The position numbers were made by a program, and so were the translations under genes. The notes beneath the pieces are model-generated. The model was given only the letters and a program-made list of their open reading frames with translations, made no database searches and was not told where the DNA came from. 41,001 nt of DNA from Beijerinckiaceae bacterium (lineage in GTDB: Bacteria; Pseudomonadota; Alphaproteobacteria; Rhizobiales; Beijerinckiaceae): assembly GCA_947478455.1 (NCBI GenBank), contig CANJWR010000016.1, positions 1 to 41,001 of the forward strand, read 5' to 3'. Positions 1 through 41,001 of this stretch are shown one piece after another. Every line of letters begins with the position of its first letter. Position 1 is the stretch's first letter.

Positions 1-47
1 GGACCCGAAATCCCGCCCCTCCCGAGACTCCTCCGTCACGCACCGAC

Positions 48-815
48 TTGAAGCCGGATACTCGCGCCCGGACATTTGCCCCGGTTACCCTTTTGGGAAT
101 CTATCTTTTTGAATTGTGGTCGGATCGAGCCAAGCTGAATTACCGTTTGATCGCCACTGTCGAAATCGACGGCAAGCTTGTCGAAGGATCAAGCGTCGCG
201 CAGGCAAAGCTCTGGCGGATTTGGCTTAATCCGTTGGGCCTGATCATCATGGGCGGTCGTCCGACGACGACGGAAGGCAAATTCACCGCGGAAGCCGTAG
301 TGGTTGATCTGGGCGAGCGCGGATTTCTGTTTGTCACGCTGGCAGTAAAAGGGGGCGAAGGTGGTGGTCGGTGGTCGAGTTATCCACCGTTGCTGTACCG
401 GGCTTTTGTCCCGCCGGACCGAAAAGCTCGTATCGATGCGAAATATCGGGAGGGCGAACGGACGGACATCGATGAACTGGCCGAGATCGCCCGACTGCCA
501 CCCGTAACCAGCGCCGATATTCCGCCGAAAATCTATCCGGAGATGGTGCGCTTTCGCGATCTGGACGATCCGGCCAGCGTCGAACATGTCGATCCCGACG
601 AGCTTGCAGCTTCCTTCGGACCGGGCGCCCGATTTGTAAAGTTGCGGGTCGAGACGACCCACGACGAGCCCGTTTCGACCATCACTCAAAGGCTCAAGTG
701 GCTTGATGACAACAAATATTCGAAAGGCGGACTGGACGGACAAGCAGACCGTATGCCCAGGACATACGCCAGTAAGTTCGGACGGCTTGCCTTTAAAAAT
801 CCTATCAAATTCTAA
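48..815 (+). CDS. Hypothetical protein, first tandem paralogue (5' end uncertain)
   Basis: Function not recognised. From the LLGIYLFELW segment onward it is closely similar to the next gene (966-1751). Shared blocks include ATVEIDGKLVEGSSVAQAK, GGRPTTTEGKF and AEAVVVDLGERG, and RVETTHDEPV near the C-terminus (RIETTHDEPV in the neighbour). Positions 89-224 are identical to 1052-1187 at the DNA level. The beginning is odd: the only start near the homologous region is a TTG at 48, and the frame stays open to the window edge. Upstream of position 89 the sequence no longer matches the paralogue, so the basic leader and half of its membrane segment are missing. It may start outside the window, or be a copy whose 5' end was replaced by recombination. 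Presence of a reading frame is well supported by the paralogue; start and function are not. Confidence 0.6.
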   Translation: MKPDTRARTFAPVTLLGIYLFELWSDRAKLNYRLIATVEIDGKLVEGSSVAQAKLWRIWLNPLGLIIMGGRPTTTEGKFTAEAVVVDLGERGFLFVTLAVKGGEGGGRWSSYPPLLYRAFVPPDRKARIDAKYREGERTDIDELAEIARLPPVTSADIPPKIYPEMVRFRDLDDPASVEHVDPDELAASFGPGARFVKLRVETTHDEPVSTITQRLKWLDDNKYSKGGLDGQADRMPRTYASKFGRLAFKNPIKF

Positions 816-824
816 AATTGAGGA

Positions 825-872
825 ATGACCGAAATGGATCTCGCTAATCTCGCCGCGCTGCTGGCCGCGTAA
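825..872 (+). other. Possible 15-residue mini-ORF or gene remnant between the paralogues
   Basis: An ATG at 825, four bases after a GAGG-like element, opens a 15-codon frame (MTEMDLANLAALLAA) ending in TAA at 870-872. The peptide is alanine/leucine-rich and looks like the first helix of a larger protein. It could be the decayed start of a gene once located between the two paralogues, a leader peptide, or chance. The rest of 873-965 shows no convincing coding sequence. Confidence 0.2.
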
Positions 873-965
873 AAGTGCTTGATGACCAAGTCTGCATAAT
901 CCGCCCCAACACCGCGCCCCGGCAGAAGCAAGTCGCGGAGCCGTTTCTTTCGATGAGGACGTTGA

Positions 966-1751
966 ATGAGCAACCCCGTTGCACAAGGTCAAAAGAACCG
1001 GAAGGGCCGGTTTGGCGTCAGCATGAAGGTTTTTGCTGCTCTGTCGCTTGGCCTTTTGGGAATCTATCTTTTTGAATTGTGGTCGGATCGAGCCAAGCTG
1101 AATTACCGTTTGATCGCCACTGTCGAAATCGACGGCAAGCTTGTCGAAGGATCAAGCGTCGCGCAGGCAAAGCTCTGGCGGATTTGGTTAAATCCGCTGG
1201 CATTCGTCATGGGCGGTCGTCCGACCACGACGGAAGGCAAATTCACGGCAGAAGCCGTAGTGGTTGATCTGGGCGAACGTGGGTTGCTTTTCGTCACGCT
1301 AGCAGGGCCAAACGGGGGGAACAACGGCAGGTGGGCAGGGTACCCGCAGATGCTGTACCGACAGTTGGTGCCGGGAGAACGAAAAGTACATGTCAAGACC
1401 GATATTGATCAACTTGCAGAGATAGAGCAGCTACCGCCCGGGAGCGGTGTGGATATTCCGCCAGAAACATATCCACAGATGGTCCGCTTTCGCGACCTGA
1501 ATGATCCGGCCAGTGCTCAATATGTCCGTCCGGATCGCTTGGAGGATTCCTTTGGTGCGGGAGTGCGGCTCATCAAGCTCAGGATAGAGACCACGCACGA
1601 CGAGCCAGTCTATACCATCAACCAGAGGCTCCGTTGGCTGGATGATCCCAGATACCAATCCGGTGCCTTGGACAAACTGAACCCCGATTTCTGGTCTTTT
1701 GCCAGCACCATTGGTGCCGGTGCGTTCAAAATGGGATTTCAGAGTCCATGA
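966..1751 (+). CDS. Hypothetical membrane-anchored protein, second tandem paralogue
   Basis: Function unknown; 261 residues. A short basic N-terminus (residues 1-20, several K/R) is followed by one hydrophobic segment at about residues 21-38 (VFAALSLGLLGIYLFELW), then a soluble domain probably facing the periplasm. Shared motifs with the upstream gene are EIDGKLVEGSSVAQAK, a VVVDLGERG strand, and RIETTHDEPV near residue 210. The start ATG at 966 has an AGGA eight bases upstream. An internal ATG at 1023 would remove the basic leader and is less attractive. Tandem, partly homogenised copies of small anchored proteins are seen in immunity-type or stress families, but nothing here proves such a role. 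Confidence 0.75.
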   Translation: MSNPVAQGQKNRKGRFGVSMKVFAALSLGLLGIYLFELWSDRAKLNYRLIATVEIDGKLVEGSSVAQAKLWRIWLNPLAFVMGGRPTTTEGKFTAEAVVVDLGERGLLFVTLAGPNGGNNGRWAGYPQMLYRQLVPGERKVHVKTDIDQLAEIEQLPPGSGVDIPPETYPQMVRFRDLNDPASAQYVRPDRLEDSFGAGVRLIKLRIETTHDEPVYTINQRLRWLDDPRYQSGALDKLNPDFWSFASTIGAGAFKMGFQSP

Positions 1752-1878
1752 GTGGGTTGATTGGGTAGTCGTCATCGACGGGAGTCTTGCCACATCCCCT
1801 ATGCGCGCGCCGCATTCCCTTTCGGCCCAAAACCTTTATGGATGCGCCCATGCCGATGCGCCACGCGACTTTTCATCC

Positions 1879-2637
1879 ATGATCACCGACTGGCAATTTT
1901 ACGCCATGGCGGTTCCGGCCGTGATCCTGATGGGGCTCTCGAAGGGAGGGTTTTCGGGCGTCGGCATGGTGTCGCTGCCCATGATGGCGCTGGTCGCGCC
2001 GCCGTTTCAGGTGGCGGCCATTCTGCTGCCGATCCTGATGGTGCAGGACATTTTCGGCATTCTGGCCCTGCGCAAGGATTTCCACCGCGAAAGTCTCACC
2101 GTTCTGGTGATCGGCGGGATGATCGGCATCCTGATCGCCATGGCTCTGGCGAAATATGTCACCGACTATGAAGTGCTGGTCGCGGTGGGCGTCATCGCGG
2201 CGGGCTTCGTGCTCTACACATGGCTGAAAGAGCGCGGCACGGATACGCCGCCGCGCCCCGGCGTGCCCGCATGGGGCGTGTTCTGGGGCGTCTGGGCGGG
2301 GTTCACGAGTTTTGTCGCCAATGCTGGCGCGCCGCCCGTGCAGGTTTTCATGAACCCGCAGAAACTTTCGCCGCGCGTCTATGCGGGCACGATGGCGATC
2401 CTGTTCGGCATCCTCAACTACACCAAATTCGCCGCCTTCATGTGGCTGGGGCAGGTCAATCTGCCAAACCTGAAAGTGTCCGTCCTGCTGTTTCCGGTGG
2501 CGATCGTCTCTGTGCTGCTCGGCGTGCGGCTGGTGAAGACCATGTCGCCCGGGCCGTTCTATCGCTTCGTCAATCTGATGACGTTTCTCGTCGGGCTGAA
2601 ACTGATCTGGGACGGAGCAGCGGGCATGATGCGGTAG
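1879..2637 (+). CDS. TauE/SafE-family (sulfite exporter-type) membrane permease
   Basis: A 252-residue integral membrane protein of the TauE/SafE (DUF81) family, members of which move organic or inorganic anions such as sulfite or sulfoacetate across the inner membrane. Evidence: about eight hydrophobic segments; an N-terminal glycine-rich repeat (GLSKGGFSGVGMVSLP, about residues 18-33); and the second-half counterpart around GVWAGFTSFVANAGAPPVQVF, which is typical of the two-repeat fold. I place the start at ATG 1879, because translation from there begins just before the first membrane helix. The frame is open further upstream (ATG at 1801), but that extension lacks family character. There is no clear ribosome-binding site at either. 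Substrate cannot be told from sequence. Confidence 0.88.
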   Translation: MITDWQFYAMAVPAVILMGLSKGGFSGVGMVSLPMMALVAPPFQVAAILLPILMVQDIFGILALRKDFHRESLTVLVIGGMIGILIAMALAKYVTDYEVLVAVGVIAAGFVLYTWLKERGTDTPPRPGVPAWGVFWGVWAGFTSFVANAGAPPVQVFMNPQKLSPRVYAGTMAILFGILNYTKFAAFMWLGQVNLPNLKVSVLLFPVAIVSVLLGVRLVKTMSPGPFYRFVNLMTFLVGLKLIWDGAAGMMR

Positions 2638-2706
2638 AGATCGGCAGCCATTGCCATTCGGCGCAATCAGGCCGACAACAGGCCTGAGCATCGCCGGGAG
2701 CAATAC

Positions 2707-3309
2707 ATGGATGTTGATATTGGTTCCATCGCCGACCGGATTCGCGAGCTCGAAGCCGAACTTGACGCCGAGATTGCGCGCCGCAGCGCCGATCTGCGGT
2801 TCGGGCTGGAAAAAGGCAAGGCGATTTTCGAAGAGGAAGTCCTGCGCCGTCATCGCGAACTGAAGACCAGCCTCTGGCGCTACATTCGCCAGTCGAACGT
2901 GCTGGTCATGATCACCGCGCCCTTCATCTATATGCTGATCATTCCATTCGGGCTGCTGGACCTGTTCCTTTTCATCTATCAGGCGATCTGCTTTCCGATT
3001 TACGGCATCCCGCATGTGAAGCGGTCGGACTATTTTGTCTTCGACCGGCGCTATCTGGCCTATCTCAACATGGTCGAGAAGCTCAATTGCGCCTATTGTT
3101 CCTACGGCAATGGCGTCATCGCCTATGCGCGCGAGGTGGGCTCCCGCACCGAGCAATACTGGTGTCCGATAAAGCACGCTCGACGCACGCAGGATGTCCA
3201 CGCGCGTTACCGCAATTTCGTCGATTTCGGCGATGCCGACGCCTACATGGAAAAACTCGAGAAGCTTCGCGAAGATGTGCGGAAGCTTCCCGGTTCCACG
3301 CAGGCCTGA
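2707..3309 (+). CDS. Conserved hypothetical membrane protein with coiled coil and CxxC
   Basis: A 200-residue protein of unknown function. Residues 1-60 are charged and heptad-like (RELEAELDAEIARRSADL), suggesting a coiled coil. Two hydrophobic stretches follow at about 63-98 (VLVMITAPFIYMLIIPFG, LLDLFLFIYQAICFPIYG). The C-terminal half contains an NCAYCSYGNG motif (CxxC) and a further Cys in YWCPIKH, a possible metal or redox site. The start is supported by GGGAG six bases before ATG 2707. It sits 69 bp after the permease on the same strand and ends three bases from the convergent minus-strand gene. I recall similar proteins as conserved hypotheticals in alphaproteobacteria; no activity can be assigned. 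Confidence 0.8.
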   Translation: MDVDIGSIADRIRELEAELDAEIARRSADLRFGLEKGKAIFEEEVLRRHRELKTSLWRYIRQSNVLVMITAPFIYMLIIPFGLLDLFLFIYQAICFPIYGIPHVKRSDYFVFDRRYLAYLNMVEKLNCAYCSYGNGVIAYAREVGSRTEQYWCPIKHARRTQDVHARYRNFVDFGDADAYMEKLEKLREDVRKLPGSTQA

Positions 3310-3312
3310 CTG

Positions 3313-4191
3313 TTAGTCCTGAGCCAGATAGTCGCGCCGCCAGTCCCGATAGTCCGGGCCCTGCAGCATTAAATCCATAAAGTCGCTGCTCGCGACTCTG
3401 GCTTTCAGCCCGTCCGGCGATCCGCCTCCGTGAAGGTGAACATAGGCCTGTCTCAAAGCCTCTACCGCTATCGCCTGCGGTTGATGTCCCTGCAGGGCGA
3501 TCCGCACGCCCGCTTGCGCAAACTCTTCACGGCTGGCGAATTCCGGCACAGTCCCGAGCATCAGAGGAAGATTCACCTCTGCCCGCACGGCCCGCAACTG
3601 GTCGAGCGACTCGACGCCAAGCAGGAAAATCGTATCGACGCCGGTCTCCGCATAGGCCTTCACGCGGGCAATCGTTGACTCGAGACCTTCGGACTTCATC
3701 GCAATGGTGCGACCCGCAATTATAAAGCTGGAATCCATCCGCGCAGCCAAAGCGGCTTTCAGCTTCCCGACCATCTCGTCTTTTGAAATGATCTCCTCGC
3801 CTTTTGCTCCGAAGCGCGCCGGCAAGTGCGTGTCCTCGATGCTGCAGCCGGACGCGCCCGCATGTTCGAGTTCCTCGATTGTGCGACGAACCGAGAGCGC
3901 ATTGCCGAAGCCGTGGTCGGAATCAATGAAAAGCGCCAGATTGCTGTTGCGGCAGATCGAACGCGCAACGCCTGCAAGTTCGGTGAGCGTCAGAACCGTC
4001 AGGTCCGGCGCAGCAAGCGCGCCGGCCGAGGCCACCGAGCCGCCGAGCATCGCCAGTTCATAGCCGACGCTCTCCGCGACCCGCGCCGACAGGGCGTCGA
4101 ACACGCTGGCGGGCGAAACACAGTGGTCAGCCGCGAATGCCGCCCGCAACCGTTGACGCTTCTGCGTCGCTGTCAGGCGTTTCTGGCTCAC
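3313..4191 (-). CDS. Isocitrate lyase/PEP mutase superfamily protein, oxaloacetate decarboxylase-like
   Basis: A 292-residue TIM-barrel enzyme of the isocitrate lyase/PEP mutase superfamily. The pattern matches the oxaloacetate decarboxylase branch (PA4872 type): VFDALSARVAESVGYE, LGGSVAS, an acidic Mg-binding motif DSDHGFGNAL, SIEDTHLPARFG, and the GRT stretch on a later strand. The KKCGH loop of true isocitrate lyase is absent, so glyoxylate-cycle lyase activity is unlikely. Expected chemistry is C-C cleavage or decarboxylation of a 2-oxo or 2-hydroxy diacid in the cytoplasm, but superfamily substrates vary widely. The start ATG overlaps the stop of the upstream aldo/keto reductase gene by four bases, so the two are translationally coupled and probably act in one catabolic route. 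Confidence 0.85.
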   Translation of the reverse strand: MSQKRLTATQKRQRLRAAFAADHCVSPASVFDALSARVAESVGYELAMLGGSVASAGALAAPDLTVLTLTELAGVARSICRNSNLALFIDSDHGFGNALSVRRTIEELEHAGASGCSIEDTHLPARFGAKGEEIISKDEMVGKLKAALAARMDSSFIIAGRTIAMKSEGLESTIARVKAYAETGVDTIFLLGVESLDQLRAVRAEVNLPLMLGTVPEFASREEFAQAGVRIALQGHQPQAIAVEALRQAYVHLHGGGSPDGLKARVASSDFMDLMLQGPDYRDWRRDYLAQD

Positions 4192-5141
4192 TTTGTGATC
4201 CGATCAACTTCGTCCAGTTCGTCCTTCGTCAAAACCCATTTGGCCGACGCCACATTCGACTCCACCTGATCGGGCGACGTCGCGCCGGCAATAATTGGCC
4301 CAACATGCGGCTGGCAGACAAGCCAGCTCATCGCGAGTTCGAGCAGCGTGTGTCCGCGCGTTTCGGCGAACGAACGCAAGTTTTCGACTGTGGTCCTGAC
4401 GCGGTCGTTCATGAAGCGCGCTTCGAAGCGCTCCGGCTTGGCGAAACGGCTGCCGGGCGGCGGCGGGGCGTCGGGCCGGTATTTGCCGGTCAGCAGGCCG
4501 CTGGCGAGCGGATAGAAAGGCAGGAAGCACGCGCCATGCGCATTGGCGGCCGGCACGAGTTCCTTCTCGATGTTGCGGTTGACCAGCGAATATTCGTCCT
4601 GACACGAAACGAAGGGCGTCAGATTGCCGCTCTTCGCCGTCCATTGCGCCTGAACGAAAAGCCACGCGGGCGTATTCGAGCAGCCAATGTACCGCACCTT
4701 GCCCTGCCGCACGAGATCGTCGAGCGCCCGCATGGTCTCTTCGATCGGCGTCAACGGATCGGGCCCGTGCAACTGGTAAAGGTCGATCCAGTCGGTGTTC
4801 AAACGCTTCAGGCTGGCTTCGACCGCCGACATGATGTAGCGGCGGGATGCGCCCGAGAGTTTGCGTTCGGCGTCCATCGCATGGCCGAACTTCGTCGCCA
4901 GCACGATGTCCTTGCGGCGCGTTCCGAGCGCCGCGCCCAGACAGATTTCCGACGAACCCGTCTTGCCACCGCCGCGTTTGCCGTAGGCGTCGGCGCTGTC
5001 AAAAAAAGTCACTCCGAGATCGAGCGCCTTATGGACGACAGCGTTGGTGGCTGCCTGATCGAGGCGTCCGCCCATATTGTTGCCGCCGAGGCCGACGACC
5101 GAGGCGCGTAGTCCCGATCTCCCCAAATTGCAATAGTCCAT
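4188..5141 (-). CDS. Aldo/keto reductase
   Basis: A 317-residue NADPH-dependent (beta/alpha)8 oxidoreductase of the aldo/keto reductase superfamily. The catalytic tetrad is visible: Asp48 and Tyr53 in FFDSADAYG, Lys84 in LATKFG, and His125 in LYQLHGPD. Other family blocks are ALDDLVRQGKVRYIGCSN and the cofactor-binding end IIAGATSPDQVESN. Length is normal. It is the first gene of a two-gene minus-strand operon with the PEP mutase-family gene (4-bp overlap) and is divergently transcribed from the ABC transporter genes. Many relatives reduce aldehydes or ketones of sugars or xenobiotics; the substrate cannot be inferred. Confidence 0.93.
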   Translation of the reverse strand: MDYCNLGRSGLRASVVGLGGNNMGGRLDQAATNAVVHKALDLGVTFFDSADAYGKRGGGKTGSSEICLGAALGTRRKDIVLATKFGHAMDAERKLSGASRRYIMSAVEASLKRLNTDWIDLYQLHGPDPLTPIEETMRALDDLVRQGKVRYIGCSNTPAWLFVQAQWTAKSGNLTPFVSCQDEYSLVNRNIEKELVPAANAHGACFLPFYPLASGLLTGKYRPDAPPPPGSRFAKPERFEARFMNDRVRTTVENLRSFAETRGHTLLELAMSWLVCQPHVGPIIAGATSPDQVESNVASAKWVLTKDELDEVDRITK

Positions 5142-5337
5142 CCCTCAAACCCTCCCGCTTCATTGCCGCCATAAACGCCAGCCCGGTCGCGGGTTGGCAA
5201 GTCCAAAGTGAATTGCTGCCTCACTGAACCAAACTGCTCAGTCATGCGGCAGCGAAAACTTATAGGCCCGAACTTGGCATCCGGGTTGCTTTGACATTGA
5301 TGCTCGAACCCGCGAGCCAGCCAATGGCAGGTGTCAA
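5142..5337. other. Divergent intergenic region
   Basis: This 196-bp gap separates the minus-strand aldo/keto reductase operon from the plus-strand ABC importer operon, so it should hold both promoters. A TTGACA hexamer lies at 5291-5296 on the plus strand, but no good -10 element follows at normal spacing. I see no clear operator dyad. Confidence 0.5.
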
Positions 5338-6375
5338 ATGCTTCAGCTCCCCACGATGCCGGATCGCGGCGGCCCCGCGCAACCTCTGCTCATCGTCCAG
5401 AACCTCGTGAAGCACTTTCCCCTCAAGGGCGGGTTATTTGGGCAGGGTGGGAAAGTTCAGGCCGTCGATGGAATCGACTTTGAAATCCGTAAGGGCGAAA
5501 CGCTCGGCATCGTCGGAGAATCCGGCTGCGGCAAATCCACAGCTTCCCGCTTGATCATGTCTCTGATCGAGCCGACCGACGGCGAAATCATTTTCGACGG
5601 CGAAAAGGTAGGCACCGCTGCACTGCCGTTGAAGGAATATCGCCGTCAGGTCCAGATGGTGTTTCAGGATAGCTACGCGTCGCTGAACCCACGCCTGTCG
5701 ATTGAGGAATCCATTGCCTTCGGTCCGATGGTGCATGGTCTCGGGCGCAGCCGCGCCATTCCGCGCGCGCATGACCTGCTGACTGCAGTCGGTCTAGCTC
5801 CGGCGCAGTTCGCCCATCGCTATCCGCACGAATTGTCAGGCGGCCAGCGTCAGCGCGTCAACATTGCCCGGGCGCTGGCGCTGCGTCCTCGCATGCTCAT
5901 TCTCGACGAGCCTGTATCGGCGCTCGACAAATCCGTCGAGGCGCAGGTGCTCAACATGTTGCTCGACCTGAAGGCGCAGTTCGAACTGACTTATCTATTC
6001 ATCAGCCACGACCTGAATGTGGTGCAGCATGTCGCGGACCGCGTTCTGGTAATGTATCTCGGCCGGGTTGCAGAAATCGGCCCCGTGGATTCGATTTTCG
6101 CAGCGCCGCAGCACCCCTACACACAGGCGCTCCTCGCCAGCCGCCCGTCGATGGACCCGGATCGTCGCCGCACAGAGCCGCCGATTACCGGAGACCCCCC
6201 AAATCCGGTGAATCCGCCGTCGGGCTGCCGCTTCCGTACTCGCTGCTCGCTGGCCGAAGACATCTGCGCCTCTGCGACGCCGCCGCTGGGAACCACCGGG
6301 CCGATGCATCAGGCCGCCTGCCACATCGTCGCGCCCGGAAGCGGGCACTCAATGGCGTCAAGGGAGGCTGCATAA
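5338..6375 (+). CDS. Peptide/nickel-type ABC transporter ATP-binding protein (DppF-like)
   Basis: A 345-residue cytoplasmic ATPase of the oligopeptide/dipeptide importer class. It shows Walker [10 protein letters not shown] (about residues 61-69), Q-loop region [15 protein letters not shown], signature LSGGQRQRV, Walker [13 protein letters not shown] and switch histidine in FISHDLNVV. The C-terminal oligo_HPY domain has the usual cysteine cluster (GCRFRTRC, then further Cys to the end), which binds an iron-sulfur cluster in characterised DppD/DppF homologues. The start at ATG 5338 follows an AGGTG element; ATG 5356 is an alternative. The stop TAA overlaps the next gene's ATG by one base (TAATG). 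It is the first gene of the importer operon. Confidence 0.95.
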
Positions 6376-7352
6376 TGTCCGAAGATCTGCTGGTTCGGGC
6401 GAAGAACCTCAATGTCAAATTTGTCTCGCGCGACGCCACCGTTCACGCGGTCAACGGTGTCGACTTTCAGCTCGCCCAACGCGAAGTGTTGTGCATTCTC
6501 GGCGAAAGCGGGTCGGGAAAATCCGTCACGCTGCGCGCCATCATGGGCCTCAATCCGCGCGGTAAAACAGTTGTCGAAGGCGAACTCAATGTCTGCGGCC
6601 AGGATGTTGTTGGTGCTTCTGAAGCACAAATGAGCCAACTGCGCGGACGTCAGGTCGCGATGATCTTTCAGGAGCCGATGACCGCTCTGGACCCTGTCTT
6701 CACAATTGGGCGCCAGATTGCCGAAACCATCGTGCGACACGAAAGCATTTCATACAAGGATGCATTGGCGCGCGCACTGGACTTGCTAGAACTCGTACAA
6801 ATCCCTTCTGCAAAACGCCGTCTGGAAGCTTATCCGCATGAATTGTCCGGCGGACTTCGCCAGCGCGCCATGATCGCGATTGCGCTGTCCTGCAAGCCGA
6901 AGCTTCTGCTGGCGGATGAGCCGACGACCGCGCTCGACGCCACCGTGCAAATCCAGATTCTTCTCCTGCTGCGCCGTCTGCAACAGGAACTTGGCATGGG
7001 GGTGATCTTCGTGACGCATGACTTGGGCGTCGCCGGCGAAATCGCCGACCGGATAGCCGTCATGTATGCAGGACGCTTCGTCGAAGAAGGGCCTGTGCGC
7101 GACGTCATGCGGGCTCCACTGCATCCCTACGCGCAAGGACTACTTGGCGCAACTGTTCACGCAGGACTGCGCGGCAAACGTCTCACGACCATTCCGGGGG
7201 CGCCGCCCGATCTGAGAGCAATTGCACCGGGTTGTTCGTTTGCCCCGCGCTGCGCAATGGTTGAAGCCGCCTGCCGCGCGGACCTCCCAAATTTGCGCAG
7301 TCCTGAACCCGGTCGCAGCGCACGTTGCATTCACGTCAATGAAGCCGCCTGA
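6375..7352 (+). CDS. Peptide/nickel-type ABC transporter ATP-binding protein (DppD-like)
   Basis: A 325-residue second ATPase of the importer, pairing with the preceding protein. Walker A GESGSGKSV, Q-loop MIFQEPMTALDPVF, signature LSGGLRQRAMIAIAL and Walker B LLLADEPTTALD are all intact. The C-terminal oligo_HPY segment contains GCSFAPRC and two more cysteines. In this family the DppD and DppF subunits form a heterodimer at the inner face of the cytoplasmic membrane. The gene overlaps its predecessor by one base and lies 56 bp before the first permease gene. Confidence 0.95.
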   Translation: MSEDLLVRAKNLNVKFVSRDATVHAVNGVDFQLAQREVLCILGESGSGKSVTLRAIMGLNPRGKTVVEGELNVCGQDVVGASEAQMSQLRGRQVAMIFQEPMTALDPVFTIGRQIAETIVRHESISYKDALARALDLLELVQIPSAKRRLEAYPHELSGGLRQRAMIAIALSCKPKLLLADEPTTALDATVQIQILLLLRRLQQELGMGVIFVTHDLGVAGEIADRIAVMYAGRFVEEGPVRDVMRAPLHPYAQGLLGATVHAGLRGKRLTTIPGAPPDLRAIAPGCSFAPRCAMVEAACRADLPNLRSPEPGRSARCIHVNEAA

Positions 7353-7408
7353 CCATGGCATGTGTATTGCGTGAGCATCTTGAAGTCCGGAATTCCGGGG
7401 AGAATTGA

Positions 7409-8353
7409 ATGTTTCGATATATTCTCAGACGCATCGCTTATGCGATCCCCATCGCCTTGTCGGTCAGCGTTGTTTGCTTCCTCCTCGTTCATATCGCACC
7501 TGGAGATCCGATAGACTCGATCATTCCTCCAGATACGCCGAGGGAAGTCGTCGAGCAGGTGCGCAAGGATTATGGACTCGATAAGCCGTTGCCGGTTCAG
7601 TACGCTGTCTGGCTATCGCGCGTGGTGCAGGGCGATCTGGGGCGTTCCATCGCCACGCGGCGACTTGTGGCCGGCGATCTCATCCTCGCAGCTCGCAAGA
7701 CATTTGTTCTTGCGATAACTGCAGCACTACTCGGCTTCGCGGTTGGCATTCTGCTCGGCAGTACAGCCGCCTTCTATAAAGGCACTTGGATCGACAAGGC
7801 TTGCGTCGCCTTCGCGGTCGCTGGAGTATCGATCCCGCATTACTGGCTTGGCATGGTGATGGTCATCTTCTTCAGTGTGCTGATGAATGTGTTTCCAGCC
7901 ATGGGGGCCGGGCCCGGAGACTGGGTCTGGGATCGCGAGCATCTGCAATATCTTGTACTTCCGGCCATTACGTTGGCGTGTATTCCTGCCGGCCTTTTGA
8001 CCCGCACAGTGCGCGGCATTGTCAGCGAAATTCTCAGCCAGGACTTCGTGACGACACTGCGCGGCAAAGGCCTCCGAAATCGCACACTCGCTCTGCACAT
8101 CGTAAAGAACGGCGCTCCCACAATTCTTGCAGTCATGGGCCTCCAGCTGGGCTATCTGATGGGTGGTTCCATTCTGGTTGAGACCATTTTCAGTTGGCCA
8201 GGCACCGGATCGATGCTCAATGCGGCGATCTTTCGACGCGACATTCCGGTCATTCAGGGCGCAACGCTGGTGCTCGCCATGTTCTTCGTGATGCTGAACC
8301 TGATCGTCGACATCATGCAAACAATGATCGACCCGAGGATCGTGAGAAAATGA
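7409..8353 (+). CDS. Peptide/nickel-type ABC transporter permease (DppB-like)
   Basis: A 314-residue inner-membrane permease. It starts with the family-typical MFRYILRRIAYAIPIALSVS membrane helix, and has HIAPGDPID and the LDKPLPVQYAVWL block in the first periplasmic region. The cytoplasmic coupling (EAA) loop lies around TLRGKGLRNRTLALHIVKNG. About six transmembrane segments are expected. The start has GGGGAG seven bases upstream. The stop overlaps the DppC-like gene by ATGA, indicating translational coupling. Confidence 0.95.
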   Translation: MFRYILRRIAYAIPIALSVSVVCFLLVHIAPGDPIDSIIPPDTPREVVEQVRKDYGLDKPLPVQYAVWLSRVVQGDLGRSIATRRLVAGDLILAARKTFVLAITAALLGFAVGILLGSTAAFYKGTWIDKACVAFAVAGVSIPHYWLGMVMVIFFSVLMNVFPAMGAGPGDWVWDREHLQYLVLPAITLACIPAGLLTRTVRGIVSEILSQDFVTTLRGKGLRNRTLALHIVKNGAPTILAVMGLQLGYLMGGSILVETIFSWPGTGSMLNAAIFRRDIPVIQGATLVLAMFFVMLNLIVDIMQTMIDPRIVRK

Positions 8354-9252
8354 GCAACGTCTCAACCGCGACGCCGGACAGCGCCGGCGCAATCGTATCT
8401 GATCCGGTGAAGAGCCAGGGCTATTGGCGGGGCGTCGGCAAACGCGTGATGCGCGACAAAGTCACGCTCGTTTGTGGCGCAATTCTACTGGTCATGCTCT
8501 TTCTCATCCTCTTCGCGCCGTGGATCGCTCCCTACGATCCTCTGCAGGGCAGCATGGCGCGTCGCCTGAAGCCGGTTGGCTGGCAAGGTTATCTTCTGGG
8601 AACGGACGAGCTGGGGCGCGATATGCTGACGCGTCTTATGTATGGCGGCCGCTTCTCGTGGTTTGTGGGAATCACTCCAGTAGTCTGCGCCTTCACGATT
8701 GGCGGAACGCTGGGCGTTCTTGCCGGCTTCGTGGGCGGCAAGATCAACATGCTCATCATGCGCGCTACTGACGTCTTTTACGCATTTCCGTCGGTCCTTC
8801 TTGCCGTGGCGATCAGCGGAGCGCTCGGGCCGGGCATCTTCAACGCAATTCTGTCGATGACGCTGGTCTTCATTCCACCCCTGATCCGCGTCTCAGAAAG
8901 CGTAACCACCAGCGTGCGCAATCTCGACTATGTGGAATCTGCTCGCGCCACCGGCGCGAACAGTTTCACGATCGTGCGAGTTCATGTCTTGCCGAACGTG
9001 CTGGGACCGATTTTCGTTTACGCGACGACCCTCGTCGGCGTTTCGATGATCCTTGCCTCAGGCCTTTCGTTCCTGGGCCTTGGCGTCAAACCGCCGACAC
9101 CCGAATGGGGCATGATGCTCAACACGCTGCGAACCGCTATTTATTCCCAGCCTCTATTGGCGACGTTGCCGGGTATTTGCATCTTCGTCACAAGCCTTTG
9201 CTTCAATTTGTTGAGCGATGGGCTTCGCAATGCAATGGACGTGCGAAATTAA
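8350..9252 (+). CDS. Peptide/nickel-type ABC transporter permease (DppC-like)
   Basis: A 300-residue permease partner of the preceding protein. After a cytoplasmic leader (residues 1-35) comes the first helix and the family motif IAPYDP, then LGTDELGRDMLTRLMYGGR, and the EAA loop near ESARATGANSFTIVRVHVLPN. GLSFLGLGVKPPTPEWGMML near the end is characteristic. I take ATG 8350, overlapping the DppB-like stop by four bases; the frame is open further upstream, but that part overlaps coding sequence of the neighbour. A strong terminator-like hairpin follows 24 bp downstream. Confidence 0.95.
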   Translation: MSNVSTATPDSAGAIVSDPVKSQGYWRGVGKRVMRDKVTLVCGAILLVMLFLILFAPWIAPYDPLQGSMARRLKPVGWQGYLLGTDELGRDMLTRLMYGGRFSWFVGITPVVCAFTIGGTLGVLAGFVGGKINMLIMRATDVFYAFPSVLLAVAISGALGPGIFNAILSMTLVFIPPLIRVSESVTTSVRNLDYVESARATGANSFTIVRVHVLPNVLGPIFVYATTLVGVSMILASGLSFLGLGVKPPTPEWGMMLNTLRTAIYSQPLLATLPGICIFVTSLCFNLLSDGLRNAMDVRN

Positions 9253-9275
9253 TAATCAGGAATTTTTGTCATTCA

Positions 9276-9303
9276 GCGCGCCTTCGGGCGCGCCGATTTT
9301 TTT
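9276..9303 (+). terminator. Rho-independent terminator-like hairpin
   Basis: A perfect 7-bp stem, GCGCGCC (9276-9282) and GGCGCGC (9287-9293), closes the stable tetraloop TTCG and is followed by CGA and seven T residues (9297-9303). It lies between the DppC-like permease gene and the binding-protein gene. It could end the ATPase/permease transcript, or partly attenuate it, so that the binding protein is expressed at a different level. Confidence 0.85.
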
Positions 9304-9399
9304 AGCAACATAATTTGTCCTGAAGATGACTTTATATCCGGTGTTGGCACGCAGGTTGCTGTTGAGTCCCAAGCTGCAAGTGACGTAACAGGAGACTCC

Positions 9400-10986
9400 A
9401 TGCGAAGAAAATTTGCTACTCTTTTGACGACCCTCGCGATCAGCGGGCTGGCTTCGTCTGTGCAAGCGCAAACTCTGCGTGTTGCGATGACAACGTCTGA
9501 CCTCCCACTTACGGGTGGAATTCCGGACAATGGCAGCGAAGGTGGACGTTTCGCGGGCTATCCAATTTACGACGCACTCGTAAACTGGGATTTCACCAAG
9601 GTCGACGCCGCCGCAGACCTGACGCCTGGTCTCGCGACAGAATGGAAAGTCGACCCAAACGACAAGACCATCTGGATTTTTACAATTCGCCAAGGGGTAA
9701 AATTTCACGACGGATCGACCATGACGGTGGACGATCTGGTCTGGAACTTTGATCGCCATCTGAACGAAAACGCGTCCAACTTCGACAAGGCGCAGGCGCG
9801 TTCTTACAGAAACTACACCGGACAGGTGGTCAAATACTGGAAGATTGACGAGACGCACCTGGCGCTTCAGACAGCCGAGCCCTTTAGCCCGTTGCCGTAC
9901 CAGATTTCAAGAGTTTTTATTGTCAGTCCGGCGCAATACAAGAAGGTCGGTAACTGGCTCGATTTCCAGAGCGCCCCCTCCGGCACGGGGCCTTTCAAGG
10001 TCGAGAAGATAAATCCCCGCGTCTCCATCGATCTGGCGCGCAATGAAGATTATTGGGACAAGGGGCGTGTTCCCAAAGTAAAAAAGATGATCCTGCTTCC
10101 TATTCCGGACGCTAACACCCGCGTTGCGGCCTTGCGTTCCGGGCAGGTAGACTGGATCGAATATCCATCTCCCGATTCAAACCCGTCGTTGAAAGCGGCC
10201 GGCTTCAATGTTGTTGTGAAGCCCTATCCGCATGTCTGGGTCTGGCAATACAATCTGACTTCCGATTCAGTGCTTGCGGACAAGCGCATCCGTCTCGCAT
10301 TGAACTACGGCGTCGACCGTGATTCCATGATGGAACTCCTCGGCGGCACCGCAAAGCCCTCGATGGGCTTTTACGAAAAAGAGAGCAAATTTTTCGGCAA
10401 GCCGAAAGAACTGTTCAAATACGATCCCGAAAAGGCCAAAGCGCTCCTGAAGGAAGCCGGCTATGGACCTGGCAAGCCCCTGCAGATCAATGTGCAACTA
10501 CCCACGGCCGGATCCGGCAACATGGTGCCGTTGCAGATTGGCGAATTTGTTCAGCAGAGCCTGCGCGAGAACAACGTCGAGGTGACGCATGAGGTCGTCG
10601 ACTGGGGAACAATGCTGACATCGTTGCGGCAAATGCCCGGCAAGGGCGCATCTCCACGGCGCGACGCCATTGCACATGGGCTTCCGCTCGGCGACGTGAC
10701 GAACTTCTACAGTCAGTTCACCGGCATGGCCAACAAGCTGGGATCAAACTGGAGCACGTTCATCGATCCACGCGTAGATGCGCTTGCCACTAAGGCGTTC
10801 CAGACTTTCGACGAAGTGGAACGCGACAGGCTTATCGCCGAGGCGCACTCCATCGTTGTCGACGAAGCCGCCTGGCTGTTTGTTGTGCATGACCTTAATC
10901 CGCGTGCCCTGAGCCCGAAGGTGACCGGATTCGTGCAGGCGCAGAGCTGGTATCAGGACTTCACTCAGCTGACCGTCAAGGATTAG
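9400..10986 (+). CDS. ABC transporter substrate-binding protein, family 5
   Basis: A 528-residue periplasmic binding protein of the peptide/nickel family (SBP_bac_5). A signal peptide is clear: MRRK, then a hydrophobic core (FATLLTTLAISGLASS) and cleavage after VQA (about residue 24). Typical segments are LTPGLATEWKVD, IRQGVKFHDGSTMTVDDLVWNFDRH, GTGPFKVEKINP, and RIRLALNYGVDRDSM. The start ATG follows CAGGAG at spacing seven. The hairpin at 9276-9303 lies upstream and no obvious promoter is visible in 9304-9399, so this gene may rely on read-through or an unrecognised promoter. Ligand class (peptide, opine, glycoside or amide) is not evident; the amidase downstream makes an amide plausible. 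Confidence 0.95.
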   Translation: MRRKFATLLTTLAISGLASSVQAQTLRVAMTTSDLPLTGGIPDNGSEGGRFAGYPIYDALVNWDFTKVDAAADLTPGLATEWKVDPNDKTIWIFTIRQGVKFHDGSTMTVDDLVWNFDRHLNENASNFDKAQARSYRNYTGQVVKYWKIDETHLALQTAEPFSPLPYQISRVFIVSPAQYKKVGNWLDFQSAPSGTGPFKVEKINPRVSIDLARNEDYWDKGRVPKVKKMILLPIPDANTRVAALRSGQVDWIEYPSPDSNPSLKAAGFNVVVKPYPHVWVWQYNLTSDSVLADKRIRLALNYGVDRDSMMELLGGTAKPSMGFYEKESKFFGKPKELFKYDPEKAKALLKEAGYGPGKPLQINVQLPTAGSGNMVPLQIGEFVQQSLRENNVEVTHEVVDWGTMLTSLRQMPGKGASPRRDAIAHGLPLGDVTNFYSQFTGMANKLGSNWSTFIDPRVDALATKAFQTFDEVERDRLIAEAHSIVVDEAAWLFVVHDLNPRALSPKVTGFVQAQSWYQDFTQLTVKD

Positions 10987-12269
10987 TGGATCATATGCAT
11001 ACCGAACTGCTCCGGCTGCCTGAATTTCGCGCGTTTCTATTCGCTAATACACTGGAGCGGTTCGCCGCATCGGGCATGACAGTGTTGCTGGGATTCCAGG
11101 TCTATGAATTGACCCGGAATCCCCTAGATCTCGGATTTCTTGGGCTGATTGAGGCGATCCCGGGCATTGGCCTGGTTTTGTTTGGTGGCCATTTTGCCGA
11201 CACGCTCAGTCGGCGGAAGATGGTTCTCACAACAGTTTCTCTGCTCGCATTGCTGGCGAGCAGTCTTGCGATCTTTTCAATGCTTCGGCCATCCGGCCTT
11301 CATTTTCTGGTCTATGGCGTCGGGTTCATTTCTGCCGGATTGAGAGCATTTCAAACGCCGGCCGCCACTGGTCTTGAGGCACAGGTTTTGCCACTCGGTC
11401 AAGTGATGAAAGGTGTGCCGATCATCGCGACCTGCGCCCGCACAGCTGATGTGATCGGCCCTGTAATCGGCGGCTTTCTTTGGGCCTTCGCGGGCGCGAC
11501 CGTCACCTATGCGACGCTTGCTGCGCTTTTCATCACATCGTGCCTGATGATTGCGATCGGCATCGGAGAAAAGCCCTCCACTTATGTGAGCGTCCCCGGG
11601 ATCGGCATTTTTCAGCGTATCCGCGAAGGCGTTCGATATGTATTTCGCAACGAGATTCTCGTTGGTTCCATGGCGCTTGATCTTTTTGCAGTCTTCTTCG
11701 GCGGCGCAACGGCGCTCCTGCCGCTTTTTGCGACTGATATTCTTCATGTTGGAGCGGAAGGCTTCGGGTTGTTAAGGTCAGCCTCTGCAGCAGGCGCCCT
11801 GACTGCCGCCGTATTCGCAACACGTTACATGCCGTCAAAATATGCCGGCGCTATGCTGCACTGGGTGATCGCGGCCTTCGGCATAAGCATGATCGTGTTC
11901 GGACTATCGACGGTGTTCTGGGTATCGATGGTCGCGCTGTTCTTCTCAGGCGTTTGCGATGGCATAAGCATGGTCATCCGTCACGCCATCATGCGCCTGG
12001 CTTCGCCCGAGGAAATGCGCGGACGTATTGCGTCAGTTCGTTCTGTCTTTGTGGGATCGTCAAACGAACTTGGCGCTCTGGAGAGCGGGTTTCTGGCTAG
12101 CGCGCTCGGTCCGGTGCCGGCAGTTTGGGCTGGCGGAGTCATCACGTTGTTGATCGTTGGCGTAATAGCGCTGCGGTCGCCGCGCTTGCGCACCCTTGAT
12201 CTTGCGCACTTGAAGCCCGATCCGATTGTTCCTGAAAAATCGATGCCTGTGCCTAAGGCCGCCGAGTAG
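10986..12269 (+). CDS. MFS transporter, EntS-like
   Basis: A major facilitator superfamily protein of 427 residues from GTG 10986, or 424 from ATG 10995; both starts are plausible, and the GTG follows the binding-protein stop by one overlapping base. About twelve hydrophobic segments are present. Loop 2-3 has the MFS-type GGHFADTLSRRKM motif, and RTADVIGPVIGGFLWAFAG lies in helix 5. The last 20 residues are polar. Position directly after the ABC importer binding protein suggests export of a product or analogue of the imported substrate. Specificity cannot be read from sequence. Confidence 0.9.
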   Translation: MDHMHTELLRLPEFRAFLFANTLERFAASGMTVLLGFQVYELTRNPLDLGFLGLIEAIPGIGLVLFGGHFADTLSRRKMVLTTVSLLALLASSLAIFSMLRPSGLHFLVYGVGFISAGLRAFQTPAATGLEAQVLPLGQVMKGVPIIATCARTADVIGPVIGGFLWAFAGATVTYATLAALFITSCLMIAIGIGEKPSTYVSVPGIGIFQRIREGVRYVFRNEILVGSMALDLFAVFFGGATALLPLFATDILHVGAEGFGLLRSASAAGALTAAVFATRYMPSKYAGAMLHWVIAAFGISMIVFGLSTVFWVSMVALFFSGVCDGISMVIRHAIMRLASPEEMRGRIASVRSVFVGSSNELGALESGFLASALGPVPAVWAGGVITLLIVGVIALRSPRLRTLDLAHLKPDPIVPEKSMPVPKAAE

Positions 12270-12522
12270 CTTCAGGCATAGAGCATTGAACATAGCCGAA
12301 GAGGAATGGGCTCAGGAGCAGAGTTATCAAGGCGCCTTATAATCCCGGTGTGCGTCTCTTGAGCGGCCCTGACCATCCGTCATGCACAAGCTCGCGCGAT
12401 AAAGCCCAATTCGTCCGAATGATCATCTGAGCGCTGACTATGCCTTTTAATTAAAACGTCTTGGCTTCGGCACGTGAGTTGCATCGTAGAATTTGAGTTT
12501 TAATCAGGACGAGGTGAGCGAA
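12270..12522. other. Intergenic region before the amidase gene
   Basis: The 253-bp gap between the MFS and amidase genes holds no convincing gene, hairpin terminator or promoter with both hexamers. An AT-rich patch (CTTTTAATTAAAACG, near 12442-12456) is its only notable composition feature. The amidase may therefore be a separate transcription unit, with an undetected promoter here. Confidence 0.4.
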
Positions 12523-14862
12523 ATGCTGGATAAGCCGATGTCGGACAAAGGGACGACCACAAAGCCATTCGAGTTGGTTGAAGCTACGATTGCGGATATG
12601 CACGCCGCCATCAAGGCAGGCAAGACGACGTGCCTTGATGTCGTCAAGGAGTACATAGCGCGCGCAAAGGCCTTCAATGGCGTCTCCAGTTATTTGGTCA
12701 CCGATGATGGGGCGAGTATCCCCGAGCCGGTCGGCACAGTGCGCGCTACAATGCCACTCAAATTCCCGACAAAGACGATTGCTGCATCCGAATTTTTGCC
12801 CGATCTCGACAAATATATAGGGCCGCCCCTTGAATTCGGCCGGATGGAGGCCACTGCGTCGGACCCTGATGTCATGCAGCAATATGGAATGCTTGTGGGC
12901 ATTCCGGATGCCGGTCAGGTCAATACGCTTGGGACGATCAATATTCGCGGCGAGCGGTCGGTCACCTGCAAGGGCGACTTCGATCTGCATCCTTCAAAAG
13001 GTCCCTTGCCCGCAGGCGCGCCTGGCGTCTGCGAATATTTCCGTCAATTGCCCGACGCGATGGAAATCGCTGCCGAACTCGACGCGAAATATGGAACGAA
13101 CCCCGATCTTGAGAAGATGCCGCTCTACGGCGTGTGCTTTTCGTTCAAGGATCCTTTCGACACGAAGGACATGCGCTCTACCGGTGCCGGCGATGCTCGC
13201 TACGATATGGACTTCCCGGCGCGTGATCACATCCTCGTCGAGCAATTGCGCAAGAAGGGCGCGATCATCTACGCGAAGGCGATCAATACCGAATATAATG
13301 GCCGCGCTGGCGATCCGGGCGGAAATTACACGCCGGACAAAATCTTGCCCTCAACTCTCGGCTTCCAGCGGAGCACCTGGGGTGGCAATCCATCGAATGT
13401 TTATGACACCACGCGCGCCGGTTCGCTGGGTTCAAGCTCGGGTTCGGCGGTCTCTGTCAGCGCGAATCTCTGCATGGCGAGCCTCGGTGAGGAAACCCGG
13501 GCATCCTGCCGTGGTCCCTCGAACCATAATTCCGTGGCGTTGATTCTGCCGCACAAGGCCATGATTGGTTTCGACGGTGGCGCGATCGGAGCCGACATAT
13601 ATTGCGATCGCACCGGTATCCATGCCCGGTCAATTGTTGACTGCGCAATAATTCTTGACGCGCTTAAGGACGACGATAACGGCTATTACGATCCGCGAGA
13701 CGTATTTACGACGGTTCCGCGCTCGTCGATTCTGGACACGCCTTTCGCAAGCCACATTGCCGCCGGGGAACCGGGCTCACTGAAGGGGATGCGGATCGGC
13801 ATAATTCGTGAATCGATGGTCTATCCGGTCGGATCAAAGGCCGAGGAGCCGATCGTTTCGGCTGCGGACGCGGAAATGAAGGCGATCCTTCGCGACAAGC
13901 TGGGAGCGGTCCTGGTTGAATCCGGCCATCCGTTGTGGAAGCCCGATCCGACCGTCGAAAAGATGTCGGTTGATTTCGGTACGGCGCTGGCGCGTCTCGT
14001 GCCGGTCTTCATGCCAGATTTGATGTTCCGCCTTGGTGCAGATGGGACGCCCCTTTTCAAGGAATTCGCAGCCGCCATTGAGCCGACTGAATTTTTCCCG
14101 GGAAAGACGTTCGGTTCCGGGTCGATGACTCCCATCGACTATATGGTGCAGATGGCCGACGGAGAGATCCCGCCGCCGCCCAATCTTGATCTTGCGACCG
14201 TACAACAGCAGGAACTGGCCAACACGTTCCGCTTCCACATTCCGCAATATCTGACCCGCCGCGCGGCGGAATGGAAAAAGCTCGGCTTCACGGAAACGCT
14301 GATCGATTTTCCAACACTCAACGCTCGTTCGAAATTCTGGGGCGACGACCAGCGCGCCGGTTTCAAGAACTGGGAAGAGATTGTCGATCCCCGCAATCCG
14401 CTAGATGGGAGGCAGGGAGTCAACGAGCGAATTATGTTGCGCGAGCTTTTGCGTCGGGCCGACATGATGGTCATCCTGGAAAACAAGCTCGACTGCCTTG
14501 TGCGTCTGCATACGCCCTTCGCGCCCGGGAAAATTGGTATGGCTCCGCAACCCGGCTATCCGGGCAACATCCGGCCCGAAACCATGAACGGCCCGAATGC
14601 CGGACTCACAGAAGTGCTCATCCCGGCTGGCTATGTGAAAACCGTCTATGATCCGGTCTTCAAGTTGAGCGCCGATGGAAAGAAATATATTCCTGTCCCG
14701 TCTGCCGAGCCGACCCCGGTCCCTGAGCCCGGAATGCCATTTTCTCTGGTATTCCGCGCTGAGCCGGGCATGGAAGATATCCAGATCAAAGTGGCGTCCG
14801 CCTACGAGGCAGCGTCCAAACGTCGCATCTCGCCGCCATCCTTCGGTCCGCTTCGCGGGTGA
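12523..14862 (+). CDS. Large amidase-signature family enzyme
   Basis: A 779-residue member of the amidase signature family (Ser-cisSer-Lys hydrolases), much longer than the usual 450-520. The catalytic parts are recognisable: Lys in GVCFSFKDPFDTKDM; the serine-rich cis-Ser loop in GSLGSSSGSAVSVS; and the nucleophile loop GEETRASCRGPS, corresponding to the canonical GTDTGGSIRxPA, so the Ser nucleophile is kept. The extra length lies in a region before the Lys (about residues 50-200) and in the C-terminal third. I choose ATG 12523, preceded by GAGGTGAG; a TTG at 12493 would add ten residues. Its place after the importer suggests hydrolysis of an imported amide. No signal peptide is seen, so it should act in the cytoplasm. 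Confidence 0.85.
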   Translation: MLDKPMSDKGTTTKPFELVEATIADMHAAIKAGKTTCLDVVKEYIARAKAFNGVSSYLVTDDGASIPEPVGTVRATMPLKFPTKTIAASEFLPDLDKYIGPPLEFGRMEATASDPDVMQQYGMLVGIPDAGQVNTLGTINIRGERSVTCKGDFDLHPSKGPLPAGAPGVCEYFRQLPDAMEIAAELDAKYGTNPDLEKMPLYGVCFSFKDPFDTKDMRSTGAGDARYDMDFPARDHILVEQLRKKGAIIYAKAINTEYNGRAGDPGGNYTPDKILPSTLGFQRSTWGGNPSNVYDTTRAGSLGSSSGSAVSVSANLCMASLGEETRASCRGPSNHNSVALILPHKAMIGFDGGAIGADIYCDRTGIHARSIVDCAIILDALKDDDNGYYDPRDVFTTVPRSSILDTPFASHIAAGEPGSLKGMRIGIIRESMVYPVGSKAEEPIVSAADAEMKAILRDKLGAVLVESGHPLWKPDPTVEKMSVDFGTALARLVPVFMPDLMFRLGADGTPLFKEFAAAIEPTEFFPGKTFGSGSMTPIDYMVQMADGEIPPPPNLDLATVQQQELANTFRFHIPQYLTRRAAEWKKLGFTETLIDFPTLNARSKFWGDDQRAGFKNWEEIVDPRNPLDGRQGVNERIMLRELLRRADMMVILENKLDCLVRLHTPFAPGKIGMAPQPGYPGNIRPETMNGPNAGLTEVLIPAGYVKTVYDPVFKLSADGKKYIPVPSAEPTPVPEPGMPFSLVFRAEPGMEDIQIKVASAYEAASKRRISPPSFGPLRG

Positions 14863-14893
14863 AAGGGATCCGCATGACCTGAATGTCAAAACC

Positions 14894-14931
14894 GCAACGG
14901 TCGAACAAAATCGACCGTTGCTCGCTATTTT
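14894..14931 (+). terminator. Terminator-like hairpin after the amidase gene
   Basis: A perfect 11-bp inverted repeat, GCAACGGTCGA (14894-14904) and TCGACCGTTGC (14911-14921), encloses the loop ACAAAA and is followed by TCGCTATTTT. The stem is strong; the T-run is short and interrupted, so efficiency is uncertain. It marks the boundary between the transport/amidase block and the polysaccharide locus. Confidence 0.65.
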
Positions 14932-15113
14932 AATGACGTTTCGATGACTTTTAATCGAAGATGGGCAAAAACCTATCGCAGTCAGCACCTTGATCTCGGG
15001 CGTGTATCTATATTAGTTACCGCGAGCCGAAGTCGGTCGCTCGAATCGGCAGAGTGGATTGCGGTCGTCCCGGCCGCGTCCTCTGGTGTTTACTGCTGAA
15101 ATTCAGGATTTCT
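14932..15113 (+). promoter_or_regulatory. Likely promoter region of the polysaccharide locus
   Basis: This gap lies between the terminator-like hairpin and the first polysaccharide gene, with nearly 26 kb of same-strand genes downstream, so a promoter is expected here. A TATATT hexamer at 15009-15014 is the best -10 candidate. The TTGATC at 14990-14995 is only 13 bp away, too short for a standard sigma-70 promoter. The start codon at 15114 is preceded by AGGA. The assignment rests on position rather than on a strong motif. Confidence 0.35.
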
Positions 15114-16460
15114 ATGGCCGATTCCTCAGAGAACTTTGCTTTGGCTCTGGCAAAGCGGTTGCGCGCCAAGGAATCGACGATCGGCGTTGTTGGTCTTGGC
15201 TACGTCGGATTGCCGATTTGTCTGGCGGCCGTCCACAGCGGGCTGAATGTGATCGGTTTCGATATTGACCCGATGAAGCCACAGTTCATCGGGAAGGGCG
15301 AAAGCTACCTACAGCATATTCCGGGAAAGTCCGTGAAGGCTGCTGTGGAGACCGGGCGGTTCTCCGCCACAAATGATTTTACTCGTCTGAGCGAGCCGGA
15401 CGCCATTCTGGTTTGCGTGCCCACGCCTCTGGATGCGCATCTCGAGCCGGATCTCTCTTTCATCGAGATGACTTGCGAGGCAATTGCCAAGCAATTGCGC
15501 CGTGGGCAGCTGATCGTCCTGGAATCAACCACCTATCCGGGAACGACCGCCGAAGTGATGGTGCCGATTCTGGAGAAGAGCGGTCTGGTCTGCGATAAGG
15601 ATTTTACGGTCGCCTTCTCGCCGGAACGCGAAGATCCTGGCAATATGAACTTTTCTACGTCGACCATTCCGAAAGTGGTCGGTGCCGATACGGCGGAAGC
15701 GCTTGAGGCGGCTGTTGCACTTTACGGCAATTTCATCGGTACGGTGGTTCCCGTCACCTCGGCTCGCGTGGCCGAGGCGGTAAAGCTCACTGAAAACATT
15801 TTCCGTTCTGTCAACATCGCGCTCGTCAATGAGTTGAAGGTGATTTTCAGCGCGATGAATATCGATGTGTGGGAAGTCATTGACGCTGCAAAGACCAAGC
15901 CGTTCGGCTTTATGCCGTTCTATCCGGGTCCGGGTCTCGGCGGTCATTGCATCCCGATCGATCCATTCTACCTGAGCTGGAAGGCGCGCGAATTCGGCGT
16001 TGTGACCCGCTTCATAGAACTCGCGGGCGAGATTAACGCCAACATGCCGCGCCACGTGATCGACATTCTGGCTCTTGCGCTGGATAAGAGTTTCCGCAAG
16101 GGCCTTAATGGATCGAAGATTCTTGTTCTGGGCGTCGCCTACAAGAAGAACGTCGATGACATGCGCGAGAGCCCGGCGCTACGTCTGATCGATCTGCTTG
16201 AGGCGCGCGGTTCGATCGTCGAATTCTACGATCCTTTCGTGCCCGTCATTCCCCATACGCGCGAACACGCGAACCTCACGGGTCGTAAGAGCGTGCCGTG
16301 GTCAGCAACCATCGGAAATGGCTACGACGCCGTACTGATCGCCACCGACCACGACATCGTTGACTACGCCGCTTTGGTGGAAAGTTCTGCGCTCGTTGTG
16401 GATTCGCGCAATGCCTGCCGGAAGGCGGGCGTGAATTCACCGAAAGTTACGCTGGCCTAG
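15114..16460 (+). CDS. UDP-sugar 6-dehydrogenase (WbpA/UDP-GlcNAc or ManNAc dehydrogenase type)
   Basis: A 448-residue cytoplasmic NAD-dependent nucleotide-sugar dehydrogenase, oxidising C6 of a UDP-sugar to the uronic acid in two steps. It shows the Rossmann motif GVVGLGYVGLP, VCVPTPLD, ESTTYPGTT, AFSPEREDPG, and the catalytic Cys279 in PGPGLGGHCIPIDPFYLS. GVAYKKNVDDMRESPAL marks the C-terminal UDP-binding domain. The FMPFYPGPGLGGHC pattern is that of the WbpA-like group acting on UDP-GlcNAc, though UDP-ManNAc dehydrogenase (WecC type) cannot be excluded. The next gene is the 2-epimerase, and together they should yield a UDP-2-acetamido-uronic acid. Start ATG 15114 has an AGGA element; upstream in-frame starts lie outside the family homology. 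Confidence 0.92.
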   Translation: MADSSENFALALAKRLRAKESTIGVVGLGYVGLPICLAAVHSGLNVIGFDIDPMKPQFIGKGESYLQHIPGKSVKAAVETGRFSATNDFTRLSEPDAILVCVPTPLDAHLEPDLSFIEMTCEAIAKQLRRGQLIVLESTTYPGTTAEVMVPILEKSGLVCDKDFTVAFSPEREDPGNMNFSTSTIPKVVGADTAEALEAAVALYGNFIGTVVPVTSARVAEAVKLTENIFRSVNIALVNELKVIFSAMNIDVWEVIDAAKTKPFGFMPFYPGPGLGGHCIPIDPFYLSWKAREFGVVTRFIELAGEINANMPRHVIDILALALDKSFRKGLNGSKILVLGVAYKKNVDDMRESPALRLIDLLEARGSIVEFYDPFVPVIPHTREHANLTGRKSVPWSATIGNGYDAVLIATDHDIVDYAALVESSALVVDSRNACRKAGVNSPKVTLA

Positions 16461-16543
16461 GCCTGTTCCGAACCGACGCTGCGGCGTAGGTTCGCCGGGC
16501 TTCCCGACGGCGAGTTCGCCGCGCACTTTTATCGAGGCAGGTC
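16461..16543. other. Spacer with 13-bp repeat before wecB-like gene
   Basis: The 83-bp spacer holds TAGGTTCGCCGGG at 16487-16499, which recurs exactly at 17681-17693 across the stop of the next gene. Downstream of each repeat copy lie a CGCCGCGC stretch and a CGAGGC Shine-Dalgarno area. The two leaders look related in plan; a role in RNA processing or recombination is only a guess. Confidence 0.4.
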
Positions 16544-17683
16544 ATGTCGAAGTCCTGGAGCATTCATTGCGTCGTGGGCGCACGGCCGAACTTTGTGAAG
16601 ATCGCACCGATCATGCGGGCGTTTCAGTCTCGCCCCGGCGTTACCATGCGGTTGATCCATACGGGTCAGCACTATGACGTGGCGATGAACGAGGCGTTCT
16701 TTACCGAACTCGCCATTCCACATCCGGACGTGAATCTCGAAGTCGGCGGCGGCACCAATACCGAGCAGACAGCCCGCATCATGCTGAAACTGGAGCCCCA
16801 GTTTCTTGCCGATCGTCCCGATCTCCTTTTGGTTGTCGGCGATGTGAATTCAACTCTCGCGACCTCGCTCGTCGCCGCAAAGCTTCAAATTCCGGTCGTT
16901 CATGTCGAGGCCGGTCTGCGCAGTTACGATCTGGCCATGCCGGAAGAGATCAACCGCCTTGTGACGGATCGCCTTTCGGCGTTGCTTCTCACCACAGAGA
17001 AAGCCGGGATTGAGAATCTTCTGCGTGAAGGCGTGCCGCGCGAGCAGATTGTTTTCGTCGGCAATGTGATGATCGACACATTGCGCGATTGTCTCGATCG
17101 TTCCCTTCCGGTCGACGCCACTTTGGCTGAAACCGGCGCTTCGCCGGACTTTATTGAGGCTGCCAAAAAGGGCCACGGCTTCGTGACGCTGCATCGCCCC
17201 TCGAATGTGGACGATCCGGCGCAATTGCGCGGCCTCATCGAGGCGCTTTCGGATGTATCACGCGATCTCTGTCTCATTTTCGCGATGCACCCGCGTACGC
17301 GCGGCGTGATCAAGTCGGCGGGCCTTGAGCCGCTTCTCACAAAAGGCCGCATTCACGCAACGCCGCCGCTCAGTTACCTGCGTTCGCTCGGCGTCATGCG
17401 TTCCGCGACCGTCGTGCTGACCGATAGCGGCGGCATTCAGGAAGAAACGACCGCGCTCGGCGTGCCGTGCATCACCATCCGCGACAACACAGAGCGCCCG
17501 ATCACCGTCGAGGAAGGCACGAATACGTTGCTCGGAAGTTCACCTGCGGCGCTGCGCCCGGCGGTCGAAGATGTTCTGAAGACCGGCGGAAAGCGCGGTC
17601 GCGTTCCTGAACTCTGGGATGGCAAGGCGGCGGTTCGCGTCGCCGATGCAACGCTGGAGTTCTTGCAGAAGCGCGCGGTTTAG
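16544..17683 (+). CDS. wecB: UDP-N-acetylglucosamine 2-epimerase (non-hydrolysing)
   Basis: A 379-residue cytoplasmic enzyme interconverting UDP-GlcNAc and UDP-ManNAc, or acting on the C6-oxidised forms as in WbpI-type enzymes. The family blocks are complete: VGARPNFVKIAPI, HTGQHYD, VGDVNSTLA, HVEAGLRSYDLAMPEEINR, FVTLHRPSNVD, TDSGGIQEETTALGVP and RDNTERPITVEEGTN. Length is standard. Placed right after the UDP-sugar dehydrogenase, it defines a pathway to a ManNAcA-type donor. The start has GAGGCAGG upstream. Confidence 0.95.
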   Translation: MSKSWSIHCVVGARPNFVKIAPIMRAFQSRPGVTMRLIHTGQHYDVAMNEAFFTELAIPHPDVNLEVGGGTNTEQTARIMLKLEPQFLADRPDLLLVVGDVNSTLATSLVAAKLQIPVVHVEAGLRSYDLAMPEEINRLVTDRLSALLLTTEKAGIENLLREGVPREQIVFVGNVMIDTLRDCLDRSLPVDATLAETGASPDFIEAAKKGHGFVTLHRPSNVDDPAQLRGLIEALSDVSRDLCLIFAMHPRTRGVIKSAGLEPLLTKGRIHATPPLSYLRSLGVMRSATVVLTDSGGIQEETTALGVPCITIRDNTERPITVEEGTNTLLGSSPAALRPAVEDVLKTGGKRGRVPELWDGKAAVRVADATLEFLQKRAV

Positions 17684-17698
17684 GTTCGCCGGGGCGGA

Positions 17699-17713
17699 CG
17701 CGTTCTGAACGCG
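17699..17713. repeat. Short perfect dyad between wecB and glycosyltransferase gene
   Basis: CGCGTTC (17699-17705) and GAACGCG (17707-17713) form a perfect 7-bp dyad around a single base in the 70-bp spacer. With no real loop it is more like an operator-type palindrome than a transcription terminator; no T-run follows. Confidence 0.35.
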
Positions 17714-17753
17714 CCGCGCCTTCCCTTTGACTTGTAACGAGGCGGTGGGGAGA

Positions 17754-18980
17754 ATGCGCATTCTGTTCTTCACCCACTACTATCCGCCCGAGGTGAACGC
17801 ACCGGCCTCGCGAACCTATGAGCATTGCCGCGAATGGGCAAAAAGCGGGCACGATGTTACCGTCGTCACCTGCGTGCCCAATCATCCCGCCGGAAAAATA
17901 TATCCGGGCTTTCGCAATCGAATCTATCAGTCGGAAATGGTCGAAGGCGTGCGCATTATCCGCTTGCTGACGATCATCACCGCCAACAACGGTTTCCTGC
18001 TGCGAACTTTGAATTATGTTTTCTACATGGTGGCAGCCACGTTCGCGCTGCCATTTTTGCCGAAAGCGGACATTGTGGTGACGACATCGCCGCAATTTTT
18101 CTGTGGCCTTGTGGGCATTCCTGCCAAGCTCTTGAAGCGCGCTCCATGGGTGCTCGAAATCCGCGATCTCTGGCCCGAAAGCATCGTGACGGTCGGCGCG
18201 ATGGACAAGGGCGCGGTCATCCGGTTTCTCGAAGCTGTTGAGCGTTTCGCCTATCGCAAGGCCGATCATATCGTGGCGGTGACGGATTCGTTCGTCGAGC
18301 ACATCAGCCAAAATGGCGGCGCAAACAAAATCGACGTGATCAAGAACGGCGTCGATCTTGGCCTGTTCCATCGCGGCGCCGATGGCGACGAGGTTAAGCG
18401 CCGTTACGGTTTCGAACGGCGTTTCGTCTCCGCCTATATTGGCACGCACGGCATGGCGCATGGTCTCGACACAATCATTGATGCGGCGATTATGCTTCGC
18501 GAAGATCCCCGCTTTGGTTTTCTACTTGTTGGCGATGGCTCCGAGCGGCAGCGATTGGTCGAGCGCGCCGGGAGTCTGAAACTCGACAATCTTTGCATCG
18601 TTGGTCAGTTGCCGAAGTCGGACATGCCGAAAGTTTGGGCGGCGACCGATGCGAGCATCATCCTGCTGCGCCAGAACGACGCTTTCAAGAAAGTCATCCC
18701 GTCGAAAATGTTCGAGGCGATGGCTATGGAATGCCCCATCATTCTGGGCGTGGAAGGCGAAGCTGCGCAATTGCTGGCGGATGCGGGCGCCGGCATTGCC
18801 ATGAAGCCAGAAAGCGCCGACGAGCTTGTAGCAGCCGTCAAGCGCCTCGCCGAAGATCGCGAACTTGGCGCGCACTATGGGCGGAGCGGTGCTGCTCATG
18901 TTCGGGAATTCTATGATCGCGGAAAAGTGGCGCACCGCTACCTTGATCTTTTGACCAAGATCGCGAAAGCAAAGTCGTGA
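17754..18980 (+). CDS. GT4-family glycosyltransferase (WbuB-like)
   Basis: A 408-residue retaining GT-B glycosyltransferase. The N-terminal FFTHYYPPEVNAPASRTYEH block and PNHPAGKIYPGF are typical of the WbuB subgroup, which transfers amino sugars such as acetylated fucosamine during O-antigen or capsule synthesis. The C-terminal domain has HGMAHGLDTIIDAA, VGDGSERQRL and the donor-binding end KMFEAMAMECPIILGVEGEA. A hydrophobic stretch at about residues 86-104 may be a membrane-association segment. I start at ATG 17754, after GGGGAG; the frame is open upstream but without homology. It likely adds one sugar to the lipid-linked repeat unit at the cytoplasmic face. Confidence 0.92.
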   Translation: MRILFFTHYYPPEVNAPASRTYEHCREWAKSGHDVTVVTCVPNHPAGKIYPGFRNRIYQSEMVEGVRIIRLLTIITANNGFLLRTLNYVFYMVAATFALPFLPKADIVVTTSPQFFCGLVGIPAKLLKRAPWVLEIRDLWPESIVTVGAMDKGAVIRFLEAVERFAYRKADHIVAVTDSFVEHISQNGGANKIDVIKNGVDLGLFHRGADGDEVKRRYGFERRFVSAYIGTHGMAHGLDTIIDAAIMLREDPRFGFLLVGDGSERQRLVERAGSLKLDNLCIVGQLPKSDMPKVWAATDASIILLRQNDAFKKVIPSKMFEAMAMECPIILGVEGEAAQLLADAGAGIAMKPESADELVAAVKRLAEDRELGAHYGRSGAAHVREFYDRGKVAHRYLDLLTKIAKAKS

Positions 18981-18993
18981 TCGGGGCGCGCCG

Positions 18994-20700
18994 ATGAACG
19001 TGTCGTCACTGATGCTGCGAATTCAGCGATCTTTCGAATTCGCCCGTCACGTTCCGCCGTCGCAGCTCGTCAGACGTGTCGAACTCAATGTCAGGCGTCG
19101 TCTCCGCGATCACTTTCCGCCGAAAGGCATTTCGCCCAAAGCCGTTTCGCCTCTATCGAAGAACGCTCCTCGCCCCATTTTTGCGCCGCGTGGCGAACTC
19201 AAGCCGCAGCGCGACGGCAACCAATGGCGCTTCACATTTTTGCACCGTTCCATCGATATGCCCGGTCCCGACATCGACTGGATGGCGCCGGGTAGTGGCC
19301 CGCAAAACCAGCTCTTGCGGATGAACCTGCACTACATGGAATATCTGGAAGGCTGTGACGACCGGACCTTCTCAGAGCTTGCGTTCGGGTGGATCGCTGC
19401 AAATTCGCAAACCCGCAAGGGCGCGTGGCGCGACAGCTGGAATTCCTATGCGCTGTCGCTGCGCGTTGTAGTCTGGTTGCAGGAACTGGCGCGCCGTGCC
19501 GGGGCTCTGACTGTCGAAATTCGAATGGGCATTGAAGCCAGCGCCTGTGAACAAATTCTGTTTCTGGAACAAAATCTGGAAACCGATATCGGTGGTAATC
19601 ACCTCGTCAAAAACATCAAGGCGCTTTTGTGGGCGTCGGCTTGCTTCGTCGGAAACGACGCCGACCGCTGGCGGGGGATCGGGCTGCGCCTTCTGTCGCG
19701 CGAACTCGACGCACAGGTGCTCGCAGATGGCGTGCATTATGAGCGTTCGCCGTCTTACCATTGTCAGGTTTTTGCTGACTTTCTGGAATGTCGTCACGCG
19801 CTCGGCGTCGATCTACTGGACGGACGGCTGGATACTGCGCTTGAGCGCATGGCGCAGGCCACAGCAGATCTGGCGCATGCCGATGGACTGGTTGCTCAGT
19901 TCAACGATGCTGGCCTGTCCATGTGCTATTCGCCTGAAGAGTGTCTGGACGCCTATCAAAGGCTTTTTGGAAAGCGTCCGTCACCCAGAAACCTGTTTGC
20001 TTTTCCGGACGCCGGCTATTTCGGCCTTCACACCGAGCGGACTTCACTCATTGTCGATTGCGGGCGCGTTGCGCCAGACGAACTGCCCGCGCACGGACAT
20101 GCGGACGTCTTGAGCTTCGAATGGTCGGTAGCGGGCGAACGCATCATAGTCGATCAGGGCGTTTTCGAATATGTGGCTGGCGACAGGCGCGCCGCGTCGC
20201 GATCCGCCGTCAATCATAACACCTTGTGTGTCGATGGGGCCGATCAAGCCGATTTTTTCGGTGCTTTCCGGTGTGGTCGACGCCCCGACGTGGAACTATT
20301 GACCTGGCGGCCTGAGGGCAAGGGATTTGTCTTAGAGGGAACCCACAATGGTTTCCGCGACTTGCCAGGACAGCCCCGGCACACTCGACAGATTGTCGCC
20401 GGGCCCGACCTTGTTGAAATAACCGATCGTCTGAAGGGCGCCTCAGATCGCGCCAGCCGTGTCAGTTTCCTGTTGCACCCGGAAATTAAAGTACATAGGA
20501 CGATACATGGCTTGGAATTGTCGGGGGCGTCCGTAAGGATTGCGGTCGTATCCAGCCTGTCGCTTGAAACGTTCCCCGCCGTCTGGTGGCCGGATATGGG
20601 ACGTGAACTGCCGACGACGAGGATGGTTGTGATCCTTCCGCCGGGCCAAAGCGAGGTTTGCGTATCGTTTCGGGTTGTTCCGCCGGAAGGGACCGATTGA
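18994..20700 (+). CDS. Heparinase II/III-family protein (first copy)
   Basis: A 568-residue protein with an N-terminal alpha/alpha-toroid (about residues 80-310) and a C-terminal beta-sandwich of the heparinase II/III type. Markers are NLHYMEYLE, DSWNSYALSLR, IGGNHLVKNIKALLWAS, DGVHYERSPSYHCQ with the catalytic-type Tyr/His, and GHGHADVLSFEW followed by VNHNTLCVDG. There is no signal peptide, although known lyases of the family act on uronic-acid glycans outside the cytoplasm. Such genes sit commonly in O-antigen or exopolysaccharide loci, where their role is unclear: degradation, chain-length editing or epimerase-like chemistry. It fits with uronic acid made by the two upstream enzymes. A second copy is at 31375-33402. 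Confidence 0.88.
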   Translation: MNVSSLMLRIQRSFEFARHVPPSQLVRRVELNVRRRLRDHFPPKGISPKAVSPLSKNAPRPIFAPRGELKPQRDGNQWRFTFLHRSIDMPGPDIDWMAPGSGPQNQLLRMNLHYMEYLEGCDDRTFSELAFGWIAANSQTRKGAWRDSWNSYALSLRVVVWLQELARRAGALTVEIRMGIEASACEQILFLEQNLETDIGGNHLVKNIKALLWASACFVGNDADRWRGIGLRLLSRELDAQVLADGVHYERSPSYHCQVFADFLECRHALGVDLLDGRLDTALERMAQATADLAHADGLVAQFNDAGLSMCYSPEECLDAYQRLFGKRPSPRNLFAFPDAGYFGLHTERTSLIVDCGRVAPDELPAHGHADVLSFEWSVAGERIIVDQGVFEYVAGDRRAASRSAVNHNTLCVDGADQADFFGAFRCGRRPDVELLTWRPEGKGFVLEGTHNGFRDLPGQPRHTRQIVAGPDLVEITDRLKGASDRASRVSFLLHPEIKVHRTIHGLELSGASVRIAVVSSLSLETFPAVWWPDMGRELPTTRMVVILPPGQSEVCVSFRVVPPEGTD

Positions 20701-20798
20701 AACATGCGTCTGCAAGCAAAATTGCCCAGATATCGACCACCACATCCCCTTCGCCCGGAGCAAAACGGCAGCGCGGCGGGATTTTCGGAGATTTTTGA

Positions 20799-22937
20799 AT
20801 GAAGCAGGTGCTCATCAAGGGCGGCAACGCCATCGTGGAGGATGTTCCTGCTCCTCAGGTCTCGCCGAAGAACATTCTGGTTCAGGTACTGAACTCCTGC
20901 ATCAGCGTCGGCACGGAAATGGCCGGCGTCCGCATGTCGGGTCTGCCGCTTTATCAGCGCGCCCTGCGGCAGCCCGAGAACGTGAAGCGCGTACTCGACA
21001 TGGTGCGCGAACAAGGACTGCAGAAAACGATTGATCGCGTCACCGGCAAGCTTTCCGCCGGCTCGGCGACAGGATATTCGGCCGCAGGCGTGGTGATCGC
21101 GCTTGGCGACGATGTCACCGGCTTCGCGATCGGCGACCGCGTGGCCTGCGCCGGGGCGGGCATCGCCAATCATGCCGAGATCATCGATGTGCCGGTCAAT
21201 CTGTCAGTGAAGCTTCCGGAGGAAGTCGGAACAGATCTCGGCTCCACAGTCACGCTCGGCGCAATCGCCATGCAAGGCGTTCGCCGATCGCAACCGACCT
21301 TGGGTGAAACCTTCGTGGTCGTCGGCCTCGGCATTCTGGGGCAGATCACCGCACAGATGTTGTCGGCCAATGGTTGTCGCGTCATTGGCGTCGAGCTTGA
21401 TTCCGAGCGCATCAAACTCGCGCTGGCCAACGGCATGGATTTCGGCGTCGATCCGTCGTCAGAATCCTATATCGACAGGGTCATCGCGCTGACTGACGGT
21501 CTCGGCGCAGACGGGGTCATCATCACCGCCGCCACACCGAGCCATCAAGTCGTAAGCGATGCATTCAAGGCGAGCCGCAAGAAGGGCCGCGTGGTGCTGG
21601 TTGGCGATGTGGGGCTCAATCTCAATCGTGGCGATTTTTACGGCAAAGAGATCGATTTCCTGATCTCGACCTCCTACGGCCCGGGACGTTACGACGCAAA
21701 CTATGAGGAGGGCGGGCAGGATTATCCGCTTCCCTACGTGCGGTGGACTGAAAACCGCAATATGCAGTCCTATCTCAAACTGATTGCGAGTGGTCGCGTC
21801 CGGTTCAACGGATTTTTCGACAAGCCCTTCGCCATCGACAATGCGCGCGACGCTTACGAGTCTCTGAAAGTCGAAGGCCGCAAGCCTCTTATGGTGTTGC
21901 TGTCCTATCCGCAACGACCGGAGGCGGTGACGGGCCATCGCGTCGAGATGAAAGCAGCTGCTCCGAAGTCGCAGAAAATTCGTGTGGCTTTGGCGGGCGC
22001 GTCCAGTTTTGCGCAAGGCATGCACCTTCCGAACATGGGTCTGCTGCGCAAGGACTATGAACTTCGCGCTGTCATGAGCCGCACCGGCGCCAATGCGAAG
22101 GCCGTCGCGACACAAAATCAGGCCGCCTATTGCACGACCGATTACGAAGAGATTTTGAAGGACGAGCAAGTCGACCTCGTGATGATCACCACTCGTCACG
22201 ATTTGCACGGCTCGATGGTCCTGCAATCCCTGCGCGCCGGAAAAAATACATTCGTCGAGAAGCCACTCACGCTCTCGGAAACGGAGCTTGCAGAGATCGA
22301 AGCTTTCTACGCGGCCAACCCGAACGGTCCGTTGCTGATGGTCGGCTTTAATCGCCGCTTTGCGCCGCCTGTGCAGGCAATTCAGGAGACGCTGAAAAAT
22401 CGCATGACGCCGCTGATCGCCAATTACCGGATGAACGCCGGCTTCGTGCCGCGCGACAGCTGGTTGCACGGTCCGGAGGGCGGCGGGCGCAACCTCGGCG
22501 AAGCCTGCCACATCTACGATCTCTTCAATGCCTTGACCAACGGCGTTGCCGTTTCGTCCGTTCATGCAGCGGCCATCAATGCTAGCGGCAAACAATGGGC
22601 GCGAAACGACAACTTTGTAGCGACGGTCAAATATGCCGATGGTTCGGTTTGCACGCTGACCTATACGGCGCTCGGAGCAAAATCCTATCCGAAAGAACGG
22701 ATGGAGGTTTTCGCCGACGGCAAGGTGTTCACGCTCGACGACTACAAGGCCGTCGATATTCAGGGCGGAAAACACAAGGGCTGGACCGCACAGGCCCCGC
22801 AGAAGGGACAGTTGCAGGAACTTGAAGCGCTCGCCGAGACAATGTTGCGCGGTAAGTCATGGCCAATTTCTCTCGCCGAACAAATCGCCGCAACGCGGAT
22901 CGCCTTCGAAGTCGAACGCCAGATCAGTGCCGATTAA
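20799..22937 (+). CDS. Two-domain oxidoreductase: MDR dehydrogenase fused to Gfo/Idh/MocA
   Basis: A 712-residue fusion. The first part (about 1-370) is a medium-chain dehydrogenase/reductase with the Rossmann motif VVVGLGILGQITAQML and GADGVIITAATPS. The second (about 390-712) is a Gfo/Idh/MocA oxidoreductase with RVALAGASSFAQGMHLPNM, VDLVMITTRHDLH and the conserved EKPLTLSETEL catalytic-lysine motif. This architecture is known from polysaccharide loci. It probably performs linked oxidation/reduction at one sugar carbon, for example during formation of a deoxy- or keto-sugar, but no reaction has been assigned to my knowledge. Start ATG 20799 has CGGAG upstream. Confidence 0.9.
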   Translation: MKQVLIKGGNAIVEDVPAPQVSPKNILVQVLNSCISVGTEMAGVRMSGLPLYQRALRQPENVKRVLDMVREQGLQKTIDRVTGKLSAGSATGYSAAGVVIALGDDVTGFAIGDRVACAGAGIANHAEIIDVPVNLSVKLPEEVGTDLGSTVTLGAIAMQGVRRSQPTLGETFVVVGLGILGQITAQMLSANGCRVIGVELDSERIKLALANGMDFGVDPSSESYIDRVIALTDGLGADGVIITAATPSHQVVSDAFKASRKKGRVVLVGDVGLNLNRGDFYGKEIDFLISTSYGPGRYDANYEEGGQDYPLPYVRWTENRNMQSYLKLIASGRVRFNGFFDKPFAIDNARDAYESLKVEGRKPLMVLLSYPQRPEAVTGHRVEMKAAAPKSQKIRVALAGASSFAQGMHLPNMGLLRKDYELRAVMSRTGANAKAVATQNQAAYCTTDYEEILKDEQVDLVMITTRHDLHGSMVLQSLRAGKNTFVEKPLTLSETELAEIEAFYAANPNGPLLMVGFNRRFAPPVQAIQETLKNRMTPLIANYRMNAGFVPRDSWLHGPEGGGRNLGEACHIYDLFNALTNGVAVSSVHAAAINASGKQWARNDNFVATVKYADGSVCTLTYTALGAKSYPKERMEVFADGKVFTLDDYKAVDIQGGKHKGWTAQAPQKGQLQELEALAETMLRGKSWPISLAEQIAATRIAFEVERQISAD

Positions 22938-22964
22938 GCGGACCAATCAGGGATACGTGACGAT

Positions 22965-24983
22965 ATGTGCGGAATAGTCGGAATCTTCAGCTACGGCGAT
23001 GCGCTCAGGGTGGACGAAAACATCCTGACCCGGATGCGCGACACCATGATCCATCGCGGACCGGACGGCGGCGAGAACTGGGTCTCTGCTGATCATCGCG
23101 TCGGCTTTGGCCATCGTCGTCTGTCGATCATCGATCTCAGCACCAGCGCTTCTCAGCCGATGCCCAATGAAGACGAGACCGTCTGGGTTACCTATAACGG
23201 CGAGATTTACAATCACGCGGGTCTGCGCAAGGAACTTGTCGACGCCGGTCATCGTTTCCGCACTGACCATTCCGATACGGAGATCATTGTTCACGGCTAC
23301 GAGCAATGGGGCATCGACGGACTGCTAGAGCGTATTGAGGGCGACTACGCCATCGGCCTTTGGGATGTGAAGAAGGAAAAGCTGTTCCTCTTCCGCGATC
23401 GCATAGGCGTGAAGCCGCTTTACTTCACGCTGCAGAACGGCGCGATCATGTTCGGTTCGGAAATCAAGGCGATCCTCGCTCATCCGGCTATTGAACGCGA
23501 CGTCGATCCCGTCGCCATGTACCATTACCTGTCGTTTCTGACGACGCCGGCTCCGCTGACCATGTTCAAGGGCATCTACAAATTGCCCGCAGGCTATCTG
23601 ATCGAAGTCAGCAAGGACGGCGCCTTCAAGTCAAAGCGTTACTGGGACGCAATGCCCGGCAAGGGCATTCCGAAGTCGTCATTGGCCGGTCTCGACTGGC
23701 CTGCGCGTGAAGAACTTTACATCAAGGGCATTCGGGACAATCTGACGTCTGCGGTTGAAAAGCGCATGATGTCAGATGTGCCATTCGGCGTCTTCCTGTC
23801 CGGCGGCATTGATTCATCGGCCAACGTCGCGCTTATGTCGCGCTACATGGATCGTCCGGTCGACACGTTCACGGTTGGCTTCAAGGACTTCAAGCATCTG
23901 AACGAAATGGACGAGGCGAGCCTTGTGGCGCGCAAGTTCAAGACCAATCACCACGAAGTCCTGATCGAAGAAAAGGACATGCGCGGCTATCTCGGAAGCC
24001 TCATTCACTCGCAGGACGAGCCGATTGCCGACTGGGTTTGCATTCCGCTTTATTTCGTCTCGAAGTTGGCCAAGGACAGCGGCGTTACCGTCGTGCAGGT
24101 CGGCGAGGGATCAGACGAACAGTTTTGCGGCTATGCCAGCTATATGGGCTATCTGGAGCTCTACAAAAAATATTGGCAGCCGTTCCGCAAATTTCTACCG
24201 ACGCCATTGCAGCGCGCTGCCGCAGGGATCTTCGGCCTTGCAGCCGACTTCAAACCAGGTCTCGGCGTCTATGCCGACATTGTCGATCGGGCGAGCCGCA
24301 ATCGCGAACATTTCTGGAGCGGAGCGATGGTCTTCCCGGAATCGGTCAAGACAAAGCTCATCGATTCCAGCAAGCTTCATTCTGAGGGCGTGCCGCCGCA
24401 ATTGATTGAGTCCGGTATGCTGCCGCAGAGCTATCTGGAGCCAGATACGTTCAACGTCATCAAGTTCTTCAATCAGACCATCGATACGCAACATCCAGGT
24501 CAGGATGTCCTGACGCGCATGATTTACAACGAGTTCAAGCTGCGCCTTCCAGAACTTCTCCTGATGCGCGTGGACAAGATCGCCATGTCGGTCAGCATTG
24601 AGGCGCGCGTGCCGTTCCTCGATCACAATCTGGTCGACTACACGATGGACATTCCGATGGATGACAAGATCCACGGCAATGTCGCAAAATATCTTCTCAA
24701 GAAGGCTGTCGAAGGGCTCATCCCGGACGAGATCATCTATCGCAAGAAGATGGGCTTCGGCGCCCCCATGTCACAATGGATGCGCGGCGATTTCGGCAAG
24801 CAGGTCGAGGCCGGGATTCTTGGTTCCAAGTTGCTAAATCGCGGATGGTTTGATCGCGCTTACATCGCCAATCTGGCGAAAGAGCACCGAGAGAACCGGA
24901 ATGACTACAGCCTTTATCTCTGGACGCTCTATAATTTGACAGCCTGGTATGACTACTGGATCGACAGAAAGGCGCCGCAATAG
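22965..24983 (+). CDS. Asparagine synthase-like glutamine amidotransferase (AsnB family)
   Basis: A 672-residue cytoplasmic enzyme. The N-terminal glutaminase domain begins Met-Cys2-Gly, the Cys being the nucleophile after Met removal, with RGPDGGENW, GHRRLSIIDLS and YNGEIYNHAGLR. The synthetase domain has the PP-loop VFLSGGIDSSANVAL and VGEGSDEQFCGY (canonical GEGADE), and ends with KKMGFGAP. True asparagine synthesis is possible. However, genes of this family in sugar loci (WbpS type) are thought to convert the uronic acid carboxyl to an amide using glutamine and ATP. With the dehydrogenase and 2-epimerase in the same operon, amidation of a ManNAcA-like residue is the better inference. Confidence 0.9.
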   Translation: MCGIVGIFSYGDALRVDENILTRMRDTMIHRGPDGGENWVSADHRVGFGHRRLSIIDLSTSASQPMPNEDETVWVTYNGEIYNHAGLRKELVDAGHRFRTDHSDTEIIVHGYEQWGIDGLLERIEGDYAIGLWDVKKEKLFLFRDRIGVKPLYFTLQNGAIMFGSEIKAILAHPAIERDVDPVAMYHYLSFLTTPAPLTMFKGIYKLPAGYLIEVSKDGAFKSKRYWDAMPGKGIPKSSLAGLDWPAREELYIKGIRDNLTSAVEKRMMSDVPFGVFLSGGIDSSANVALMSRYMDRPVDTFTVGFKDFKHLNEMDEASLVARKFKTNHHEVLIEEKDMRGYLGSLIHSQDEPIADWVCIPLYFVSKLAKDSGVTVVQVGEGSDEQFCGYASYMGYLELYKKYWQPFRKFLPTPLQRAAAGIFGLAADFKPGLGVYADIVDRASRNREHFWSGAMVFPESVKTKLIDSSKLHSEGVPPQLIESGMLPQSYLEPDTFNVIKFFNQTIDTQHPGQDVLTRMIYNEFKLRLPELLLMRVDKIAMSVSIEARVPFLDHNLVDYTMDIPMDDKIHGNVAKYLLKKAVEGLIPDEIIYRKKMGFGAPMSQWMRGDFGKQVEAGILGSKLLNRGWFDRAYIANLAKEHRENRNDYSLYLWTLYNLTAWYDYWIDRKAPQ

Positions 24984-25056
24984 AGCTTATTCTGGCGCTG
25001 CGCGGCCGTCCTGAGCCGCGAGCCGATGCCGTGAAGAGAATATGGCCAATTCTTGA

Positions 25057-26226
25057 GTGAGTGAAACCTCAGTGCAAACAAGCCAAAGCCAATCGGAAGC
25101 CGCGATAAGGCGCGCCCTGCTTGACAGCAATGCTCGCCCTTATACCCGGCAGAGGATTGAAGACAGCTTTGAGGCGATCGACGCAACATTGGCGATTGCA
25201 GAGCCATTTCAGAAAGGCGCAGCAATCGATATTGGCTGCGGCGCCGGATATGATACTTTCGCGCTCGTCCGCCATTTTAAACAAGTTTGCGGCGTGGACG
25301 CCGATCAGAAGGCTGTTCGGGAAGCGCAAAGAATTGCTCGTCTCGCTCAAGTATCCAATATCGAATTTGTCATGGCGAGCATTGATCATTGGGTTCCGGC
25401 GGATCGCTACGATTTTGCACTCTGCAATCTGATGTCGCACAACGTGGCCTCGCGAGTGAAGCTGATTGAATCCATCGTGCAAATGATGAAGCGCGAGGGA
25501 GCTGCCGTCTATTCGGATGAATGCGAGGGCTACGCACCGATGGAGATTCATCGGGCAATCCTCAGTAAGGACAAAAGGGCATTGGTCGCCAGATTGCACC
25601 AATTGCTCTTCGGGTTCGTCGGCGGGACAGGTTTCAGATTTTTTATAGCAGGGAGCGCGCGCCCGATATTTGAACGCCTGGGGTGCGAAGTTTCACTGGA
25701 GAGGCGCAGTTTGTGGAACGGGATCGCGACAACAGATTTTCTGGTTGTTCGAAATCCGCAGGCTCTGACTTCGCAGAGTTCAATTCTGTCAGCACAGGAT
25801 AGCGACTATGCGCCTCTGGCCGGGGACTTTTCCGAACTGCGCGCCAGGTTTGTCGATGTCATCGAGAAGCGGCCAAACTCGGGATTGACGGCAGGAGCGC
25901 GAGAAGATCTGAAGAGGCAGGCTCGCGAAAGTTCAAATCGATTTGCGCCGTTTCTTTTGCATCTCGCAATGGCTGATCTGGTTTTGTCGCAGATATGGCC
26001 GGTAAATTCGCGGGGTCGCTTCCTCACGCGTGTTGGAAACCGTCTGGAGGCTTCAGCCGCAAGATTGCCCGGGCCACTCGAAAGGATCTGTCTGTGTGCT
26101 CTACGTGTCGCCGGTATCGGCTCGCCTGAAAAGGAATTCTCCTGGGACGCTGTGTCTGAACTCGATCGCGAGTTCATAGAAATAGCACGCAGACGCGCGG
26201 GGCTCGAGAATGGCATCGAAGACTGA
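25057..26226 (+). CDS. Class I SAM-dependent methyltransferase with C-terminal extension
   Basis: A 389-residue protein starting at GTG 25057. Residues about 40-230 form a Rossmann methyltransferase: motif I AIDIGCGAGYDT at 56-67, the acidic residue of motif II in VCGVDADQ, and FALCNLMSHN as the motif IV region. The last 150 residues (about 240-389) are helical and without a recognised family. The acceptor is unknown. The 3' end overlaps the following deacetylase-like gene by 17 bp, which begins a tightly coupled set (methyltransferase, deacetylase, transglutaminase). The same domains recur fused in the protein at 34646-37399. Confidence 0.85.
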   Translation: MSETSVQTSQSQSEAAIRRALLDSNARPYTRQRIEDSFEAIDATLAIAEPFQKGAAIDIGCGAGYDTFALVRHFKQVCGVDADQKAVREAQRIARLAQVSNIEFVMASIDHWVPADRYDFALCNLMSHNVASRVKLIESIVQMMKREGAAVYSDECEGYAPMEIHRAILSKDKRALVARLHQLLFGFVGGTGFRFFIAGSARPIFERLGCEVSLERRSLWNGIATTDFLVVRNPQALTSQSSILSAQDSDYAPLAGDFSELRARFVDVIEKRPNSGLTAGAREDLKRQARESSNRFAPFLLHLAMADLVLSQIWPVNSRGRFLTRVGNRLEASAARLPGPLERICLCALRVAGIGSPEKEFSWDAVSELDREFIEIARRRAGLENGIED

Positions 26227-27205
26227 TATCGAAGACTGTGGCCTCGTTCGCGATAATTCGCGAATTGAAGGCCGTCATTTGATCATAACAAACGACTTTG
26301 AGGCCTTCAGGGCTGACTCGATGCCGCTGTGGCGACCTGCCATGAAGCATTGGGCTGTATGTTCGCAAAAGTTCCGTCTGCCGACAAGTTTTTTTGTCGC
26401 GCTTGAAGATGCTGCAGCGCTTTCACACTGTGACGGCGCTGGCTATGCGGCATTGATCGATGGCTTGCGTGATCTTGTAGGTTCCGGTGCTGAACTCCAT
26501 CCACATAACCATTTCCTTTTCGATCCGCTCACTGGTGTGCGGCCGACCAGCGAGAACGAGCCGGTTCTGCCTGACGGTTATACCAAGCGGCTCAGCATGT
26601 TTTTTGATGTCGTTCATCGTCATGGATTGCCAATTGGACCCTGGCTCGAAACCCTCCGAGAGATTCATGCAAAGCTTATGTCCGATGTCGGGCGGGCTTC
26701 GCCTCGCAGATTGGCCTTTCGGGCAGGCGGCTGGGACTATGGCAGCAGCTGCGATGAGCTCTCTGCCTATGTCGAAGGTCTCGCCCGCGCTGGGTTTGCG
26801 GTGGATTCAAGCGCGTGCCGCGGCCGGTTTGGCACGACGAACTGGCTGGCCGAGACGCCCTTTGGTTCGAACGTTTTTAGATTGAAAAGCGGCGTTCTGG
26901 AGATTGGTCCCAGCCTCCATCTAAATTGCGGCAGGGACTCGACCTGGCGTCTCCTGGTCGACCTCGGTCTGGCGTTGCGTCGGCACCCCGGATTGCTCCG
27001 GAGGCAAGATGGAGCGCTTGTGGTTGTCCTGCATTTTGACCATCTTTTCCATGAATACGGACCAAGGGGCGCGCAGGAAAATTTTGTCGTCAAGGATTTC
27101 AACGTCGTAAGGGGTCGCATTGACTGCATATTTCAGGCGCTACAACGCCTGAAGTTGATGCTCGGGCTAAAGGCGACAACCTTTAGTGAGGCGGCAGTTT
27201 TATGA
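26210..27205 (+). CDS. Polysaccharide deacetylase-like protein (CE4/WalW-like)
   Basis: A 331-residue protein with a divergent NodB/CE4 fold. Motif 1 is D29-F-E31 in ITNDFEAF, motif 2 the histidine run ELHPHNH (His97, His99, His101), and motif 3 FRAGGWDYG with Arg171. This D-x-E, H-x-H, FRAG arrangement differs from the classical TFDDG / H-S/T-x-x-H pattern and resembles what I recall of the WalW subgroup from lipopolysaccharide loci. N-deacetylation of an acetamido sugar would be the expected chemistry, but divergent metal ligands make this uncertain. No signal peptide is present, so action would be cytoplasmic. It overlaps both neighbours (17 bp upstream, 4 bp downstream). Confidence 0.75.
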   Translation: MASKTDIEDCGLVRDNSRIEGRHLIITNDFEAFRADSMPLWRPAMKHWAVCSQKFRLPTSFFVALEDAAALSHCDGAGYAALIDGLRDLVGSGAELHPHNHFLFDPLTGVRPTSENEPVLPDGYTKRLSMFFDVVHRHGLPIGPWLETLREIHAKLMSDVGRASPRRLAFRAGGWDYGSSCDELSAYVEGLARAGFAVDSSACRGRFGTTNWLAETPFGSNVFRLKSGVLEIGPSLHLNCGRDSTWRLLVDLGLALRRHPGLLRRQDGALVVVLHFDHLFHEYGPRGAQENFVVKDFNVVRGRIDCIFQALQRLKLMLGLKATTFSEAAVL

Positions 27206-28098
27206 TGGCGGCGATCATACTATTCACTTTGCTCTCGAGCGCCATTGCAGACGGGATGCTTGTTCTGTGGTTGATACGAAATGCGCTTCTCAATCCAAAG
27301 CCGGTCGATCTGAGTCGGTTTGTTCCTCCGTCCTCGCTTTCTGTGGAAAGTGTGCGGGCTCGACTTGCGGATGAGCCATGGATTGACGCCGAGCCTTTGA
27401 CCCGCTGCCTGGCCGCGATGCGCTGGACGATGAACAAGGTTGGCAGCATAGAGGTGAACGGGGAAAGGCTGCCAGAGCAACTCATTTCATCAGTCGAAGC
27501 CGGACGTGGAGCGCTTTGCGGGAATATGGCAACGCTTTTCAGCTATGTTTTGTCGGCTGTGAATGTCGAAAATCGGATCATGTTTCTGGCAAGGAATATA
27601 TTCGACACCGGTGACGTTCACGCGGTCGTAGAGGTCCGTATCAACGACCGCTGGGTCGCGCTCGACCCGACGTTCAACCTGACATTTCATTCGCCGACTG
27701 GCGAAATGCTCGCCTCCCAGGAGATCAAGCAGAGCCTGTACGCCAATGGCGCGCGGGATATCGTTACGCGTTTTCATGGCGATGTGGCTTATCCTGCGCG
27801 TGTCGAAGCCTATTATGCCAGCATCTTTATATTCTTTAACAATGTCTTCGTGCTAGAGCGCGATCCGTTGTGGCTGGGGCTATTGCCTGCGCGACCCGGC
27901 TGGAAACTGAGGCCGCTTATGCAAAGCCGGCGAGTCTATTTTCAGAACGCAAAACTGGAAGGCGGCGCACATCTGAATTTCATGCGGCGCTTGTACCTTG
28001 TTGCGATCTATCTCCTCGGACGGATATTATTCTGGCTTCTGCTTTTTGTTTGGTATGGCTCGCAAATCGCATCGTCGTTTCTTGCCAGTTGGGGCTAG
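27202..28098 (+). CDS. Transglutaminase-like membrane protein
   Basis: A 298-residue protein with an N-terminal hydrophobic segment (residues 1-28), a soluble transglutaminase/cysteine-protease-like core, and a C-terminal hydrophobic segment (about 263-298). The papain-like triad is visible: Cys106 in GALCGNMATLF, His140 in DVHAVVEVRIN and Asp155 in WVALDPTFN. The start ATG overlaps the deacetylase stop by four bases. Family members act as transglutaminases, amidases or peptidases, some being inactive folds. In a polysaccharide locus with a free amino group made by a deacetylase, amide-bond formation or cleavage is an attractive but unproven role. The same triad with identical His-Asp spacing is found in the fused protein at 34646-37399. 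Confidence 0.8.
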   Translation: MMAAIILFTLLSSAIADGMLVLWLIRNALLNPKPVDLSRFVPPSSLSVESVRARLADEPWIDAEPLTRCLAAMRWTMNKVGSIEVNGERLPEQLISSVEAGRGALCGNMATLFSYVLSAVNVENRIMFLARNIFDTGDVHAVVEVRINDRWVALDPTFNLTFHSPTGEMLASQEIKQSLYANGARDIVTRFHGDVAYPARVEAYYASIFIFFNNVFVLERDPLWLGLLPARPGWKLRPLMQSRRVYFQNAKLEGGAHLNFMRRLYLVAIYLLGRILFWLLLFVWYGSQIASSFLASWG

Positions 28099-28198
28099 GC
28101 TTTGGGCGTCAAATTGGTGTCTGTCGGCAGTAAGGGGTATGTAGTCCCGCGCTGCTTGGTTAAAACGTCATGCTGTCGCCTGGTCGGTAGCCATGGTC

Positions 28199-28221
28199 GG
28201 GTTGGTGGGTCTATCCAACCC
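28199..28221 (+). repeat. Hairpin-forming inverted repeat in a 200-bp operon gap
   Basis: GGGTTGG (28199-28205) and CCAACCC (28215-28221) form a perfect 7-bp stem with a 9-base loop. It lies in the 28099-28298 gap, the largest break in the otherwise near-continuous 25-37 kb gene run. There is no T-tract, so it is not a typical terminator. RNA processing or partial attenuation before the methyltransferase gene is possible. The rest of the gap shows no convincing gene. Confidence 0.35.
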
Positions 28222-28298
28222 AAGCGGGAATACATGCTGGTGATGAATGTGCCTATCTGCGTCGCGGCAGGTTTCGAAGGAACGGGGAACGAATACGA

Positions 28299-29234
28299 AT
28301 GACCTCCATTTCGGAAACGTCACTGTTTTGGCTGCTGCGCCTCGCGCAATATACGCCCTTCCGGGGTAACAACAATTCATTCGCTACTTCCGGCGAAACG
28401 AAGACGAACGACGATTTTCAACAGGCGCGCCTCGAAGCCTTGAACTGTCCCGAGTTCGTTGGCTTTTTTCGTGAGCGCCCGCTGAACCTGGCCGGTCAGG
28501 ATGTGCTTGATCTGGGTAGCGGTTACGGCGGCAAAACAGTTGAATATGGCAAACAGCTGGGCGCCCGAAAGGTTGTCGGAATTGAGCCCTACGCGAACAT
28601 GGTTCAAAAGGCCGTTGAATATGCGAGGAGCGTTGGCGCTGACAATATTGAGTTTCGTCATTGCGCCCATCTGGACATTCCTGCGGCCGACGGGGAGTTT
28701 GACGCGATTCTGAGCCATGACGTTATAGAGCACGTCGAAAATCCCGGCTCGACTCTTGCTGAAATGTACCGTGTCCTGAAGCCGAACGGGGTCGCTTACG
28801 TCGTTTTCACTCCCTATTGGGGAGCGTTCGCGCATCACCTTGGCTATGTTTGTCGCGCCCCTTTCATTCACTGGTTCTTTGGTGCCAGAACGATTGTGAA
28901 CGCCGTCAATCGCTTGCTGTCCGGGAAGGGCGGAGAGCGTTTTGGAACATCTCTGCAGCCGGCGCCAAAGAGAAAATTCGACGGCGGGAGAGAGGTTCTG
29001 CCAACTCTGAACGGAATAGGTGGAGCCGAAATGCTTCAACTGGCGCAGGAAATTGGCTTTGAGGTTTGCTACGTCAAATACCCGACCATTATCAGCAGGT
29101 TCGCGCCCAATGCGCGAATGTTGGACCGGTTCAATGTATTCCTGATGAAGCTGCATCCATTTATGGAAGAGGCCATGAGCTACAATCTGACATGCATCCT
29201 GTCGAAGAAGCCATCCGGCGCCGCGACAGTCTGA
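28299..29234 (+). CDS. Class I SAM-dependent methyltransferase
   Basis: A 311-residue methyltransferase. Motif I is DVLDLGSGYGGKT (residues 68-80), followed by VVGIEPYANM with the acidic SAM-ribose ligand, and ILSHDVIEHVENPG with the post-motif II EHV signature seen in ubiquinone/sugar-type methyltransferases, then MYRVLKPNG. The C-terminal part contains a hydrophobic, aromatic stretch (HLGYVCRAPFIHWFFG) that may contact the membrane or a lipid-linked glycan. Acceptor unknown. It completes the split-gene set that parallels the four-domain fusion protein. Confidence 0.9.
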   Translation: MTSISETSLFWLLRLAQYTPFRGNNNSFATSGETKTNDDFQQARLEALNCPEFVGFFRERPLNLAGQDVLDLGSGYGGKTVEYGKQLGARKVVGIEPYANMVQKAVEYARSVGADNIEFRHCAHLDIPAADGEFDAILSHDVIEHVENPGSTLAEMYRVLKPNGVAYVVFTPYWGAFAHHLGYVCRAPFIHWFFGARTIVNAVNRLLSGKGGERFGTSLQPAPKRKFDGGREVLPTLNGIGGAEMLQLAQEIGFEVCYVKYPTIISRFAPNARMLDRFNVFLMKLHPFMEEAMSYNLTCILSKKPSGAATV

Positions 29235-29293
29235 CGAGCTCTGCAATGGGTTCGGACGCCGCACCAGTGTCCGCCAGACGGAAGAATAGAAGC

Positions 29294-31378
29294 ATGACAT
29301 TTTCTGAAAGGAGCTCCGTTTCCAGACCGGTGACCTCGGTGAGTTCTCATACTGCGCGCTATTATCCCGATCTCGACGGGTTGCGCGCTCTTGCAGTTGT
29401 GCCTGTGGTCTTGTTCCACGCTGGAGCAACTTGGCTGCCGGGCGGATTTGTTGGCGTCGACGTTTTCTTCGTGCTGTCGGGTTTCTTCATCACGCGACAG
29501 TTGATTGCAGATATCGACAGCAGACGCTTCTCTATCCTGAAATTCTACGAGCGTCGCGCCCGCCGCATCCTGCCTGCGCTTTTTGCGCTACTCCTGATAA
29601 CGACGCTCGTCGCAACGGCATTGCTTGTGCCTCCAGATCTGGTGTCGTTTGCGAAGAGCCTGCTGGCCACTCTTGGTTTCTGGTCCAATGTCCATTTCTG
29701 GCTGGAGACCGGCTATTTCGCGCAAGCTGCGCATCTGAAGCCACTTCTCCACACGTGGTCGCTGGCGGTGGAAGAACAATTCTACATCTTCTTTCCACCG
29801 TTGCTTTGGCTGTTGCACCGCTATTGCAAATCATGGGTCCTGGGACTGCTTGCTATATCTGCGGCCATATCTTTCGGACTTGGTGTTTGGGGCAGCACTC
29901 ACGCGACATCTGCGACGTTCTATCTATTGCCAACGCGGGCGTGGGAGTTGCTGGCCGGTGCGATGATCGCGCATGCGCACGGTCTTCGCCTTGGGCAATC
30001 CGCCCGACACCTGTTATCGATCGTAGGGCTTGCCATGGTCATGGCGAGCCTCTTTTTGATCGATGGGGCGACGCCATTTCCCGGATGGGCGGCGGCTTTT
30101 CCGGTACTTGGATCAAGCTTTGTTGTGCTTGCGAGTGTGGCTGGCGGCGGGATCGGAAATCGGGCGCTGACGCCGCGTCCTGTCGTGTTCGTCGGCGAAA
30201 TCTCCTATTCGCTTTACCTCTGGCATTGGCCTCCGCTGGCGTTGTTTCACTATAGTCTGTTCCGCACGCCCGATGCTTACGAGGCCGCCCTGATCATCGC
30301 TTTCGCTTTTGCCTGTTCGGTCTTGTCCTGGCGCTATATCGAGCGGCCGTTCAGGGGCTCGGGCAGTCAGATCAGCGTCTGGAAGCTCGGATTGCTTGTT
30401 GCTGGCACAGCGGCGACGTTTGCGATTGCCGCGACGGCTATTATCAGATGGGATGGTCTGCCGGGCCGTCTGAACAGCGAGGCGCGCGCGTACCTTCAAG
30501 ATGAGTCCTTCGCCGTGCCCTCCGAGTGCTTCTATCGCAGCCCGGTCGACATAGCGGTCGGCAAGGCTTGCTTGATCGGAGCTCCGGGGGAAGCAACAAC
30601 GTTTGTGGTTTGGGGAGATTTGCACGCAAGCCGGATTGCCAATACCATGACAAACTGGGGGAAGGCGAGCGGCCTGACAGGCTGGCAGGCAGCGAAAGGT
30701 TCGTGTCCCCCATTGGTCGGCGCAACATGGGCCGGTGACCAACTGGGCTGCTCCGCGTTCAACATAGCCGTTCAAGAAAGAATCGCGGGCGATGGCGCAA
30801 AGGTTGTTGTGCTGTCCGCAATTTGGGCGAACTACGCAGAAGGCAACTTGCTGAGTAATCTCCAAGCTAGCAATCCGCTCAGAGACGGTGAAAGTCCAAC
30901 TCAATCTGGTTTCCGCACACGTGCTGAGCAGGTCTCCGAGAACCGGAGCGCATTCAAGCGCTCATTCCTGCGCACCGTCGCGGCGCTGCGCAAAGCAGGC
31001 AAGCTTGTTCTGATTGTCGGCCCCGTGCCGGAACTGGAGTGGTCGGCTCCCCATCGGCTGGCGTCGGCAGCACAATTCGGCAGGCTTCCGCCCAACGGGC
31101 CGCCGCTGGAAAGTTTTCTTGAGCGCCAACGCCATGTGCTCGAAGTCCTGAAGGAACTCGGCCAGCTGGAAGGCGTCGCGGTGGTTTACCCGCACGAGGT
31201 CCTCTGTGGCGACCGCGTATGCGACATCGTCCGGAACGGCAAGCGGCTTTATTTCGACGACAACCACATCGACATGGAGGCGAACCGATTGCTTGAGCCG
31301 ATGATTGCTGCGGGGTTTGAACGGCTCGGAGTGCGGTCGGTGAATGGCGGCGACAGGGGCCGGGGGGCGGTGCAATGA
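29294..31378 (+). CDS. OafA-like acyltransferase with C-terminal SGNH-like domain (Ser nucleophile replaced)
   Basis: A 694-residue membrane acyltransferase-3 protein. YYPDLDGLRALAVVPVVLFHAG and GGFVGVDVFFVLSGFFIT open the membrane part, FYERRARRILPAL and HTWSLAVEEQFYIFFP follow, giving about ten helices to residue 380. A periplasmic SGNH-type domain (about 420-690) follows, as in O-acetyltransferase OafA. Its block I reads WGDLHA, with Leu443 (codon TTG at 30620) in place of the nucleophilic Ser of GDSH, while Asp655 and His658 in FDDNHIDM are kept. The membrane domain should move acyl groups to the periplasmic side; the SGNH domain may be inactive or altered. I choose ATG 29294; ATG 29246 is an alternative adding 16 residues. 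Confidence 0.88.
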   Translation: MTFSERSSVSRPVTSVSSHTARYYPDLDGLRALAVVPVVLFHAGATWLPGGFVGVDVFFVLSGFFITRQLIADIDSRRFSILKFYERRARRILPALFALLLITTLVATALLVPPDLVSFAKSLLATLGFWSNVHFWLETGYFAQAAHLKPLLHTWSLAVEEQFYIFFPPLLWLLHRYCKSWVLGLLAISAAISFGLGVWGSTHATSATFYLLPTRAWELLAGAMIAHAHGLRLGQSARHLLSIVGLAMVMASLFLIDGATPFPGWAAAFPVLGSSFVVLASVAGGGIGNRALTPRPVVFVGEISYSLYLWHWPPLALFHYSLFRTPDAYEAALIIAFAFACSVLSWRYIERPFRGSGSQISVWKLGLLVAGTAATFAIAATAIIRWDGLPGRLNSEARAYLQDESFAVPSECFYRSPVDIAVGKACLIGAPGEATTFVVWGDLHASRIANTMTNWGKASGLTGWQAAKGSCPPLVGATWAGDQLGCSAFNIAVQERIAGDGAKVVVLSAIWANYAEGNLLSNLQASNPLRDGESPTQSGFRTRAEQVSENRSAFKRSFLRTVAALRKAGKLVLIVGPVPELEWSAPHRLASAAQFGRLPPNGPPLESFLERQRHVLEVLKELGQLEGVAVVYPHEVLCGDRVCDIVRNGKRLYFDDNHIDMEANRLLEPMIAAGFERLGVRSVNGGDRGRGAVQ

Positions 31379-33402
31379 CCAGCGATATTATCGGGAAAAT
31401 CCGGCGCGGTCTCAAAAAGTCGCCGCGCTATATCGTCGAGCGTCTGGTGCAAGAACTGCACGGCCAGGCGGAACGTCATCTAGCGCCACGGCGCGCTGCA
31501 CGCACGCGAGCGACTGACCTGGCGCGTGCTGCGGGTCACAACAGCGTGGCGGCGTGGTGGTCTGCGTTGGCTTTGCGACCGTTCTTGGCAGCGACAAAGA
31601 TGGATCGTGCGACGCTCGACCGTCTGTGCCCGGGCGATGTGGATGCTATCCTTAAGGATGCAGACCGGGCGCTTCGGCGCGAGATCGATTTGCTTGGCTC
31701 TGGTCCGCTCACGCTGGGCGCGCCCGTCGACTGGATGAAAGACTACAAGACCGGACATCGTTGGGAACCGCGCTACTGCCGCGATATCGAATATTCCAAC
31801 CTTGACCGGCCGAGCGACGTAAAAATGCCGTGGGAAATCTCGCGCATGCAATGGCTGATTCCTGCGGGGCAGGCCTATGCGTTGACCGGCGAGGAGCGCT
31901 ACGCGACCTGTGTGCGTGATCTGATCGACGAATGGATCGCCGCCAATCCCTGCGCCATGTCGGTGAACTGGTCCTGCACCATGGACGTGGCACTGCGCGC
32001 GATGACGTGGACCTGGCTCTTCCATGCACTGCACACGAGCCAGGCATGGTCAGAGTCCGGATTCCAGGAACGCTTCCTGCGCTCGCTCTGGCTCCATGGC
32101 GATTTCACCGCCCGGCATCTCGAAAAGTCGGACATCAACGGCAACCACTATACGGCGGATGCTGCCGGACTTGTGTTCGTCGGACTGTTCTTTGGCGATG
32201 AGCGCACCGCGCAACAATGGCATCGCCTCGGCTGGGAGATCCTCGTCGACGAGCTGCCGCGTCAGGTGTTTGCCGATGGCGTCGATTTCGAAGCGTCGGT
32301 TCCCTATCATCGCCTCGTTCAGGAATTATTCCTGCTGCCTGCGCTCTATCGCAAGAAGCTCGGGCATCAGACGCCGGCGTCATACCGGGAACGCCTATTG
32401 GCGATGGCGCGTTTCACGGAAGGCTATTCGCGCGCCGACGGAAGCGTGCCGCTGTGGGGCGACGCCGATGATGCACGCGCGTTGCCGTTCCGCCAGCAGC
32501 CGATCAACGATCATCGCTATCTGCTTGCGATCGCCGGGGTGGCTCTCGATCAGCCGACGCTGATTGAAGCATTTTCGGGACCGCGGTCGGAAGCGGTATG
32601 GCTTCTGGGCGCGGCGGCAGCTGCGGAACTGCCGGATCGTGCGATACGGATGGATGTTCCGCATTCAGTCGCCTTCGCCGAGGGCGGATTTTTTGTGCTG
32701 CGGAATGGCCGCGATCACGTCTTTGTCGATTGTGGTCCACTCGGGCTCGCCGGTCGCGGCGGTCACGGACACAACGACCTTCTGTCGTTCGATGCGGTGC
32801 TCAATGGCGTGCATCTCGTCAGCGACTGCGGGGCGTATCTCTACACCGCGAGTATGGCAGAGCGGAACAATTTCAGGTCGACCGGCTATCATAATACGCC
32901 GCGCGTAGATGGTCAGGAGATCAACCGTTTCATCAGACCTGATTATTTATGGACGCTCTACAATGACGCCCGCCACGTGGTCGAGGAGGTTGGCTTCAAT
33001 CAGGACCGTGATCTTCTGAAGGTAGGACACACCGGCTACGAGAGGCTGGAACCGCCCGTGAAGTTGCGCCGTACATTTGAACTCAATCACTCAACACACG
33101 AGCTGATTGTAGTCGATGAATTCGTCGGCGCAGGGTCGCACGATGTCGAGACGCCGATCCATTTCGCCGAAGGCGTGTCAGTAGAGTTGGGGACGGAGGA
33201 AGCGGTGTTGAGGGCAGGCGCGCGCGCCTTCGTGGTGACCTGGAGCGACCCCGCAGACTGGCAAGTCTCGGTCGAAGCGGCGCGGGTTTCGCCGACCTAC
33301 GGCGTTGTGCGTCCGACGCAACGGCTGATATGGCGGCGGTCGGGAGAACTGGCGGCGTTGAAAGTGACGATCGTCCCCGGGCCTGCGGCCTTGCACGCAT
33401 GA
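31375..33402 (+). CDS. Heparinase II/III-family protein (second copy)
   Basis: A 675-residue relative of the protein at 18994-20700, but clearly divergent. The toroid region has MPWEISRMQW, NWSCTMDVALRAMTW, INGNHYTADAAGLVFVG and DGVDFEASVPYHRL, with the Tyr-His expected at the catalytic centre. The beta-domain contains GHGHNDLLSFDAVL and YHNTPRVDGQEINRF. No signal peptide is seen; the N-terminus is basic. It overlaps the acyltransferase stop by four bases (ATGA) and the flippase start by four bases. Two non-identical heparinase-type proteins in one biosynthetic locus suggest different sites of action on the same uronic-acid glycan. Confidence 0.88.
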   Translation: MTSDIIGKIRRGLKKSPRYIVERLVQELHGQAERHLAPRRAARTRATDLARAAGHNSVAAWWSALALRPFLAATKMDRATLDRLCPGDVDAILKDADRALRREIDLLGSGPLTLGAPVDWMKDYKTGHRWEPRYCRDIEYSNLDRPSDVKMPWEISRMQWLIPAGQAYALTGEERYATCVRDLIDEWIAANPCAMSVNWSCTMDVALRAMTWTWLFHALHTSQAWSESGFQERFLRSLWLHGDFTARHLEKSDINGNHYTADAAGLVFVGLFFGDERTAQQWHRLGWEILVDELPRQVFADGVDFEASVPYHRLVQELFLLPALYRKKLGHQTPASYRERLLAMARFTEGYSRADGSVPLWGDADDARALPFRQQPINDHRYLLAIAGVALDQPTLIEAFSGPRSEAVWLLGAAAAAELPDRAIRMDVPHSVAFAEGGFFVLRNGRDHVFVDCGPLGLAGRGGHGHNDLLSFDAVLNGVHLVSDCGAYLYTASMAERNNFRSTGYHNTPRVDGQEINRFIRPDYLWTLYNDARHVVEEVGFNQDRDLLKVGHTGYERLEPPVKLRRTFELNHSTHELIVVDEFVGAGSHDVETPIHFAEGVSVELGTEEAVLRAGARAFVVTWSDPADWQVSVEAARVSPTYGVVRPTQRLIWRRSGELAALKVTIVPGPAALHA

Positions 33403-34649
33403 CAATCGCAAAAGCTTTTCGTGGCCCGCTCGCGCGTTCGATTGCCGTTACATTCGGCGCCAAGATCGTCGGCGCAATGCTGGCGTTGGTGACATCCGTG
33501 ATCATCGCGCGGACTCTGGGCCCCGAAGGGCGGGGGGCTTTCGCGGCCGTTTCAGCCTTGGCGGGAATCGGCAGCCAGTTCGCCAATCTCGGTCTGCAGG
33601 CTTCCAATTCCTACTATCTGGCGCGCGACAGAAGTCTACTGCCGACCGTTGCCGCTAATTCGGCCGCAGTTTCGCTCGTAGCCGGCCTTACGGCCGCATC
33701 CGTGCTCGCTGTTTACGCGCTTTGGAGCGGCATGGCCGCTGATGTGGGATCGGGGCTGCTGACAGTCGCCCTGTTGGGCATTCCTGTCAGCCTCGCCTAC
33801 ATGCTCTTCGTCGGTCTCCTGATTCCGATGTCGAAGGTAGGGCAATTCAACCGGGTAGAAATAGCGATCAAGATCTTGACGCTCATTCTGATTTTGGGCG
33901 TTTCCTTACTGGATTCGGCGCCAACGGCTCTGCAATTTCTTTTTGCAGGCCTCGTGGCGCAGATCGTGATGGTTGTTGCGGCCTGGCGGAGCATCAATCT
34001 TCCAGTTGGCACGCTGAGCAAACTGTCTCTGCCACAATTGCTGGAACATCTCCCCTTCGCTTTTCGCGCCCATCTGGCGTCCTTCTTCGCTTTCCTCCTA
34101 GTCCGGATTGATATGCTGATGGTGCAGCAAATCTCCGGCAATGCCGAGGCAGGATACTACTCCATTGCCGTGTCGATGGCCGATCTACTCTACATGTTTC
34201 CGGCTACGGTCGGTGCGCTGTTGTTCCCTCGCCTGAGTGCGGTGAACGACGAATCAAGTCGCCTCAGGGCGACGCTCAAGGCCTTGCTGGGCACTGCGGT
34301 TGCAATGTCGCTGATGGCGATCGCGGCAGTCTTTTTGGCAGCTCCTCTCATCGGCCTCATGTTTGGCGAGCGCTTTCTGCCGGCAGCGCCAATGTTTCAT
34401 GTTCTCGCCTTGGCTATCGTTGCCTATGGCCTCAACAACGTGCTTTCAAATCATATGGCGTCCATCGGCCTTCCCTGGAAAGGCGTATGGCTTTGGCTGG
34501 TCGGGGTTGTCGTCAATATTGTATTGAACCTTTATTGGATCCCGGCCTATGGGGGGTGGGGAGCGGCGATGGCCTCGCTCGTCGCCTACGTGCTGGTCCT
34601 CATCGTCCAGACTGGCGTAGTATTTGGTGTACGGGGAGTCGTTCGGTGA
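33399..34649 (+). CDS. Wzx-type polysaccharide flippase
   Basis: A 416-residue inner-membrane protein with about twelve hydrophobic helices of the MOP (Wzx/MATE/MurJ) superfamily. Typical are the amphipathic start, SVIIARTLGPEGRGAF in the first loop, HLASFFAFLLVRIDMLMVQQISG in the middle and AEAGYYSIAVSMADLLYMFPATVGALLFPRLS after it. It should flip the undecaprenyl-linked repeat unit to the periplasm. I start at ATG 33399, overlapping the heparinase gene stop by four bases; the open frame extends upstream but only into the neighbour's coding region. The stop overlaps the GTG start of the next gene (GTGA). Confidence 0.9.
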   Translation: MTIAKAFRGPLARSIAVTFGAKIVGAMLALVTSVIIARTLGPEGRGAFAAVSALAGIGSQFANLGLQASNSYYLARDRSLLPTVAANSAAVSLVAGLTAASVLAVYALWSGMAADVGSGLLTVALLGIPVSLAYMLFVGLLIPMSKVGQFNRVEIAIKILTLILILGVSLLDSAPTALQFLFAGLVAQIVMVVAAWRSINLPVGTLSKLSLPQLLEHLPFAFRAHLASFFAFLLVRIDMLMVQQISGNAEAGYYSIAVSMADLLYMFPATVGALLFPRLSAVNDESSRLRATLKALLGTAVAMSLMAIAAVFLAAPLIGLMFGERFLPAAPMFHVLALAIVAYGLNNVLSNHMASIGLPWKGVWLWLVGVVVNIVLNLYWIPAYGGWGAAMASLVAYVLVLIVQTGVVFGVRGVVR

Positions 34650-37399
34650 CGGTGGTGCGGGACTTCGAGAGACTTTACCGTGAGCAGGACGATCCCTGGG
34701 GGATCGGGGCTGCAGACTCCGACCGCTATAGACGCTACCTGGAGTTGATTGCGCCCCACGCAAACGGGACGGTTCTGGATATCGGTTGTGGCTTCGGGGC
34801 GATGCTGTCCCAACTGGCGCAAACGGCCGCAAGTCTGGACGGAGTGGAAATCAGCGCCACAGCCATCGAAAAGGGACGCCAGCGCTTTCCGTTCGTCACT
34901 TTTCATCAGGGTTCGGCCTCGACCCTGGACCAGGTTACGGCGCTGCAGAATCGCAAATTCTCCCTGATCGTCGCCAGCGACGTGATCTATTACCTCGCTG
35001 ACCGTGACAAGGAGGCGATGCTCGGCTGGATAAACAGCCATCTGGAACCCGATGGCGTGGCGTTCATCGCCGCCTGGTGCCCGGGTGGAAAGTATCTGAC
35101 GTCTCGCGAACTTCTGGATGTCACATCAGGCCGGCTCATTGTGTCGCGGCAGGAAGCGCTTCCGCAATCGGGGCACCTCGCTTTGCTTTGCCGCAAGCGC
35201 CGCCGCCTCGCCGCAATCACAATCGACTACGAGACTTGGCATCCAATTCCGGAAGGCAAGGAGATAAACTGGGACCGCGATGTTTTCGAGCCGACCGAGC
35301 GGCTGTTCAGCCTTTTCGAAAAGACCGGGGTCGCCGCCACCTTTTTTGCCGAGATGGGCGAGTATTTCTGGTTGCTGGAAAACGAACCAGCCCTGGCTGC
35401 GCGCATGGAGGAGCAGTGGCGCGAGGCGGTAGGCCGAGGTCATGACGTGCAGCTCCACCTGCACCCCTGCTGGCTGCCGGAAACCGGGGCCAAATTCGAG
35501 GATGGCAAGTGGTGGTGGGATTGGTCGAAGGGCAAGGCCGCCAACTATCCGGGCGACCTCAGCAAGCTGATCGGTCGATGCAAACAGTCGCTGGAGAACC
35601 TCCTTCGCCCGGTCAAGCCTGACTATTCCGTGACCAGCTTCCGGGCTGGCGGTTATCAGGCCCAACCCTTCGAGTTGCTGTCGAAGGCCTTGATCGACAA
35701 CGGCATCCTCTGCGACAGTTCAGTCCATCCCCACGGGACGAACTCCGAGCGCGGCTATGAATATCTGACCCCGTTCACGACGCACCAACCTTATTTTGCG
35801 GACTTGCTGGATCCGCAGATGAAAGCTGTGCCGGCGGAAGAGGCCATCGTTGAATTGCCTATCTTTACGCCAGAGTTCGGTCAACGCTGGTTTATAGATG
35901 GGGCCGAGGGAAAGCGGCTGGCAGAACGCCTCATCTCCTATGAGCGGCGACGCGTTCCGGCCTTTTCTTCCCGGTATCGACGGATGCTGAACACGTTGCG
36001 CCATTATAGTTCCATGGCCTACAGTCTGACTGCGCGCCATCGTGGGCTGATCAACCGGCTGTTGCCGCGCAAACTGGCATATGCGCTCGTTGCCTACGAA
36101 AACCCGCGACCATTCGGCAATCTTTATTATGTAGCGATCGGCCACACGAAGGCTGATCTGCATTTCGATGCGCTGGAAAGCAACCTGAACTCGCTTCGCG
36201 AGACGCTTGATTTGGAATATGTGACGATCTCCGACATGGCTTCAGTGGCGAAGTCAGAGATCGAGGATACAAGGCGGCGCACTGCAGACGACGAGATGGC
36301 CTATCAGGTCAGTCGTGAACGCGAGGCGATCCTGGGTGAAAGTCGAAACGAAGCGCAGTCATTTTATTTGCAGGAGATGATTCCACTCGACAAGCAACGC
36401 GTTCTCGATTTCGGCTGCGGCGCCGGATACTGGAGTGCGCGAATTGCGGAACTGTATCCCTGGATGAATGTCACGGGTCTCGACGCCGGCGTCGATTTCA
36501 TCGCCAAGGCTCGCAAGCTTTATGAGAGCCCCCGTGTAAATTTCGAGGTTGGCGACTTCGCCAGGCTTTCCCATCCGGACGGCGCGTTCGACTGTGTTTA
36601 CGCCGACAACACGCTGGAACACGGCTTCGACGTGGATGCGACCCTGCGCGAGATCTATCGCGTTCTCGCACAGGGTGGAGTGCTGGTGGCGGCTATCCCG
36701 GTTGACGGTCTCAATCCCGGTGAGGAATGTGACAATCATACTTGGAGGACCGTGGCGGCCCAGATCCGTCTGCGCTTGGAGCGCGCCGGATTCTCGAACA
36801 TCTTCATGGAGGAGGTGGACACTTACCGCAAGCTCGGTATGCCGCCCTACATGCCATCCCTTGATCGGATGGTTTACCTGCGGGCCTGGAAGGCGGAGGG
36901 CGGCGACGATCGCCTGAAACGCGCGCTGCGAGCCATGGATTGGTTGTATCGCCGCATCGATCCCAACAAGAACAATCAGTCGCAGGACGGCAAGCAGATC
37001 ATCGCAGACGGCTTTGGGTATTGTCTCGCCTACACTGTTTCACTCGGGCAACTCCTCAAGCGGGAAGGCTACGACATAATCTGGGTTACCATGTGGGCGG
37101 CTGGTCACGAACGTGGCGAAGGTCCGGATTCGCTGGACTCTCATGAAGTGATCGAAATGCGGCTGGATGGTGAATGCTATCTGCTGGATCCTATGGCCAA
37201 CAGCTCATTTCCCTATTCGACCGAGCAATTGCTGAAAACCCCCGCGCTTGCTGATCGAACAGCAAATCGTGACGAGCGTTGCCAGGCAAGGGGTTATCAT
37301 CTTTACAATACCGCTTATTGGTACGAGCGTGTCACCAAGTTTTCGCGGCGCCGGAATATCAGGTTCCCATGGCTTTACTGGAAGAAAAACCGCAAATGA
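34646..37399 (+). CDS. Four-domain fusion: NodS-like methyltransferase, CE4-like deacetylase, methyltransferase, transglutaminase-like
   Basis: A 917-residue multidomain protein in one uninterrupted frame from GTG 34646, which overlaps the flippase stop. Domain 1 (about 1-190): methyltransferase with a DDPWG motif (15-19) as in NodS-type enzymes, and VLDIGCGFGA (43-52). Domain 2 (about 190-560): CE4/WalW-like deacetylase with Asp194 in ITIDYETWHP, His271/His273 in QLHLHPCW, and Arg333 in FRAGGYQ. Domain 3 (about 565-770): second methyltransferase, VLDFGCGAGYW at 586-596, and NTLEHGFD. Domain 4 (about 770-880): transglutaminase-like with Cys793 (GFGYCLAY), His833 (DSHEVIEM) and Asp848 (LLDPMAN). 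No signal peptide or membrane helix is visible. The same four domain types occur as separate genes at 25057-29234. Function is inferred to be glycan tailoring; no characterised homologue with this order is known to me. Confidence 0.85.
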   Translation: MTVVRDFERLYREQDDPWGIGAADSDRYRRYLELIAPHANGTVLDIGCGFGAMLSQLAQTAASLDGVEISATAIEKGRQRFPFVTFHQGSASTLDQVTALQNRKFSLIVASDVIYYLADRDKEAMLGWINSHLEPDGVAFIAAWCPGGKYLTSRELLDVTSGRLIVSRQEALPQSGHLALLCRKRRRLAAITIDYETWHPIPEGKEINWDRDVFEPTERLFSLFEKTGVAATFFAEMGEYFWLLENEPALAARMEEQWREAVGRGHDVQLHLHPCWLPETGAKFEDGKWWWDWSKGKAANYPGDLSKLIGRCKQSLENLLRPVKPDYSVTSFRAGGYQAQPFELLSKALIDNGILCDSSVHPHGTNSERGYEYLTPFTTHQPYFADLLDPQMKAVPAEEAIVELPIFTPEFGQRWFIDGAEGKRLAERLISYERRRVPAFSSRYRRMLNTLRHYSSMAYSLTARHRGLINRLLPRKLAYALVAYENPRPFGNLYYVAIGHTKADLHFDALESNLNSLRETLDLEYVTISDMASVAKSEIEDTRRRTADDEMAYQVSREREAILGESRNEAQSFYLQEMIPLDKQRVLDFGCGAGYWSARIAELYPWMNVTGLDAGVDFIAKARKLYESPRVNFEVGDFARLSHPDGAFDCVYADNTLEHGFDVDATLREIYRVLAQGGVLVAAIPVDGLNPGEECDNHTWRTVAAQIRLRLERAGFSNIFMEEVDTYRKLGMPPYMPSLDRMVYLRAWKAEGGDDRLKRALRAMDWLYRRIDPNKNNQSQDGKQIIADGFGYCLAYTVSLGQLLKREGYDIIWVTMWAAGHERGEGPDSLDSHEVIEMRLDGECYLLDPMANSSFPYSTEQLLKTPALADRTANRDERCQARGYHLYNTAYWYERVTKFSRRRNIRFPWLYWKKNRK

Positions 37400-39120
37400 G
37401 CACCGGACTTAAACAACCATTGCCGAATGCTGTTTTAACGGTCTATCCGCTAACCCGGGACTATCGCGCGGAAGTCGCGAAACTGGCAGGCCCTGACTCA
37501 ATCTTCATGACCTTCGGCGATTTGCGCGCCGAAGGGTTGTGGGGCATGTTTGCCAAACTCCGCGCACTGAAGGTCGAGCACGTCTATATTCCGCTGGAAC
37601 AGGTGGAAAGCGAAGCTCTGCTGCCGGTCATCAAGATCGTTTCCAGCCTTATTCGCCATCGTGGCGCTTTTGTATTGCGGCCTGATCAGAAGCCGGTGTT
37701 GGTCACGCTGCGCGACATAGCTAAGTCCAGCTTCAATCTGTTGCGATCCTCGTTGCGCTCTCGCCGCGATGTCAGGCAGGCGGCGCGGGAAGTTGAAGTC
37801 TTGCTCGCGGCGCCGCGGATTGAGCCCATTCTGTCAGGCAATCGCGAAGTTCTCTATTTGAATGCCAACCTCTGGTTCGGCGTCAAGGCGGGTGGCTCTG
37901 TTGGCCATATCTCCGGCGTGGTGAATGGCTTCCTCGACTGTGGCTATCCGGTCAGCTTCCTGTCTGCTGGCGGTCGCCTTCTTGCGCGACCGGAGGCGGC
38001 GTTCACGCTTCTGGAACCGCCGGACTCTTTCGGAATGCCGTGGGAATATAATTTCTATACATTTCACAACAGCGTTGTGGCGCAGACAGAAAGTCACGCA
38101 AGTACACGCGATTTCGGCTGCATCTACCAAAGACTTTCTATCGCAAACTTCTCCGGCGTCTCATTGTCAAGGCGTCTCAAGAAGCCGTTGATCCTGGAAT
38201 ACAATGGTTCCGAAGCGTGGATCGCCAAGAACTGGGGACGCCCGTTGCGCACCCAGGCGCTGGCTGAAAAAGTCGAAGAGGTCAATCTTCGACATGCTCA
38301 TCTTGTCGTCACAATATCAGACGTATTGCGGGACGAACTGCTGGAGCGCGGCATTCCGGCAGAACGTATCCTGAGCTATCCCAACTGCATTGATCCGGAG
38401 ACCTTCGATCCCGCGCGTTTCAGCGCAGGCGAGATTTCAGCCCTGCGCAGCAAATACGGCATCGCAGACAATGCGCTGGTGATCAGCTTTCTTGGCACAT
38501 TCGGACAATGGCACGGAGCAAGCGTCCTTGCCGAAGCGGCTCGCATCCTGATCGAACAGCATCCTGATCTCGTTGCGCAGGCTCGCATTCACTTCCTCTT
38601 TGTTGGCGACGGACTGAAGATGCCGGAGGTGCGCGCCGCACTTGGTCCGCATGTTTCCGGACCATATGTGACACTGGCAGGTCTGGTGCCGCAGGATCAG
38701 GCTCCGCTGCATTTGGCGGCATCCGATATTCTTGCGTCTCCACATGTGCCCAATGCCGACGGCAGTCGTTTCTTTGGTTCGCCGACGAAGCTGTTTGAAT
38801 ATATGGCCATGGGCAAAGCGATCATTGCGTCGGATCTGGATCAGATCGGCGAGGTGCTGGCTGGCTCCATTCATGCGACGGCGCTGCCCGAGTCAACAGA
38901 AGCGCCATCACAGACTGCTCCAGCGCTTCTTGTCACACCCGGTTCCACGCAGGAGATCGTTGATGGACTCAGGTTCCTCTTTGAGCATCCTGAATGGCGA
39001 CAGGCGCTGGGTGGCAATGCCCGACAAATCGCCCTTGCCAAATATACGTGGCGGCATCACGTTCAGGCGATTCTGGAACGGGCCCGGCAATTGAACCTGA
39101 TGCAGAGTGATGAGCGTTAA
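37396..39120 (+). CDS. GT4-family glycosyltransferase with N-terminal extension
   Basis: A 574-residue protein starting at ATG 37396, overlapping the fusion gene stop by four bases. Residues about 150-570 form a GT-B glycosyltransferase: NLWFGVKAGGSVGHISGVVNG (acceptor domain start), ILEYNGSEAWIAKNWG, SYPNCIDPETF, SFLGTFGQWHGASVL, FLFVGDGLKMPEV and the donor-site block FGSPTKLFEYMAMGKAII. The first 150 residues form an extra region (TVYPLTRDYRAEVAKLAG and FGDLRAEGLWGMFAKLRAL) that I do not recognise. The overlap with the fusion gene suggests coupled synthesis and perhaps a joint role in adding and modifying one residue. Confidence 0.88.
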   Translation: MSTGLKQPLPNAVLTVYPLTRDYRAEVAKLAGPDSIFMTFGDLRAEGLWGMFAKLRALKVEHVYIPLEQVESEALLPVIKIVSSLIRHRGAFVLRPDQKPVLVTLRDIAKSSFNLLRSSLRSRRDVRQAAREVEVLLAAPRIEPILSGNREVLYLNANLWFGVKAGGSVGHISGVVNGFLDCGYPVSFLSAGGRLLARPEAAFTLLEPPDSFGMPWEYNFYTFHNSVVAQTESHASTRDFGCIYQRLSIANFSGVSLSRRLKKPLILEYNGSEAWIAKNWGRPLRTQALAEKVEEVNLRHAHLVVTISDVLRDELLERGIPAERILSYPNCIDPETFDPARFSAGEISALRSKYGIADNALVISFLGTFGQWHGASVLAEAARILIEQHPDLVAQARIHFLFVGDGLKMPEVRAALGPHVSGPYVTLAGLVPQDQAPLHLAASDILASPHVPNADGSRFFGSPTKLFEYMAMGKAIIASDLDQIGEVLAGSIHATALPESTEAPSQTAPALLVTPGSTQEIVDGLRFLFEHPEWRQALGGNARQIALAKYTWRHHVQAILERARQLNLMQSDER

Positions 39121-39188
39121 ATGAGATGGCTCAATCAGAATTAGTGCACGGCCCAGAAAAAGATCGAATAGCGAGGTAAGCAGGGCAG

Positions 39189-40622
39189 ATGGTAGCCAGT
39201 GTAGCGAACGGGTTCTCGAGGCCAGTTCAAGCCGACCGGTCGGACGCCGGTACGGCGCTCAGTCCGCGCTGGCTGCTGCTATCCGCGGCAATCGTGATTT
39301 TCATACTGGTAGCGTCCAATGGCGTTCCGGTTCGCACGAGCAGCGGCTTCTATATTGCCTTGCTGGCGCCATTGATGATCATCGGACGTGGCGTGGGTCG
39401 CGTTCTGAATATGGCGCTCTCGCGCGCAAATTGGCCAGTCACATCTGCTCTTCTGCTGTTTCTTTTGGGCAACCTGATCAGCACTGTCGCCACTCCAACC
39501 GACCAGTCCGTACTTGCCCTTGCATTACGGTGTTTTATTCCTCTGACGATTTATCTTGCACTCGTCCATCTTACGATCCGTCGCAAGGATGCCGTGTTTC
39601 TGGTCATGGCGCTCTGCGCGGGATGCGCATTCATGTTCTTCAGAGGGCTTTTAGCCTACTATCAGGAGTGGGGCGTACCTGACCTGCAAACTGTTCTGTG
39701 GTCGCGATACAACCTTGTTCGCATTGCCGGTTACGCGGAAGCTACCGTGGGCAATGTTGGTCACATGGGCAGCTATGTCGCATTGGTTGTCCCGGCATTG
39801 CTCCAGGCGATGGTTCTGGTTAGGGGCCCCGTTCTGCGCGCGACGATTGTCATGGTCGTCCTGGTTGGAATTGCCAATCTGATCGTCAGCGGATCGCGTA
39901 CAGGTCTTGTCGTGCTCCTTTTGGCGCTTTTTGTCTTCGTGCTAAGTCTGGGGCTGCGCCGCGCAACAGTGGCCTTCCTTGGTGGGATAATAGTTGTAGT
40001 CGCTACCTTGCCGAACTGGCTCGACCTCTTCGCAGATGCGGAGTTCCTTGATCGATATCTTCCGATCCTCGGAACAAGGGGCGTCGACGTCAGCGCCAAT
40101 GAGCGTGTAAGCTCGATCGAAATCGGTTGGAATACATTTTTAGAAAACATTATCCTCGGGGTAGGGCCGGACATGTCGTTTGGATACAACATGTACGGGG
40201 TGCCGCATCAATCGTTCGTCCATCAGTTTTCGGAATTGGGCATTTTTGGCGGGTTCGCTTTTGTTTGGCTCAATGTAGTGGTCATTGCGAAATGCATGGC
40301 CGCATTTCCGGGCATGCGGACTTCGCTCGCTGGATCATTCCGGTTTCTGTGGCTCCTTGGTCCCTCCTGTTGGCTGATCTACGGTATGGCGGCGGGAATC
40401 ACATTTAATATGAGTTTTGCGCTAGTCTGGGTTGGCGTTTTCCATGCAATGCTTGCTCTCGCCAGCGCAAATATTTTGCCGGACTTTCAGACTTCCCCGC
40501 GACCTCGCAGGAAGGAAGTTGCATTGTCCGAAGCAAGAAATAGGTCGTTGGGGACGTTGCCGGGTGGTGCGATGGCTCAAGACAGGCAAGAATCCCGCCC
40601 AACCAATTCTGTGAGGCTTTGA
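39189..40622 (+). CDS. Wzy-type polymerase or O-antigen ligase-family membrane protein
   Basis: A 477-residue membrane protein with about ten to twelve hydrophobic segments. The large periplasmic-loop region shows the O-antigen ligase/polymerase (PF04932-like) pattern: GSRTGLVVLLLALFVFVL, then ERVSSIEIGWNTFLENIILGVGPD, then PHQSFVHQFSELGIFGGFAFVW. It should polymerise repeat units, or transfer the glycan to an acceptor, at the periplasmic face. The C-terminal 45 residues are polar. The start at ATG 39189 has GAGG about 15 bases upstream, a longer than normal spacing. The stop overlaps the next gene start (TGATG), extending the operon. Confidence 0.88.
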   Translation: MVASVANGFSRPVQADRSDAGTALSPRWLLLSAAIVIFILVASNGVPVRTSSGFYIALLAPLMIIGRGVGRVLNMALSRANWPVTSALLLFLLGNLISTVATPTDQSVLALALRCFIPLTIYLALVHLTIRRKDAVFLVMALCAGCAFMFFRGLLAYYQEWGVPDLQTVLWSRYNLVRIAGYAEATVGNVGHMGSYVALVVPALLQAMVLVRGPVLRATIVMVVLVGIANLIVSGSRTGLVVLLLALFVFVLSLGLRRATVAFLGGIIVVVATLPNWLDLFADAEFLDRYLPILGTRGVDVSANERVSSIEIGWNTFLENIILGVGPDMSFGYNMYGVPHQSFVHQFSELGIFGGFAFVWLNVVVIAKCMAAFPGMRTSLAGSFRFLWLLGPSCWLIYGMAAGITFNMSFALVWVGVFHAMLALASANILPDFQTSPRPRRKEVALSEARNRSLGTLPGGAMAQDRQESRPTNSVRL

Positions 40623-40924
40623 TGACACCAAGCGATATTGAAAAACTGCGAGGACTGTCGAACAGTCCCTATCCTCCCGAGCCGCCACGGAAAAGCATTG
40701 CGGTCGATCTCGCAATGCGCTTGGCGCAGTTTCTGGGTCGCACCGGCCTTGTCACGCCACATCTTTCAGGCGGATCCAACGATGAGAAAGTTGCCTACGA
40801 GTACAGGACTTCTGCGGAAGCCGTTTGGGATGAGCTTAGTGGCCTGGTCGACCCCTCGATTCTCAAGGGTAAGGACGTCCTTGACGCCGGCTGGAGCTAT
40901 GTCGGAAACTGGGTGACGGTATGA
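40622..40924 (+). pseudogene. Truncated methyltransferase-like gene interrupted at the right edge
   Basis: The frame begins at ATG 40622, overlapping the previous stop, and runs 100 codons. The N-terminal part resembles the leader of the methyltransferase at 28299 (a MRLAQ stretch, then EAVWDELSGL). It reaches KGKDVLDAG at residues 82-90, exactly where motif I of a SAM-binding fold should follow. Then it reads WSYVGNWVTV and stops; the glycine pattern expected (GxGYGG) is damaged. What follows looks like the end of an insertion sequence, so the gene is probably interrupted, with its remainder beyond the window. The precise junction is uncertain, about 40910-40930. Confidence 0.6.
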
Positions 40925-40931
40925 AGAAGGC

Positions 40932-40986
40932 GGCGTAACGGGGTTGGTGCTGAAGCCACCCGAACCTCCCGAAGGAGCGTTACGCC
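40932..40986 (+). repeat. Inverted repeat/hairpin directly before the transposase start
   Basis: GGCGTAACG (40932-40940) pairs with CGTTACGCC (40978-40986). Inside, GGTTGGTG can partly pair with CCACCCGAACC. The ribosome-binding site lies in the right half of the structure and the start codon directly follows it. If transcribed, the hairpin could hide the start region and limit transposase translation. Confidence 0.55.
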
Positions 40987-41001
40987 ATGAACGAGGATAG
41001 A
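40987..41001 (+). CDS. Putative transposase, first five codons only
   Basis: ATG at 40987 reads Met-Asn-Glu-Asp-Arg to the window edge, with GAAGGAG nine bases upstream. The MxEDR beginning is common in IS256-family transposases by recollection. Too little sequence is present to prove it. Confidence 0.4.

Follow-up and report, generated by a model that had tools for sequence, protein, structure and literature searches.

A probable single-chain sugar-tailoring protein combining CE4/WalW-like, methyltransferase and transglutaminase-fold domains

The stretch of DNA analysed here (the window, 41,001 nucleotides from a Beijerinckiaceae bacterium) encodes a protein, P0005, that probably exchanges chemical groups on sugars as a single-chain machine of a kind not yet described. 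Its parts are of known kinds, and their combination in a single chain is new. The pair formed by its CE4/WalW-like domain (CE) and its transglutaminase-fold domain (TG) was found by scans in 14 further proteins, many of them encoded in polysaccharide loci, and the carriers of CE-TG proteins come from at least six phyla. The reading given above follows from this recurrence in distant phyla, often in cell-surface polysaccharide clusters. An earlier note on this DNA had suggested an undescribed glycan-tailoring module whose domains should recur together in other genomes; this suggestion is supported by the fused form. No description of the CE-methyltransferase-TG fusion was found in the open PMC literature, a scope outside which most subscription papers lie.

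Domains of P0005

The gene of P0005 occupies positions 34646-37399 of the + strand (917 aa). It starts with GTG at 34646, overlapping by 4 nt the flippase gene located directly upstream (33330..34649, +; Polysacc_synt PF01943, 49.5 bits), with its stop at 34649. The start is supported by the alignment of relatives that have the first methyltransferase, as they begin from the same N-terminus. Four domains follow each other on the + strand: a NodS-like methyltransferase (residues 1-185, 34646..35200), the CE4/WalW-like deacetylase domain (186-545, 35201..36280), a second methyltransferase (546-739, 36281..36862) and the transglutaminase-fold domain (740-917, 36863..37396). Both methyltransferase stretches pass the Pfam cut-offs, whereas Transglut_core and Polysacc_deac_1 fall below theirs. 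The first one exceeds the cut-offs of Methyltransf_23 (58.6 bits) and of NodS PF05401 (51.8 bits, cut-off 24), as do, for NodS, the first methyltransferases of the relatives L082, L084 and L085. Other methyltransferase models score higher on it than NodS, and the NCBIfam NodS equivalog gives 50.8 bits, below its 300-bit cut-off. NodS (3ofk) appears in the fold-search list for the whole P0005 model, which is filled by methyltransferases. The second methyltransferase (Methyltransf_25, 75.3 bits) is 59-63% identical to those of six close relatives. No 19-residue window of P0005 has hydropathy above 1.6, that is, no export signal or membrane segment is seen.

The C-terminal domain is well supported as a transglutaminase fold by structural modelling and family profiles, despite its Pfam score. 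Transglut_core (PF01841) gives 15.7 bits for the whole protein and 19.9 bits for the domain alone, with the gathering cut-off of 23; this cut-off is reached by the relative L085 (25.3 bits), and at E<=0.1 the model finds 11 of the 12 fused relatives, the best of them at 8e-10. The structural model of the domain has pLDDT 93.4, and Foldseek ranks transglutaminase and papain-like enzymes first. Arylamine N-acetyltransferases and an amide synthase are among its neighbours. Proteases and endoisopeptidases are also listed among the first, so the fold would suit hydrolysis just as well. The putative catalytic triad C793/H833/D848 is invariant in all 12 aligned CE-TG proteins, the set in which residue conservation was scored. 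In sequence searches against PDB, the domain itself had no match, and profile A3 matched TgpA (6g49) at E 0.27.

The CE4 deacetylase assignment is weaker. Polysacc_deac_1 (PF01522) yields 13.7 bits for the whole protein and 15.2 bits for the domain alone, not reaching the cut-off of 23.1, and at E<=0.1 it finds two of the 12 fused relatives, the better one at 0.021; TIGR03006 yields 20.5 bits (E 2.1e-4, cut-off 276). A PDB search by sequence with the domain and profile A1 gave no match, and the five PF01522 matches in the own genome all lie on other contigs. The characteristic residues are present as D194-Y-E, H271-x-H273 and FRAGG (332-336); D194, H271 and H273, the putative metal ligands of a CE4 enzyme, and R333 are invariant in 12 of 12 aligned CE-TG proteins. 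The pattern D-Y-E, H-x-H-P, RAGGY, HPK is shared by P0005 with a family that we take to be the WalW-type CE4 proteins, a name used in a conserved-domain database. Unlike the fused domain of P0005, these proteins mostly stand alone and are about 375 aa long.

Distribution and gene context of CE-TG proteins

Four architectures were observed among the 15 CE-TG proteins, and CE and TG, both present in each of them, are the constant pair. Besides P0005, six proteins have the same four domains (one is cut by a contig end), three carry a fifth domain, a glycosyltransferase, four have no first methyltransferase, and one consists of CE and TG only; in total, the first methyltransferase is absent from 5 of 15. 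The five-domain proteins include, along with L093, the ORFs L189 and L190 (1722 and 1805 residues), the N-terminal ~270 and 356 residues of which are most likely upstream read-in, as the conserved start follows them. Fusion of the CE-TG module to a glycosyltransferase is seen in some lineages.

The whole P0005 matched 41 of 41 relatives, its own genome included; P0005 itself apart, the matches listed all involve the methyltransferase regions, falling inside them or extending across them, and are therefore uninformative on the fusion. As a single sequence, the TG domain matched only the window's own copy in 396 genomes of the phylum. The CE domain matched 32 of 398 phylum genomes, and no TG was detected in 20 loci fetched from these 32. 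A scan of genome contigs for TG only produced 37 pattern matches, none of which was confirmed. Viral contigs searched with CE-MT2-TG gave no match, nor did plasmids searched with the TG domain or with P0003, a transglutaminase-fold protein of the window; the whole P0005 matched 123 plasmid records, always over less than 80% of the query.

A flippase gene directly precedes the CE-TG gene in 9 of 15 loci (P0005 and eight of the 14 others). The gene downstream of P0005 encodes a glycosyltransferase (37279..39120, +; Glyco_trans_1_4, 52.6 bits), the true start of which is probably later than the listed TTG; homologues of it are located downstream of, or fused to, six of the 14 other CE-TG proteins. 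In five of 15 loci the upstream flippase and the glycosyltransferase homologue are both missing, or the sequence is too short to judge, which leaves the domains themselves. Further upstream in the window, on the + strand, are genes for UDP-sugar dehydrogenase and UDP-GlcNAc 2-epimerase (15054..17683, by Pfam), a bi-domain oxidoreductase comprising zinc alcohol dehydrogenase and GFO/IDH/MocA parts (20799..22937, by Pfam) and an asparagine-synthase-type (asnB-type) amidotransferase (22965..24983; Asn_synthase, 305 bits). The latter scores 484 bits with TIGR01536, over the cut-off, and 530.6 bits with TIGR03108 (XrtA/PEP-CTERM amidotransferase), under the cut-off of 816.9. Genes of the asnB type and the bi-domain oxidoreductase occur in 7 of 15 CE-TG loci. 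Enrichment of asnB is not clear (4 of 8 loci with TG vs 12 of 63 without, Fisher 0.07), and neither the dehydrogenase (1 of 8 vs 10 of 63) nor the epimerase (1 of 8 vs 20 of 63) is enriched. Rfam and tRNA searches gave no matches.

The CE homologues without a detected TG often have a different neighbour. Antibiotic_NAT, an N-acyltransferase family, accounts for 18 of their 91 immediate co-directional neighbours and for none of the 82 control ORFs five genes away. By locus, NAT homologues are present in 22 of 69 loci without a detected TG and in 0 of 11 TG loci; the 69 include L091, in which CE runs into the end of the contig and could belong to a fused protein. Since 17 of the 18 loci with a NAT neighbour are, by source titles, from Bacteroidota, they are not independent cases. 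ATP-grasp-type families, seen at 2 of 91 positions beside CE but also at 2 of 82 control positions, add no support.

Relation of the split genes to P0005

The earlier note considered four genes at 25057-29234 (all +) to be a second, split copy of the set fused in P0005. P0001 (25057..26226; Methyltransf_31, 55 bits) and P0004 (28299..29234; Methyltransf_11, 75.6 bits) are methyltransferases. P0002 (26210..27205), which begins inside the P0001 gene, is a CE4/WalW-like protein with no Pfam match, carrying D29-F-E, H97-x-H99 and FRAGG from residue 170. P0003 (27202..28098), overlapping P0002 by 4 nt, is the transglutaminase-fold protein (Transglut_core 31.0 bits, over the cut-off of 23) with the triad C106/H140/D155 and two membrane segments by hydropathy (1-25 and 263-287). 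The domain content of both sets, in five ORFs, and their motif residues are as the note described them; both transglutaminase-fold assignments hold by Pfam, profile comparison and Foldseek, and profile comparison also links P0002 to CE (hhalign probability 93.8% to the CE family; 96.9% for P0003 to the fused TG family). P0003 is thereby a distant TG homologue and P0002 a remote relative of CE.

The equivalence of the two sets is not supported. The D-x-E, H-x-H, FRAGG residues are indeed present in both CE domains, but the pattern is common to all aligned WalW-like relatives. Likewise, the spacing of 15 residues between His and Asp is real, but it is 15-17 in the fused relatives and also 15 (H226/D241) in HvyA of Caulobacter, described in the consulted part of PMC4241560 as a TG-like Cys-His-Asp protein of a capsule locus, predicted to be a periplasmic negative regulator of capsulation and, in contrast to TG of P0005, unfused. 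Both features being wider than these two sets, neither ties the split genes to P0005. Direct similarity is weak (TG-TG E 2e-4, CE-CE E 0.04), and the profile comparisons given above are better. P0004 matches the second methyltransferase of P0005 at E 9e-10 in direct comparison, yet a methyltransferase encoded on contig C11 is closer to the latter (E 2.6e-10) than is the one at 28299 (E 3.9e-6), and the split methyltransferases are not specific counterparts. P0003 matched only its own genome among 51 of the same genus. Among 299 phylum genomes, it matched its own and one more, weakly, with no CE detected on the 5.2-kb contig of this relative; P0002 also matched two, its own and one with a 43-residue match. 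The sampled genomes other than its own showed no P0002-P0003 pair. Against PDB by sequence, P0002 had no match and P0003 matched two lipases (E 0.16 and 0.22).

With the pair unseen in the sampled genomes and the methyltransferases generic, the split genes could simply be a chance neighbourhood of surface-glycan genes with no functional tie to P0005. We regard this as a real possibility, if a doubtful one: at E<=0.001 the TG profile hits just two places in the 4.6-Mb genome, both on this contig, and P0002 and P0003 overlap and each match a fused-family profile. Joint action of the split genes is suggested by this overlap, their adjacency and the two profile matches, and P0002 and P0003 may together carry out a similar combination of CE and TG functions.

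Possible chemistry and known systems

Our preferred account, put forward tentatively, is that cytoplasmic N-deacetylation, amide formation by TG on the freed amine and methylation all precede flipping. P0005 would tailor sugars in the cytoplasm, as one enzyme chain belonging to a Wzx/Wzy-type polysaccharide locus. CE would take the N-acetyl group off an amino sugar, either in the lipid-linked repeat unit or in its nucleotide precursor; TG, via a Cys thioester, would make a new amide on the amine by transamidation or N-acyl transfer, with a carboxamide from the locus's own asnB-type enzyme as a possible donor; methylation by the two methyltransferases would fall on the amine, on the newly added acyl group or on a hydroxyl; and the product would then be flipped. 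Methyltransferases need SAM, and this, together with the absence of a hydrophobic segment above the threshold in P0005, speaks for the account. So do the recurrence of CE with TG, their invariant catalytic residues, the flippase gene directly upstream in 9 of 15 loci, the acetyltransferases and amide synthase near TG in the fold search and the resemblance of the first methyltransferase to NodS. Amide formation is supported by the TG-less CE relatives often adjoining an Antibiotic_NAT N-acyltransferase. Against the account stand the proteases and endoisopeptidases near TG in the same search, the CE4 scores below the Pfam cut-off, the unclear enrichment of asnB, the largely shared Bacteroidota origin of the NAT loci and the five loci that lack supporting context or are too short. 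The broader view of the TG-fold enzyme as a cytoplasmic sugar transamidase, with deacetylation, ATP-free formation of a new amide and methylation in one polypeptide that serves as a mobile assembly line for surface glycans across distant phyla, is more doubtful still.

A precedent for deacetylation followed by acylation is VimE/VimA of the Wbp/Vim pathway (VimE, VimA, WbpS) of P. gingivalis and T. forsythia. As described in the consulted sections of PMC7468200, a CE4-type deacetylase is proposed to free the amine and a second enzyme, encoded together with it, to add an acyl group (an amino acid), and an asparagine-synthase-type enzyme makes a uronamide. However, VimA is N-acetyltransferase/FemAB-like and not of TG fold, the proteins are separate, and the scheme in these sections is without methyltransferases. 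At the level of families, no GNAT/FemAB was among the matches of the main window ORFs scanned.

In the main rival reading, TG may instead strip amides. An asnB-type enzyme would amidate a uronic acid and TG would deamidate it to set the charge, with CE and the methyltransferases acting on other positions. The model for this is WbmE of B. bronchiseptica, which belongs to the TG superfamily, is encoded in a surface polysaccharide locus and, as quoted in PMC3507681, deamidates uronamide-rich O chains. The asnB-type gene in 7 of 15 loci, the UDP-sugar dehydrogenase in the P0005 locus and the proteases and an endoisopeptidase among the top fold neighbours agree with this explanation, but we consider it unlikely: WbmE is a periplasmic post-assembly deamidase, unfused to CE or methyltransferases (PMC3507681), no export signal or membrane segment is seen in P0005, and the constant link to a deacetylase and the NAT partner of TG-less relatives are left unexplained.

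Less likely again is N-methylation as in Nod factors as the main chemistry, with CE freeing the amine, the NodS-like domain methylating it and TG being hydrolytic or structural. The fold and Pfam family of NodS resemble the first methyltransferase of P0005, the Pfam model being over cut-off in four proteins, and NodB and NodS deacetylate and then N-methylate, with SAM, one sugar (consulted part of PMC5080398). In that source they are separate proteins acting on chitin oligomers with no TG fold, and NodA adds the acyl group. Against this chemistry, the first methyltransferase is missing from 5 of 15 proteins, and the Cys-His-Asp of TG is kept in all 12 aligned.

Enzymes of the TG fold also make isopeptide bonds, which counts for a role of TG in attaching a peptide or protein, via an isopeptide or aminoacyl-sugar bond, to the glycan or to its sugar. 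This is very improbable: although the linking sugar of the Wbp/Vim pathway is N-aminoacylated and joined to proteins (consulted sections of PMC7468200), the P0005 locus suggests no peptide substrate.

If the amide-forming account is true, the TG fold joins those known to remodel amides of surface sugars in bacteria, the CE-TG fusion is a marker for glycans with unusual N-substituents, and P0005 allows a complete tailoring sequence within a single chain to be put to the test. One carrier, bacterium 1xD8-48 (L087), is named as a strain and not as a metagenome bin, and may therefore be culturable. Its CE-TG protein has just the two domains, and the genes alongside include those for an epimerase, a dehydrogenase, an oxidoreductase, an asnB-type enzyme and a flippase.

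Recurrence and architecture of the fusion

A profile of the deacetylase-like (CE) domain was scanned against 84,980 genomes; 382 stretches matched the pattern, 288 of them encode relatives, and the best 80 were kept. In 11 of these best 80 loci, a transglutaminase-fold (TG) domain is located in the same ORF as CE. In the phylum to which L085 belongs (L numbers denote homologous loci in other genomes), the TG profile matched 16 of 149 genomes: four matches were strong, in the genome of L085 itself and in L188, L189 and L190, and 12 were weak (E from 4e-7 to 8e-4). With P0005, the 917-aa protein of the window (34646–37399), the set contains 15 CE-TG proteins. Recurrent co-occurrence elsewhere, set as a check by the earlier note, was observed as fused CE-TG in 14 further proteins; the fusion is real and recurrent. 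No published description of it was found in the open-access literature searched. Its parts are of already known kinds, and the novelty lies in joining them to a TG fold within one chain.

The arrangement MT1-CE-MT2-TG, with a NodS-like (MT1) and a second (MT2) methyltransferase, is found in the window, L081, L082, L084 (cut at the contig end), L085, L086 and L188. The acidobacterial proteins at L093:7227–11588, L189:6549–11717 and L190:8012–13429 have five domains, ending in a glycosyltransferase that is a homologue of the 37279 gene product of the window. CE-MT2-TG is encoded in L083, L088, L089 and L090, and CE-TG, in L087, where methyltransferase-like ORFs stand apart, upstream of the flippase gene. 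In a gammaproteobacterial bin (L092:9422–11791), a protein of 789 residues has the order MT-CE-MT and no TG domain; its gene adjoins oxidoreductase, heparinase-like and epimerase genes.

Full-length identity to P0005 equals 50–52% for L081–L086 and 37–41% for the other five aligned proteins. By domain, these six close relatives show 48–53% in CE, 59–63% in MT2 and 40–45% in TG; MT1 identity is 48–52% in five of them, L083 having no MT1. In the tree of 25 CE domains, in which 9 of the 22 inner branches are open and several rows differ in composition, the window falls inside a nine-row group (support 98/97) labelled Cyanobacteriota, Nitrospinota, Myxococcota, Acidobacteriota and Bacteroidota, plus the unplaced L087. 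This mixture points to transfer between phyla, although the majority of sources are metagenome bins. The source of L089 is labelled Ignavibacteriota.

The TG domain and the split genes

All five ORFs claimed by the earlier note are present: P0001 (25057–26226), P0002 (26210–27205), P0003 (27202–28098), P0004 (28299–29234) and P0005; the catalytic positions it quoted were verified residue by residue. Pfam identified the 25057 and 28299 products as methyltransferases and Transglut_core in the 27202 product (31.0 bits vs cut-off 23), and matched no family to the 26210 product. Two methyltransferase stretches were recognized in P0005, its CE and TG parts, taken alone, being under the cut-offs.

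The TG fold proposed for the C-terminus of P0005 is well supported. Transglut_core was matched at E≤0.1 in 11 of 12 family members, all 12 aligned proteins keep Cys793, His833 and Asp848, and Foldseek with the AlphaFold model of the domain (pLDDT 93.4) ranked S. pyogenes TglA first (E 5.7e-5), followed by a putative Cys protease and endoisopeptidase PeiP, with arylamine N-acetyltransferases and geldanamycin amide synthase lower. As only 2 of 543 matches reached E≤0.001, and the 50 matches listed had query-length TM-scores of 0.33–0.50, the model makes the superfamily clear, not the subfamily. For the whole-protein model (mean pLDDT 81.0), the 50 matches listed were filled by methyltransferases, including NodS 3ofk.

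The D-x-E, H-x-H and FRAGG residues noted as common to both deacetylases are indeed there but are family-wide, D-Y-E, H-x-H and RAGG occurring in 12 of 12 aligned relatives, which we take to be WalW-like. Likewise, the His–Asp spacing of 15 holds for both TG domains, but varies from 15 to 17 among fused relatives and is also 15 in TG-like HvyA (PMC4241560).

Within its own 4.6-Mb genome, the TG profile matched two places at E≤0.001, P0005 and P0003; among ORFs of 100 relative loci and the window, P0003 (E 6e-7) was the only one listed outside fused proteins. P0002 matched the CE profile with 93.8% probability over 163 columns, including the metal-ligand and RAGG regions. By these matches, predicted CE-like and TG genes are adjacent and overlapping in the split set too. 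Such a pair, though, did not turn up in the other genomes sampled. Among 299 phylum genomes, P0003 was found in two (its own and one weak match, with no CE detected on the 5.2-kb contig of the latter), and P0002, in two (its own and a 43-residue match); among 51 same-genus genomes, P0003 was found in one, its own. MT2 of P0005 is nearer to a methyltransferase of another contig, C11 (E 2.6e-10), than to the 28299 product (E 3.9e-6). P0003 has hydrophobic segments 1–25 and 263–287, both with flanking charged residues on the TG side; given the positive-inside rule for membrane protein orientation, its TG domain would be cytoplasmic.

Partners of the deacetylase and a possible amide-forming step

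The chemistry of the fusion is inferred. Among 91 immediate co-directional CE neighbours from 69 loci without detected TG (including L091, with CE cut by the contig end), the commonest family was Antibiotic_NAT (PF02522), with 18 cases (by source title, 17 Bacteroidota and 1 Cloacimonadota); none of 82 control ORFs five genes away was a homologue. Stand-alone WalW-like deacetylase genes lie beside it at L094:109–969, L098:9105–9974, L114:9072–9938 and in 15 further loci, suggesting a deacetylate-and-reacylate pair. NAT homologues were found in 22 of 69 loci without TG vs 0 of 11 with TG (Fisher 0.03; some TG loci are short). ATP-grasp families, alternative amide makers, add no support (2/91 beside CE vs 2/82 in control). 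The neighbourhoods suggest frequent pairing of the deacetylase with a partner that forms amides, whose place the TG domain may take. Published accounts agree with this: in the proposed Wbp/Vim scheme VimE deacetylates, VimA adds an amino acid and WbpS amidates (PMC7468200; an asnB function of the WbpS type is described also in PMC3684757), and in Nod factors NodB acts before NodS (PMC5080398).

The main rival explanation is that the TG domain performs uronamide deamidation, like WbmE as quoted in PMC3507681. Gene neighbourhoods with and without TG were compared by similarity to the genes of the window in loci of at least 7 kb among the 80, ignoring kinship. The asnB gene was found in 4/8 TG vs 12/63 non-TG loci, the epimerase in 1/8 vs 20/63 and the dehydrogenase in 1/8 vs 10/63; hence a fixed amidated ManNAcA substrate is not favoured. 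The other counts were 6/8 vs 1/63 for the flippase, 4/8 vs 0/63 for the glycosyltransferase, 4/8 vs 1/63 for the second heparinase type and 4/8 vs 5/63 for the oxidoreductase.

The polysaccharide locus

In the 15 CE-TG loci, where counts are lower bounds as several contigs are short, the flippase gene lies directly 5' of the fused gene in nine (window, L081, L082, L084–L087, L093, L188). The 37279-glycosyltransferase homologue is downstream or fused in seven (window, L082, L083, L087, L093, L189, L190); asnB and the oxidoreductase are each found in seven (window, L082, L084, L087, L093, L189, L190).

The window is an entire contig (41,001 bp) of a draft genome (317 contigs, 92% complete, 4.8% contaminated). 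At 1–3201, ORFs 48–815, 966–1751, 2220–2687 and 1873–3201 (minus strand) had no Pfam match at E≤0.001. From 15054 onward, Pfam matches delineate a polysaccharide locus: UDP-sugar dehydrogenase, UDP-GlcNAc 2-epimerase, glycosyltransferase, heparinase II/III-like protein, bi-domain oxidoreductase, asparagine-synthase-type enzyme, the four split genes, acyltransferase-SGNH, second heparinase-like protein, flippase, P0005, glycosyltransferase and Wzy_C. A full-length homologue of the bi-domain oxidoreductase was found in 2 of 50 other same-genus genomes. In both, genes of the epimerase, glycosyltransferase, heparinase-like and asnB-like kinds surround it, and the stretches analysed (L212–L214) showed neither CE nor TG. 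The CE-TG genes therefore look like accessories of the locus.

The two heparinase II/III-like proteins of this one locus (18994–20700 and 31375–33402) are different. The acyltransferase-3 fused with an SGNH domain (29066–31378) has a listed TTG start overlapping P0004, so its true start is probably later.
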